Shown here piece after piece: positions 1 to 64,000 of a DNA stretch of 64,000 nt. Location: the NCBI RefSeq assembly GCF_032118995.1, contig NC_092665.1:8055501-8119500 (forward strand), written 5' to 3'. The position numbers and the translations under genes were made by a program. Source of the stretch: Asterias amurensis (taxonomy: Eukaryota > Echinodermata > Asteroidea > Forcipulatida > Asteriidae). The notes beneath the pieces are model-generated. The model was not told the origin of the DNA. It searched no databases and saw nothing but the letters and a program-made list of their open reading frames with translations. The stretch's first letter is position 1. Every line of letters begins with the position of its first letter.

Positions 1-2529
1 GATCACAGTGACCTAGCTGGGGTGCAATGTGACCAGCAATGGAATATTGCAGTCTCCGTGTGTGTGCATGTATGACTAGATGTGGCACAGTGGGACATTG
101 AGGACAAGTTGAGGCTATCTGAGGTGCAGTGTGACCCGATGAGGCACCAGGGAAAACTGAGTTCAAATTAGTCTAACTGGATGCAATGTGATTCGATTGG
201 GCACAATGGACAATTCAAGTTACATTGAGGCTAACTAACTAAAAAGTAATTGTGACACGACAAGGCACAGGGGAACATGGGGGTCTCCATAGGCGAATTG
301 AGAAGCAGTGTGACTCAATGAAGCACAGTGTAAATTAACTTTGAGGCTACTTAAAGTTGCAATGTGACTTTACAGGGCACATGGGAACAGTGGCCAACGT
401 GCAGTGTGACTCACTGAGGCAGAGTGGAATATTCAGTATACTTGGGTGCAATGTGACTGAATGAGGCACACTCTAACATTAACTTTAGAGCTACTTTAGG
501 TTTCAATGTGACTCATCAACAGGGCACTTAGGAGCAGTGGCCAACGTGCAATGTGACTCAATGAGGCACAGTGGGACATTAAGTCTACTTGGGTGCAAAG
601 TGACTCAATGAGGCACAGTGGGACATTTCGGCTGCTTTGGTGCAATGTGACTCAATCAGTCACAGGTGGAACATGAAGTCAAATTGAGGCTACTTGAGGT
701 ACAATGTGACTAGGCCTGGGCGAATTATTCGAATATCCGGTTAATGGCGAATAGGTTTTCCTATCCGTAACCGCGAATGCCTTTTTTTTCTTAACCGGAT
801 ATCCGCATAGGGCGCGAATAGCTATTTATAAACCGGATAGTTCTGTAATTACATCCAAGTAACCGGATATTCTTTAATATCCGAATATCCGCGGACGTCG
901 GGCGACAACTGACATGAATGTTTTGTCTGAATCCTAATGAAACTTCTATTAAGACAGCATAAAACAGCATAAATTAAGTATTTAACTATGCTCACCTTCG
1001 TGAAGAGTTAAAACAATGACATTTCTGACGTAATTTGTTCAAAGATTACAAAAGTTTTCCTTCACGTAGAGCCATCCACAATCAAAAGAAAAAGCAAATC
1101 GCCATCTTTAAATTAGATCCGGTCATTTTTATGAATGAACCGAGTGACACTGTCTAAAACTAATATCAATCCGCCCAAAAGATCTCATTCACAAACGAAC
1201 AGCGCCCAGCACTAAATGTGACTCAATTAGTCAAAAGGTTAAATTGAGGCTGCTTGCGGGCATGTGACTCAATGTGGCACAATGGAACAATGGAGTAACA
1301 TTGCAGCTTCTTGAGTGCAATGTGACTCATTAGGGAACACAGGAACAGTGACTAAGGTGCAATGTGACTCAATCAGTCACAGAGGAACATTGGGGGCAAA
1401 TTGAGGCTACTTTGGTGCCAAGTGACTCAATCAGTCACAGTGGAACATTGAGGTCAAATTGAGGATACTTTGGTGCAAAGTGACTCAATCAGGCGCAGTG
1501 CGACATTAACTACGTTGAGGTACAATTCAGGCTACTTGGGTGCAATGTTACTCAATTAGGCACAGTGGAATATTATGGCTAAGGTGCAATGTTGAACATT
1601 GAGGTAACATTGAGGTAACAGTTATGCTACTTGGGTGGAATGTGACTCATTGAGCCACAGTGGATCATTGAGGTCATAATTAGGCTAATCGGGATACAAT
1701 CTGACTCAAAGTCATAGTTGAACATTGAAGTTAAATTGAGGCTACCTAAGGTAAAATGTGACTCAGTAAGGCTAAGTGAAAGAGTGGCTAAGGTGCAATA
1801 TGACTCAATGATGCACATGGGAACAATGGGGCTACTTGGGTGCAATGTGACTCATTGGGCCACAGTGAAAAAGTGGATAAGGTGCAATATGACCCAATGA
1901 GGCACTTAGGCTACTTGGGTGCAATGTGACTCAGTGAGGCTAAGTGGAAATAGGCTTAGGTGCTAAATATGACTCGATGAGGCACAGTGGAACATTGAGG
2001 CTACTTGGGTGCAATGTGACTCAGTGAGGCACTTAGGCTACTTGAGTGCAATGTGACTCAGTGAGGCTCAGTGGAAGAGTGGCTAAGGTGCATCATGACT
2101 CAATGAGGCACAGTGGAACATTAAGGCTACTTGGGTGCAATGTGACTCAGTGAGGCTCAGTGGAAGAGTGGCAATTAGGTGCAATATGACTCAATGGGGC
2201 ACAGTGGAACATTGAGGCTTCTTGGGTGCAATGTGACTCAGTGAGGTACTGAGGCTACTTGGGTGCAATGTGACTCAGTGAGGCTAAGTGGAAGAGTGGC
2301 TATAAGGTGCAATGTGACTCAATGAGGCACAGTGGAACGTCGAGGTCAAAGTGACGCACCTTGAAGTGCAATGTGACTCGGTGGTGTACTGTGGAAAATT
2401 AATGTTACATTTAGGCTAACTTATAGACAAATGTGACTAAAGATAAAGCACAGTGGAAAATTTGAGTCACTAGTCTACCTGAGAAGCAATGTGACTTTAA
2501 ACGAAGCACCGTGGAATAGTGAGGCTACT
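1..2529. repeat. Degenerate tandem satellite (about 45-60 bp unit)
   Basis: The stretch repeats a loose unit built from the words GTGCAATGTGACTCA, GAGGCACAGTGGAACATT and GAGGCTACTTGGG. Spacing is irregular and units are strongly diverged, most regular at about 1620-2340. A hAT-like element interrupts it at 711-1214 and a TTAA-flanked MITE follows at 2530-2898. Satellite words resume for a short way after that (to about 2975). No convincing coding sequence is seen; the small open frames here are by-products of the repeat. Confidence 0.85.
711..1214. mobile_element. Non-autonomous hAT-like element, copy 1
   Basis: The element starts TAGGCCTGGGCGAAT and ends with the near-inverse ATTCGCCCAGCACTA type terminus. 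It is flanked on both sides by AATGTGAC, an 8-bp target-site duplication typical of hAT transposons, although this word also recurs in the host satellite. It contains no transposase. A second copy at 44274-44926 is very similar but longer. This copy has lost about 150 bp before the right terminus, joining a GCGCC run to the terminal repeat. It sits inside the satellite, so it inserted after the satellite formed. Confidence 0.8.
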
Positions 2530-2898
2530 TTAAGTCATTATACACTTTCGGTAAACAGTATTTTCCAAGTCCCACACTTCGTGTATCACAACTTATATAC
2601 AAAATAACAAACCTGTGAAAGTTAAGGCTCAATCGGTCATCGGAGTCGGGAGAAAATAACGGGGAAAACCTACTCCTGTTTTCACGCGTTTCGCCGTGTC
2701 ATGACATGTGTTTATAATAAATCCGTAATTCTCGCTATCGAGAATTGACATTGTTTTAATGTTTTTTCAAAAAGTAAAGTATTTCATGGAACAATATTTC
2801 AAGAGAAGTCTTTCACCATTACCTTCTGTAAACCCTGTAAATATTTGTAAATCTGTGAACTTTTTTCTTTCTGTACCGAAAGTGTATAATGGCTTTAA
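2530..2898. mobile_element. TTAA-flanked palindromic MITE, family B
   Basis: Inverted termini of the form TTAA-rGyCATTATACACTTTCGG occur at both ends, with TTAA at each border, as in piggyBac-type elements. The inner part is imperfectly palindromic and AT-rich. A relative lies at 54967-55331. It is non-coding and has interrupted the satellite. Confidence 0.75.
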
Positions 2899-3255
2899 GG
2901 TGCAATAATTGGCTTGGTGAGCACAGTGGAACATTGATGTCATAGGATCAGACGTGCAAAGGACCAGATGAGGCACAGTTGAACAGAAAGAGGAGCTTTT
3001 AAGTAATACAAATAAAATACAAGTTTTCTTGTAATGATTAAAATAGTTTTACAGTTAAAACTACGTTAAATCTTCCGTTAAGATGATGCTAATTGGTAGC
3101 ATGCTTCACGTGTAAATTCTTTAGCTTGACGACGGCCAGACGAGCAGATCGCATTAGGTTGAGAGACCACAAAACCATGTCTTCCGAGAACAAAGATTGC
3201 GATTACGAAATAATGAAATAACAGACTCAGTCAAAGCCAAAGTATTCAGTAAAGG

Positions 3256-3577
3256 TTAAAGGCCCGGGACATCTTTGGTAATTAACAAAGATCACTCGGT
3301 GTATCTCAATATATATGCACTAAATAACAAACCTGTGAAAACTTGAACTCAATTGGTGGTTGAGAGATAAAAATGAAAAGAAAAAAAACTTGTCACACGA
3401 AGTTGTGTGCTTTCAGATGCTTGATTTCGAGACCTCAAATTATAATTCTGATATCTCGAATTCAAATTCAAATATTTTAGTGGCAAATGACGTCTTTCTT
3501 GAGAACTACATTATAAAGTCAGTTTTTATGCTAACAATTGTTTTGAGTAATTACCAATATTGAGTCCAGTGCCTTAA
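3256..3577. mobile_element. TTAA-flanked MITE, family A (diverged copy)
   Basis: This is a diverged member of the commonest family in the window. The consensus terminus is TTAAAGGCAGTGGACACT at both ends in inverted orientation. An inner hairpin is formed around GAGACCTCAAATT and its complement. Other copies: 9748-9983, 14942-15323, 33054-33443, 56330-56625, 60797-61135 and 62487-63033. TTAA borders suggest mobilisation by a piggyBac-type transposase (inference). Confidence 0.75.
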
Positions 3578-3938
3578 AAGACATAGCAAACTTCCCTTTG
3601 GTACTCTATTACAATGTAATTGACCCGTCTATTGAATTGCAGTTGATTCATGTCCATTTTGCCGGTGTGAGATTGTGTCACCCCTTACGGGAAACTGAGT
3701 ATCAATGTATTCTGGTAGCGCCCTCCTTTGAATCAACCTCCTTCAGCCCATGTCCCGTATTGAGACAGAATCTCCGGGGTAGATTACCAGCCACACCAGT
3801 ATAACCCATACTTAACCCACTGAACGATCCTTATATCGCCCGATTTTATACTTTCTCCTTTTGGAGTCTAAGACGTGAAGGAGGCCCCACTGAGTGACGT
3901 CATAGGATCGATTAGAAAGTTGATGTTTCTCGTTATTT
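3578..3938. other. Downstream flank of the guanylyl cyclase gene
   Basis: Unique-looking sequence just beyond the cyclase stop codon (the gene runs leftward), so it probably holds its 3' UTR. I saw no canonical AATAAA on the minus strand within it and recognise no gene. Confidence 0.35.
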
Positions 3939-6900
3939 TTAGTCATTGGCTACAAATGCTGGAGTTGGTAACTCAGGTACATGTATATTGACGCCCTCAC
4001 GGTACACTGGGTTGACAGTAGTGCTATCGGATGGATTCTTCACGTAACCAAGCAACCAGTAGGTAGTCATGGTGCCTCTTCCCTGCTCATAAAAACGCAT
4101 AACAATTTTTTGCATTAGTTTTTGGTTGGTTCAAATTTTTTGTTACAAATAACCATTGTTTGAAAACTTACATCTGACTATATAGATGATTCATATAACA
4201 ATTACAACGATATAACAATATGCAAATCAAATTGGTGAACTCCTTGCTATAGAGACCTACTTTTATAAAACTATTATATATTTATTTGTTTCTTCTAAAG
4301 GCCCTTAGTGATTTGATTCACTTTAATCGTTTTTAAAACTTATTTAAAACTGGCTATAATCGTGGCTATTGCGCAGTCGTGAAGTCAAGGAGGGGAGTGT
4401 TTAATACTTTACCTTAATCAACATTTCACCTCTCTTTGCCAAACAAAACTTGTTGATGATGGTCAAAATACGTGCACAGTCTTCACTCACTTGAATGCGA
4501 TTAGCTGAACGGATAATATAAGACGAAGAAAGTTACGAACAACAACAAAGTATTCATAGTTACACTATACGTCTAGTGCAGAGCTTTGAAACATGTTCTC
4601 CCGTTACGTTAAAACGAGTTGATACATTATACCCTCAGCTGATTTTACAGTCACAGCGTTTTGTAGCTTGTTCAAACTAGTTTTCATTCAACAACTTACG
4701 TAGTCCGTTAGACTCCATCTTAGCAGCAATATTGACTGTCTCACCAAATAGACAGTATCGAGGCATCTTGGATCCAACAATGCCAGCAACCACAGGACCT
4801 ACATGTATATACAAACATGTATTTAGTGAAAAGCGAAAAACAATTATTGTTATGAAACATTTGATGGAAGTCATCAGTGTTTTTTTTTACATAAAGTTAC
4901 GGGGCTCATTCCCCATAATTTAATTGTTTTTTTAACTGGTCAGCAATTTTGCCAAAGTCATATACGTAATTCCCGCTATGACATGACGTCATTGTCGGTA
5001 ATCTGCTTGGTCTAATTAGTAATAAACTGAAACCATTCCTGACGCCTTACATTATAATTGACACACCATTGTTCCGTTCATATATTGCAGGCAGTGGCGA
5101 AATACTTATTTTAAAACGTCAGAAAGTGTGTATCTTTTTTGTTATTTTTTAATTTTATTCAGCCACGAATCAACAGACAAAATACAATAATGTTTTAGTT
5201 TCTTCATGCATGGACGTTGACACCTTTTAGTATAGCCTATGGGATTTAGTACTAACATAGTTTGCCGCAGTTTGATTACTAAGAACACGAATCAGTTGTT
5301 TGTCTTTCTTACCAGTGTGCATTCCAATACGCAATGTCATCTTTGTTCCTGGCTTATGTGGAATGACCAATCCTTCGATACAATTCTGCAAATCCAATGC
5401 CATGAGTGCTATTTCACTGGCGTGCTTGTTACCATTACGCTGAGGCAAACCTACATTAAGAGCAGATTAATCAAACAAAAAGCTTTTTAGTCTGATGCAT
5501 TTACAAAATGAAATGAGAGGCCTACATATCAAAAAGTCAATTTAAAATGGTCAATGGTTATTAGGAACTTTTACGATAGCACACACTCCACACAGTCACT
5601 CCATTTGGGGTCGTTTAAACCTTTTAAATGATGAAGCTATACCACCGTGACCGCTTAGTTCTGTTGAAGTGTCGTGGCCGAACGGTCAAGCGCACCGGAT
5701 TCAAGCTTCCGTGTTTCTGATCAGCAGAGTGTGCGTTCGAGTCGAAGTCGTGGCACTTGTTTCCTAAAGCAAGACACTCCATCATTGCTTCTTCCTACGG
5801 ATGGGACGTAAAGCCGTTGGTCCCGTGTGTTGTATAACACAAGTAAAATAACACATAGCTCAATTGTCAAGAGAAGGGGTTTGCCCCTGTGTTCCTGGCT
5901 AACATACAGTATTTCCTAAAAGCGCCCTGAGCGGCCATTGGGTGACGGATGTGCGCTATATCACTTTGTAACGAAAATGCGAATTGTGACTATATTTGGC
6001 TCAATTTGAAGCTTGTTCCACAACATACAAAAACAGTTACCTGATACAACCATGTAGGCATCACCAATGGTCTCCACTTTATACACATTATATTTATCGA
6101 TGCGGCTATCGAAGTTGGTGTAAACATTATTCAACATCTCGACGACCTGAAGAGGACTGCTCTCAGAACATATTCGGGTGAAGGCGACAATATCCGAAAA
6201 TAAGATGGTGGCCTCGGCGAAGTTTTCTGCGCGTACATTCTGGTTGTGTTTCAGGCTGACTACGACGGACTTGGGGAGCATCTGGTAGAGCAGTGTATCA
6301 GTTCGTTTGCGTTCTTTATTCAGGGCTCTAGTCTGGTCAGCCAGGGTGCGGGCATTTACTTGCATATTTGCTGTCAACGACTCAACTGCCTGTAAACCAA
6401 ATTCAACAAGACATTTACATTTGTGGTGGCATCCTATAAAAAACTGGCTATTGATAGTGCATAAACGTGAGATATCATCAAATAGAGCTATATATAGCTC
6501 TGTGGATACTACATACACCAAGATAGGCATACACTGAGCAAAAGAATTTAGAAAGACAAAGTAAAACACGTTAACCAGATTTTCAATTTTGAAAGCAGAA
6601 TCACTGAAGCAGTGAGAATGGATGTTTTCCAACACGGTCTTTACTCTTCTCTGTTGTGTTTGCACACTTCCCTGCTACTGGTCGGTGTCGTAAGAAAATT
6701 GTCTGTCCCCCAATGGGAACTTAACATGAGCTGAAGGTGGATGGTTAAAAAGGGCGCTATCACAGCTCGTCGTATGAATGGGGGAGAGAATCTCCCGCCA
6801 CATCGGGTGCGTTCGTTTAGCTTCCCTGGGTCGACCCCAGTGTGTGACGGGTTTTTGGAAAATGGAAACAAGAGAAGAATGTTACTAAATATCTATCGGA

Positions 6901-9900
6901 TAAAAATAAGATGCAGTGATGCAAGGAAGAAAACGGTAGTAACATAATTATTGTGAAATCAGGTATATGCAAAGTGGAGATTGGCCGGACACATGGCATG
7001 CATAGACAAATCACAACAAACGGACCAAAATGTCAGATTGGAAACCAAGAACAGGCAAGGGGGAAACGAGGCGGGCAGAGGAAGGGGTTGAAAGACGATA
7101 TACTGCCCGATGGATACAACATGGATGAGACAAGTACAAGACAAGGCAATTGCGTGCTTATGAAATCGAGCCACAGTAGCATCCAACAATTTGTTTAGCT
7201 GCAACTTACGTGAGTAAATACGTGAACGAGAACGTCAAAATTGTGTCATTTCTAGGTGACGTCGCCACTTAAAGGATCGGTCGAGTTGGTCTTTGAAAGC
7301 GTTTGTAACCGTTTGTTATAAAATGCATATGGGTAGAAAGGTCTTGTAAAAGTAGAATACAATGACCCACACAAGCAGGACTCGAAAATGCACGTTTTTT
7401 TTTTACCTCGTCGACTAACACGGTCGGCCATTTATGGGAGTCAGTGGGAGGCAAATTTGTGTGGATCATTGTATTCTACTTTTAAAAGATCTTTCTAGCC
7501 ATATGCATTTTACAACAAACGGTTACAAACGCTTTTTATAGACCAACTCGTCCGATCCAAGGAAACGTGTTCCTTTAAGGTGACCTCGCCATTTATTGCA
7601 TGCTAACGCATGGCGTCTGCACGTACGCACCTGACGTAACAAAATGTTCACTTCACGTATGTTAAAAACGAGAGATTTTGACGACACAACTTGTAACGTT
7701 CACGTTGACGTTCACGTTCACGCAGAACGTGCAGCTAAACCTCCCCCAAATACGTGAAATCGGTATAAAACAACCGTGTGGTCCGTATTGATTGGACGGT
7801 GTTACTGTAACAAACATCGTTGACCGTTAATGCTGTCATAATGCTTCTCAAAATGAAAAGCCTTTATAAATCTCTTCCACGACAACACCTTCAGCTTTTA
7901 AACCGGACAGGTTTTTTGTGTTGGTTTGTAGTGGGTGACTGTGTCTGTTACCTTGATGATGATCACGCACATGATGACTACAATCACCATAATGCAAATA
8001 CTGACAGCCAGATCAGCATTGTCCGTAGTCACAGCACTATTCAACTTGTTCAATATCACCTGTAATCATAACAACAATCATTGCTTTAATTTTGTCTTTC
8101 TTCTCTCTTTTTCTTTATGCATGTAGGATATTGAGTACCAGGCCGTGCCCGAAACGGTGACTTTGGCTACAGCTATGGTTCTATAAATCAGCGAGTGTCT
8201 GCCAGGTGTTGAAGAATAGAAAGACGCGCGCGACCTAGCCGTAGCTTTAGCCGAAGTCGACGTTTCGCACACGGCATTATACCGAATAAAAACGTGATAT
8301 AAACCACCCACTAACCCGGAAGAGCTGGGACAAAGGAATGTAGGGCCTACTGCATTCATTATTAACTCACTAAAAAGGACGGAATATAGGCCTAGTCGTT
8401 TTTTTGTAAGCAATGCCAATACACTTTTAGTTAGAAGCCTACATCAACTTTTGATAACACTTTTAAGTTGCAGAAATACTTTACTTCGAAGTGAAACAGT
8501 TTTTATGTACCAAGTTTTGAATCTGAGAAGCGTTACTGTCGGTAACGTTTCTCAGTTTGTGTTCTCATTAGGGATTATTTCCTGCTTGGACATTTTTGTT
8601 CCGGATTTTCGGCGATATATCAAAATCCATCTTTTGAAATGAAATTTTCACATTTAATTGCTATTCTATACATCTATACATATTATTTACATTTTTATAG
8701 AGTTAAAACAATCGAGCGGTCCAAAAATAAAATATATATATACTTTGCCTTTAATTCATAAATCCTCATTACAGTAACTGGAAAATAAAAGAAAAAACAT
8801 CGTACTGTTTGCTTTGATGAGAAACGATTGTGGACCAACTGAATACATAGTTTGTACTTTGATTAGGCCTAATGACTCTAACATAGTGTCGTCTAACCTC
8901 AGCCATTCGTCGTTGTATATCCTTGAGCGTGTCGATGTAGATGGTCATATTATCAAACCACCATGTTCCTTCTTGCCAGGATGGTTCACGGGAAGCATTA
9001 TTGTGCGAGATTTCTTGTCGCATCGTGTTGATAATTTCTGCGTAATCGTATTCAAACTTTTTTACTTTACCGTCCAAAATCTCGCGTACCAAATCGGAGT
9101 ATTTTTGAGATGCCCAAATGTTGCTCTTTCCAACCTGCAAGAAAGATAAGTGACAATCAATATATTTTTCTTGTTAGTTCCTTTCATTTCCATTTTACTT
9201 GTCTATAATCAACTTATTTCTTCATGTGATTTACACGTATATTTTTTCAGTATAGGGTTCTGACTGAACATTAAGATCCCAACCTGCATTTTCTCCATAT
9301 ACCAGCGATAATCGGTAGGCTTGTCGAAACCACCCTGAGTATAGAACACCGCCCCCAGTGTTCGTTCAATGCCAGTTTGTTCCATGCCAACTATAAGTAG
9401 TTGATAAGCCACCAGGGTTTCCCACAAACCCTGACCTCCAGACTTTCCAACACTCTCATACAACCAATCAATGAACAATTGGATTGCATCAGTGTAGAAA
9501 TGGATGACCTGAAGGAAGAAAAGAACCAATACGTTGTTGTTATGACACAGTGTCTTTATCAGCATAGAGTCTCGTGGTTGATATCAGAAGTACAACACTT
9601 GAAATAATTTACTGAAAATTACAACATTACAATATTATACCTCACTTCAGACTGGCGTCCTCTGAACAATGTCATGTCATTCAAGAAATCATCCCTTGAA
9701 GAAGTACATTTTGTTTTAATGTAAAAATAAAGGTTTTTTTTTAAATCTTAATGAGACACTGGACACTATTGGTAATTGTCAAAGACCAGTCTTCTTACTT
9801 GGTGTATCTCAACATAATGCGTAAAATAATAAACCTGTGAAAATTTGAGCTCATTTGGTCGTCGAGGTTGCGAGATAATATGAATTTTTTTTTTTTACTA

Positions 9901-10822
9901 TCAATCTCTCCCTATTGCTAGTTACCAAGTAAGGTTTTATGCTAATAGTTTGAGTAATTACCAATATTGTCCACTGCCTTTAAACAAATGGAGACGGAAC
10001 TACGACACCGTACCTCATAAATGGTGGTATTGTGAATATCCAGAGTCAGTCGATACTCGAACAAAAATGACATGAAAGCTTCTTTATTTTGAAATTGTTG
10101 GTAAGCTACCGTCCCCGCAACAGGCCAGTCATCGAGATTCTCCAATACTTCATCTACCAATGGATACGTATTAATCAGAAAGATCTTCCGCTGGGGACCA
10201 GTCGTCCTTTGCTGCATCAATGAACTAATGTATAAAGCAGTCATGTCACGTTCAAGCTGAAGACTATGAACAAGGGTACCAACCTAGAATACAATTGGAC
10301 ATGTACAAAATAAATGTTATAACAAACGCCTTTTGGCAAGCTTCTACTTTTAATTTTAAAACACCTAAAACAAATTAATAAATAATAGGATGTGCCGGTA
10401 CATGAGATGGAGCCGTACACGTCAGAGCTTAGACGTGATGAACAAACGTGTATAAAATGTTACAATGGTTCTGTTATAATAACAATGATGAGTCTTACCT
10501 GCCGACTGAATTGTACATTGCGTCTTATTTCAATAGCGTCAATACTTTTGGTAAGTGTTGCAATCAGATCAGATATAGCCAGTGTGGTCAAGACGACAAT
10601 TGGCATTAAGGTCAATGTCAACATCTTGATCATCTGCTTCCTTTTGCCAACTGGTGTAAGTGGAGTTGCTGAACACAGACTGGTCTTTGTGTCTTGTATA
10701 GCCTCTCTGATAGACTCATCTACTTGACTCATTGATCCCAGGCTAGATGCATTGCTGTTAGTGCGACTGTGAGGATGAGCTCCAGTTGCCGGATCAGTTT
10801 GAAGACCCTTCTCAGAAGCCAT
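3939..10822 (-). CDS. NIT-domain receptor-type guanylyl cyclase (NIT-GC), 10 exons
   Basis: Predicted to make cGMP from GTP at a membrane. Coding exons in transcript order: 10822-10499, 10283-10014, 9508-9284, 9134-8898, 8059-7952, 6389-6041, 5450-5313, 4798-4700, 4504-4413, 4082-3939. All have GT-AG borders and compatible phases, giving 661 aa. Order: Ser/Thr-rich cytosolic N-terminus; membrane helix about 66-88; extracellular NIT domain about 100-365, opening with [17 protein letters not shown]; second helix about 369-388; signalling helix ending [14 protein letters not shown]; cyclase domain from about 445. Metal-binding Asp454 (FSDIVAFT) and Asp498 (IGDAYM) and guanine-selecting Glu494 and Cys566 are present. 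The usual transition-state Arg is Lys577. The start was chosen because ACAATGG is a good Kozak context and an in-frame stop lies at 10904-10906. NIT is a nitrate/nitrite-sensing domain of bacterial receptors; annelid NIT-GCs have been linked to nitric-oxide signalling. The ligand here is not known. Confidence 0.9.
5662..5955 (+). mobile_element. tRNA-derived SINE, copy 1 (3' shortened)
   Basis: A Leu/Ser-tRNA-like head (GTGTCGTGGCCGAACGGTCA, then TGCGTTCGAGTCG as B box) is followed by the family body with the word GGATGGGACGTAAAGCCGTT. It lies in the intron between cyclase exons 6 and 7. Other copies: 23094-23490 (-), 34658-35042 (+), 43785-44190 (-), 53366-53785 (+). Confidence 0.8.
6800..6842 (-). 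repeat. Short dispersed repeat shared with 36268-36300
   Basis: About 33 bp around GTTCGTTTAGCTTCCCTGGG match the opposite strand near 36268-36300, where the repeat precedes a (GAAT)-rich tail. It is probably the end of an old dispersed retroelement lying in a cyclase intron. Confidence 0.5.
7195..7752. mobile_element. Foldback element, family J, split by a nested MITE
   Basis: Arms rich in the word ACGTGAACG and its complement (GTTTAGCTG at left, CAGCTAAAC at right) surround an inserted family D MITE at 7269-7578. An uninterrupted relative lies at 12283-12503. It is non-coding and sits in the intron between cyclase exons 5 and 6. Confidence 0.65.
7269..7578. mobile_element. TTAA-flanked MITE, family D, copy 1
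   Basis: Internally deleted member of a long palindromic family with terminus TTAAAGGAACACGTTGCCTT. The loop region carries GGTCGGCCATTTATGGGAG. Other copies: 18229-18580, 25007-25396, 28073-28453 and 61490-61877. It is nested in family J. Confidence 0.8.
8141..8275. mobile_element. Small foldback MITE
   Basis: The left arm GGCCGTGCCCGAAACGGTGA is matched by the inverse of the right arm ending GTTTCGCACACGGC, with further pairing through GACTTTGGCTAC. It is non-coding and in a cyclase intron. Confidence 0.55.
8505..8745. repeat. Dispersed repeat K
   Basis: A block beginning TTTGAATCTGAGAAGC and ending TTAAAACAATCGA is related to 57340-57525, which has the same opening and the ending AAAACAATCAAATAG. 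I cannot assign it to a transposon class. Confidence 0.45.
9748..9983. mobile_element. TTAA-flanked MITE, family A (internally deleted)
   Basis: Terminus of the TTAA-AGGCAGTGGACACTATT type (here starting TTAATGAGACACTGGAC) at the left and its inverse at the right, with most of the central hairpin missing. It lies between cyclase exons 2 and 3. Confidence 0.8.
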
Positions 10823-10914
10823 TGTGAACTCCAAAGGGTTATCCAGATGAACTACAGCTAGCAAAACTCTATATGAAAGTAGTTGAACAAAATCATAGTC
10901 AAACTACGCAGCTA

Positions 10915-11146
10915 CTTATAACTTGTGCCCACTATTTTTATAATAACGTGTGGACGCTGTTTCTTAATAATTTGTGGTTGTTGCTATATAACTTGTGGCC
11001 ACTGCTGCTTAATTTGCTGCCACTGCTACTTAAAAAGTTGTGGCCGATGCTCTTTAATAACATGTGGCTTCCTAAAACTTGTGGTTTCTGTTATTTAACA
11101 ACTTGTGGCCGCTACTGATTATTAACTTGTGACCGCTGGCCACAGT
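10915..11146. repeat. Degenerate short tandem repeat upstream of the cyclase start
   Basis: About eight diverged units of roughly 27 bp based on ACTTGTGGCCACTGCTACTT. It lies immediately upstream of the cyclase start on that gene's strand, so it falls in its 5' flank or 5' UTR. Confidence 0.6.
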
Positions 11147-11152
11147 TGTTTG

Positions 11153-11922
11153 TATGGTGGCCCTGAAGGGACATCGCATATCGCAAACGTGTGCGCACAC
11201 GTATGCAATGTCGTGAAACAATTCGCAAATATGTGCGCACACGTATGCAATGTCGTGAAACAATTCGCGAATATGTGCGCACACGTATGCAATGTCGTGA
11301 AACAATTCGCGAATATGTGCGCACACGTCTGCGAATTTTATTTGCGATGTCGTGAATTTTATTGCATACCATGTTGCATACCTTTGAATAAAATGTCTAA
11401 TGATCTGGGGGGTTTCTTTCCAACAGTGAGATAAGCGGTAGTCATTGCAGCAGTAGTCTTTGTTGTGAGGCAAGCGAGGCGTGTGGTCGTCCTTGGCCTG
11501 GTGCCAAGTTCCTGGGTATACACATGCTTTACAGAGGGAGCCTGCTGTAGCGCCACAGTACTCCCTAGATCGGTAACAAATTTTCCACAACTATGACATC
11601 ATCCTAATGGTATGCAACATGGTATGCAATAAAATTCACGACATTGCAAAACAAATCGCACTCGTGTGCGCACATATTCACGATTTGGTTCACGAAATTG
11701 CATACGTGTGCGCACATATTCACGATTTGGTTCACGAGATTGCATACGTGTGCGCACATATTCACGATTTGTTTCACGACATTGCATACGTGTGCGCACA
11801 TATTCGCGAATTGTTTCACGACATTGCATACGTGTGCGCACATATTCGCGAATTGTTTCACGACATTGCATACGTGTGCGCACACGTTTGCGTTCATGCG
11901 ATGTCCCTTCGGGGCCACCATA
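11153..11922. mobile_element. 770-bp foldback element with tandem-repeat arms
   Basis: The ends are TATGGTGGCCC and its inverse, flanked by TGTTTG on both sides (11147-11152 and 11923-11928), a likely 6-bp target duplication. Each arm is a tandem array of a roughly 42-bp unit containing GTGCGCACACGTATGCAATG: about four units on the left and five or more inverted units on the right. The arms could fold into a giant hairpin around about 250 bp of unrelated centre. A 100-bp relative lies at 27146-27244. Repetitive open frames in the arms are not considered genes. Confidence 0.8.
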
Positions 11923-11928
11923 TGTTTG

Positions 11929-14275
11929 CGATATTAACTGGCGGCAACATAGGTGGTGGCTGATATTGCCAAGTTAACATATTTTTGCTCATACTAACTT
12001 TTCAGTTTATTTAACATTCGGCATGACATTCAGATTTACAAGTAAAGACGGGCTTTTAATAGAAAAACCATTGCGTTGATAAGTTCGATATTGACAACTC
12101 AATGTTTTTGACAAATAATTTGTTTGTCGTTTTTTTAACACTTAGGCGCTTATTTTGTCCATCAGTTGTTATATCTGGGATGGTTTCTTAAAATTGTTAT
12201 GCAGTCGGTTTCTAACTTTCTATGTTCTTGGTTTTCGATAAAACCAACTTCTTGTTATAGTCACTGAAGTTGTTATAAGGGAGGTTTAGCTGAACGGTTT
12301 AAGTGAACGTGAACGTCAGAAAATTGTGTCGTTAAAATCGCACGTTTTCAGCATATTATGTGAAGTTCCCATTTTTCACTCCAGGTACGTACGTGCGCGC
12401 AGACGTCACGTGAGCATGCAATAAGCCCTAAGTGGCAGAAACAGAACATTTTTTTCGACGTTTACGTTAGCGTATTTGCTCGCGTAACGTGCAGCTCAAC
12501 CTCGTTATGACCTTGTCCTGTAACGCTCGTAATTTATTTGCATTCTTTTGCGTAAAAGTTCGCATTACGTAACAATTATTTTCGTTGTTTTGTTTGGGTT
12601 GCATTTTTTGTATACATATTTCTGTGCATGTGCGGTTTTTTTTTTAAATTAATTTTATGTATGTATTTTGTTCTATTATTATTATTACACGGTACAAAAA
12701 AAGCTGACGGAAACGTTTGAAATAAAAAGAGTATACCGCTCTGCAAGGGAACTTCGTCTCGTTATTGACTGTCCGGAGACTATAGTTACTGTGTCATTTG
12801 CTCAAAAAGCAATCAGGTAAAGAGGATTACATGAACATGGACATCAAAGAACATTGAAATGTGACTGCGAAATTGTTAGTTGCCGTGCTGGACATTTAAA
12901 CGAATATGAGATATCTGTCCACGCGTTGCCTACACAAGTCTGCTCATTTGTGTTTTTTCAGAGGATTTTCAATGTGGGGTACTTCTGCAACATCTGTCAT
13001 TGTATACTAGATCCCGTAAGGGAAACAATGACCGAGATTTAGTATTTGTACGTTTCCTGCGGCGATGGATAGCCGGGTAGCGTCCCTCATTACGCCGAGG
13101 TACTAGGATTCTTGTTATATGACACACCGATCTTGACAATTCCCATACAGTACTTTGTAGGACATTATACAATAATAATAAAAACTACGTAAAATATGCA
13201 TATCTGCATCCCTCTCCCCTTTTCTAAGGTTCACACACAAACGCAACTGCCGTTAAATAGGAACGTATCAATTATTTTTGTTTAATGACGAGTGTTAGTT
13301 TCATGGTTGGAGTAATAGTTCGAGTAATGTTGATCCTACATCGCTTTATGTTGTTTTCGAAGCCGGCCGGCAGCAAGGGTTTTGTCTGGCATTCTTAACC
13401 ACTATGACTACCAGTGCAGAATTTTGTCAATCAATTTCAAATTGATGCTAACACCCTTAGTATAGTTTCGATCAGTGTTCTGTGATTCCCTTTTATGTGA
13501 TTTGTGTATGCCACTTGTTCGCTTGTTCACCCAAGTTCTCTTCAACTTTTCGCCCCAAAATGACATTATTTGACTTACCTTCTCACATGCACGTCATGCC
13601 TGTCCTGAGTAACGATGTGAACTGCGACACAAGCAGCTTATGTTTCGTCTCATCGTTGACTAATGAGGATATTGGTGGCTTCACTCCGGGGGACTGATCA
13701 TACGAAAGAAGACGAAACATGGTTTCATAGAAACCGTTATCTCTACTACGACTTCTTAATTATCGTTCAGATAATGAGTTTTATGAAGACCACACGAATA
13801 ACAGAAATATGGACTTAGACTTTGCATGTATCTTGTGACTAATGGTCCCATACTGTTTTAAAGCTACTTGTGAAACTGCAGCTCAAAACAATGGCGGTAT
13901 TTGCATTATACAGAAAAACAATGTGTGATGGGCACCTATACTCGGGTCGAATTCGAACCCAAGGCTTTTGCCATTCAAAGCAGATGTCTGACCCGGTAGA
14001 CCCACCGTTATTAGCTAGCCAGGGTGGTACATCTGCTAAAAAACAACAAGATGAAACTGTTTCAATATGGAAAACGTGCATTTTGGGGCATGTACTGCTG
14101 TGGACAGTGCACAAAATACATGTCAATTGCAAGATTGTTTGTGCATGGCAGATTGAAGGAGATCATTTCGTGTGCGATACCTGAAGTGAAGGCTTTTAAC
14201 TTTATTTAAGTTATAAACAATTTTTAAAGCAACTGTTAAATTATATTATTACTGCCAGAGATCGGATAAAGCACC
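11929..14275. other. Intergenic, AT-rich, no gene recognised
   Basis: Apart from family J at 12283-12503 and a short tRNA-like B-box word near 13945-13965, I recognise nothing. Small open frames have no family resemblance and no exon-like borders. Confidence 0.4.
12283..12503. mobile_element. Foldback element, family J, copy 2
   Basis: Starts GGGAGGTTTAGCTGAACGG and ends with the approximate inverse CAGCTCAACCTC. The arms carry ACGTGAACGTCA words. It is related to the split copy at 7195-7752. Confidence 0.65.
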
Positions 14276-14277
14276 TT

Positions 14278-14331
14278 GAAAAGGCAGTGGACACTATTGG
14301 TAATTACTAAAAAATAATTGGTAGCATAATT
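14278..14331. repeat. Family A MITE fragment
   Basis: A single arm beginning AAAGGCAGTGGACACTATTG, truncated where the LINE fragment tail begins. Confidence 0.7.
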
Positions 14332-14334
14332 TAT

Positions 14335-14940
14335 TTATTTTTTATTTATATTATTTTTTTTATCCAGGGGGACAATGGTTTATTTACAACATTTCATTAA
14401 ATCGTACATCAGATCGTCAAAACAAACAATGTTTAGTGAAAGCAAGACACAACGTTTTTAAGGATAATTAACACTTAGAACATTAATCATCTTGGAAAAG
14501 AACAGAATAGTAATCCCGATTAAGATAGAAACTGGCCAACAAGTTACAAGTGGCAATACATTTTTCCATGGCAGTATAAGTTTTTAGTTCTGTTTTAACA
14601 ACTAAGAAGGATAGTCTGTCCTTAGACATTTTCATTTTGTAGATATGAAAACGGCAAATCAATAAAATAAGAGTTGTAGCTTTACACTTAAAGTCTGTTT
14701 TGCCAAATAAAAACGCTTCATGGTCAAGGATGATGTTTAGCTTAGTCTTATAATTAATCCATGAAGCCACTGCTGTTCAAAAAGAAGTTGTAGCGGTACA
14801 TGAGCAAAACAAATGGATAAGAGCTCCTCCTGATTATTACAAAAAGTACATAAATTAGAGTCCAGCCTGTTGATTCTGAAAAGGAAACTGTTCGTGACTA
14901 GAACTCTATTAATAAGTCTACACTGGAACCAGCATAAAAA
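14335..14940 (-). mobile_element. LINE 3' fragment, L1/Tx1-like
   Basis: The minus strand encodes the C-terminal part of a Tx1-type LINE ORF2: a Cys-containing segment reading LCTFCNNQEELL, then a region with LILLICRFHIYKMKMSK and an ending similar to Tx1 C-termini. The two parts lie in different frames, so the copy is decayed, and it is strongly 5' truncated. Its 3' end is AT-rich near 14335. Class assignment is by motif recall. Confidence 0.65.
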
Positions 14941-14941
14941 C

Positions 14942-15323
14942 TTAAAGACACGGGACACTATTGGTAATTGTGAAAGACCAGTCTCCTCACTTGGTGTATC
15001 TCAACATATGCATAAAATAACAAACCTGTGAAAATTTGAGCTCAATTGGTCGTCGAAGTTGCAAGATAATAATGAAAGAAAAAATACCCTTGTCACACAA
15101 AGTTGTGTGCATTCAGATGCTTGATTTCGTGACCTCAAATTCTAAATCTGAGGTCTCGAAATCAAATTCGTGGAAAATTACTTCTTTCTCGAAAACTAAG
15201 TCATTTCAGAGATAATTCTCACACTATTTGATACTATCAACCTCTCCCCATTACTCGTTACCAAGTAAGGTTTTATGCTAATAATTATTTTGACTAATTA
15301 CCAATAGTGTCCACTGCCTTTAA
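14942..15323. mobile_element. TTAA-flanked MITE, family A, full length
   Basis: TTAA borders, the GACACTATTGGTAATT terminus at both ends in inverted orientation, and a central hairpin around GACCTCAAATTCTAAATC. It abuts the LINE fragment. Confidence 0.85.
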
Positions 15324-15655
15324 AGCAATGGAGAGCTGTTGATAGTATAGAACATTGTGAGAAACGGTTCCCTCTGAAGTAACGTAGTTTTCGAGAAAGA
15401 AGTAATTTTCCAAGAATTTGATTTAAGTGGGCTAAGTGGAAACAGAAGGGAAGTGAGCGTATCTCTGGTTCCACACGGTTCCGTCACTATACTCTCACTT
15501 GTTGTCTTCGGATACATTTGAAAGTTATTTTAGATTTCGAATCAGGTTTTTTTCTGTTCTTGAATCGTTACCAAAGAGGGTAGACAACATATTAATGAGA
15601 AGGCATCATGGATAAAGTCAATTTTACAAGTTTTTGTCCACACCCTGATGGCTGT

Positions 15656-15770
15656 TAAAGGCAGTGGACACTATTGGTAATTACTCAAAATAATTATTGG
15701 CATAAAACCTTTCTTGGTAACGAGTAATGGGGAGAGGTTGATAGTATAAAACACTGTGAGAATAAATTTC
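15656..15770. repeat. Family A MITE, one arm
   Basis: Begins TTAAAGGCAGTGGACACT and runs through the GGGGAGAGGTTGATAGTAT portion, then stops; the other half is missing. Confidence 0.8.
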
Positions 15771-18228
15771 TCCGTTGATTATTTTCTCTTATAATGTAGA
15801 CCTATACACACTACTTAAACAGGTAGGCCTACCAGGTGTAGTCTAGACTCAACAATGATACTTCATGGCTTGAAATTATCTTACCAGTACAAAAAATTGA
15901 TTTTTAAAGGATTTTAAAGTAACTAATTTTTCGATAACAATTCTCCCTCGTTTTAAAAAGTATTCTCCACAGTTTACGAACCAATCTAACTGTTGAAAAA
16001 AAAATTCAGTTTGTTTGTTTGTTGGCAGTTTAACGCATTGGTGTTTGTACACGCGGACAAATTTCACAGAAGAAGACGATAGTAAGATTCAGAAACAAAG
16101 GACAACAAAATATGTATCCCCTCCATTGATAAAACAATCCACTCCTCTCTTTTCAGCTGGGTGTGAAGAACAAGGAAAAAACAAATATCTCTTTATTCAT
16201 TAATACCGCTTAATCCACAAGTATAGACTCCTACTTTATTTTTGTATGTCAGCTTTTTTTGGGGTCAGAATAGTTCAAGATACTTAGAGTGCGAAAGTCA
16301 AGCGATATTTTGAAGTGTTTCAGTTTGATGTCACTTAATATTATGTCCAATAAATAACCCAATGTATATAAATTATAAACAAATGTTTTGTAGTATTTGG
16401 GGTTCCATCCCTGTCCTTAAAGAGACATTTCTAAACAAGAAAATACAGAATGAATAGTACACAACACATTGCAATTCGATTGAATAGTGACTTGCTAAAA
16501 AACACAAATCATCATGCAGATGAATGCTAGATTCAGGAAACTGATAAGCAAACATATAATTTTACAAACATGCTAATTTCCTTTGGGGAGATACAGTTAC
16601 ATGACATTACAAAAATGCCTCTATGGAATCGACGCATCAAAGCATTCCATTCAAGCTGATATTTCCCAAAATCCAATAGTGTTTTTCCTAAAATTAACCT
16701 GATTGTACGTTATATTATAATAGAAGTATACCGGAGAAGGTATCCTTGTAGTACTGAAACAAAACACATACAACAGCTTGATGCAAGGAGGCATCTTCTT
16801 TTCAGTGTATGTCATCCTTTCCAGCATCCACTTAAACCCTATTAACATGTACAGAGTCATCTAAATCAAAAATCATATACTATCACATTGCAAAGAAGTC
16901 CACTGGGTATTAGACATTTTTACGATAGGTCCATTTTTAACTTACTATTTTCATTTTTTTTTTTTTTTTTGGGGGGGGGGGTTTAAGACTTTTCTTGAAG
17001 TTGGTTTTAAAAAGTTAAACTCCTGTTGTTCTTCCCAAATAAAATATTGCTGGAAAAGCAAAGTAAGAGTCTGGTGTACTTGGCCAAAATTAAAACAGTC
17101 TTTTGACTTTAGCAAAACACTGTTTAGCAAAACAATTTGCCTCAGTTTGTAAGAGAAAACAATCAACGGTTTGTTCAAATAATAAATAACTCTTTATTAG
17201 AAAAAAAACACTAACTCAAATACTTTCAAAATGACATTGAAAGCACCTGTTGGTCCCTCTGAAAGTGCAATTTGATTGCAGATCTATCCAGTACATCAAA
17301 AGTTTGTTACGGATACCTGACCTACACCCGGGTACCTGCCCTGTGTGGTATCCTGACAACATCAATATGGAACCACAGCAGAACCTGACTATTTTTCATG
17401 TGAGAAGTCCGTCGTCTGCTAGGTTTTCTGTATTGTTTTAAATTTGATTTTTCAGGGTGAAGGACTAAAAATTAGCCTTGGTATCCACCATTTTCGGACT
17501 CAGCACCCCCAAATTAGTTAAATCAGGTATGTTACCAACTTTTACTCAAAAATGCCGCTCACTTCCTTAACAAGAGCCCTTTTTGGAAATCTGATCTAGA
17601 CTATAATGAAATCAAACCTGGATATGTGTGAAGGAAATAGCCTACTACTGCACCACATTAAATAACTCCACAGACATTCTTGATGTAGTCGAAACCAGCT
17701 ATATGCTGCACTGCACAACAAAAGCATTGGTCGGGATATAAATAACTCTGACCCATACCGCTTTATAGATTAAATTTGCATATCTATAAAAGTCGGTTTA
17801 TGCATCCAAATATGATCACTCAACAAATATCACGCAAGATATCAAGTTAAAAATAGATTGTGAACTTTGTAAACCAGTAGAGCATGCCTGGACATAGATT
17901 TGGTTTGTACTAACAAAGGTGGACATGCTCGACATCATCAGTCACATCCTGACTGCGCCATGATTGTATTGTGTTAGTTTCAGTATTGATACACAGAAGC
18001 TACGAGACTGCAAAAAGAAGGAAATAATGGTCCAAATAGTTACGTCACTCTTCAGATTTGCTTTCCAATAACTATAGCATTGTTATATACAGTATAACTT
18101 GTTAGATATGCCAGTTATACAGCCTATGTTTTTTTTGGCTGATAGGTAAGTAGCTTTAATCTTGTTTTATCCCGTCTAATTATAGTTATATAATATAGGC
18201 CTAATTATAAGTCCATAATGATTGTACT
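15771..18228. other. Intergenic, no gene recognised
   Basis: AT-rich sequence with only short open frames. It contains a T-run directly followed by a G-run at about 16958-16981. No conserved domain, RNA gene or clear transposon was seen. Confidence 0.4.
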
Positions 18229-18580
18229 TTAAAGGAACATGTTGCCTTGGATCGGTCGAGTTGGTCTTTGACAAGCGTCCTGGAACCGTTTCTAATAAAA
18301 TCAATATGGTTAGAAAGATGTTGGAAAAGTAGAATACAATGATCTACACAAATATGCCTCAAAATTGCGTGGTTTTCGTTTTACCTCGTCGACAAACACG
18401 GTCGGCCATTTATGGGAGTCCGTGTTAGTTCGCGCCGTAAAATGAAAACCGTGCAATTTTGAGTGATACTTGTGTGGATCAATATATTCTACTTTTAAAA
18501 CATCTTTCTAACCATATGCATTTCATAACAAACGGTTTCATAGACAAACTCGTCCGATCCAAGGCAACGTGTTCCTTTAA
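18229..18580. mobile_element. TTAA-flanked MITE, family D, copy 2
   Basis: TTAA borders with the AAGGAACATGTTGCCTTGG terminus and its inverse. The middle contains GGTCGGCCATTTATGGGAG. Confidence 0.85.
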
Positions 18581-19930
18581 CGGATAAACTATGTGGTTTT
18601 CAAAGCTCATTATGTGTTCATAATGATACGATCATTTCAAAGAAATGTCATAGTTTGGTCAAGCGATTAAATGTTAGTTTGATTTTGATTGATACTTATT
18701 GCGTAAGTAGTGTGTGTATAGTTAGTGTTTGGGAAGTCTTTTATCATGCATGCATGAAGGCCTATATACCCGTAATATGGCAATAATATGAAAAAATGTA
18801 ATAAAATATTGCATAGAACGTTTGATTCGGCAAAACTTGTCTGCTGCCCCCCCCCCCCCCCCAAACCTCCTATTTGTTGTTAGGGCGTATTTTCATCCAA
18901 GCCTCTTATTCCAAATAATCAAAGAGTACAGCCAATCTGTCAACATTTGTTTAACGATCAAAATCATCCAAAGTACTGAACTAGAAACAACTTTATAATG
19001 ATATTCATTGCTGTTAATTTGAACATTATAAATGGAAGCAAGCCGGAATAAGCACGATCACAACAATCTTGAGTCAATAAATTTGCAACAGAGATAAAGA
19101 ATATTCGTTTTGGTTGTTGACCATTATACACTGATGTGTGTTAGCACTGTATTCAGTACTTTCCCGAGTTCTGTGAAAACATTGCTGACTGTATCCCAAA
19201 CTGGGATAGTGAGAACGGTTGCTGGGCGGCGGTGGGGCTGAAATTTGCCGGCATTTTCCCGGCAGTTTTTTTCCCGGGAAATGGCTCTGTAGTGTCAAAA
19301 AGGGCTTTAGCTTTCAATTGCATTGTACCGGTAAATGGAATAGAAATACCTTCATGGTTGTTGTTTAAAATGTACATGGGCCGCTGACTCGCGTGTTGCG
19401 GGTGCACCGCCCCAACCTATTGCTAATCAATGTTTTACTCTAGTCTGTCAATACAAATGTTGCGTTTAAATTCAGACGACAGGTGTTGCGTAATTATTTC
19501 TTCAGATGACGATTTGGACGGGCGGCGAAACCGTTCATAATACCATTGTCTTTATGATTTTAAATGTAGACCTTATAATTTCAATATTCAAATGCACAAC
19601 GATAAGTTCAGTCTTTTTATATGGGTCTTTATTTCTACTCCAAATTGATAACTGATTCAACTTAGCGTAATGGCCTAGTATACGTTTTTAGCCAAGCATG
19701 ATTTATGTTGGAAATACTTCAAAACCTCATTTCTGCTAAAAGAACGAATGTTATAAACTGACAAAACATACAACCGACACTTTCAAAAATCAAAGATTTT
19801 CATAGAGTATCTATCTGTGCCATTGCAGTCTTTTTTTACTTTTCTTGACAGCAACCGACACAATATACTGCAATCATGGTGGAAGTTGTTCTTTGGCGAA
19901 TCATAACCACAGCATAACCGTTGATTTAAA
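18581..19930. other. Upstream flank of the G alpha gene
   Basis: Holds a C-run at about 18846-18862 and a dispersed repeat at 19073-19180, which on the minus strand matches 25470-25580 (shared words CACAGAACTCGGGAAAG and AACACACATCAGTGTA). No gene was recognised. The G alpha promoter may lie here or upstream. Confidence 0.4.
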
Positions 19931-20318
19931 CGGTGTTAACAGGAGGTCATCTGCAAACGGTGTTAACAGGAGGTCATCTGCAAACGGTGTTAACAGGAGG
20001 TCATCTGCAAACGGTGTTAACAGGAGGTCATCTGCAAACGGTGTTAACAGGAGGTCATCTGCAAACGGTGTTAACAGGAGGTCATCTGCAGACGGTGTTA
20101 ATAGGAGGTCATCTGCAGACGGTGTTAACAGGAGGTCATCTGCAAACGGTGTTAATAGGAGGTCATCTGCAAACGGTGTTAACAGGAGGTCATCTGCAAA
20201 CGGTGTTAACAGGAGGTCATCTGCAAACGGTGTTAACAGGAGGTCACCTGCAAACGGTGTTAACAGGAGGTCTTTTGCAAACGGTGTTAACAGGATCAGG
20301 AGGTCATCTGCAAACGGT
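19931..20318. repeat. 27-bp minisatellite upstream of the G alpha start
   Basis: About 14 nearly identical units of GGTGTTAACAGGAGGTCATC plus CTGCAAAC-type sequence. Because 27 is a multiple of three it stays open in several frames (for example NGVNRRSSA repeats), but none joins the G alpha reading frame: that frame has a stop at 20344-20346. It ends about 85 bp before the G alpha ATG, so it lies in the 5' UTR or proximal promoter. Confidence 0.9.
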
Positions 20319-20403
20319 GTACTGCAGACTTCGAGCTGTATTATAAACGGCACTGTTACAAGCCGACGACAAGTTGGCTTATGATTCTATAGGATTATGC
20401 AAT

Positions 20404-23400
20404 ATGGCCAACGAAGAAATGGTCACACAGAAACAGCGTAGTAAGCAGATTGACAGATATCTCAAGGATGAACGGAAAAAATACAAAGACTACGTCAAGA
20501 AAACCATGAGACTGCTCCTTGTCGGTAAGTTTCGGTTTTCTAATAATTTGTACACTTTCAGAAACGAAGACTCGTTTCTCACAGCCTTGCTACCATGGGC
20601 AGCGCGCCGTATCGATACACCTCTCGTCACTAACCCCTGGGAGGGATGTACTGGAAAATACCGCTGATTGGCTCAGAAAATAGACCCTTCCCATGAAATA
20701 TGTTAATTGCACTATTTTACAGAAATAGTTCCCTGTCCGATGAAAATGTAACGTTCTCTATAGTGAAAATGACATACGTTTGTGCTATTTATGAGACGTC
20801 ATCAGAATAGGTGAGTCTGACTGGTTTGGGAACCAAACTACAGACAGAGAAGAGTATGTGGACCACTTTGGTAGACTGGAAATACATGTAGTTTGGGAAC
20901 CGAATGGTAGCTTGTGAGAATGATAGTCTGGGAACCAAATGGTAGACTGGAAGAATGTAAAGTCTAGGAACCAAATGGTAGACTGGAAGAATGTAGTCTG
21001 GGAACCAAATGGTAGTCTGGAAGAATGTAGTCTGGGAACCAAATGGTAGACTGGAAGAATGTAGTCTAGGAACCAAATGGTAGACTCGAATAATGTATAG
21101 TCTGGGAACCAAATGGTAGACTCGAATAATGTATAGTCTGGGAACCAAATGGCAGATTGGAAGAATGTAGTCTAGGAACCAAATGGTAGATTGGAAGAAT
21201 GTAGTCTGTGAACCAAATGGTAGACATGGAAGAATGTATAGTCTGGGAACCAAATGGAAGATTGGAAGAATGTAGTCTGGGAACCAAATGGTAGTCTGGA
21301 AGAATGTAGTCTGGGAACCAAATGGTAGACTGGAAGAATGTAAAGTATGGGAACCAAACGGTAGACTGGAAGAATGTAGTCTGTGAACCAAATGGCAGAC
21401 TGGAAGAATGTGTAGTCTGGGAACCAAATGGTAGACTCGAATAATGTATAGTCTGGGAACCAAATGGCAGATTGGAAGAATGTAGTCTAGGAACCAAATG
21501 GTAGATTGGAAGAATGTAGTCTGTGAACCAAATGGTAGACATGGAAGAATGTATAGTCTGGGAACCAAATGGTAGATTGGAAGAATGTAGTCTAGGAACC
21601 AAATGGCAGATTGGAAGAATGTAGTCTGGGAACCAAATGGTAGACTGGAAGAATGTATAGTCTGGGAACCAAATGGTAGATTGGAAGAATGTAGTCTAGG
21701 AACCAAATGGTAGATTGGAAGAATGTAGTCTGTGAACCAAATGGTAGACATGGAAGAATGTATAGTCTGGGAACCAAATGGTAGATTGGAAGAATGTAGT
21801 CTAGGAACCAAATGGCAGATTGGAAGAATGTAGTCTGGGAACCAAATGGTAGACTGGAAGAATGTATAGTCTGGGAACCAAATGGTAGATTGGAAGAATG
21901 TAGTCTAGGAACCAAATGGTAGATTGGAAGAATGTAGTCTGTGAACCAAATGGTAGACTGGAAGAATGTATAGTCTGGGAACCAATGGTAGATTGGAAGA
22001 ATGTAGTCTAGGAACCAAATGGTAGATTGAAAGAATGTAGTCTGTGAACCAAATGGTAGACAGGAAGAATGTGTAGTCTGGGAACCAATGGTAGACTGGA
22101 AGAATGTATAGTCTGGGAACCAAATGGTAGACTGGAAGAATGTAAAGTCTGTAAACCAAATGGTAGACTGGAAGAATGTAAAGTCTAGGAACCAAATGGT
22201 AGACTGGAAGAATGTAGTCTGGGAACCAAATGGTAGACTGGAAGAATGTAAAGTCTAGGAACCAAATGGTAGACTGGAAGAATGTAGTCTGGGAACCAAA
22301 TGGTAGACAGGAAGAATGTAGTCTGGGAACCAAATGGTAGACTGGAAGAATGTAAAGTATGGGAACCAAATGGTAGACTGGAAGAATGTGTAGTCTGGGA
22401 ACCAAATGGTAGACTCGAAGAATGTATAGTCTGGGAACCAAATGGTAGATTGGAAGAATGTAGTCTAGGAACCAAGTTAATGGTAGATTGGAAGAATGTA
22501 GTCTGTGAACCAAATGGTAGACATGGAAGAATGTATAGTCTGGGAACCAAATGGTAGATTGGAAGAATGTAGTCTAGGAACCAAATGGTAGATTGGAAGA
22601 ATGTATAGTCTGGGAACCAAATGGTAGACTGGAAGAATGTATAGTCTGGGAACCAAATGGTAGATTGGAAGAATGTATTCTAGGAACCAAATGGTAGATT
22701 GGAAGAATGTAGTCTGTGAACCAAATGGTAGACTGGAAGAATGTATAGTCTGGGAACCAATGGTAGATTGGAAGAATGTAGTCTAGGAACCAAATGGTAG
22801 ATTGAAAGAATGTAGTCTGTGAACCAAATGGTAGACAGGAAGAATGTATAGTCTGGGAACCAATGGTAGACTGGAAGAATGTATAGTCTGGGAACCAAAT
22901 GGTAGACTGGAAGAATGTAAAGTCTGTGAACAAAATGGTAGATTGGAAGAATGTAGTCTAGGAACCAAATGGTAGATTGGAAGAATGTAAAGTCTGTGAA
23001 CCAAATGGTAGACAGGAAAAATGTAAAGTCTGGGAACCATAATGGTAGATTGGAAGAATGTAGTCTAGGAACCATACTGGTAGACTGGGAACCATAATAA
23101 TATATAGCGCACGTATCTACCAAGCAAGGTACTGAAGGCGCTGAGCATATACAAACTTTCAGAAAGATAGGTTATTGCAGTGATGGATTCTGAGACCCAA
23201 TTATGTAGCACTTATAAGGGTTTACAAGGTGCTACGGTGCATGAAGCAGTCACAACCAGGAACACCAGGCGAACCCCTTCTCTTTTCGATAAGTGCACTG
23301 GGTTGTTTTACATGCGTTTACACAAACATGGGACCAACGGCTTTACGTCCCATCCGAAGGACGAAGCAATGGTAAAGTGTCTTGCTTTAAGGACACAAGT

Positions 23401-26400
23401 GTCACGGCTGGGGATTCGAACCCACACTCTGCTGATCAGAAACACCAGAGTTTGAATTCGGTGCGATTAACCGCTCGGCCACGACACTTCCACATAATGG
23501 TAGACTGGAAGAATGTAGTCTGGGTGGGAACAAATGGATGAAGTACAGGAAAGGGTATGCGAACCGTAGGGGGAAAATGAAAGAAGTTGGTCTAGAAACT
23601 AAACGAGAAGAAGTGGCACGGCTTATATATTCTGATTTTATGAACATCTTTGGTTGCATTGTTGGAATAAGACCACAACTTGGCTGATTTTGGTGTTGGA
23701 CGGGACGCCACATGATCAATTTATGTTTATTTCACACAAATTACCAAACAAATAAGGAAAAATCAAAACCGCTGGGAAAAGGTTCATATTTCTAATTAAC
23801 CCTTAGTTTAAAAAAAATGAGTTCCAATATCCTGAATTGATTAGCCACTGATGACAAATATCCTTTTTTATTTCCATGTAGGTGCTGGGGAATCCGGGAA
23901 AAGTACAATAGTGAAGCAGATGAAGATATTACACCAAGGGGGATATAGTGATGTGTGAGTACATGAGTTTTGTCACAAATTGTTACAAAGGAATTCCCTA
24001 TGTATATCTGCAACGACCTAAACATTTTCAAACTCAGTTCTACTGCATGGGTTTTGGTTTGAATTACTCTTCACCTTCGTCGGGCGGCCTTTTACTTTCG
24101 TACTACACTACAGCGCAGAGGAAGAGTCCAAAGAGTCACTATAATGAGAACACCAAACCTATCAACTAGGTCTACCTGTCTCATTTGCTACAAGATTTGT
24201 GTTTTGTTTGTCCTGACCCTACCTCCTCATTGAAGTATTGGACCGCATTTAAATCCCTCTCAAACGAAAAATTGACTAAACACCATATAACTTTATTTAC
24301 ATATTGTGCAGAGAAAGACAGGAGTTTGTTCACATTATTCGTGGTAATCTTCGCGATGCAATATTGGTACGTATATATCATTTACACCCTTTGATTTATG
24401 TCGGTCTTGCCACCGAAGTTCACCCAACTATAGCTTTCTTGATAGACGCTTTATCCAACATTCATAATAACTGATGAGACAGTTTCGCTATTCTTATTGG
24501 TGAAGAGCGCGTCGCGTGGGCATGTATAAACCTTTGATAATGACCAGTACAAAGTGTTGAAACATCATGGGCGTGACACGCGAGCTTGCACCTGCGCATA
24601 TAAGACAGTTTATTCATTCCTATTGGTCGAGAGCAACGGTTGAAACAGTTGTGCCACATCACGCGATACGCGCGACGCGCACAGCATCTCGTTATAAGGA
24701 GTTGTTTACCCGAGGGCCTTACCGTTTCATAGCTGGAGGGATGTTGTGTTGAAAGAAATCATTGAACAATTATAATTGTTGAATTTATTTTACTTTTTGA
24801 CCAAAAAGTGTTGATGTTCTTTGACCGAAAATGTACTTATGAATGGGAATCAAAGTGTGTTGAATCGGTTTTCAACTAGTGGTTTAAACCCGCCGAGGCC
24901 TGGTTCTTGATAATTTACATCGACTTCGTCTCGGTACTATCAAGTCCAGGCCTCGGCGCGGGTTTAAACCACTAGTTGAAAACCTCTTTACCACACATTG
25001 ATTCCCTTAAAGGAACACGTTGCCTTGGATCGGACGAGTTGGTCAAAACAAAAGCGTTTGTAACCGTTTTTTATAAAATGCATATGGTTGGAAAGATGTT
25101 TTAAAAGTAGAATACAATGATCCACACAAGTTTGCCTCGAAATTGCGTGGTTTTCCTTCTACTGTGCGAACTAACATGGTCGGCCATTTATGGGAGTCAA
25201 AATTTTGACCCCCATAAATGGCCGACGTGTTAGTCGACGAGGTAAAAGGAAAACCACGCAATTTCGAGGCATGTTTGTGTGGATCATTGTATTCTACTTT
25301 TACAACATCTTTCTACCCATATGCATTTTATAAAAAACGGTTACAAACGCTTTTCAAAGACCAACTCGACCGATCCAAGGCAACGTGTTCCTTTAATAAA
25401 GTAACCACATGTTTTGTTATAAAAAAATAAATACACAACAAGAACACCCGAGCAATATGCCTGTTATTTTGTTCACAGAACTCGGGAAAGATGAGTATAC
25501 AGTGCTTAGTAACACACATCAGTGTACATGGGTAAAACCAAAATGAAGATTCTTTATCCCCGATGCAAATTTAACATAAATTATATGAATGTGTTTTCCT
25601 AACTTTGCCGCAGACGATTACTGGAAGCATGCATACATTACAACCAGCCATTGACTTAGCTGATGTCAGTTTACAACCTTGTCTTGACTACATGCTTGAC
25701 AACGCATCGTGTCCAGACTTCCAATACAACAAGGTAATAATGCTCTCATTGTATACGTGCATCTATCCAGGTAAAATGTCTTCAATACAACAAGGTAATA
25801 ATGCTCTCACTGTATACGTGCATCAATCCAGGTAAAATGTCTTCAATTTCCAAACTAATTGGCTCTGCATTCACTCCCTGTAGGAGTTTTACGACAAGGC
25901 TAAGTTATTATGGGAGGATGATGGTGTTCGTGAATGTTACACCAGAGCCAATGAATATCAACTGATTGACAGTGCAGAATAGTAAGTATATTTTGGCTGT
26001 AGTCGCGCTTGTGTCCCGTGAATGTCTCATTTTCATTGGTGTACCAGAAGGGTGGCACCCCTGCTCAGAACCCTTGCAATCCCCTTGCCACGATATGAGA
26101 TAAATACATTAAATAACCCATCCAAAACAAGGTCTTTGTTGATCATTTATATGCCATAGTAGACCGTGGGATGACGCTCCAAATTCTGCTTTCGAGTAGT
26201 CTAACCCGCACAGTACTTTAGTCTTGAATAGACTTAAAATTCGTAGAAAATTCAACTTACCACCCCAAAAAGTCGTAAAGTCCAATACGTGCACATTACA
26301 TAATCATTTCATTACAAAGTATGAGCGCAATTGTGAAAGTCGTGTCATGAGTTCTTAAACGAGCGTTTCAAACCGGTAGGGTCGTGGCCGTGTGTGGGCC

Positions 26401-29400
26401 TTTATCGCACGGCAACGATCCTGCAAGGTTTGAAACGGACATTTAAGAACGAGTCACTATACTCTTTATTCCCATTCATAAATGCCTTTTTGGTTAAAAG
26501 GTGTAATCAAGTAAGAAACTCTGTAAAACTTATCCGTTCCCAATGTGCTTGAGCTCTGTACGTCCGTCTGTTGAAGTGTTATGACTGAGACGACAGTTTC
26601 CGATCCGTTCGTGCGCGTATAGTCTTGGTGCAAGACGTTCTCGTTTCCTTTCACACACAGCGCGGCCAACTCACCGACAGCGCCCGCATCGCCCGTAACA
26701 AGAAACGTTTTGCACCAAGACTAGCGCGTAGTATCCGACTGCAACCGGTTATAAACAGAGCTCCCTGGTCATTATCAACCGTTTAAACACCCCCACGTGA
26801 CGCGCTCTCCACCTATAGGAATAGCGAAACTGTCTGAGGTGTTTATGAATTGTCCATTAAACGAGGCAAAGTCCAACTAAATGAAACATTCTATTATTTC
26901 AAATCCCACATTTCAAATATTTAAACAAAATACTTTACCCATTGAACTAATGCGAAATCTTCATTAGGCTATTTGTTTTAACTAAAATCCCACTACATTT
27001 GTCATTTGATTGGAGGAAACAAATTGTGGAATCATTAAATTGAACAACGATGCTGATGAAGCTAATGTCAATTAAAATGCATTGTGGTCTAGGCCCTAAA
27101 GAAACCTGTAACAGGGATAGGCTTATGAGACAAACAACCACAATGATGTATGGTGGCCCTGAAGGGACATATCGCAATCTTTGCAAATATTGCGACATTG
27201 CAGATAATATTTGCGATGCAATGTTCCTTGAGGGCCACCATAGTGAAGAGTATGCTACTAAAATATTTGCTACTAAAATGTAATTTCCTGAATGCCGTTT
27301 GACGTTTTGCCGTCTAGAATCTAATCATCCAATTAAATGAGCGGGATCTACTGGGATGGGTCTTTAATTCCCTTTATCTGTGTTTAAGTTCATGTTTGTT
27401 TATTTTGTTATCAAGTTTTCTAAGCAGAATTGATGACATTCGGGAACCAGACTTTCTTCCTTCTAACCAGGTGAGACTGAGTCGGTTTCTATATATGCAT
27501 TTATATATTGGTCCTTAGCATTCAACAATGAAAGCAAGGTCAATCATAGCTCTGGCGGCCTTACTTACGTATTGTACTACAGTGACTGTGTCTGTGTACA
27601 GAGGAAGAGTCCTATTATAGGGCTAGGTCAATCAAAGCCAACAACTGCCTTTGGTAATTACTGACTATAAGAAATACACTGCAGGTAAATGCGAACAGAT
27701 TTTTTTCTGTCAATGCACGACATTTTTGTTTACAATTTTTCTTCTTTCATCACAAATATTAATAACCAAATATTCCATTTTCAATGTAAAACTTGGTTTG
27801 TTCTAAGTTATGGAAAAAATGTAAACAAAGTCACATCAAAAAGTCTTGCTATAATGTAATGGTATTTTGTGAGGTTGGTTTCATTGTGTATAAGTATTTG
27901 ACTTAAAATAAGAGGATTTGAATTGGGGTATTCTTCGGATAAATATTTATGTTTCAAACTCAAAAATATCCATTTGTCCTGCAGGACATTCTTAGGTCTC
28001 GAAAGATTACGACTGGCATACTGGAAACCTGCTTTGACGTTAAAAACATCGATTTTCAGTAAGTTGCCTTTCTTAAAGGAACACGTTGCCTTGGATCGGA
28101 CGAGTTGGTCTATAAAAAAGCGTTTGTAACCGTTTGTTAAAAAATGCAAATGGTTGGAAAGATAATTTATAAGTAGAATACAATGATCCACACAAGTTTG
28201 CCTCGAAATTGCGTGGTTTTCCTTTTACTGTGCGAACTAACACGGTCGGCCATTTATGGGAGTCAAAAATTTGACTCCCATAAATGGCCGACCGTATTAG
28301 TCGACGAGGTTTAAGGAAAACCGTGCAATTTCGAGGCATGTTTGTGTGGATCATTGTATTCTACTTTTACAGCATCTTTCTACCCATATGCATATTATAA
28401 CAAACGCTTTTCAAAGACCAACTCGACCCATCCAAGGCAACGTGTTCCTTTAATGTACATCCTTTGTATGCGTATAATGAACTGTATGAAGGACACAAGA
28501 CGACAGCGAGAAGACGGTCAGAGAGAGCTGTATGAAGGACACCAGACGACAGCGAGAAGACGGCCAGAGAGAGGAAATAAACTGACAAAAATAACAAAAT
28601 GTTATTGTCTATTTCGTTTGCGATTGAACTATGTCCAAACAACAATGGTGCGTTGCATTTGTTTTCAGGATGTTGGATGTCGGTGGGCAGCGAGATGAAA
28701 GGAAGAAATGGATTCAATGTTTTTCAGGTACGTGTAGAGAGCACATAGACAGAGTGTTATAGTGTGTTGAAGTGTCACTGACAAATATGCTTTATTAGAA
28801 TAGTTACATATTATTATCGGTATGCAGCCCGAGTACATTGGTATACAAATTTTAAGAAATGTAGTGTCACCGGTTTTTTTTTCTTTTTTTCGGCGCATTA
28901 CGTATTTATGAGAAGAAAACAAATCCAGAAAAAAATTACAAAATTCACCCGTGGAGTTTTAACTGAATACTTTAATTACTTGTTGAGAAAATAACAAAAA
29001 AAACCTGAACTGAATATGTACGAAGAACGTCGATGCCACCCTGGTTTATCTATAGCTAACAGCGGGTACTCGACCACTATCTGGGCCTAGTCATGGCAGC
29101 GTTCAATTCAAACGGAATACAAAGCCAATTTCCAAAGGTCACCTACTCACCTACAACTGGCGATGTTTAGAGGTTTCAATTAGTTAACATACTTTTATTG
29201 ATTTCTAATCAAAGAGGGCACTTCAGACGAAATGATTTCGCATTATGCTACTACCATGAGGCTTTTGGATCAAATTTAAAACCAAACCATTTCTTTGTAA
29301 TACCAAAGTTTGACCTTTCCTTGGGAAAGTACATCTTTGTTAGTTTTGTTGTTGTTGTTGTTGTTGTTGTTTCAAATAAAAATTTGCTAGTTGGGTAATC

Positions 29401-32400
29401 ACCCATCTGTTTTATGTGATTGGGTTGCATTGATGAATGGTGGTTGCACAAAGTGATTGTTATGTGTTTGATTGGTACTACGTAGATGTAACAGCACTCA
29501 TCTTCGTAGTTGCATGCAGTAGTTTTGACCTGGTGTTACGTGAAGACCAGAACAAAAACAGATTACAGGAGTCGTTGGACCTTCATGAAAGACTATGGAA
29601 AAACAGGTAATGATTTCTTTACGCCTTCATTGCAAATAAAGTTGACCTACCAACTTCTCGCTGAACGAGAGATGCAGTCCAGGAAAGACCCTTTAAATAT
29701 AGGCACACCTACAACCGTTTCGTCCTTGCCATAGAGCTATATCTCTATGGTCGTTACACGTCTTGTATTGCTTTATCGTGTCACATGAAAAAGGCTATCA
29801 TACACATAGACCTGCGTAAAATTATACTCATTATTATAATAACTTGTGACCCGTCGAATAGTTATTGTTATCAACATATTTTGGACTTATACCACCATAA
29901 GCTCTTCTCATCAGTTGGTGCCTTTTTTCGCGTTTCTATTTGTGAATAAATTTCTTTCTAGGTCATGGACCCAAAACGATACTTTTCATGAAACTGTTTT
30001 TAAAATGTGATCGTTTCTGTCTAGATTTCTAAGGGGTACGTCTGTCATCATGTTTCTGAACAAACAAGACATTTTAGCAGAGAAGGTGTCGAGACGCCAG
30101 TCATCGTTAGTGGATTACTTCCCAGACTATGAATCTTACACACCACCAGGTAATAATCTATAGTTCAATATTGGATTTACTCAATCATATACATAATTTA
30201 ATGATATGATGATTTTATTATTTATCAAGTAAATAGTTTAATAATTTAATCATTGTGAAATCGTTCAATCACCAAATTATAGTCATTTATTTAAAAACTT
30301 AACTCACTGTGAAATGTCGTCAAGGTCAACAGTTATTTCTTGTTCAGTGTAAGTCTTAAAATAATCTTCTGAAATGTTAAAATGTATTTTAATCTTACAT
30401 AGAAATAAACAAGTCCAATGGTGTTTCATATGATGATTTATCAATCATATTTGCAGCACTGTGGTTGCCGTATTCAACTAGTTAATTGTGTGCAATGTGA
30501 CTAACATCGGGTGAGTCAAAACACAAAATCATTGGATGGGAGCTATTATTTTAAGAACAAGACACATATTGATCATAAGAGTCAATTTCTTAGTAGGTCA
30601 TAGATTTGTTTATAATAATGAAAGGATGGAGAGTATTGATAAAGGCGTTCAAGAGATATTGTTTCAATCGGGTCACATAAAAACATTTCTGTCCATATAA
30701 ATTTGAAAACATGAGCTCGGAGATTCGTTAATCTTAAAGGAGTCCAGATAGATGGAAGAGCTGGACTTCAGTGGATTTTATTTTACATAGTCCTAATAAC
30801 ATGGTCCAACAAAACCAAACGACTCTTTTCAGGGCCAACACTAACTAAAAGGCTCTGTAAAGAGCCAACGAAACCCAACGGCCATTTACAGGCCCACTTA
30901 AAAACAAAAGAGAAAAGAAAGACATTGTCACATGCCCTCTTTAAATGACACACATTATCCAAATTTAGTTGGACAGAAATGTCTGTATGCCATCCGATTG
31001 AAGTAAGCGTATCTCTGGAACGCCTTTATCAATCACCCCCATTCCTCTAACATGGTAAATGTAAATCCATGACCTACTTAGAAATGGACATTATTTGTTC
31101 AAGATTGTTCTTGTTTTTAAAATAATAGCTCCCATCCAATGATTGCGTTATTTATGACTCACCCGGTATAACAATAAGTGTTTTATTCGCCTATAATAGA
31201 GACAATCGAAGCTCCTGAGGGATTGTGTTGTTTTTCAACAAAACAGAAAAGAGCAGCTCAACGCAGACGAGAATCAAGTAAGAATATTAAAAAATGACTT
31301 AATCTTCAGCAACATAGTCACTCACATCCAAGTAAGAATATCAACCAAACAAAATGGACTTAAATCTCCAGCATAATAGTTACTCACATCCAAGTAAGAA
31401 TATCAACCAAACAAAATGGACTTAAATCTCCAGCATAATAGTTACTCACATCCAAGTAAGAATATTAACCAAACAAAATGGACTTAAATCTCCAGCATAA
31501 TAGTTACTCACATCCAAGTAAGAATATCAACCAAACAAAATGGACTTAAATCTCCAGCATAATAGTTACTCACATCCAAGTAAGAATATTAACCAAACAA
31601 AATGGACTTAAATCTCCAGCATAATAGTTACTCACATCCAAGTAAGAATATTAACCAAACAAAATGGACTTAAATCTCCAGCATAATAGTTACTCGCATT
31701 AACATAGAAATCAAAACATTGGTATACTCAGAAACCAAATCATTCCTTCTGTTTGGCGTTTTTTAATATATATTTTATACAAGCCTGGGGAACACAGTCC
31801 AAGTTTGGAGTTTAGAAGTGTAGAAGTTTGGAATGTCACAACACAGACGGTACGGCCCCCTATGCATACCGTCTGTCTTATTGAAATTGTCTGTCTTTTA
31901 TAGGTTGTTGTATCTTAGTTTTAGTTTAAGTTACTGTAGAATCTTTTATTTCCACTTTAACATGGTATATATTGTGTTTGGCCTACAGCATTCCCAGCTT
32001 TGAACATCGTGGAAAGTAGAGAGTTCTTCAAGGCCAAGAGTTTTATCAAATCTAAATTTCAGGTAAAAATACATTTCTGGTCTAAAATTACGAATGAGGA
32101 TCTTGGGAGTGAAAGCAATAGCAATAACATGACTTTTTTATAATAAAAGTATTGTTTTGTTAATTGAATTCAGTGAAAAAAATTAAAAAAATTAAAAGTA
32201 CAGTCCAAAGGTAAATATTATATTTATGAAGAACAAACAGGTCGTCGACAAGAATTGGTAACTATAGTTTATGCATTTTGCAATATTTTACCATCTCTTT
32301 CAAGTGTTCAAAAATGTCAGATGAAAATGAACCAAGACACAGGGGTTTATGGTTTTGAAAGATAGACATCATCTGATCCGGTTTATTAAAAACAGTCTTT

Positions 32401-34041
32401 TTCCATCCGTAATAGCATTTTTTCCATTCATAAACACATACGCGTAAAACAGTATTAACAACAGACACAATACTCTGAAACAAAATGCTAAATTCAGTTC
32501 ATTTCTGTGCAGAACGAATAGCCAAACAACAGAAGATTTATTTTGATCAAAATTACGTATACACAGTTTATCTATACCAAGAATTCATTTGTATAGACAT
32601 AATTACTATTGATGATAAATTGTCGAGATATAAATTGTTTGTTATTGTTTATTATTCCTCAGAGTATATGCATTACGGTAAACAAAGAGACAAGTTACAA
32701 GAAATGTTGCTATCCTCATTACACATGCGCAGTGGATCAGGAGAATATACAGCGTGTGTTTCAGGATTGCACAGACATCATACAAAGAGAACATCTTAAA
32801 AAGTTCAATTTAATGTAAACTATACATCAGCATTACTCGCAATTTGCTTGACTTGACTGAAGTTACTCAACTTAAAAGAATAAAAACAATCATCGCAGGA
32901 CACTTACACCAAAAACAAGCAAGCTTGGAATTATGTCAGTTAATTGACAGATCCTTAGCTTTCGCTCTCATTGTAACTAAGAGCTATGTTTTCAAATACT
33001 TACAGCTGACGCTGTTTTTTTTTTTTTGGGGGGGGGGGGGGACACAGCCACTTTTAAAGACAGTGGACACTATTGGTTATACAAAAATTGTCAAGGACAA
33101 GTCTTCTCACTTGGTGTATCTCAACATATGCATACAATAACAATCCTGTGAAAATTTGAGCTCAATTGGTCATCGAAGTTGCGAGATAGTAATGCAAGAA
33201 AAAACACCCTTTTCACACGAAGTTGTGTGCTTCCAGATGCTTGATTTCGAGACCTCAAATTTCTAAACTTGAGGTCTCGAAATCAAATTCGTGGAAAATT
33301 ACTTCTTTCTCGGAAACTACGAGGGAGCCGTTTCTCACAATGTTTTATACTATCAACCTCTCCCAATTACTCGTTACCAAGTAAGGTTTTATGCTAATAA
33401 TTATTAACCAATAGTAATTAACCAATAGTGTCCACTGCCTTTATGTAAAAAAAAACCCATATCCATCTTATTTTCATTATTGCCGGGGTAGCCTTTTAAA
33501 GCATCTGTCATGTTTTGGTTATTTGGTTCATGCCTTTGCATGTTGTTTTATTCAGTATTAATGTATCAGCAATCAGCATTCTTTTTATGGATCAGATCGT
33601 GACAACAGTACTACACAGGTGAATTAATCACGGTACATCTTAGCCTTTAGTCAAGGCACACGCGGCACCCCATCAGATGTCGAAATAATACTTCGCCGCT
33701 CGTGTTGGTCTTTTTTCGTGCGTGATGTTTTGGGATGCCGCCGCTGCGTGCGCCTTGAACAAAGGCTATAATAATTATGTACATTTTTGTTATAACCAAT
33801 GGAAAGTTCTAATGTATAAAGTAATTTGTATTATATTATTTATTCGGTAATCATGTACATTTCCATCTTTTTCTTAATTCAGGAGCTTTGTATTTGTGAC
33901 ACATTTGAACATCGCTTCGTCAAACACTGCTATTTCCATTTCACCATTGCCGTCAATTCAGAAAACATCAGCAAAGTATTTGAGTCGTGTAAAGACATGA
34001 TCCAGCGATTACACTTGGAGAATTCTGGAATAATCCGCTAG
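20404..34041 (+). CDS. Divergent Gs-class heterotrimeric G-protein alpha subunit
   Basis: GTPase switch that couples receptors to effectors; the Gs class stimulates adenylyl cyclase. Common coding exons: 20404-20524, 23882-23954, 24312-24366, 25614-25733, 25884-25981, 27416-27470, 27985-28058, 28669-28727, 29486-29606, 30025-30149, 31989-32062 (325 aa); then either 32663-32818 or 33883-34041, giving 376 or 377 aa. Phases agree at every junction. P-loop GAGESGKST (41-49), switch I with catalytic Arg180 and Mg-binding Thr183 (RSRKITTG), switch II DVGGQ with Gln206, NKQD (271-274) and TCAV or TIAV (346-349) are all present. Gs resemblance is clear in [13 protein letters not shown] and TDIIQREHL. 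Start: ATG with A at -3 and G at +4. Oddly, the N-terminus ([10 protein letters not shown]) has no Gly2 and no Cys for lipid attachment. It is more diverged than typical GNAS, so I give no symbol. Confidence 0.92.
20815..23092. repeat. 2.3-kb minisatellite in G alpha intron 1
   Basis: About 65 units of 34-37 bp built on AGTCTGGGAACCAAATGGTA plus a GACTGGAAGAATGT-type second half. Unit length varies because TAGTC and TATAGTC forms alternate. A SINE has inserted near the right end (23094-23490), with a few repeat units beyond it to about 23540. The long open frames across it are products of the repeat. Confidence 0.9.
23094..23490 (-). mobile_element. tRNA-derived SINE, copy 2, nested in minisatellite
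   Basis: Nearly full copy in reverse orientation: tail word TATATAGCGCACGTATCTAC at the left, tRNA-like head (CGCTCGGCCACGACACTT on the plus strand) at the right. The minisatellite word CATAATGGTAGA continues after it, so the SINE is younger than the array. Confidence 0.85.
24470..24725. mobile_element. Foldback element, family H/I (partial)
   Basis: Begins near GAGACAGTTTCGCTATTC, the inverse of the right end of the element at 26340-26850 (AATAGCGAAACTGTC), with GAGCGCGTCGCGTGGG following. G alpha intron 3. Confidence 0.5.
24842..25006. mobile_element. Foldback element, family G
   Basis: Long inverted arms, GGTTTTCAACTAGTGGTTTA at left and its inverse at right, closing on GACTTCGTCTCGG. 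Single-arm fragments lie at 42405-42499 and 46256-46353. It directly abuts the TTAA-flanked MITE at 25007. Confidence 0.75.
25007..25396. mobile_element. TTAA-flanked MITE, family D, copy 3
   Basis: Full palindrome with TTAA borders. The two arms meet at TCAAAATTTTGA, giving a hairpin of about 190 bp per arm. G alpha intron 3. Confidence 0.9.
25470..25580 (+). repeat. Dispersed repeat L just upstream of G alpha exon 4
   Basis: Shares CACAGAACTCGGGAAAG, AACACACATCAGTGTA and GATTCTTTATC with the minus strand of 19073-19180. It ends about 35 bp before the exon 4 acceptor. Confidence 0.6.
25720..25841 (+). repeat. 61-bp tandem duplication spanning a splice donor
   Basis: The last bases of G alpha exon 4 (AATACAACAAG) and the following intron start are duplicated once at a distance of 61 bp. 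The second copy repeats the donor AAG/GTAATAATG at 25794/25795. Use of the second donor would add 61 nt and shift the frame. Confidence 0.85.
26340..26850. mobile_element. Foldback element, family H/I
   Basis: A strong hairpin (GAGTTCTTAAACGAGCGTTT paired with its inverse at 26432-26456) is followed by a second inverted pair around CTTGGTGCAAGACGTT and its inverse at 26708-26726. It ends near AATAGCGAAACTGTC. The copy at 58305-60165 is interrupted by another transposon. G alpha intron 5. Confidence 0.6.
27146..27244. mobile_element. Miniature relative of the 770-bp foldback element
   Basis: Ends TATGGTGGCCCTGAAGGGAC and the inverse GGGCCACCATA match the termini of the element at 11153-11922, but the middle is only a short palindrome around TTTGCAAATATTGCGACATT. 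G alpha intron 5. Confidence 0.75.
28073..28453. mobile_element. TTAA-flanked MITE, family D, copy 4
   Basis: Full palindrome with TTAA borders, starting 15 bp after G alpha exon 7. Confidence 0.9.
29345..29371 (+). repeat. (TTG)n microsatellite
   Basis: About eight GTT/TTG triplets in G alpha intron 8. Confidence 0.85.
30505..31170. mobile_element. Foldback element in G alpha intron 10
   Basis: The left end GGGTGAGTCAAAACACAAAA and the inner word TTGGATGGGAGCTATTATTT are matched in inverse by AATAGCTCCCATCCAATGAT and GACTCACCC at the right. More inner pairing follows (GATAAAGGCGTTC with GAACGCCTTTATC). It is non-coding. Confidence 0.75.
31268..31700 (+). repeat. 62-bp tandem repeat, about seven units
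   Basis: Units begin CATCCAAGTAAGAATAT and contain ATGGACTTAAATCTCCAGCA. Copies are nearly identical, so the array is young. G alpha intron 10. Confidence 0.9.
32663..32818 (+). CDS. G alpha alternative terminal exon A
   Basis: Phase-0 acceptor with a strong pyrimidine tract (TTTATTATTCCTCAG). Encodes 51 residues that include [19 protein letters not shown] and end HLKKFNLM, then TAA. The end resembles the canonical Gs tail HLRQYELL. A canonical AATAAA follows 61 nt after the stop. This end gives a 376-aa protein. Confidence 0.88.
32879..32884 (+). promoter_or_regulatory. Polyadenylation signal for G alpha exon A form
   Basis: AATAAA 61 nt past the exon A stop codon and about 1 kb before exon B, as expected if exon A ends its own transcript. 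Confidence 0.6.
33054..33443. mobile_element. TTAA-flanked MITE, family A, full length
   Basis: Lies between the two alternative G alpha terminal exons. Inverted GACAGTGGACACTATTGG-type ends; central hairpin of CCTCAAATT and its inverse. A T-run/G-run junction directly precedes it (33015-33041). Confidence 0.85.
33883..34041 (+). CDS. G alpha alternative terminal exon B
   Basis: Also phase 0, with a strong acceptor (CATCTTTTTCTTAATTCAG). Encodes 52 residues aligning with exon A throughout ([20 protein letters not shown] against [20 protein letters not shown]) but ends HLENSGIIR, one residue longer and unlike the Gs tail. The reading frame is intact from acceptor to TAG. A variant signal ATTAAA lies at 34400-34405. 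The extreme C-terminus of G alpha is the main receptor-selectivity element, so the two forms should couple differently (inference). Confidence 0.82.
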   Translation, partial: ELCICDTFEHRFVKHCYFHFTIAVNSENISKVFESCKDMIQRLHLENSGIIR

Positions 34042-34657
34042 CCACTCCCAGCAAACATGTACCATCAGTATCATACCCAACGTTCCCATCTTTCAGTGAC
34101 ATCACGCTTCTTTATACATCCACACCGTGACTTGACTTATCCGAGAGCGAACCGTCTAGAACGACACACCTCGAACTTGCAATGCTGTCTTGATGCTCTA
34201 CACATTTATTATTGGGTTAAAATCAAATCATTTGTAAATAAGTATTTAAGCGATAATATTTTCAAACAACTGAAATTTGTTTTCGTTTTACGTGTAAATA
34301 GTGTCAAGAGTGGGACACACGACCGCCCATCATCCCACACTCATGACTTTAACGCCCATTTAGACCATTATTCGACCGCTTTTCAGCATGCTTTCTCAAA
34401 TTAAATATCATATTACCTCTGCTTTGGTGCTCGTAGCCGCCACTGTAGCATTGCAGCATCAGAATGTTATTCGACAATTAGTCACCAAAGAATGTATAAT
34501 AATATGGGACATTTCAACTTGAAAAACACCGTTTGATAAGTCACGTTGGGGAACCAAGCTCTCTGTTTTCTAGGCATTATAAAACAGAACCCGGTAAATA
34601 CAAATGGAAAGCTCGGAACGCAACGGTACCGGTTTAGAAAACTGGATCACTTTGTGG
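34042..34657. other. Downstream flank of G alpha
   Basis: Probably the 3' UTR of the exon B form, followed by unique sequence. No further gene recognised. Confidence 0.4.
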
Positions 34658-35042
34658 AAATGTCGTGGCCGAGCTGTAAAGAGCACCGAATTCAAACTTG
34701 GTGTTTCTGATCAGCAGAGTGTGGGTTCGAATCCCAAGCCACGACACTTGTGTGTCCTTTTTAAGCAAGACACTTAACCATTGCTTCGTCCTTCGGATGG
34801 GACGTAAAGCCGTTGGTCCCATGTGTTGTGTAACGCATGTAAAATAGCCTAGCTATTGCACTTATCAAAAAGAGACAGGGTTCGCCCCGGTGTTCCTGTT
34901 GGCTGCTAATAATGCGCCGTAGCACCTTGTTAAACCATTGTCTCTCATAATTTAAATCTTTCAATGCCTTCTCTTTCTAAATGTAAGCGCATTGAATAAC
35001 TTGTTGGTAAAACGTGCGCTTTATAAGACTTTGATACTATTA
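34658..35042 (+). mobile_element. tRNA-derived SINE, copy 3
   Basis: Head GTCGTGGCCGAGCTGTAAAG with B box GTGGGTTCGAATCCC; body with GGATGGGACGTAAAGCCGTT; tail GCGCTTTATAAGACTTTGAT. Confidence 0.85.
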
Positions 35043-35942
35043 GTAATTGTTGCTTTTAATCATTGCAGTTTTGCATTACATTTTCTGAATCGCAAGACTG
35101 CTTACAATTACCGTTAAAACTCTAGGAATGAGTGAGTACTGAAGAATTAAACGCTCTATATAGGCCTATAAAAATGATCATAGTATATGAGTGAGATTGA
35201 ATAAAAAACAGACTCGAACTAATATAATCAGTTTAATACCCTCCATTGAAACAGTTTGTGACGGATGTTTTAAACATTGTCCTTCCTAATTAACTAAAAT
35301 CAAAATATAGTGTATGTTCAGACGTTTCTATATGAATGTTTCGTCCCACGTGCAACTCAATTTTGCTGTAAAAAATTTTCAAGGCTGTATATATACGCTT
35401 CCCAAAAACATGAAATAAGGGAGTGTGACTCGTCTATTGCAAAGCCTAAAGCACTGCATCACGCTCATAATGCTATAGTAGGCTCCTATGCATTGTCATT
35501 GTTATTATGCGCATTAGTGTTTGATGACATTCTAATGACATAAAAGGTCATAATTTTTTATATGTGTGTAATAAAACGACAGTTGTGTCATTGCTGTATT
35601 CCTCTCTCATCTTGTTTCTTATTTCCGGTTTCTCGTTTGGGTGAAGTACACTGTATTATAAGCGGACGGAGCTCAAACCTCAAACCAAAGTCGTGTTTCG
35701 AAATGACTTTTGAAAGAAAACTCGGCGTTTCACAAAATACATAGACTTGATCCAAGTCGAACTTTCGTCGAGTCCTTCGTCGCGTCGAATTACTCCACTG
35801 AAAAACTGCATATCTTGGAGCAAGTTCGAGTGTGCACAAAACTAAAGGCTGACCATTTTGACTCGAACCCAGGCTGGTCGACCATTGGTTGACTACTGTG
35901 GTCGACCATTTGGAACCAGCCTCGAGCCCATGGTTTCTTCAC
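35043..35942. other. Intergenic, no gene recognised
   Basis: AT-rich sequence with no convincing open frame, RNA gene or transposon structure. Confidence 0.4.
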
Positions 35943-36189
35943 TGGGCCCAATTTCATAGCTGAGCTGCTAAGCACAGAAATTTGCTTAGCATGAAATTTT
36001 TCCTTGATAAAATTGGGATTACCAACCAAATTTCCACGTGATTTTTAGGATAAGCAAACAACAGCTGAGAACCAGCAACAAGCAATATGCAACAAATGGA
36101 AATTTGGTTGGTAACCCTGTTTTTATCAAGGAAGAAATTTCATGCTAAGCAAATTTTTGTGCTTAGCAGCTCTATGAAATTGGGCCCAA
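35943..36189. mobile_element. MITE with TGGGCCCAATTTCATAG ends
   Basis: Inverted ends TGGGCCCAATTTCATAGC and its inverse, with arms rich in GCTTAGCA. A further arm fragment follows to about 36265. Related fragments: 54655-54850, 56880-56985 and about 62165-62360. Confidence 0.75.
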
Positions 36190-36267
36190 CATAGAGCTGC
36201 TTAAGCACAAAATTTTGCTTAAGCAATAAATTCATTGCTTAGTAAAATCAGATTACCGGCCAAGACT

Positions 36268-36412
36268 CGTCGACCCAGGGAAGCTAAACGAACGCACCCA
36301 ATGTTTTACTCCAAATGTTTAACTATGTAACTGTTCATGTAATTCTGCCGCTGGCAGCGAACTGAATAGATTTTTAATAAACCATTGAATGAAATGAATG
36401 AATGAAATCGGG
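36268..36412 (+). mobile_element. Probable LINE 3' end fragment with (GAAT)-type tail
   Basis: Starts with the GGGAAGCTAAACGAACGCAC repeat shared with the opposite strand at 6805-6838 and ends in a short run of GAATGAAT. No coding part remains. Class uncertain. Confidence 0.4.
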
Positions 36413-37009
36413 GAGCCAGCAGTTCGCGCGCGCGAGAGCATTGATCTCGCGAGAGCACCGCCACAACTCGACTATCTCACCGCGTGGGGCCGATTTAACG
36501 ACTTGTCCACAAGTCTAGCGTCATCCTGGCATAACTGTCCCAACTATAGTTGGAACGCCCAACTCAAGTTGGGACCAGTCGACCGGTCCCCCAAAACGTA
36601 TGCGGAACGTCAACTCGACTCGGGGCACTTTTCGACCTACTATAAATCAAACCGATGTCGACCGTGTGATGTGATATGTGTGGCCGGCTGTGGATTACAC
36701 TATACACGACGTTCAAGTTCACGAATGAAGTTAAATTTGTTTGCATGATTTGTATATCAACAACCAAGAAAGGTAAAACACAATTATTTTGTTATTATTA
36801 TTAATTTTCCAATTCAGAGAAATATCCTTACGTTTTAGTTGTTCAGCCATCGATCGACTCGCCACCGACCGCGCGCAGCCTGTCAATCATGCCCTATGTC
36901 TATGTGCAGGCAGGCCGCGGGGTTTTCCCCTGGAAAAATAATCTGCTTCCGTCCTTGTTGTCAACTCCATCCTTGAAAAGCGTAAAAAATATTAAGTCTA
37001 CATTAAAGA
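36413..37009. other. GC-richer unexplained stretch
   Basis: Contains CGCGCGCGAGAG and an open frame at 36398-36748 (+) of 116 codons with no family resemblance. It could be regulatory or a decayed element. Confidence 0.3.
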
Positions 37010-37096
37010 TAGTTGCGATAACGTAAACCTCCTGCCGTCGGCAGGAGGGAACGTAACCCTCCTGCCGCCGGCAGGAGGGTTACGTTATCGCAACTA
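37010..37096. mobile_element. Palindromic micro-element (87 bp) with 9-bp target duplication
   Basis: Ends TAGTTGCGATAACGTAA and its inverse. The centre carries the hairpin CCTCCTGCCGNCGGCAGGAGG twice. Flanks are CATTAAAGA (37001-37009) and CATTAAACT (37097-37105), a 9-bp duplication with two changes. Same family as 37464-37520. Confidence 0.75.
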
Positions 37097-37463
37097 CATT
37101 AAACTTAAAGAGAAAATATCATAGATTGGTTTCTTATCTCCTGAAACCAAACATTACTGGTCTGAAAAGAAATGGGGGAAAACGGATTGTTATGAAGTGT
37201 GTGTGTGCTTCAAGGGGGGTGGGGTGTTTTACTTTCTAATAGTAATAATCATGCCTTATGATATCTCTGGATTTTAATATAGTTTTTTAGTAGCCATAAT
37301 TCCTTAGGACAAAAATGTACCTAAATTTGTGAAGTAGTAATTGAACAATATTTTTGGTTTATTTCAAAATTTACCAAGTCAGTTTCCCTTGTGGTTTATA
37401 TTGATATCTGAAACAAAAAGTCGCATCCCCTTAAGGAAGGTGATCCCCTGGCTGCCGCTACCC

Positions 37464-37520
37464 TAGTTGCGATAACGTAACCCTCCTGCCGACGGCAGGA
37501 GGGTAACGTTATCGCAACTA
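37464..37520. mobile_element. 57-bp palindromic micro-element with a natural empty site
   Basis: Two 28-bp arms (TAGTTGCGATAACGTAACCC and so on) pair at 27 of 28 positions around one central base. Flanks CCGCTACCC (37455-37463) and CCGCTTCCC (37521-37529) form a 9-bp target duplication. The paralogous unit at about 37825-37845 reads GGCTGCCGCTTCCCAGG without the insert. A 9-bp duplication fits Mutator-like elements (inference). Confidence 0.85.
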
Positions 37521-37647
37521 CCGCTTCCCAGGTTGTATCGTAATTTGGGTGTGATCCCTGGCTACACGGCAGTTAACGATTGTATGGCTTCTGACTGGCA
37601 CCCCCGAAAAAAGATATTGACAAAATAGGGACATCGCCAATATAGGG

Positions 37648-37719
37648 CTTATAGCTCAGTTGGTAGAGCACCAGCACGTTAATCAGGAGGTCGTTGGTTC
37701 GAATCCCACTCTAGTCAAT
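37648..37719 (+). pseudogene. tRNA-like sequence, probably SINE-derived (copy 1)
   Basis: Has an A box (TAGCTCAGTTGGTAGAGC), an apparent GTT (Asn) anticodon and a B box (GGTTCGAATCC). The anticodon stem is mispaired, position 33 is C rather than U, and one T-stem pair is broken. It is part of a repeated block, so a working tRNA is unlikely. Confidence 0.55.
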
Positions 37720-37959
37720 TCTTTGTTCAACCCCAAAAATCATTTCAAAATTTACCAGTCAGTTTCCCTTGTGGTTTATATTGATATCTGAGACAAAAAG
37801 TCGCATCCCCTTATAAGGTGATCCCCTGGCTGCCGCTTCCCAGGTTGTATCGTAATTTGGGTGTGATCCCTGGCTACACAGCAGTTGACGGTTGTATGGC
37901 TTCTGACTGGCACCCCCGAAAAAAGATATTGACCAAATAGGAACACTGCCAATAAAGGG

Positions 37960-38030
37960 CTAGATAGCTCAGTTGGTAGAGCGCCGGCACGTTAATCCGG
38001 AAGTCGTTGGTTCGAATCCCACTCTAGTCA
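37960..38030 (+). pseudogene. tRNA-like sequence, probably SINE-derived (copy 2)
   Basis: Better paired than copy 1 (CCGG stem in the anticodon arm; GGCTAGA with TCTAGTC as acceptor stem), but it still lacks U33 and has a T-stem mismatch. A degraded relative of the 3' half occurs near 58205-58245. Confidence 0.55.
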
Positions 38031-38095
38031 ATTCTTTGTTCAACCCCAAAAATCATTTCAAAATTTACCAGTCAGTTTCCCCGTGTGGTTTGTAT

Positions 38096-38637
38096 TGATT
38101 TATTTTGCACGCCATACAAGCTTCTGAATATTCAATAAAATACCAACCAATGAAAGGTGTGAAAACATATGACGTTGCTCCAATGTCGTGCATGCATATA
38201 GATATAAGCATCTTTGTTAATGGCGGACTGTCTCTCGCAACGTAAAACCAAAACTTTGAAAATTTCAACACAACATGAAGTGTAAGTGTTATTGTTAAAA
38301 AATTGGATAGAGGATTTGAAAAAAAAACATTCAGTTTTTTATTGTGAACAATTTTCCTGTTATCCTACTGAAAACACATGACACCAGGATATAAGAAAAG
38401 AAAATATTGTGCACTGTTTACATTGTGCGAGAGCCAGACTACACAGCCAGCCAGAGGTTGAAGGACTCTCATTGCTTACAGGCAACCCGTTGGATTGCTA
38501 AAATGGATGGCGCGTAGACTGAGAGAGGGTAGATGTTCCACTATCTTGTTCTTGATGGGTAGAATGAGAATTTGTATTGGTCGTTTGAGGCATCTGATAG
38601 GCCTATGGTATACAATACATTGTATGGAGGGTTACAA
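38096..38637. other. Intergenic, no gene recognised
   Basis: No supported coding or RNA feature. Confidence 0.4.
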
Positions 38638-40690
38638 TTATGGCAATTCCTGATAGGTGCGACCATCGGGAGGATGGATGGTTACAATTCCTGGTGGTTG
38701 CGACCATCAAGAGGATCGAGGGTTACAATTCCTGATGGTTGCGACCATCGGGAGGATGGGGTTTCAATTCCTGATGGTTGCGACCATCGAGAGGATGGAG
38801 GGTTACAATTCCTGATGGTTGCGACCATTGTGAGGATGGAGGGTTACAATTCCTGATGGTTGCGATCATTGGGAGCATATTCCTGATGGTCACGACCATT
38901 GGGAGGATATTCCTGATGGTCACGACCATCGGGAGGATGTTAGGGTTACAATACGGATGGTTGCGACCATCGAGAGGATGAATGGTTACAATTCCTGGTG
39001 GTTGCGACCATCGTGAGGATGGATGGTTTCCATTCCTAATGGTTGTGACTATCGAGAGGATGGATGGTTACAATTCCTGATGGTTGCGATCATTGGGAGG
39101 ATATTCCTGATGGTCACGACCATCGGGAGGATGTTAGGGTTACAATACTGATGGTTGCGACCATCGAGAGGATGGATGGTTACAATTCCTGGTGGTTGCG
39201 ACCATCGTGAGGATGGATGGTTTCCATTCCTAATGGTTGTGACTATCGAGAGGATGGATGGTTACAATTCCTGATGGCTACGACCATCGTGAGGATGGAG
39301 GGTTACAATTCCTGATGGTTGCGACCATCGAGAGGATGGGGTTTCAATTCCTGATGGTTGCAACCATCGTGAGGATGGAGGGTTACAATTCCTGATGGCT
39401 ACGACCATCAGGCATGTCAGGAGGATCGAGGGTTACAACTCCTGATGGTTGCGACCATCGGGAGGATGGGGTTACAATTCCTGATTTCTATGACCATCAG
39501 GAGGATGGAGGGTTAAAATTCCTGATGGCTACGACCATCAGGAGGATAGAGGGTTACAATTCCTGATGGTTGTGACCATCGAGAGGATGGAGGGTTACAA
39601 TTCCTGATGGCTACGACCATCAGGAGGATAGAGGGTTACAATTCCTGATGGTTGTGACCATCAGGAGGATGGAGGGTTACAATTCCTGGTGGCTACAACC
39701 ATCAGGAGGATAGAGGGTTACAATTCCTGATGGTTGTGACCATTGAGAGGATAGAGGGTTACAATTCCTGATGGTAGTGACCATCGAGACGATGGAGGGT
39801 TACAACTCCTGATGGTTGCGACCATCAGGCATGTCAGGAGGATGGAGGGTTACAATTCCTGATGGTTGTGACCATCGAGACGATAGAGGGTTTCAATTCC
39901 TGATGGTTGCGACCATCGTAGGATGGAGGGTTTCAATTCTTGATGGTCGCGACCCTCGTAGGAAGGAGGGTTACAATTCCTGATGGTCGCGACCATCGAG
40001 AGGATGGAGGGTTGCAAACCTGATGGTCGCGACCTTTCTGAGGATGGAGGGTTACAACTCCCGATAGCTGCGACCATCGGGAGGATGGAGGGTTACAATT
40101 CCTGATGGTCGCGACCATCGAGAGGATGGAGGGTTGCAAACCTGATGGTCGCGACCTTTCTGAGGATGGAGGGTTACAATTCCCGATAGTTGCGACCATC
40201 GGGAGGATGGAGGGTTACAATTCCTGATGGTCATGACCATCCAGAGTATAGAGGGTTACAATTCCTGATGGTCGCGACCATTGGGAGGATGGAGGGATAC
40301 AATTAAGGAAATTCCTGTTGGTTGCGACCATTGGGGGTAGGGGGTTACAATTCCTGATGGTTGCAACCATTGAACGGATGGAGGGTTACTATTCCTGATT
40401 GTTGCGACCATCGTGAGGATGGAGGGTTACAATTCCTTATAATTGCGACCATTGTGAGGATGAAGGGTTACAATTCCTGATGGTTGCGACCATCGAGAGG
40501 ATGGAGGGTTACAATTCCTTATAATTGCGACCATCGTGAGGATGGAGGGTTACAATTCCTTATAATTGCGACCATTGTGAGGATGAAGGGTTACAATTCC
40601 TGATGGTTGCGACCATCGTGAGGATGGAGGGCTACAATTCCTGATGGTTGCGACCATTGTGAGGATGGAGGGTTACAATTCTTCATGGTT
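38638..40690. repeat. 2-kb array of 41-bp units, each with a palindrome
   Basis: About 50 units of GAGGATGGAGGGTTACAATT plus CCTGATGGTTGCGACCATCG-type sequence. Many units contain GATGGTCGCGACCATC, a perfect 16-bp palindrome, or a one-mismatch form, so either strand could form a ladder of small hairpins. Open frames here are artefacts of repetition. Confidence 0.9.
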
Positions 40691-41100
40691 GAGACTTTTT
40701 GTGGTAAAATTCAATTCATAGATTTAAAGCAAAATGCATTGCATCATTGAAACCCCCAAAGCAATCCCCAGTGAAAAAAAAACCTAAACAGATTCTCGAG
40801 TGTCTCTTTTTTGGATTGTTTTGTACAGTTTAAAACTGCAGAGAGAATCGGGAGAGAGAATCGTTGGGCTTCTGTTGTCTCTTGCAAAGCACACATGTCC
40901 ATTCAAAACAAGTTAGAATTGGACCAGTCACTGTACCTGGGTACGTACGGGAGATAGATGTGAGTTGTTGTTTCCACCAAAGTAAGATCCACAGAGTCTT
41001 ATTTGAAACGGTGAACATGACTGCAAGAGTTGTTGTCTGGTTGAACGTTGACGGCGGCATCATTCACAAGTGTCATGGACCGCGTTCCTACTGGATCCAC
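40691..41100. other. Intergenic upstream of the MS4A-like gene
   Basis: Open frames exist on both strands at 40830-41145, but I recognise no family. The right part may belong to the retroelement that ends at 41590. Confidence 0.35.
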
Positions 41101-41590
41101 AATTGCAAGATCGGGATCCCGCAACAAGATCAGTTGCAGGCGTGAAATCGCAGTCGCGTTCCCACTTGAGTATGATCGCGTAATGATCCTCCTTTTTGGG
41201 AACAGAAGTGGGTTGAAAAGAATACTGTTTTGCTTGAAAGTTGCGGGGTCTGATCCCACTTTAATCCTACTCCCGAGGAGGATCCAAAAATTTCGGTTAG
41301 ATCCTGATCCTCTCGCATTCCCACCGGAGCCTGTTTCTGTTTTATCGCCCTTTCGGGGGTCTTGATCGCCCTTTTCTCGGGTTGGGAGATCACTGCGGGG
41401 TCCACTGGGAATGGGGTCATAAACACCGTAGGTCCAAGTTAAGTGCCCTGAGGAACACCAGAAATGATGGCCGGACCACTATTGTTCGAAGGTGTACTTT
41501 TACCCGACATCATATGAATCAGCGCCTTGAGGGGGATTGTTTCTGCTATTGTTTTTGCGCTTTATAAATTTCTCTTATTATTATTATTGT
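41100..41590 (+). mobile_element. Retroelement 3' end sharing the SINE tail
   Basis: Ends CAGCGCCTTGAGGGGGATTG, then GCGCTTTATAAATTTC and a (TTA)n run, clearly like the SINE tail (CAGCGCCTTGAGTAC, TTGTTTGG, GCGCTATATAAGACTTT, TTA repeats). The body is unassigned. Confidence 0.5.
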
Positions 41591-41846
41591 CAAAAACACT
41601 TATACTTGGGTCAGCTTTTTTCAAGTGTTGAACGAGTTCAACGCACCTTTGGCTCATTTGGTTTCTCTAAAAAAGCTTTCCATTGCTTTTTACCATTAAC
41701 TTGTGAAGTAGGCTACAATGTAGGACCAAAATGTATACCCTACAATGTATACCCTGCTTTTGGAGAGACCCACCTTGTGTTTTTAAAAGCAATAATTGTT
41801 CACTTGATGATTGATTTTTTCCAGGTGAAATTTAAGCCATAAAACT

Positions 41847-44800
41847 ATGACAGCAGTCAATGTTGAAGTTCCTGCTCCGATGTATGTAGCAGCACAACCC
41901 CAACAGCAAATGGTACAGTATGTGTTAAAACACCTACTACCCTGTACATGTTGAAAGCTACATCCAGATTATGAATTGATAAAAAGAACAATACTTTAAC
42001 CATGTTAACCGTCCAGTTTAGCATGTACTGCAGCTGTCTCGGGAATGCACTCTTTTAAAGGGACATACCGGCTAAAAATAAAACCATTATGAAATTTAGG
42101 GATGTTAAATACATGTAGTAGTAAAAACATTTTAGATGGGATGGTTGTTCATTAAAACCACCGATAACACCAGAGTTCATTTAAAAAAATCATTAAAACA
42201 AGTAACTATCATGTATTAAAAACCTGAGAGTGGTCAAGGTCAGTGTGTAGGCTTTCCAGCCATTGCAATTGTCAAGTCTATACTTACAAAAAGTATAAAA
42301 GATCCGAAGGTTACTGATAAACATCCACTGGCACTACATGTAGTAAGCAAGGCCTACTACTTAAGTGCATTGCCAAATGCAGTTGGAATGCGATCGTGGT
42401 TATTTACCTCGACTTCGTCTCGGTAAAATTATCAAGAACCAGGCCTCGGCGGGTTTAAACCACTTGTTAAAAACCTCTTCACCACGCATTGATTCCCATA
42501 TTATAGTTGGATATCATAAGATCTTGTGACTTATTTGAACCCCTTTTCTATAAGTTCTATTAGATCACGCCACCTTTGTTTTTTGAAAAATGCTCGAAAA
42601 TGGCAAACAAAATATTGTTTTCTTTTATAGGGAATGTTCTTCTCTGTTCCTGGAAGACCTTTGGAGTCATATCTTAGTTTATTTTGTAGCCTCAAATAGC
42701 CCAAACGAAGCCTCGTATTGGTACAATATTCACTTTTCTCATTGTAAGTATCTGCGCCAACAAGATCCCATCAATTTTTTTTTGTATTCGTCTAAGTTTA
42801 GTATTTAGTATTCCCAAACCGAGAGTCAGCAAACCTTTTATTTATTTCTTTGGTATAATGATGTACATCATCACTCTATTTTGTTTAGAAGTAGATTTGA
42901 TAACCAATGAATCATACCCCCACCCCCATAATTTGGTACATTCTTACAGGCAGAGCCTCTTAAACAAACCTGCATTTGATGTACATATAGTGCCCCTACC
43001 TTTGTACTGTTAAAGCACACTTTACCTGGAAAAAAGCCACTAGGTCAATGTTCTTTATGGTTAAAAAGTGTTTGAAATGTTTCATTATTGGAACTGCTTC
43101 TATAAATAGAAAGTTTAAAACAGTCAATTAATTAATTAATTTGGTTTGGTGTGTTTGACATGTATACAATAATTGACCTAATTAACTTGTCATTCATTAG
43201 ATTGCTGTACAGCTCCCCAGAGCTTCTTATGGTGGCACTGGCTGTTGTGATGTTGGACACTACAAGACCATTAGAGCCATGGGTATTGTACAAGTTGTTT
43301 GTGGAGCCTGCTGTGCTGTCCTGGGGATTCTCCTCTTAACGTTTAATGCCGTTTCTCTTGGATCACTGTCCGGCTTCCCAATCTGGGCTGGAATTGGGGT
43401 AAGTAGCCTATTTCATTTATCAGGAAAAACTTTGTAAATAAAATATTAAAACATTACTTACAAACCTGCCCAATAGCCCCGTGATTACCACAGTGATTTC
43501 TGCATATCTGGCCATTTTTCAGTTTTAGAATCTTTCTGGTATTTCATTCAATAAAATTTGAAAAAAATTCCACTGGAAGCATAATCAAAGGGGGTTAAAT
43601 TCCCTTCTAGGAATGCTACTGTTGGTGAGTACTTGCATAAAGTACTCATCTTCTGTAGTATGGTCACACGCTTTTTGTGAACAGCATGGTTCATGTAGTA
43701 TGTATAGAGATAATTTTAATGTAATGTATCCTGTAGGGATCCTGCAAGAGCTTTACACGGGATTATTAACTTGGCTTAGTTAATATAATAATAAAAGTCT
43801 TATATAGCGCACGTATCTACCAAACAAGGTACTCAAGGCGCTGAGTATATACAAACTTTCAGAAAGATAGGTTATTGCAGTGATGGATTCTGAGACCCAA
43901 TTATGTAGCACTTATAAGGGTTTAAAAGGTGCTCCGGCGCATGAAGCAGCCACAACCAGAAACACCGGGGCGAACCCTTCTCTTTTTGATAAGTGCACTG
44001 GGTTCTTTTACATGCGTTATACAACACATGGGACCAATGGCTTTATGTCCCATCCGAAGGACGAAACAATGGTAAAGTGTCTTGCTCAACTACACAAGTG
44101 TCAGGGGTAGGGATTTGAACCCACACTCTGCTGATCAGAAACACCAGAGTTTGAATTTGGTGCTCTTATACGCTCGCCACGACACTTCCACGTTCCAGAT
44201 ATGATCACAGTTCAAGGAGTTGATGATTCAAGTTTAGTGTTTGGGTATTGTTATAGGACCTCTCTCTTACCACTAGGCCTGGGCGAATTATTCGAATATC
44301 CGGTTAATGGCGAATAGGTTTTCCTATCCGTAACCGCGAATGCCTTTTTTTTCTTAACTGGATATCCGCATAGGGCGCGAATACCTATTTACAAACCGGA
44401 TAATTCTGTAATTACAACCGAGTAACCGGATATTCTTTAATATCCGAATATCCGCGGACGTCGGGCGACAACTGATATGAATGTTTTGTCTGAATCCTTA
44501 TGAAACTTCTATTAAGACAGCATAAAACAGCATGTATTAAGTATTTAACTATGCTCACCTCCGTGAAGAGTTAAAACAATGACATTTCTGACGTAATTTG
44601 TTCAAAGATTACAAACGTTTTCCTTCACGTAGAGTCAATCACGATCAAAAGAAAAAGCAAATCGCCATCTTTAAATTAGATCCGGTCATTTTTATGAATG
44701 AACCGAGTGACACTGTCTAAAACTAATATCAATCCGCCCATAAGATCTCATTCACAAACGAACAGCGCCCTCTAGCGGCAAAAAAAAAATATTTTTAATT

Positions 44801-47800
44801 TTTTTTAATTTTTTTTTTAAATAGCGCCCTCTAGCGGCGAAAAAACTATTCGAATATCCGGTTAATTTCGGCCATAGTTGGCCAGCGGTATCCGAATAAC
44901 AAAATTTCACTATTCGCCCAGCACTACTGACACTGGCCAGTTCTTTGAAGAATTAAACAGTTTTTAAACTAAAGCTAACGACCTGTTTATAAGAGTGTTT
45001 TGATGAGCGTGATTCAGCTTGCATTCCACCAATTTAACAAGCTTAAGACGTTACATACATTGAGTTCTCTCTCTTATCAAAGACTATGCCATCGCTGCAG
45101 CTCATTTCATATGTATTCATAGAAGGATTATAATGGTCAGATACCTCAAAATGTTTCTGAATTCAACGAATTGATGTAACTTATACATGACTTATACATT
45201 TATACATTTTTTTTGATAACTTTCCGTATGGCGCCACCACTTTTTCACTCATTTTTACAAAAAGGGATATATCAATCAGGTAAATTAGATACTATATTAT
45301 TTTATTTCGAATGAAAAAGTGGTGGCGCCATACGGAAACTTTTCCATTTTTTTTCCAGTTGTATTTGGTTGCAGGAATTCTTGGCATTGTAGCTGCATCA
45401 AAGAAATCAAAGAGATTAGTGAGTATTTTTTGTTTTTCTTTAAACCCTTAAAGGAACGTTACAGAATTGGTAAGGAAAAAAATTTGTGAATATCACAGAT
45501 TTACATAAAACTTACACGGTCTAATGATGATGTAGTAGAAAACAGCCCTTGAAATATTTCTGTCTGAAATGTCATATTTGATGAGAAATAAATAATCTAA
45601 CTTTGCGTTTGGAGTTTGTCGCTCAGTGAGCGTTTTATTCATTTTTATTTTGGCATCGATGCAATGCAAAATTTGTAATCGGTTTTTCACTATTCTCTCG
45701 TGATCCAGATGGCCGATCGATCTCGATATCAAACTTCTACAGGTTTGTCAGTTTATGTATATGGTGGATTACATAAAGTGCTTACACTACCAGCAACTGT
45801 TTTGTTAGCAAAAACCAATTCTGTAATGTTCCTTTAAGCACTCACAAGTAAACATTGAGTCAATTACATGAACTCTTGAATGCAACAGGGAAAGTGACAA
45901 GGTTTTGTACTGTACCTAGTAATTCTTTGATGACTCTCCTTGGGATTACTTTTATGCATCACAAGTTTGATTTATTTTGTGGAGGATGAATTTATTTTTT
46001 CTTGGATCATATCAAAGCTTTAAAAATAAAAACTTAAAACAGGTCATGTCAAGTAAAATTAACAAACATTATTTGTATGTAAGGTAAATGTTCGTTACGT
46101 GGAAAGTTGAACACAAGTTTGCTCCACTGTACTGTCGTCTCAATAAAACAAACTGTTAAAAAAGTAGTTAAAGAAAATATTCTCAACATACCATTGTGGC
46201 ACCTTTTACCTTGCCAATAACTTGTTTGTTTTCCTCCAAGTCCAACTCTCCAAAATAAGGGAATCATTGTGTGGTGAAGAGGTTTTAAACTAGCAGTTTA
46301 AACCCGCCGTGGCCTGGTTCTTGATAATTTTACCGAGACAAAGTCGAGGTAAATTTTTTTTTTCAGGCTCTGAAGGAGCCACTGGCATCCCTGATAATTT
46401 ACTTACAAAACAAAATCAGCAAGAGTGATCCAATCCTTCAAACCTTTCAGCTTGAATTTTTCTATCAAGTGCCATTGTTGTGAGGGACCATGTATTGACT
46501 CCATTGAACTGTAGCAGACTGTGAGATATCTTCTGTAGAATTCAAAACTGCATTGATGTCAAACATAATAATAATAACACAAATTTATACCACGCTTAAT
46601 ACTACGTTTCTAAGCGCATGGTGCTGGTGTCCTGGTAAAGACAATAGTAAACCAGGGCAACAGCACCAAATAAAGAACAATACATATAAACAAAATAAGC
46701 AAACAAAAGCAGAAATAAACATGAGAAATAAACACAATTAACAGAAAATAACAAGCTGCAGAATGGGGTAACTACATAGATTTGAACAAGTGAGTTTTCA
46801 ACATAGTTTTAAATGTCTGTAAGGAAGAAGCATTTTGAAGTTTGGGAGGGAGAGTGTTCCATAATTTGGGAGCTGCAACAGAGAAAGCTCTGTCACCGTA
46901 GCGTGTTTTCACATGAGGACCAGGTATCAATTGAAGGGGAGAGGATGTGGAAGATCGTAGCCGGGTTGAAGGAACTTTTTGTTGAATGAGTTCTGAGAGA
47001 TATGTAGGACACTGACCATTATTACGAGTTTTGAAAGTGAGCAGAAGAATTTTAAACTGAATGCGTTGAATGATAGGAAGCCAGTGGAGATGTTTGAGAA
47101 TAGGAGTGATGTGTTCATGACACCGTGTACGTGTAACCATGCGTGCAGCAGTGTTTTGGATACGCTGAATGAAGAGGCATGAGATGAGAGGAAGGCAGGT
47201 TAACAAAGAGACTGTTGCAATAATCTAAATGGGAAGTGAATGAGGCGTTCAGTTGAAGAATTGTCCAAAAAATTCTGAATTTTCCCAACTTTGTGAATGC
47301 CAAAAAATGCAGCTCAGATATGAGAATGCATGTTTAGAGTTGAATCCAGGGTAACACCAAGGTTTTTAGCCGATGTTGAAGTCGTCGCCACAGCATTGTC
47401 TATAACGAAGTCAGGCAAGCTAGATGAATTGCGGAACTGAGATGTTATATGCATTATTCCTGTTTTATCGCCATTGAGCTTGAGGTAATTATTCAGAGCC
47501 CACTTTTTGACGTCAACAATGCATTCTTCGAGTTTCTTTATGCCAACCTATTGATTACAGTGTTTAACAGTTACATACAGTTGGGTATCATCAGCGTAAG
47601 TAACATGAACTATGAACATTTATAACATCATTTAGAGGACTGGTATACAAAATGAACTCAAGAGGCCCTAAAGCAGAATGACAGAGGTAGAGGATTTGAA
47701 ACAACGCCATTAATAACAACTCTCTGTTCTCGATGTTCAAGAAACCATTTCAATGCAGTACCACCAATTCCAAACCTGTGGCAAAAGCGCAGCTAGAGTG

Positions 47801-50800
47801 ATATTATTAATAGTATCAAACGCTGCCGAATACGCTGCATTACTAAAATGGCCTCCTGACCCTTGTCAACAGCCAGTAGGAGATCATTATAGACTTTCAG
47901 CAGTGCAGTCTGAAACGTTTGTATAAAGCTGACTGTGTACTCGGAAACAAGCAATTTTCCTCAAGATACATTCGAAGCTGGTTTGAAACAATACGTTCCA
48001 TAATTTTTGCAACGAACAACAGGTTTGCAATTGGACGATAGTTTTTCAGTTCGTTACGATCCAGACTAGGTTTCTTTAATACAGGTCTAACATGTGATAT
48101 TTTAAAAGCCTTTGGAACAATACCAATAGTTAGTGATTGGTTGACAAGTTTAGTGATAAATGGAACAAGTTCGTTGATGCATTCCTTGAGTAGAGTGGTG
48201 GGTATCGGGTCAAGCCTGCAGGACTTGGGAGGACTCTCTAGGAGAGTTTTACGGACTTCATCCTCTGATACCGGATCAAAGTCAATGAACGAAGAGTTGC
48301 ATGATGACAGGTTATCCGTAGGAAGAGGATATCCTCCTAATCAAGACACAATACCTTGAACTTTCTTGAGAAAGAATTGTCCAAAGTCATCAGCCAACTG
48401 TTGATCGGATTCAATGTCAGGGAGGGCTTGATGTGATGTTGGTGCAGTGAGTTTATTTATGAACGGGAACAGCTGTTTAGTGTTACTTTGCTCTATCTTT
48501 GAGGTGAAGTAATGAGACTTGGATTTCATCAGGAGCTGGTTATAGGAGTTACATTGTTGCTCATAAAGTTGCCTGTCTATCTTAAGGTGAGACTTCATAA
48601 ACTAACGTTCAGCACAACGTCGTTTACGTTTTGCCTCTCTCACATCGGCGTTGAACCAAGGAGCACAAGGTCGAGTGAAGACAGTTACACATTGCTCTGG
48701 TGCATGTTTGTCTAGCAGCTCACACAAAACATTGTTAAACATCTCCGCTAGATGTGAGGGGTCTTAGACAGACAGTGGAGAAGGCCAGAGTTTAAGATGT
48801 CTCTCCTGAAGAGATCTCAGTTGATCTCAGAGATCATGCGGTATTTGATGAGTTGTTTCATAGCTTTCGGTCGCTTAAAGTTCAGTGATATCAGAACAGC
48901 TTTGTGGTCAGAAGGAAGTCCTGACTTCAGATCAACGCATGATACTAGATTGTTAGCCTTCTCAGTGATAACAAGATCCAGTATGTGTCCAGCTTGATGA
49001 GTAGATGAAGATACAAATTGGTGTAAACCAGCAGCATCCAGCATGTTCAGAAAGACCTTGGATTCTTTGTTGTTGGGATCGTCAACATGAATGTTGAAAT
49101 CTCCTACCAAGAAAGCGGTTTGCGGCCGTCCGAGGCAGTGGTACATGTGTAGCTTTCACCAAAAATGGTAGCTGCCAACAAAAATGCAAATGATTGTTTA
49201 AAAAACAAATAATGGCAATATGGCTGATTTAAATGCTTTATTAATGGCGTGAGATGGAGTTGTAGATAATGTTGTTATACCTTGGCCACATGGTGTCTAT
49301 AACAAGATGCTTGAAATTATAGTATGTTTTAAAATGTTTTAACTATATAAGTTTATGGGGTTTAGTTGTTGCTAATTTCTTACTTAGAAATGCTCTAATT
49401 TACTTGACTTTGCTCTTATCTGATCTGATTAAATTGTAATGGATCTCGAGATTGAACCTCTGGCCCATGATGGAAGGGCAAAAGTCAACCTTTTCTCATG
49501 CGCAATATATATGAATCACTATGATTTGCACAATACTTTGCAATGCGGCAATTCATTGACCATCAGCAGACAGCACACACAGTCCTGAAAAAAATACATG
49601 CAATTGACATTGTTAACAATTGCTTTAGTATTAAAATAATGAAGACATAACTTGTTGTTTTACTAATCAGGTGCTGGCTTTCATGGTAATGAGTATTATA
49701 TCTGCTACTGCTGCAGGGGCTGGAGTCATTGTACACTCAATCTCTGCAGCTATTGGACCTCTGTTTAATCGTGGAGGATACTATGTAAGTCAAACAGATT
49801 TGTCTCTGTGGTAACGATTGTACAGTATGATGATTCTCTGCAATTTTTAAACTTGAAACCTTCTAACGTACAGTTACTCCTTTTTGCCAACAGATGTCCA
49901 GCGTTGCATGTGACTCAATAATAGCCCTGATTTCAATGGTGGAGCTTATTATTGCTATCATAGGTGCAAGTATGACATGTGGAGCACTCAGAAACAAGCA
50001 ATGTGTGGTATGTATTACACACTTAATATTATGGGGGAAAATACATTTATTGAGTGCAGAACATTTCTGTAAGCCTATAGTTTTACTAAATTAACATCAA
50101 TGGTGACAGACATACAAGCCAAAACAGGTGAAACATTTTTGATGTTTTGCTTCTGTCCTGAGAAGTGCTACATTAGACAAAGTTGAAACTACGTACATGT
50201 AGTTCACACCAACCACATTAGATAGTTCCTACCTACTTGAATAGTCAGCCACCTCAGTGTCATGCTGTGGCTCTCAGCAGCTTTAAAATAATGTCTGCTT
50301 TTATGGGCACATTCCTTCCTGCATAATGTTTCTTTCATGTTCTTCGTTCATTTTGCCTTTTTATACTACGGTAGCCGATAATGCAGTTTTATTGAACCAA
50401 TTTGGTGATGCGATAGAAAAACGCATGTTACATAGCTTAGGTATGGCACAGCGCATGACGCACAGCGCAGAGGGTAACATGAGTTTCGTTAACCAGTGTA
50501 TGTACATTACCTTGATTGCCCCACCGTTGGTCACTTTCAGCGCTATGTTTGATACAGCTCTGGGATTCGAGAGAACAGTGAATAATTGTTTTTATTTTAT
50601 CAACTCCTTGGCTTCTCATTAAAATATGCCTACTCCGTCGTAATAGCTGTTTGGAGATGAGACAATGCCTACTTGTTAGAAGAGGAATATGTTACCAAGG
50701 TATAAGAAAACAATTGTTGCACTCTTTGATGAGGTCAATGGGTTTTGTTCACCCTCAGGGGCAAATGGCACCCTCGGCTGCCTCTGATGCCATCTCCCCC

Positions 50801-51952
50801 TCATCAGGTGTACAAAACACCAAAGACCCTGACACAGCGTGCAATGATTGTATTATGCACCATGTCAAAGGGTTGCATAAAGGTTAACGGCAATGTGATG
50901 GTATTCTGTTATGGTAAGGAGTTGATTTCGTTGTGATAGGTTCAGTACCAAGCTGCTCCAATGCAAGTTGTTGGGATGAATTATCAACCTCAACCAATGT
51001 ACACCCAGCAGGTGCCTCAGCCTCAGTATACAGGTGGCCCACTTCAAGGTGTCCCACTTCAAGGTGTCCAAGGAGCTCAACAGGCAGGTATGTATGTACA
51101 ATGTGACCAGTCAAGAAAATGAGATTAACACTGGGTGATTTGGGTGGGTGAGATTGCCAATACTGGGTGATTTGGGGGGGTGAGATTGCCAATACTGGGT
51201 GGTTTGGGTGGGTGAGACAACACTGGGTGGTTTGTGTGGGTGAGATTGCCAACACTGGGTGGTTTGTGTGGGTGAGATTGCCAACACTGGGTGATCTGGG
51301 TGGGTGAGATTGCCAACACTGGGTGATTTGGGTGGGTGAGATTGCCAATACTGGGTGATTTGGGTGGGTGAGATTGCCAATACTTGGTGATAATTGGGTG
51401 GGTGAGATTGCCAATACTGGGTGATTTGTGTGGGTGAGATTGCCAATACTGGGTGATTTGGGTGGGTGAGATTGCCAACACTGGGTGATTTGTGTGGGTG
51501 AGATTGCCAATACTGGGTGATTTGGGTGGGTGAGATTGCCAATACTGGGTGATTTGGGTGGGTGAGATTGCCAATACTGGGTGATTTGGATGGGTGAGAT
51601 TGCCAATACTGGGTGATTTGGGTGGGTGAGATTGCCAATACTGGGTGATTTGGGTGGGTGAGATTGCCAATACTGGGTGATTTGGGTAGGTGAGATTGCC
51701 AACTGAGCGGAGATGTTGCAATTGATCTCAAATCTAAACAGGATTTCTTTACAACAAGCTTTGACATGTAGTGTGATACTGATATTTTGTTAGTTTCTGT
51801 TATACCTTATAAACAGTTATGTATGCCTCTCAATGAGGTGTTGTTTGTTCATTGTAGGTGCTTTTGGTGGAAGTCCTCTACCTGCTCAATACACAGCTGG
51901 AGGTGAAGAGAAACTCCCTATTGATCCACCACAGTACCAAACTCCCAATTGA
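41847..51952 (+). CDS. MS4A-like tetraspan membrane protein, 7 coding exons
   Basis: Exons: 41847-41912, 43201-43398, 45359-45418, 49671-49784, 49894-50007, 50940-51087, 51858-51952. GT-AG borders and phases agree; 264 aa. Four hydrophobic helices lie at about 48-70 (AMGIVQVVCGACCAVLGILL), 83-101, 109-133 and 151-175, with cytosolic ends, the layout of the MS4A/CD20 family. The pattern IRAMGIVQVVCG at helix 1 is typical of MS4A. The C-terminal tail is rich in Pro, Gln, Tyr and Gly and ends with PPQY (257-260), a PPxY motif that can bind WW domains of Nedd4-type ligases. A likely 5' UTR acceptor (TTTTTTCCAG) lies 22 bp before the ATG. MS4A proteins are modulators of ion flux or receptor signalling; the exact role here is unknown. 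The stop codon lies in a 28-bp minisatellite. Confidence 0.85.
42405..42499. repeat. Family G foldback fragment (one arm)
   Basis: Contains CTCGACTTCGTCTCGG and GGCCTCGGCGGGTTTAAACC, one arm plus loop of the element at 24842-25006. Confidence 0.7.
43785..44190 (-). mobile_element. tRNA-derived SINE, copy 4
   Basis: Reverse copy with ATAATAATAAAAGTCTTATA tail at left and the tRNA-like head at right. MS4A-like intron 2. Confidence 0.88.
44274..44926. mobile_element. Non-autonomous hAT-like element, copy 2
   Basis: Termini TAGGCCTGGGCGAAT and ATTCGCCCAGCACTA. Near-identical to 711-1214 over their shared length, plus a right part containing two GCGCCCTCTAGCGGC repeats. The flanks CTTACCAC and CTGACACT do not form a clean duplication. 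MS4A-like intron 2. Confidence 0.8.
45220..45339. mobile_element. Hairpin MITE adjacent to MS4A-like exon 3
   Basis: Arms TTTCCGTATGGCGCCACCAC and its inverse, extending through CTTTTTCA, around an AT-rich loop. It ends 19 bp before the exon 3 start, so its right arm lies at the branch-point and polypyrimidine region. Confidence 0.8.
45448..45837. mobile_element. TTAA-flanked MITE, family C
   Basis: TTAA borders with ends AAGGAACGTTACAGAATTGG and its inverse. It begins 29 bp after MS4A-like exon 3. Confidence 0.8.
46256..46353. repeat. Family G foldback fragment (one arm)
   Basis: Contains GTTTAAACCCGCCGTGGCCT and the loop ACCGAGACAAAGTCGAGGT. MS4A-like intron 3. Confidence 0.65.
46560..49150 (-). 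mobile_element. CR1/L2-group LINE, 5' truncated and decayed
   Basis: In order on the minus strand: endonuclease remnant at 49146-48820 (GDFNIHVDDPNN, then SDHKAVLISLNF); linker at 48600-48340; reverse transcriptase with VRPVLKKPSLDRNELKNYRP near 48090-48030 and the YADDTQLY catalytic box near 47600-47575; C-terminal segment at 47206-46772 (HITPILKHLHWLPI and YGDRAFSVAAPKLWNTLP). Frame changes between these segments show it is dead. The 3' end carries a short (ATT)n tail at about 46563-46576, as usual for this group. It occupies MS4A-like intron 3 in antisense orientation. Confidence 0.85.
51127..51705. repeat. 31-bp minisatellite in the last MS4A-like intron
   Basis: About 18 units of TTGGGTGGGTGAGATTGCCA plus ATACTGGGTGA. 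G-rich on the coding strand. The minus-strand open frames of up to 272 codons are artefacts of the repeat. Confidence 0.9.
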
Positions 51953-52882
51953 TCCACCACAGTACCAAACTCCCAATTGATCCACCACAGTACCAAACTC
52001 CCTATTGATCCACCACAGTACCAAACTCCCATATGATCCACCACAGTACCAAACTCCCTATTGATCCACCACAGTACCAAACTCCCATATGATCCACCAC
52101 AGTACCAAACTCCCTATTGATCCACCACAGTACCAAACTCCCATATGATCCACCACAGTACCAAACTCCCTATTGATCCACCACAGTACCAAACTCGCAA
52201 TTGATCCACCACAGTACCAAACTCCCTATTGATCAACCACGGACGATGCCCCCAAACTCCCTATTGATCCACCACAGTACCAAACTCGCAATTGATCCAC
52301 CACAGTACCAAACTCCCTATTGATCAACCACGGACGATGCCCCCAAACTCCCTATTGATCCACCGCAGTACCAAACTCCCTATTGATCCACCACAGTACC
52401 AAACTCCCTATTGATCCACCACAGTACCAAACTCCCATATGATCCACCACAGTACCAAACTCCCTATTGATCCACCACAGTACCAAACTCCCATATGATC
52501 CACCACAGTACCAAACTCCCTATTGATCCACCACAGTACCAAACTCCCTATTGATCCACCACAGTACCAAACTCCCTATTGATCCACCACAGTACCAAAC
52601 TCGCAATTGATCCACCACAGTACCAAACTCCCTATTGATCCACCACAGTACCAAACTCCCTATTGATCCACCACAGTACCAAACTCCCTATTGATCAACC
52701 ACGGACGATGCCCCCAAACTCCCTATTGATCCACCACAGTACCAAACTCACTATTGATCCACCGCAGTACCAAACTCCCTATTGATCCACCACAGTACCA
52801 AACTCACTATTGATCCACCACGGTACCAAACTCCCTATTGATCCACAACAGTACCAAACTCCCAATTGATCCACCACAGTAC
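51911..52882. repeat. 28-bp minisatellite containing the MS4A-like stop codon
   Basis: More than 30 units of AAACTCCCTATTGATCCACC plus ACAGTACC, with a few larger units bearing ACGGACGATGCCCCC. The first unit is read as coding sequence (KLPIDPPQY). Because 28 is not a multiple of three, the second unit is read in another frame and supplies TGA at 51950-51952. The rest would be 3' UTR. Confidence 0.92.
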
Positions 52883-52889
52883 AAACCTC

Positions 52890-52978
52890 GGTGATCCCCA
52901 GAGCGTTCTATTTTCCCTCGGCTTCGCCTCGGGAAAATAGAACGCTCCGGGGGCAAATAGAACGCTCCGGGGATCACC
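52890..52978. mobile_element. Hairpin element with one duplicated arm
   Basis: GTGATCCCCAGAGCGTTCTA pairs with its inverse at the right end. The right arm carries the word AATAGAACGCTCC twice. It resembles the 87-bp micro-element in having a doubled inner part. It follows directly after the 28-bp array. Confidence 0.6.
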
Positions 52979-53365
52979 TCGGGAGTCATAGTTTTAACCA
53001 TAGCACTCGAAGCAGTCAATATTTGTATACTATATTGGATTGATCCGAGCACAAACCGATCCCAAGTTGTGGTATTTCCCTGAACAGTCCTTATAAGGAC
53101 TTGATCATCATCTCTTTACCCTGTATGCTGCATGTTAAACCATATAACCTTTCTAGTAATTTCATTTTTATCTTATTCTCATGTTATTGCTGTTTATTTG
53201 GCAGGAATTGTTCTTGTCTTTTTTAAATACTTAATATTGTACATTGTTATGAACAGAAAAACTGAAATACTGTCAAAAATAAGGAAATAACATGTGAAGA
53301 TGTCCCATGAAACCCATGTTTCTTGAAAGCCAAATATGAACATGCTCAAACAAAACATAAAAACG

Positions 53366-53785
53366 TGGAAGTGTCATGGCCGAGCGGTTAAGAGCACCGA
53401 ATTCAAACTGGTGTTTCTGATCAGCAGAGTGTGGGTTCAAATCCCCAGCGGTGACACTTGTGTCCTTAAGCAAAACACTTAACCATTGCTTTGTCCTTCG
53501 GATGGGACGTAAAGCCGTTGCTCCCATGTGTTGTGTAACGCATGTAAAAGAACCCAGTGCACTGATCGAAAACAGAACGGGTTCGCCCCGGTGTTCCTGG
53601 CTGTGGCTGTTGTATGCGCTGTAGCATCTTGTAAACCCTTACAAGGTGCTAAATAATTGGGTCTCAGAATCCATCACTGCAATAACCTATCTTTCTGAAA
53701 GTTTGTATTTACTCAGCAGTGTGAGTACCTCGTTTGGTAGATACGAGCGCTACATAAGACTTTGATATTATTATTATTATAATTA
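53366..53785 (+). mobile_element. tRNA-derived SINE, copy 5
   Basis: Full-length copy: head AGTGTCATGGCCGAGCGGTT; B box GTGGGTTCAAATCCC; tail GCGCTACATAAGACTTTGAT then (TTA)n. Confidence 0.9.
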
Positions 53786-54966
53786 CTAAATAAACAGAGT
53801 ATGTCTATCAAAAAGCAATCCTGGTTCATCACAGTCAAAGAGAGTTATCATGAGTGAACTTAATATGGCGTATCTTGTCAGGAAATGAAGCAGGAACTTG
53901 ACCCAAACCTCATTTTAACCTTCTCTGCTTTTTTGAAAATGGATCATTAATAGACCGATTGCGCTACCAATGTTTACATGTGACCTATCAAGGGTATAGA
54001 AAAACACAGCTACACAGTAATGACATGGGAACACTCGTACCGATGGACCATAATTTGCTGTATTTTCAATGAATAACACTTACAACTAAAAACGGTTGAA
54101 TATTTGTGACATTGATTTAAATCACATTTGCTGTTTGGTCATGTTGGTGTTCCCAGTATTCTACTGCAAAAGAGGTTTCTTTTGAGAGTATGGTTAGACA
54201 ACGTAAATTACTGATGTTTCACCGAGCTCACACACCGTGGATTTTGCGTTGTGCAAGGCGTGAAGTTGGGCTGTGATAAGGGAGATCGCGAAATTGTCCT
54301 GCTCATAGCTGACAACTACCCATTCTATCGTATATTTTGAGGGTGAAAAAATAGGGATTTGCAGCTTCTTAATGAGATTTTCATTGAAAATATTGGCAAT
54401 GCAAAAGCACACTTTCCGTGCATGAACATGATGACAAAATTCTCTTGGAATTTCCTATTTGGTGGAACTGTGTTTACATTAATGGCATTGTTCAGCCACC
54501 GGTAAGGTCTCATGTTTACAACTCCGGAATATTCTACAGTGATTACGAGAATTTAGTTTTTTTTTGAGCCAAAAATTTCAACAGTAATCTTGCCTTTATA
54601 ATGCACGTTTATATGCAGTACGCCTTGTTTGTTTACATCCAATACCCACTATAGGTTACTTTGCTTTGTAAAATCAGATTACCGGCTAAGACTCCACTCA
54701 ATTGTTATGCTAAGTAAACAATAGCTAAATATTAGTCACAAGCAATGTACATGTCATGAAATTTTTGCCAGTAACATGTGTAAAATAAGCAAGCTATTTT
54801 TGTGCTTAAGCAAATTTTTTGCTCAAGCAGCTCTATGAAATTGGGCCCAGCTTATATTGTTGGATTGTACATGTATGACGCTTTTTATTGGAAACTAAAG
54901 AGAATGTGAAACTTAGTCTCTGTGCTTTGTTTTAATATTTTGTTATAATGTTGCGAATGTGGTTCC
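53786..54966. other. Intergenic between MS4A-like and DCAF17
   Basis: Mostly unassigned AT-rich sequence. A fragment of the TGGGCCCAATTTCATAG family is at about 54655-54850. No gene recognised. Confidence 0.4.
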
Positions 54967-55331
54967 TTAAAGCCATTGGACACTTTCGGTTCAGAAAAAA
55001 AAAAAAAAGTTCACAGATTTACAAATAACTTACAGGGTTTACAGAAGGCAATGGTGAAAGACTTCTCCTGAAATATTATTCCATGAAATGCTTTACTTTT
55101 TGAGAAAACGGCAAAACTATATAAATTCTCGTTAACGAGAATTACAGATTTATTTTAAACACATGTCATGGCACGGCGGAAACAAGGGTGGGTTTTTCCA
55201 TTGTTTTCTCCCGACTCGGATGACCGATTGAGCCTAAATTTTCACAGGTTTGTTATTTGATATAGAAGTTGCAGTACACAAAGTGTGGGCCTTGGACAAC
55301 ACTGTTTACCGAAAGGGTCCAACGGCTTTAA
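54967..55331. mobile_element. TTAA-flanked MITE, family B, copy 2
   Basis: TTAA borders. Ends AAGCCATTGGACACTTTCGG and the inverse CCGAAAGGGTCCAACGGCTT. Central palindrome TTCTCGTTAACGAGAA. Confidence 0.85.
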
Positions 55332-56329
55332 CTTAAACGCAACTCTTGTACATACATAATGATAATAAAATACTAATAAAATTAGCATGTTTTCGTATCA
55401 GGTCAAGTTATTGTGAGTCAAGTTAATTCTGTGAATCTAGAATATGTATTATTTTCTTGTCACAATCTTACAGACCTACATGAACACTATATAGCCCCTT
55501 TGTTAATTCCTTCCTTAATTCAGTATTCAAGGATAAATTTGGTTTCCCTTTGATTCAGAGACACTGTAAAAACCATTTTGTAAGTTTTGATTTCTTGTAG
55601 GTTCATTGCTTGTTTTGCTTGTCCAGCTGAATGAACCCCTGCCTTTTTAGGAGTCGAGATATGGTGTCATCTTGACACATGTAGGCGAATGTGCTGAACT
55701 TGACCCAACCTAACTGGATTCTTCTCTTACTTTCCCTCCCCAGAGTCCTTGTTAAAGGTGATCTTTCCTGGTGATCTTTCCTATACATGTACACACATGT
55801 ATATGAAATGCTCTACCATTACTACTGTATCAAATCATTTCCCTGAACTGACTGTTTTGAAGTTAATATTTTTGCCACTAATCATAACCTTTGTGATAAG
55901 AGTGGTCAAGATCGCTAATCATTCAGGAATAAGATTGGACAGATGTTGAAATTCTTGGAGAATTGCCTGCGAATCTGGGTTCCCCTTAACCAGACCCAGA
56001 ACCTCCTTCATATCTGGTGAATTACAGACTCTACCTATCACCAGAAAGACATCTACAGGTTTGGACTCGAGGTGAACTAATAATTTCTACTTTAGTGACT
56101 GATTTACTACATGTACATGTACCTCATTCAAGAAATTAAGGCTCAAGTAGGTTTGAGACATCTATTAAAAATATTAAAAATATTGATAACACTACACAGG
56201 AATCCTGTCTTTTACAGTTCATGAGTAAGCAAAAAGGTGATGTTGCTGGAGGCAAAAGTTCTGTAGAGTAACTCCCTCGGACATTTGCCTGCTACCAAAA
56301 CAAATGACAGATGGGACTTAAGTAACAAG

Positions 56330-56625
56330 GAAGTGGACACTAAAACATTGTGAGATCTCTGAAGTAACATGTTTTTGAGAACAAAGTTATTTTGCACGTA
56401 TTTGAATTTGAGATCTCAGAATTAGCCTTTGAGGTCTCGAAATCAAGCATCTGAAAGCACACAACTTCATGTGACAAGGGTGCTTTTTCTTTAATTATCT
56501 CGCAACTCCGACGACCGATTGACCTCAAATTTTCACAGTTTTGTTATTTTTATGCCTATGTTGAGATACACTAGGTGAGAAGACTGGTCTTTGACAATTA
56601 CCAACAGTGTCCAGTTTCTTTACTA
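56330..56625. mobile_element. Family A MITE, diverged
   Basis: Shows GTGGACACTAAAACATTGTG at left and CCAACAGTGTCCAGTTTCTT at right, with the central GAGGTCTCGAAATCAAGC. Confidence 0.7.
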
Positions 56626-57486
56626 CCCAAAAGAGACAATTAAGACGTCATACAATGAAAGACAATGGGGGTCAATTACACTCCAAAAATATTTTTTAAT
56701 GAACTATGTTAAATCTGTTCCCACATAATAAATACACTGTTAATCAGCTGTATATAGTCTTGATTAATGAAACATTTGTAATTGAATGAGCTGAATTTGT
56801 CCTTGTCTGCTACAGGACACAGCCCGTTAAAGTTGTTAAGCAGGAAATACCACTTGCAAATTTCTTTGCTAGTCACAACAATGTAAAGAGAATGTTATTT
56901 TGGCTGGTTGTCTGTTTCTGCTAAGCAATACTTGTCTGTGCTTAGCAAGTTTTGAGCTTACAGGCTTTATGGATTTGGGCTCCGTTAACAAGCTTGATCA
57001 GACCAAACTCTTTGCAGCAGTAGAGCCGATGCACTGGAATCAAGTCCTAAGTATGGAAGGTTATTCAGCTCAAAGGATGCCAAGTAACAGTCTAGTTAAA
57101 AGTTGTATACTGGACATGCTGGACCTGCCATTTCCTCGGTCAGGAGCAATCCTCAGATTGCTTATTGAAAGCATATTAAAAGCATTTCATAATTCCACAT
57201 CAGCCAAATCATTAAAAGGAATGTGGTACCGGTAATCACTCTTAAAAGTTAAGTGATTAATATGTCTTGAGAATCATTTAACTTTGAAGGAATGTTGTTG
57301 TTGTGTACACGTACATCAGTTTTTATCTATCCCCCCCCCCATAATTTGAATCTGAGAAGCCCTACTGACAGTATCGTTTCTGAGCTGAGATAGTGTATTC
57401 CAATACTGATTATTCTTTCCGCTTGGACTTAACGCTCCAGAGTTTTTGCCAATATCCCAAAACCAAAGATATTTTCACAGTGTAGT

Positions 57487-57492
57487 TTTATT
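57487..57492 (-). promoter_or_regulatory. Candidate polyadenylation signal of DCAF17
   Basis: TTTATT on the plus strand reads AATAAA for the leftward gene, about 147 nt past its stop codon. It lies within dispersed repeat K. Confidence 0.4.
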
Positions 57493-57638
57493 GCATTTTA
57501 TTAGATCAAAACAATCAAATAGTTAAAAAAAAAAGGGCTTTGGTTTTCTTTGGCATACTGATAAAATCTTGGACACCAGTTTCGTTACTAGGAACCCACT
57601 ACATGTAAATACATGCCTTCTCTGCGGTTCAAGGTAAT

Positions 57639-60600
57639 TTACTTTTCATCATGACATCTGTTTTCAATTCCTCGTTCCAATCTGTACAACTTGCAGACAT
57701 GTTGAACACTGGGTACCTTTGTGTAGATCTGTACCATGAAGTCCATATCCATTTCAATTGAAGTTGGCTGGAACTGTAAGATTCAAAGAGAAAGACTTAT
57801 CAAGAGTTGACAGAGCTTGCTCATACATTCAGTTTGCATAAATAGCACCAGGAAATGGCTTTAACATGTCTAACTTTTCATTGGAACATCTTGAGTTTGG
57901 ACTTCTTTGTTGCATCTTCTGTAGGCGCTTTGTAACCTTGGGAAAAAGGCGCCTCATATAAATGCTGATATGTATGTATGTAACTAGAATACACATGTTT
58001 GTTTTGAAAGCTGGATAAACTACATGTAGCCCCTCTCTGTAATTAGTAGAAATGCATAAACTTGGTGATATTTGTACAAAATGTAGGTGGTAGTTATACA
58101 TGTAGTTAATGGTTTGTGAGAATATCATGATAATTATATGATGATCAATATTTAATTTTGGGTTGAAGAAAGAAAAAGGCTTGAGGTCTGTGACCTACGG
58201 ACTAACGTTCCAGAGGTTAAAGTCCCACTCTGGTCAATTTGTTTTTGCTGTTAATCAATTAACTTCTTATACCTTTTCACAAAGGAATAAAAGGGTAGCA
58301 AGGAGTTCTTAATCGGCCGTTTAAAACCAACAAGGTCGTTGCCATGTGATAAAAGCCCGAGCCGAAGGCCAGTGCCTTTACCACACGGCTACAACCCTGA
58401 AAGATTTTAAACGGCCGATTAAGAACGAATCACTACTCTTTTATTCCCATTCATACATGTATGTGCCCTTTTGTTAAAGTACAGAAAGAAAAAACAATTA
58501 TTAGACACTTTGACAATTAAAAATTCAAGGTTTGAAAAAAGAAATTCCAAAACTTTGCGAAAAATCTGTTTGGTGCGTGGGTTGTGTATACGCGCATTTA
58601 TAAATAGATTGTGGCTGTCACTAAACAGCTCCAACCGTTTAAACGTCCCCATATGATGCGCTCTCCACCATAGGAATCAGTCATGTAGTCGAGTCACCTA
58701 TTTCGAGTACGAGTCACAAGTCACTTGGTTCGAGTACGAGTCGCAAGTCACTTGGTTTGAGTCAGAGTTACAAGTCACTTGGTTCGAGTACTAGTCACAA
58801 GTCACTTGGTTTGAGTCAGAGTTACAAGTCACTTGGGTCGAGTACTAGTCACAAGTCACTTGGGTCGAGTACTAGTCACAAGTCACTTGGTTTGAGTCAG
58901 AGTTACAAGTCACTTGGTTCGAGTACGACTCACAAGTCACTTGGTTCGAGTACTAGTCACAAGTCACTTGGTTTGAGTCAGAGTTACAAGTCACTTGGTT
59001 CGAGTACGAGTCACAAGTCACTTGGTTCGAGTACTAGTCACAAGTCATTTGGGTCAAGTACGAGTCAAAAGTCACTTGGGTCAAGTCCGAGTCACAAGTC
59101 ACTTGGTTCGAGTACTAGTCACAAGTCATTTGGGTCAAGTACGAGTCAAAAGTCACTTGGGTCAAGTCCGAGTCACAAGTCACTTGGTTTGAATACGAGT
59201 CACAAGTCACTGGGTTCGAGTACTAGTCACAAGTCATAGGTTGGAGTTTGAGTCCGAGTCACTTGTTTAAATATTTAAATAATTAGAAAACTTTAACCGG
59301 TTCACCTATATCAGAACACTTGATTGAAAACCAAATGTCGGAAAACAAGAATTTGAAATTACAAAATAAAACACATATAATTCAAACAAAGTTCTGTACC
59401 TGCAGTTTAAATATCATTTCGGGTTTTACAAATACACAACATGTACTCCTTGTCCCAGAATATCTTCTAAAGATTTGAAATTGTTTTGTTTTCTTAGTTT
59501 ATTTTATATACATGTACATGTACAATGTAGGCCCCCTACTGATTTTATCATTTCAGTAGAAAGATAGGTATCCAACAAAGTTTTATGGTTTAGAGAAAGT
59601 AAACCTTTCTAAAATGAAACTGAAAAACTGCCAAATTACAGAAGGTTCTTGTTACACTTCAAGAAAACAAGTATTGGCTATGATGTGCTACATGTATGGT
59701 ATTTAACGTGCCCACACTGGTATCGTGCACAATAATGCTTTTACAAAGTTATATCCCAGCGGGCCGTACATATCTGCCATCTCTGTTGTCGTGATTGAGT
59801 TGGCCGCGAGTTGACGGTACAATTGAGTTGACAGCAAGGGACCGGCCATCTACACGATAATCACGAACAATTATTGCAAGACCATACGACAATGTACGCA
59901 CTTGTGCTAGACGTTAATATTCCGGCCAATACGATTGGATCATCGGAATTGTTTTAATTTTGTATTCAAAACTTAAGGTATGTTTTTTTCAAATACATGA
60001 CTCACAAGTCAAGTCCTAAAGGGACAAGTCCGAGTCATGATGGTCGAGGCCTAGTTCGAGTATTTTGACTCAAGTCAAGTCCCAGTCCCCGAAATTGTGA
60101 CTCGAGACGGACTCGAGTCATACAACACTGATAGGAATAGCGAAACTACCCGGGGTATTTATGAATGTGTAATAAACATACCTCAAACCACAAGCCATCA
60201 AGGTCAACCATCTTAAGTAAATGACCTGTTTGATTACAATGAATTCCAAGCCTTCCTTCTAACATGGCTGATGATTGGTGTGGATTATTCATAACTTCTT
60301 GTGTTGCATAAGATAGCAATAAAAAATCCAGCTCGGAGTCGTAATTGATGTCACTGATTCTCTGTATGTATAAAGCAATAAAAATAAAAAAGCTGCACGT
60401 TCTACACATCTCAAGCATAATATAGTCAACCATAGTAATCTTGATATGCCAAAGTAAAGAAGGTTCAGACAAAAAAATTTTTTTTTGATTTGAGTTGCCT
60501 TGTAAATTGCTTAAATCTATTTTAATATTCGGGCACAGATGTTAACTACAATACAATCCATTCATAAGTAGATTAAAGAGTGCCCATACAAGTATTCATT

Positions 60601-62015
60601 TTGTTCATCAATATTGAAATACACGTAATTTAGGTGATTACATAAAATACTCCAATGATTGCAAAGAATATTCAAATATCCAACAAGATGGTAGGTGTGT
60701 TTCAATTTGGTTTTGATAAATTGTACAACTTCAGTTAAAGACGGCATGATTGACAATCGTCTTAAACAAGCCAGGCAAGCTTTGTACACAACTGTCTTAA
60801 AGGCAGTGGACACTATTGGTAATTACTTAAAATAATTGTTAACATAAAAACCTTATCGGTAATGAGTGATCGAGAGCTGTTGATAATATAAAACATTGTG
60901 AGAAAAAACTCCTTTTGTAGTAATGTAGTTTTTGAGAAAGAAGTAATTTCTCACTAAAATATTTCAATTGAATTCAAGACATCTGAAAGCAAACAACTTG
61001 TGCGACAAGGGTGTTTTTTCGACCATTAGTCTCTCGCAACTTCAAATGACTAATTTAGTTTAAATTTCCACAGGTTTGTTTTTTATGCATATGTTGAGAT
61101 ACACTGAGTTGGAAGACAAGACAAAGGCAATGCACTAGTCCTAGTAATAACAACAATAGGATTGTTCAAAAAGGTCTACTTGCACAGTTTACTATGTTTA
61201 CACAGTTGAAATAAGTACAATACTCACGCTTTTATTTGAAAGACTGTCTCTCAAATTGAAGGAGCTGTTTTGTTTGACTATTCTCCCTGATGATGTTATC
61301 AAGATGCTGTCCTCTTCATCTTCTTTATCTTCCTCAGCATCAGGAGGAAGTAACCGATATGCCACACGTAACTCACTCTTACCATCATCTCTTGTATGAA
61401 ATGTACTCACACTAACAATCAAAATCAGAAAATCATTCATTACAGGCATTGACCCAAGGTCTGAGCGTTAAAAGGGTTAGGCTCTGATGTTAAAGGAACA
61501 CATTGCCTTGGATCGGACGAGTTGGTCTATGAAAAGCGTTTCAAACCGTTTGTTATGAAATGCATATGGTTAAAAAGATGTTTTAAAAGTAGAATATAAT
61601 GATCCACACAAGTATCACTCAAAATTGCACGGTTTTCATATTACATAGCGAACTAGCGCGGTCGGCCATTTATGGAAGTCAAAGTTTTGACTCCCATAAA
61701 TGGCAGCCCGTGTTTGTCGACGAGGTAAAACAAAAACCACGCAATTTCCAGGCATATTTGTGTAGATCATTGTATTCTACTTTTACATCTTTCTAACCAT
61801 ATCGATTTTATAACAAACGGTTGTAGGATGCTTTTCAAAGACCAACTCGACCGATTCGAGGCAACGTGTTCCTTCAATATCCCACTCGCAATAATTGATT
61901 TGACTTACATAAATTCACAATCACCGAGTTGTACAATCCTTTGTGAATCATCAAAATGAAAACAAGTTGTAGCGTTAAATGACCAAGTTTCCATTTCCAA
62001 GGGTCCGCTCTCAAC
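57639..62015 (-). CDS. DCAF17: DCAF17, C-terminal exons (5' part outside window)
   Basis: Substrate-receptor candidate for the CUL4-DDB1 ubiquitin ligase; the human gene is mutated in Woodhouse-Sakati syndrome. Exons in transcript order: 62015-61909, 61411-61228, 60361-60182, 57773-57639. All have GT-AG borders with phases 2, 0, 0, giving the last 201 residues and a TAA. Similarity to human DCAF17 as I recall it is clear: ITSSGRIVKQNSSFNL against VTASGRVVKKSFNL, DINYDSELDFLLLS against DYEDELDLLSV, LEGRLGIHCNQTGHLLK against AHLDFHCNEYGTLLK, and a WSFNATTCFHFDDSQRIVQL block. An acidic loop (AEEDKEDEEDS) lies between. Human DCAF17 is about 520 aa, so roughly 300 residues are encoded beyond 62015; I found none before the window edge. 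Confidence 0.85.
58305..58677. mobile_element. Foldback element, family H/I, interrupted copy (left part)
   Basis: Hairpin GAGTTCTTAATCGGCCGTTT with its inverse at 58405-58430, then sequence ending GCTCTCCACCATAGGAAT. The right remainder, AATAGCGAAACTACC to about 60165, lies beyond the inserted hAT-like element. Confidence 0.65.
58678..60130. mobile_element. 1.45-kb hAT-like element carrying a satellite
   Basis: Starts CAGTCATGTAGTCGAGTCAC and ends with the near-inverse GACTCGAGTCATACAACACTG-type terminus. It is flanked by a perfect 8-bp duplication ATAGGAAT (58670-58677 and 60131-60138). The left 560 bp is a tandem array of the 18-bp motif GAGTCACAAGTCACTTGG. The rest is non-coding; no transposase was seen. 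It lies inside a foldback element in a DCAF17 intron. Confidence 0.85.
58690..59240. repeat. 18-bp satellite (GAGTCACAAGTCACTTGG)n inside the hAT-like element
   Basis: About 30 units, with interchange of GTTCGAGTAC and GTTTGAGTCAG between units. The open frame reading SHKSLGSST is an artefact of an 18-bp period. Confidence 0.9.
60797..61135. mobile_element. TTAA-flanked MITE, family A
   Basis: Left end TTAAAGGCAGTGGACACT; the right end is diverged. DCAF17 intron between 61228 and 60361. Confidence 0.8.
61490..61877. mobile_element. TTAA-flanked MITE, family D, copy 5
   Basis: Palindrome with the CATTGCCTTGGATCGGACG terminus and its inverse, centre AAAGTTTTGACTCCCATAAA. It fills most of the DCAF17 intron between 61909 and 61411. 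Confidence 0.88.
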
Positions 62016-62486
62016 CTGTTTGTGTCACAAACAACATATTCCAATATCAGAACAAAAACTGTATACAATGTAGAGTCCCAAAATGAGCACTCTCTGGTTT
62101 ACAAATGTTAATTGAAATATTATTTAGCTATGATTTCACAAGAACAACAGGATCAGCCAACTCATGAAGGCTCAAATTTCAAAGAGTTGCTTTAGCACAA
62201 AAAGTAGCTAAGCAACCAAATTATGCTTACTAGAAAAAGGTTACCAGCAAAACTACCATATTATGAGTACAACTTGTGACTCCAGGTTTTCTGTTTATTT
62301 CTGCTATTAAGCAGAAAAATTGTTAAGCATTTTGTTGTGCTTAATCAGCTCTATGTTTTACTGGATTTATCTACCTAACAATTTGCAATCAACATTTGTT
62401 AATATTTGTCTACTTATTTTTTACTGCAACAGTTTTTATCAAAAATTATGCACTGCACGATGATACTCTTAAAATTGTTTTGAAAC

Positions 62487-63033
62487 TTAAAGGCACTGGG
62501 GTTAATTTCACAAAGAGTTAAGACTAGTCCTAACTTAGGACTAGTCATAAGGGATATACAAATTGCATAGATAGTCCTAAGTTAGGACGAGTAGCTGGAC
62601 CTAACTCGAGATAAGACTAGTCCTAACTCTTTGTGAAATCAACCCCTGGACACCTTTGACAATTCTCAAAGACCAGGTCTTCTCACGTGGTGTATCTCAA
62701 CATACGCACAAATAACAAACCTGTGAAAATTTGAACTCAATTGGTTGTTGAAGTTGCAAGATAATAACCAGGGAAAAACACCCTTGTCACACAAAGTTGT
62801 GTGCTTTTAGATGCTTGATTTCAAGCTGAAAATCTTATTCTGAGGTCTCAAAATCAAATACAAATATTTAAGTGAAAAATTACTTCCTTCTAGAAAACTA
62901 CATTACTTCAGAGAGAGCCGTTTCTCGCAATGTTTTATACTAAATGAATGAACAGCTCTCTATTGAACATTACCAAGTAGGTTGTTGTGCTAACAATTAT
63001 TTTGAGTACAAATTACCAGTCCAATGCTTTTAA
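62487..63033. mobile_element. TTAA-flanked family A MITE with nested insertion
   Basis: Outer TTAAAGGCACTGG begins at 62487, is interrupted at 62497-62648 and continues at GGACACCTTTGACAATTC to TTAA at 63033. Confidence 0.75.
62497..62648. mobile_element. 150-bp MITE with GGGGTTAATTTCACAAAG ends
   Basis: Ends GGGGTTAATTTCACAAAGAG and its inverse, plus repeated inner GACTAGTCCTAACTTAGGAC. A CTGG word flanks both sides. Nested in a family A MITE. Confidence 0.75.
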
Positions 63034-64000
63034 AACAGGGGCTACATGATGCTCTGAAATATATACTTATTACATTCTTCTAAAAGGAAAAAGGAAACTG
63101 AGAAAAAATATACAGGTCTCTTACATGTACCTCACGTTAAAACATGGTAAAAACACTCCTTGTGACCTCATCTATTTAATATGGAATTACCTGTAAAGAT
63201 GCATGGAGCTAACGCTAAAGCACCCCAAAACTTGACAACTTTGCACTAAAGATGGCCTCAATTGTGACTTTAGAAAACCGTTCATAAGGCACACAGCCAA
63301 TGATTTAATTTCCAATAGATTTGTGATTTGGGGATTTTTCCTTCATTTAGAGGCAAAGCGATTTCTTGGCTCGGGTTGGTTTAACATCGATCAACATGTC
63401 AAAAGTTGTACATCCATCCACACATCAAAAATTCAACTAAAACACACTCACATGACAATGTGTAAACAAAGCTTCTCTCTGGTTGCATGCAGTGTCGTAT
63501 AATGTGCGTGTACCAATTCAACATGCATATATCTGTTTCAACAGGATATTGGCCATTATCCACTTTCATTTCATCAAATCAAAACATCTCCATAGTATGT
63601 CACTCACATTAAAAGCAAAGCTTTTATTATTCCCGATTTATAAACAATAATAAAAGTTTGCTTGCGTGTGTGTGTACTGTCAAAGTGTTGGACGCCCTTT
63701 GTTTTTAGCCGTTGATGACGTCAAGGGGTCATTGCATATCATTATCATAGATAAGCAGTTTTTGACTCTCCGCTGAAAAAGTTGCGCGAAGCAGTGCTTT
63801 TTGGACTTTTGAATTATTTATTACTAAATGCAATTTTTTTAGCGTAAAATGGTTATAAACAGGAGTCTTAGATGTATATTTGGCCATAAAAAGGTAATAG
63901 TTACAATATTGAGAGCATCCTGTAGCCACTCTTTAAGGTTGATAAAAGGAAAGGACCCAAATCAACCATAATACATGTATTAAGATAATTTACTGAAATA

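What the first reader, a model, noticed from the sequence alone, without database searches (positions are those of the whole stretch)
32663..34041. Two alternative last exons give a G alpha subunit two different C-termini
Exon A (32663-32818) and exon B (33883-34041) are homologous over their whole length. Both start after strong phase-0 acceptors, both are open to a stop, and both encode beta6-alpha5. Exon A ends FNLM, close to the Gs tail; exon B ends SGIIR and is one residue longer. Exon A has its own AATAAA. The alpha5 tail decides which receptors a G protein meets, so one gene could switch receptor partners by terminal-exon choice. I know of no described Gs gene with this arrangement, but I cannot search.
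Basis: partly seen in the sequence, partly recalled or inferred. Interest (0 to 1): 0.85.

Follow-up and report, generated by a model that had tools for sequence, protein, structure and literature searches.

The report
G protein gene with two tails
A second Gs-type G protein gene in an echinoderm carries two quite different last exons, so one gene could make two versions that listen to different receptors; the same kind of arrangement is already described in amphioxus Gs, vertebrate Go and insect Gq, but the two tails here are further apart than the amphioxus ones.

Summary
The two exons are real and correctly placed. They are competing last exons of an unbroken 12-coding-exon Gs-class gene ('Gs2', 55% identical to the canonical Gs on another contig of the same genome; 11 of 11 intron phases shared). 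In the scans made, the canonical Gs and the other Gα genes showed one end each. Exon B is no old relic: between A and B synonymous sites are saturated (pS 0.94, pN 0.41), 0 of 2000 neutral runs matched it, and its acceptor is the best of 192 local AGs. Recent death is not excluded; no RNA and no second echinoderm could be examined. Two corrections: exon A's last four residues (FNLM) score higher against Gq's YNLV than against Gs's YELL; exon B keeps a Gs-like α5 shaft but its hook (SGII, then R) is nearest the small-residue-plus-Gly tails of the Gi/Go/Gv-type genes, a four-residue signal that weakens over eight. Bold reading: a natural Gs body with a Gi-like receptor hook.

The parts
20395..20524 (+). 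Gs2 coding exon 1 (first in-frame ATG of the aligned stretch at 20404; a further upstream exon is possible)
   Evidence: spliced alignment to human Gs
23882..23954 (+). Gs2 exon 2, P-loop GAGESGKST
24312..24366 (+). Gs2 exon 3
25614..25733 (+). Gs2 exon 4
25884..25981 (+). Gs2 exon 5
27416..27470 (+). Gs2 exon 6
27985..28058 (+). Gs2 exon 7, switch I ([10 protein letters not shown])
28669..28727 (+). Gs2 exon 8, DVGGQRDER
29486..29606 (+). Gs2 exon 9 (weak acceptor, score 0.2)
30025..30149 (+). Gs2 exon 10, NKQD
31989..32062 (+). Gs2 exon 11, common donor CAG|GTAAAA to both terminal exons
32663..32818 (+). terminal exon A, 51 aa, tail [11 protein letters not shown]
32879..32884 (+). AATAAA, starts 61 nt after exon A's stop codon
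33055..33443 (+). 389-base repeat with 25-nt terminal inverted repeats (MITE-like) lying between exons A and B
33883..34041 (+). terminal exon B, 52 aa, tail [12 protein letters not shown]
34400..34405 (+). ATTAAA, candidate poly(A) signal for exon B (first AATAAA after it at 35200)

Best explanation
Gs2 is a second Gs-class Gα gene with no frame break in its model, whose last exon was duplicated in place long ago. Exon 11 (donor 32062) joins either exon A, with cleavage near AATAAA 32879, or skips it and joins exon B, which uses a poly(A) site further down. The two proteins share the GTPase and effector-facing body and differ in the α4-β6 loop, β6 and α5: isoform A keeps the Gs shaft with an F-N-L-M hook; isoform B keeps the Gs shaft but has an S-G-I-I-R hook, one residue longer, and Asn for the Asp of the TCAxD motif (a guanine-binding motif, recalled). 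Most likely this gives two receptor-coupling profiles, and perhaps a different nucleotide exchange rate in B, over one output. Shown: anatomy, homology, constraint on the pair over most of its history. Inferred: that both are spliced, the poly(A) choice, receptor selectivity, the shared output.
For: 12-exon model without frame breaks (one doubtful 51-nt exon dropped); 11 of 11 intron phases as in canonical Gs1, 10 of 11 positions exactly, intron 10 off by two codons in a poorly conserved stretch. Gs2 body, Gs1 and human Gs group at 100/100. tblastn of the window with a Golf P-loop piece and the Golf C-terminal half found no further Gα exon between or after A and B (it also missed the short exon 11), and genome scans with A and B gave only each other, Gs1 and weaker matches, so B has no other visible upstream partner. 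A-B differences by codon position 22/20/36; pS 0.935, pN 0.408; 0 of 2000 neutral runs stayed open with as high a similarity. B keeps 8 of 9 core columns invariant in the 8 other Gα tails and has the best local acceptor. β2AR did not release GDP from hook-truncated Gs (PMC7308389 passages); hook residues are named as selectivity determinants in simulations (PMC3691126 passages).
Against: No RNA evidence of either junction. No second echinoderm could be searched. A recent loss of B would leave it open: at 0.1 neutral substitutions per site 46% of simulated copies are still intact. B's D to N and C to I changes in TCAxD could mean a poor G protein. A's acceptor is only fifth of 192 locally. Over the last eight rather than four residues B's tail scores 12 against Gs1, close to Gi's 14 and above Go's 11. 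Which of A, B and Gs1 split first is unresolved (A+B 79/73; A with the Gs/Golf rows not rejected, p-AU 0.32).
Confidence: 0.66

Rival explanations
1. Exon B is a formerly used exon that died recently; only exon A is spliced today.
For: B is further from Gs1 than A is (20 v 27 of 48), breaks an otherwise invariant Asp, and its frame would often survive short neutral drift. A repeat lies just upstream of it.
Against: Open frame, stop, best local acceptor and 8 of 9 invariant residues kept after synonymous saturation.
Confidence: 0.18
2. Both isoforms are made, but B is not a receptor-selectivity switch: the altered β6-α5 makes a fast-exchanging or receptor-blind subunit that acts as a regulator (constitutive, dominant-negative or Gβγ sink).
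For: C to I and D to N in TCAxD (near the guanine ring, recalled), P to F before it, and an added C-terminal Arg. β2AR failed to release GDP from hook-truncated Gs (PMC7308389 passages).
Against: The α5 shaft stays Gs-like (IQR.HL in both), which a receptor-blind protein would not need.
Confidence: 0.25
3. Exon B belongs to a separate, partly lost tandem Gα gene rather than to Gs2.
For: Lineage-specific Gα duplications are common (PMC5896119 appendix A i).
Against: No other Gα exon near it in tblastn of the window (with the limits stated) or in the scans with both exons; it starts in the same phase as A and shares A's three-residue longer segment before CYxH relative to Gs1.
Confidence: 0.03

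Closest known systems
Amphioxus preGNAS exons 12.1/13.1 v 12.2/13.2 (Lokits et al. 2018, PMC5896119; appendix A read in full)
   Same: Gs-class gene, alternative C-terminal exons covering α5, second version one residue longer at the C-terminus.
   Different: There the last two exons are duplicated and 80-81% alike in protein; here only the last exon, 22 of 51 residues alike, in a divergent second Gs gene while the canonical Gs showed a single end.
Vertebrate GNAO exons 7.1-8.1 v 7.2-8.2 (PMC5896119, section on Gαo read)
   Same: Mutually exclusive final exons that alter the receptor-facing end of one Gα.
   Different: Go class, exon pair; no change of hook class is described in the section read.
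Insect Gαq alternative exons (PMC4553527 and PMC5765363, passages)
   Same: Homologous alternative exons including the 3' end; one isoform is head or eye specific.
   Different: Gq class, several exon pairs, tissue use shown experimentally.
Second preGNAS of echinoderms and hemichordates (PMC5896119 appendix A i); three unplaced Gα of crown-of-thorns starfish (PMC5442662, passages)
   Same: Probably the family to which Gs2 belongs (inference).
   Different: No second terminal exon is mentioned in the parts read; supplements were not available.

Membership tests
Gs-class Gα subunit | sequence grouping with Gs | tested here: met
   Gs2 body + Gs1 + human Gs 100/100 (10 rows, several of them partial models); PDB matches to a rough chain of Gs2 pieces led by miniGq, Golf and Gs
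Gs-class Gα subunit | Gs exon-intron structure | tested here: met
   11 of 11 phases; 10 of 11 positions exact, intron 10 off by two codons (125+74 v 131+68 nt)
Gs-class Gα subunit | G boxes (P-loop, DVGGQ, NKQD, TCA; names recalled) | tested here: met
   [21 protein letters not shown] in the body, TCAVD in A; TIAVN in B, so the last box is altered in isoform B
Gs-class Gα subunit | stimulates adenylyl cyclase | not testable with these tools
   needs assay
Gα genes with alternative terminal exons | two homologous, in-phase, open terminal exons in one gene | tested here: met
Gα genes with alternative terminal exons | both isoforms transcribed | not testable with these tools
   no RNA data held
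Gα genes with alternative terminal exons | both exons kept by selection | tested here: inconclusive
   long constraint shown (pS 0.935, pN 0.408, 0 of 2000 neutral runs); present-day constraint needs a second species
Gi/o-type receptor hook | small residue then Gly at the fourth and third from the aligned end | tested here: met
   exon B S-G; Gi C-G, Go C-G, C15 A-G, Gv-like A-G; last-four BLOSUM 7, 6, 8, 10 v Gs 0, Gq 3, G12 -4 and -6; over the last eight 14, 11, 17, 16 v Gs 12, Gq 9
Gi/o-type receptor hook | Cys four from the end and no extra residue | tested here: not met
   Ser, and a terminal Arg beyond the aligned end

The most novel reading that the evidence does not exclude
Terminal-exon choice turns one Gs-type protein into a natural chimera: isoform B carries a Gs body and α5 shaft with a Gi/Gv-like receptor hook, so receptors that normally work through inhibitory-class G proteins could raise cAMP in cells that splice exon B. 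Laboratories build such tail-swapped Gα by hand (recalled); this would be an evolved one.
Probability: 0.15. Interest if true: 0.8.

Novelty: new variant of a known kind. Interest (0 to 1): 0.52.

Why it matters
The α5 tail is a main reader of receptor identity. A pair of terminal exons that share a Gs body and shaft but differ at the hook is a ready-made test of how far the hook alone sets coupling. It would also be a further case of end-exon duplication among Gα genes (amphioxus Gs, vertebrate Go, insect Gq), which suggests a repeated evolutionary route to new receptor wiring without a new effector.

Tried and rejected
Separate tandem gene for exon B: disfavoured, no further Gα exon seen nearby (the tblastn queries covered the P-loop and the C-terminal half only, and missed the short exon 11, so a small stray exon could escape). 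Extra copy of the canonical Gs tail: rejected, A and B are each far from Gs1 at synonymous sites and share a longer segment before CYxH. Assembly duplicate: rejected, A and B differ at 78 of 153 bases. RNA family near the exons: none at gathering threshold in 20000-36000. A 51-nt exon at 24119-24169 that the aligner put between exons 2 and 3, and a 1+44-nt pair at the same place in Gs1, were dropped because exon 2 joins exon 3 in frame without them in both genes; a real cassette exon there is not excluded. Upstream exon ending ATGG before GTRAG, to give Met-Gly: none in 1-20392 (that consensus only). Terminal-exon tree to order the duplication: unresolved. Scans with exons A and B are weak probes for second ends in other Gα classes; the PF00503 scan listed one C-terminal match for each of seven other genes but did not list the ends of Gs1 or Gs2, so 'one end each' is what was seen, not proof. 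Paper searches without an echinoderm Gs terminal-exon report: 2 of 2 listed; 6 of 6; 4 of 4; 12 of 491; 6 of 6; most listed papers were not opened. A search on tail-swap chimeras (8 of 155 listed) was not used. Fold prediction was not run: a spliced protein is not a contiguous translation of the window, which the tool asks for.

Full report
Setting. The window is G000:C18:8055501-8119500 of a 491.5 Mb, 23-contig genome. Contig C23 is 16,427 bases (first 9,000 fetched) and holds a COX1 that reads sensibly with the echinoderm/flatworm code: AAA falls as Asn in STNHKDIG and AGA as Ser, where other codes give Lys and Arg (motif expectation recalled). The size fits a starfish (compare the starfish notes in the listing), but the species was not identified.

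The gene. After dropping one frame-neutral 51-nt exon judged spurious, it has 12 coding exons, from 20395 to 32062 plus a terminal exon. The first in-frame ATG in the aligned stretch, at 20404, would give MANEEMVTQ, without the Gly and Cys near the N-terminus that the canonical gene has (MGCFGN). No upstream donor of the form ATGG before GTRAG was found, so the true start is open. P-loop, DVGGQ, switch-I Arg and NKQD are present.

The canonical Gs. A second alignment found the canonical Gs ('Gs1') at C3:24943729-25009197; its last exon gives the same 48 residues as the human reference used. Gs1 and the window gene ('Gs2') are 55% identical (207 of 376 aligned). All 11 intron phases agree; ten positions agree exactly, while intron 10 is off by two codons in a poorly conserved stretch (125+74 v 131+68 nt). 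In a tree of 10 Gα rows, several of them partial models, Gs2, Gs1 and human Gs group at 100/100, with Gs1 and human Gs together at 97/96 and Gs2 outside. Lokits et al. report two preGNAS copies in both echinoderms they studied and in hemichordates (PMC5896119 appendix A i), so a second Gs gene is expected. The crown-of-thorns paper has three Gα it could not place (PMC5442662, passages); Gs2 may correspond to one of them, which is inference. The labels Gi, Go, Gq, G12 and Gv for the other genes rest on their tails and on recall.

The two terminal exons. Exon A (32663-32815 + TAA) and exon B (33883-34038 + TAG) each continue exon 11 in phase 0. They are alike at 22 of 51 residues and 75 of 153 bases. 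With a weight matrix from 33 acceptors of six other Gα genes, B's acceptor scores 11.1, the best of 192 AGs in 32100-36000, near the middle of the training set. A's scores 7.8, fifth of those 192, in the lower part of the training set but inside the 0.2-9.8 range of exons 2-11 of Gs2. Exon A has AATAAA at 32879; exon B's first candidates of the two main hexamers are ATTAAA 34400 and AATAAA 35200. A genome scan with exon B gave nine matches: itself, A, Gs1 and six weaker ones at other Gα loci. The scan with exon A gave eleven: itself, Gs1, B, six at other Gα loci, and two weak ones elsewhere (E 0.08, with stops inside, and E 5.3). No other Gα gene showed a second end in these scans or in the PF00503 scan, but these probes are weak for divergent ends, and one search did not list the Gs-type ends at all.

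Is exon B alive? Between A and B the differences by codon position are 22, 20 and 36 of 51 each; pS is 0.935 and pN 0.408, so synonymous sites are saturated while the protein is held back. In 2000 neutral runs from exon A to the same base identity, 9% stayed open, none exceeded 17 identical residues (observed 22), and none was both open and as similar by BLOSUM. The null has no indels and starts from A, so it is a rough bound. It shows long constraint, not constraint today: after 0.1 neutral substitutions per site 46% of simulated copies of B would still be open with their AG. B agrees at 18 of the 25 core residues where A equals Gs1 and at 8 of 9 core columns invariant in the other eight Gα tails of this genome; the exception is the Asp of TCAxD, Asn in B.

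What the tails look like. Among the eight other Gα tails, Gs1 is the nearest to both exons over the first 28 core residues (A 22 identical, B 17). Over the last four aligned residues exon A (FNLM) scores 14 against Gq's YNLV and 9 against Gs's YELL; over the last eight the two are level (25 and 24). Exon B (SGII, then R) scores 10, 8, 7 and 6 against the Gv-like, C15, Gi and Go tails, 3 against Gq, 0 against Gs and -4 and -6 against G12. Over the last eight it scores 16, 17, 14 and 11 against the first four and 12 against Gs, so the contrast weakens. Only the Gly is identical to Gi or Go within the last four, and aligning from the very end instead was not scored, so this is a lead. It falls where simulations in PMC3691126 place selectivity residues (Tyr, Glu, Leu in Gs; Asp, Cys, Gly, Phe in Gi; passages). 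PMC7308389 reports that β2AR did not release GDP from Gs lacking this hook, and that a hookless Gi3 responds to M1R while the intact one does not (passages).

How it probably works. Exon 11 is joined to A with early polyadenylation, or A is skipped and B used. Which factor decides is unknown; a single TGCATG at 33537 is no evidence. The result would be two Gs2 proteins with one effector face and two receptor faces, and perhaps a faster nucleotide exchange in B because of TIAVN. None of this is shown at the RNA or protein level here.

History. A and B share a segment before CYxH three residues longer than in Gs1, which favours duplication inside Gs2. The terminal-exon tree agrees only weakly (79/73), and a clade of A with the Gs/Golf rows is not rejected (p-AU 0.32). 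A 389-base repeat with 25-nt inverted ends lies between them; the 39 other copies scored are 87-89% identical to it.

Precedent and novelty. Alternative C-terminal exons are known for amphioxus Gs, with a one-residue extension in the second version (PMC5896119 appendix A ii), vertebrate Go and insect Gq (passages). The amphioxus versions are 80-81% alike; these are 43% alike, with one hook of Gs/Gq type and one nearer the Gi/Gv type. In searches I found no report of a second terminal exon in an echinoderm Gs; supplements could not be read and most listed papers were not opened. I rate it a new variant of a known kind.

Noticed in passing
window 33055-33443: MITE-like repeat with 25-nt terminal inverted repeats and an internal 22-nt palindrome; 39 further near-full-length copies scored at 87-89%, out of 7786 first-look candidates in the genome of which 40 were scored.
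   Followed up: partly
window 20395-20430: Gs2 exon 1 lacks an evident Met-Gly-Cys start; the codons before the ATG read ATA GGA TTA TGC AAT, so an upstream first exon giving Met-Gly is possible.
   Followed up: partly
window 25722-25847: A 61-bp unit repeated 2.1 times overlaps the end of exon 4, donor included.
   Followed up: no
L015 1205-8400 (C15:5.07 Mb): A divergent Gα ending SLRNAGMF that groups only loosely with Gi/Go and a Gv-like gene (85/87); may be an unclassified echinoderm Gα.
   Followed up: no
L009 and L010 (C11:18.23 and 11.70 Mb): Two G12-type genes, in line with the P. miniata duplication mentioned in PMC5896119 appendix A i.
   Followed up: no
window 20869-23088, 31291-31699, 19928-20295: Long tandem arrays (34 bp x63, 62 bp x6.6, 27 bp x13.6) in introns 1 and 10 and upstream of Gs2.
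   Followed up: no
window 5961-10864, minus strand: ORFs that look like a receptor-type guanylyl cyclase with its catalytic domain (by reading; not tested).
   Followed up: no
window 34640-34900: Stretch that reads like a tRNA-derived SINE, with GGTTCGAATCC, downstream of exon B (by eye; no Rfam match at gathering threshold).
   Followed up: no
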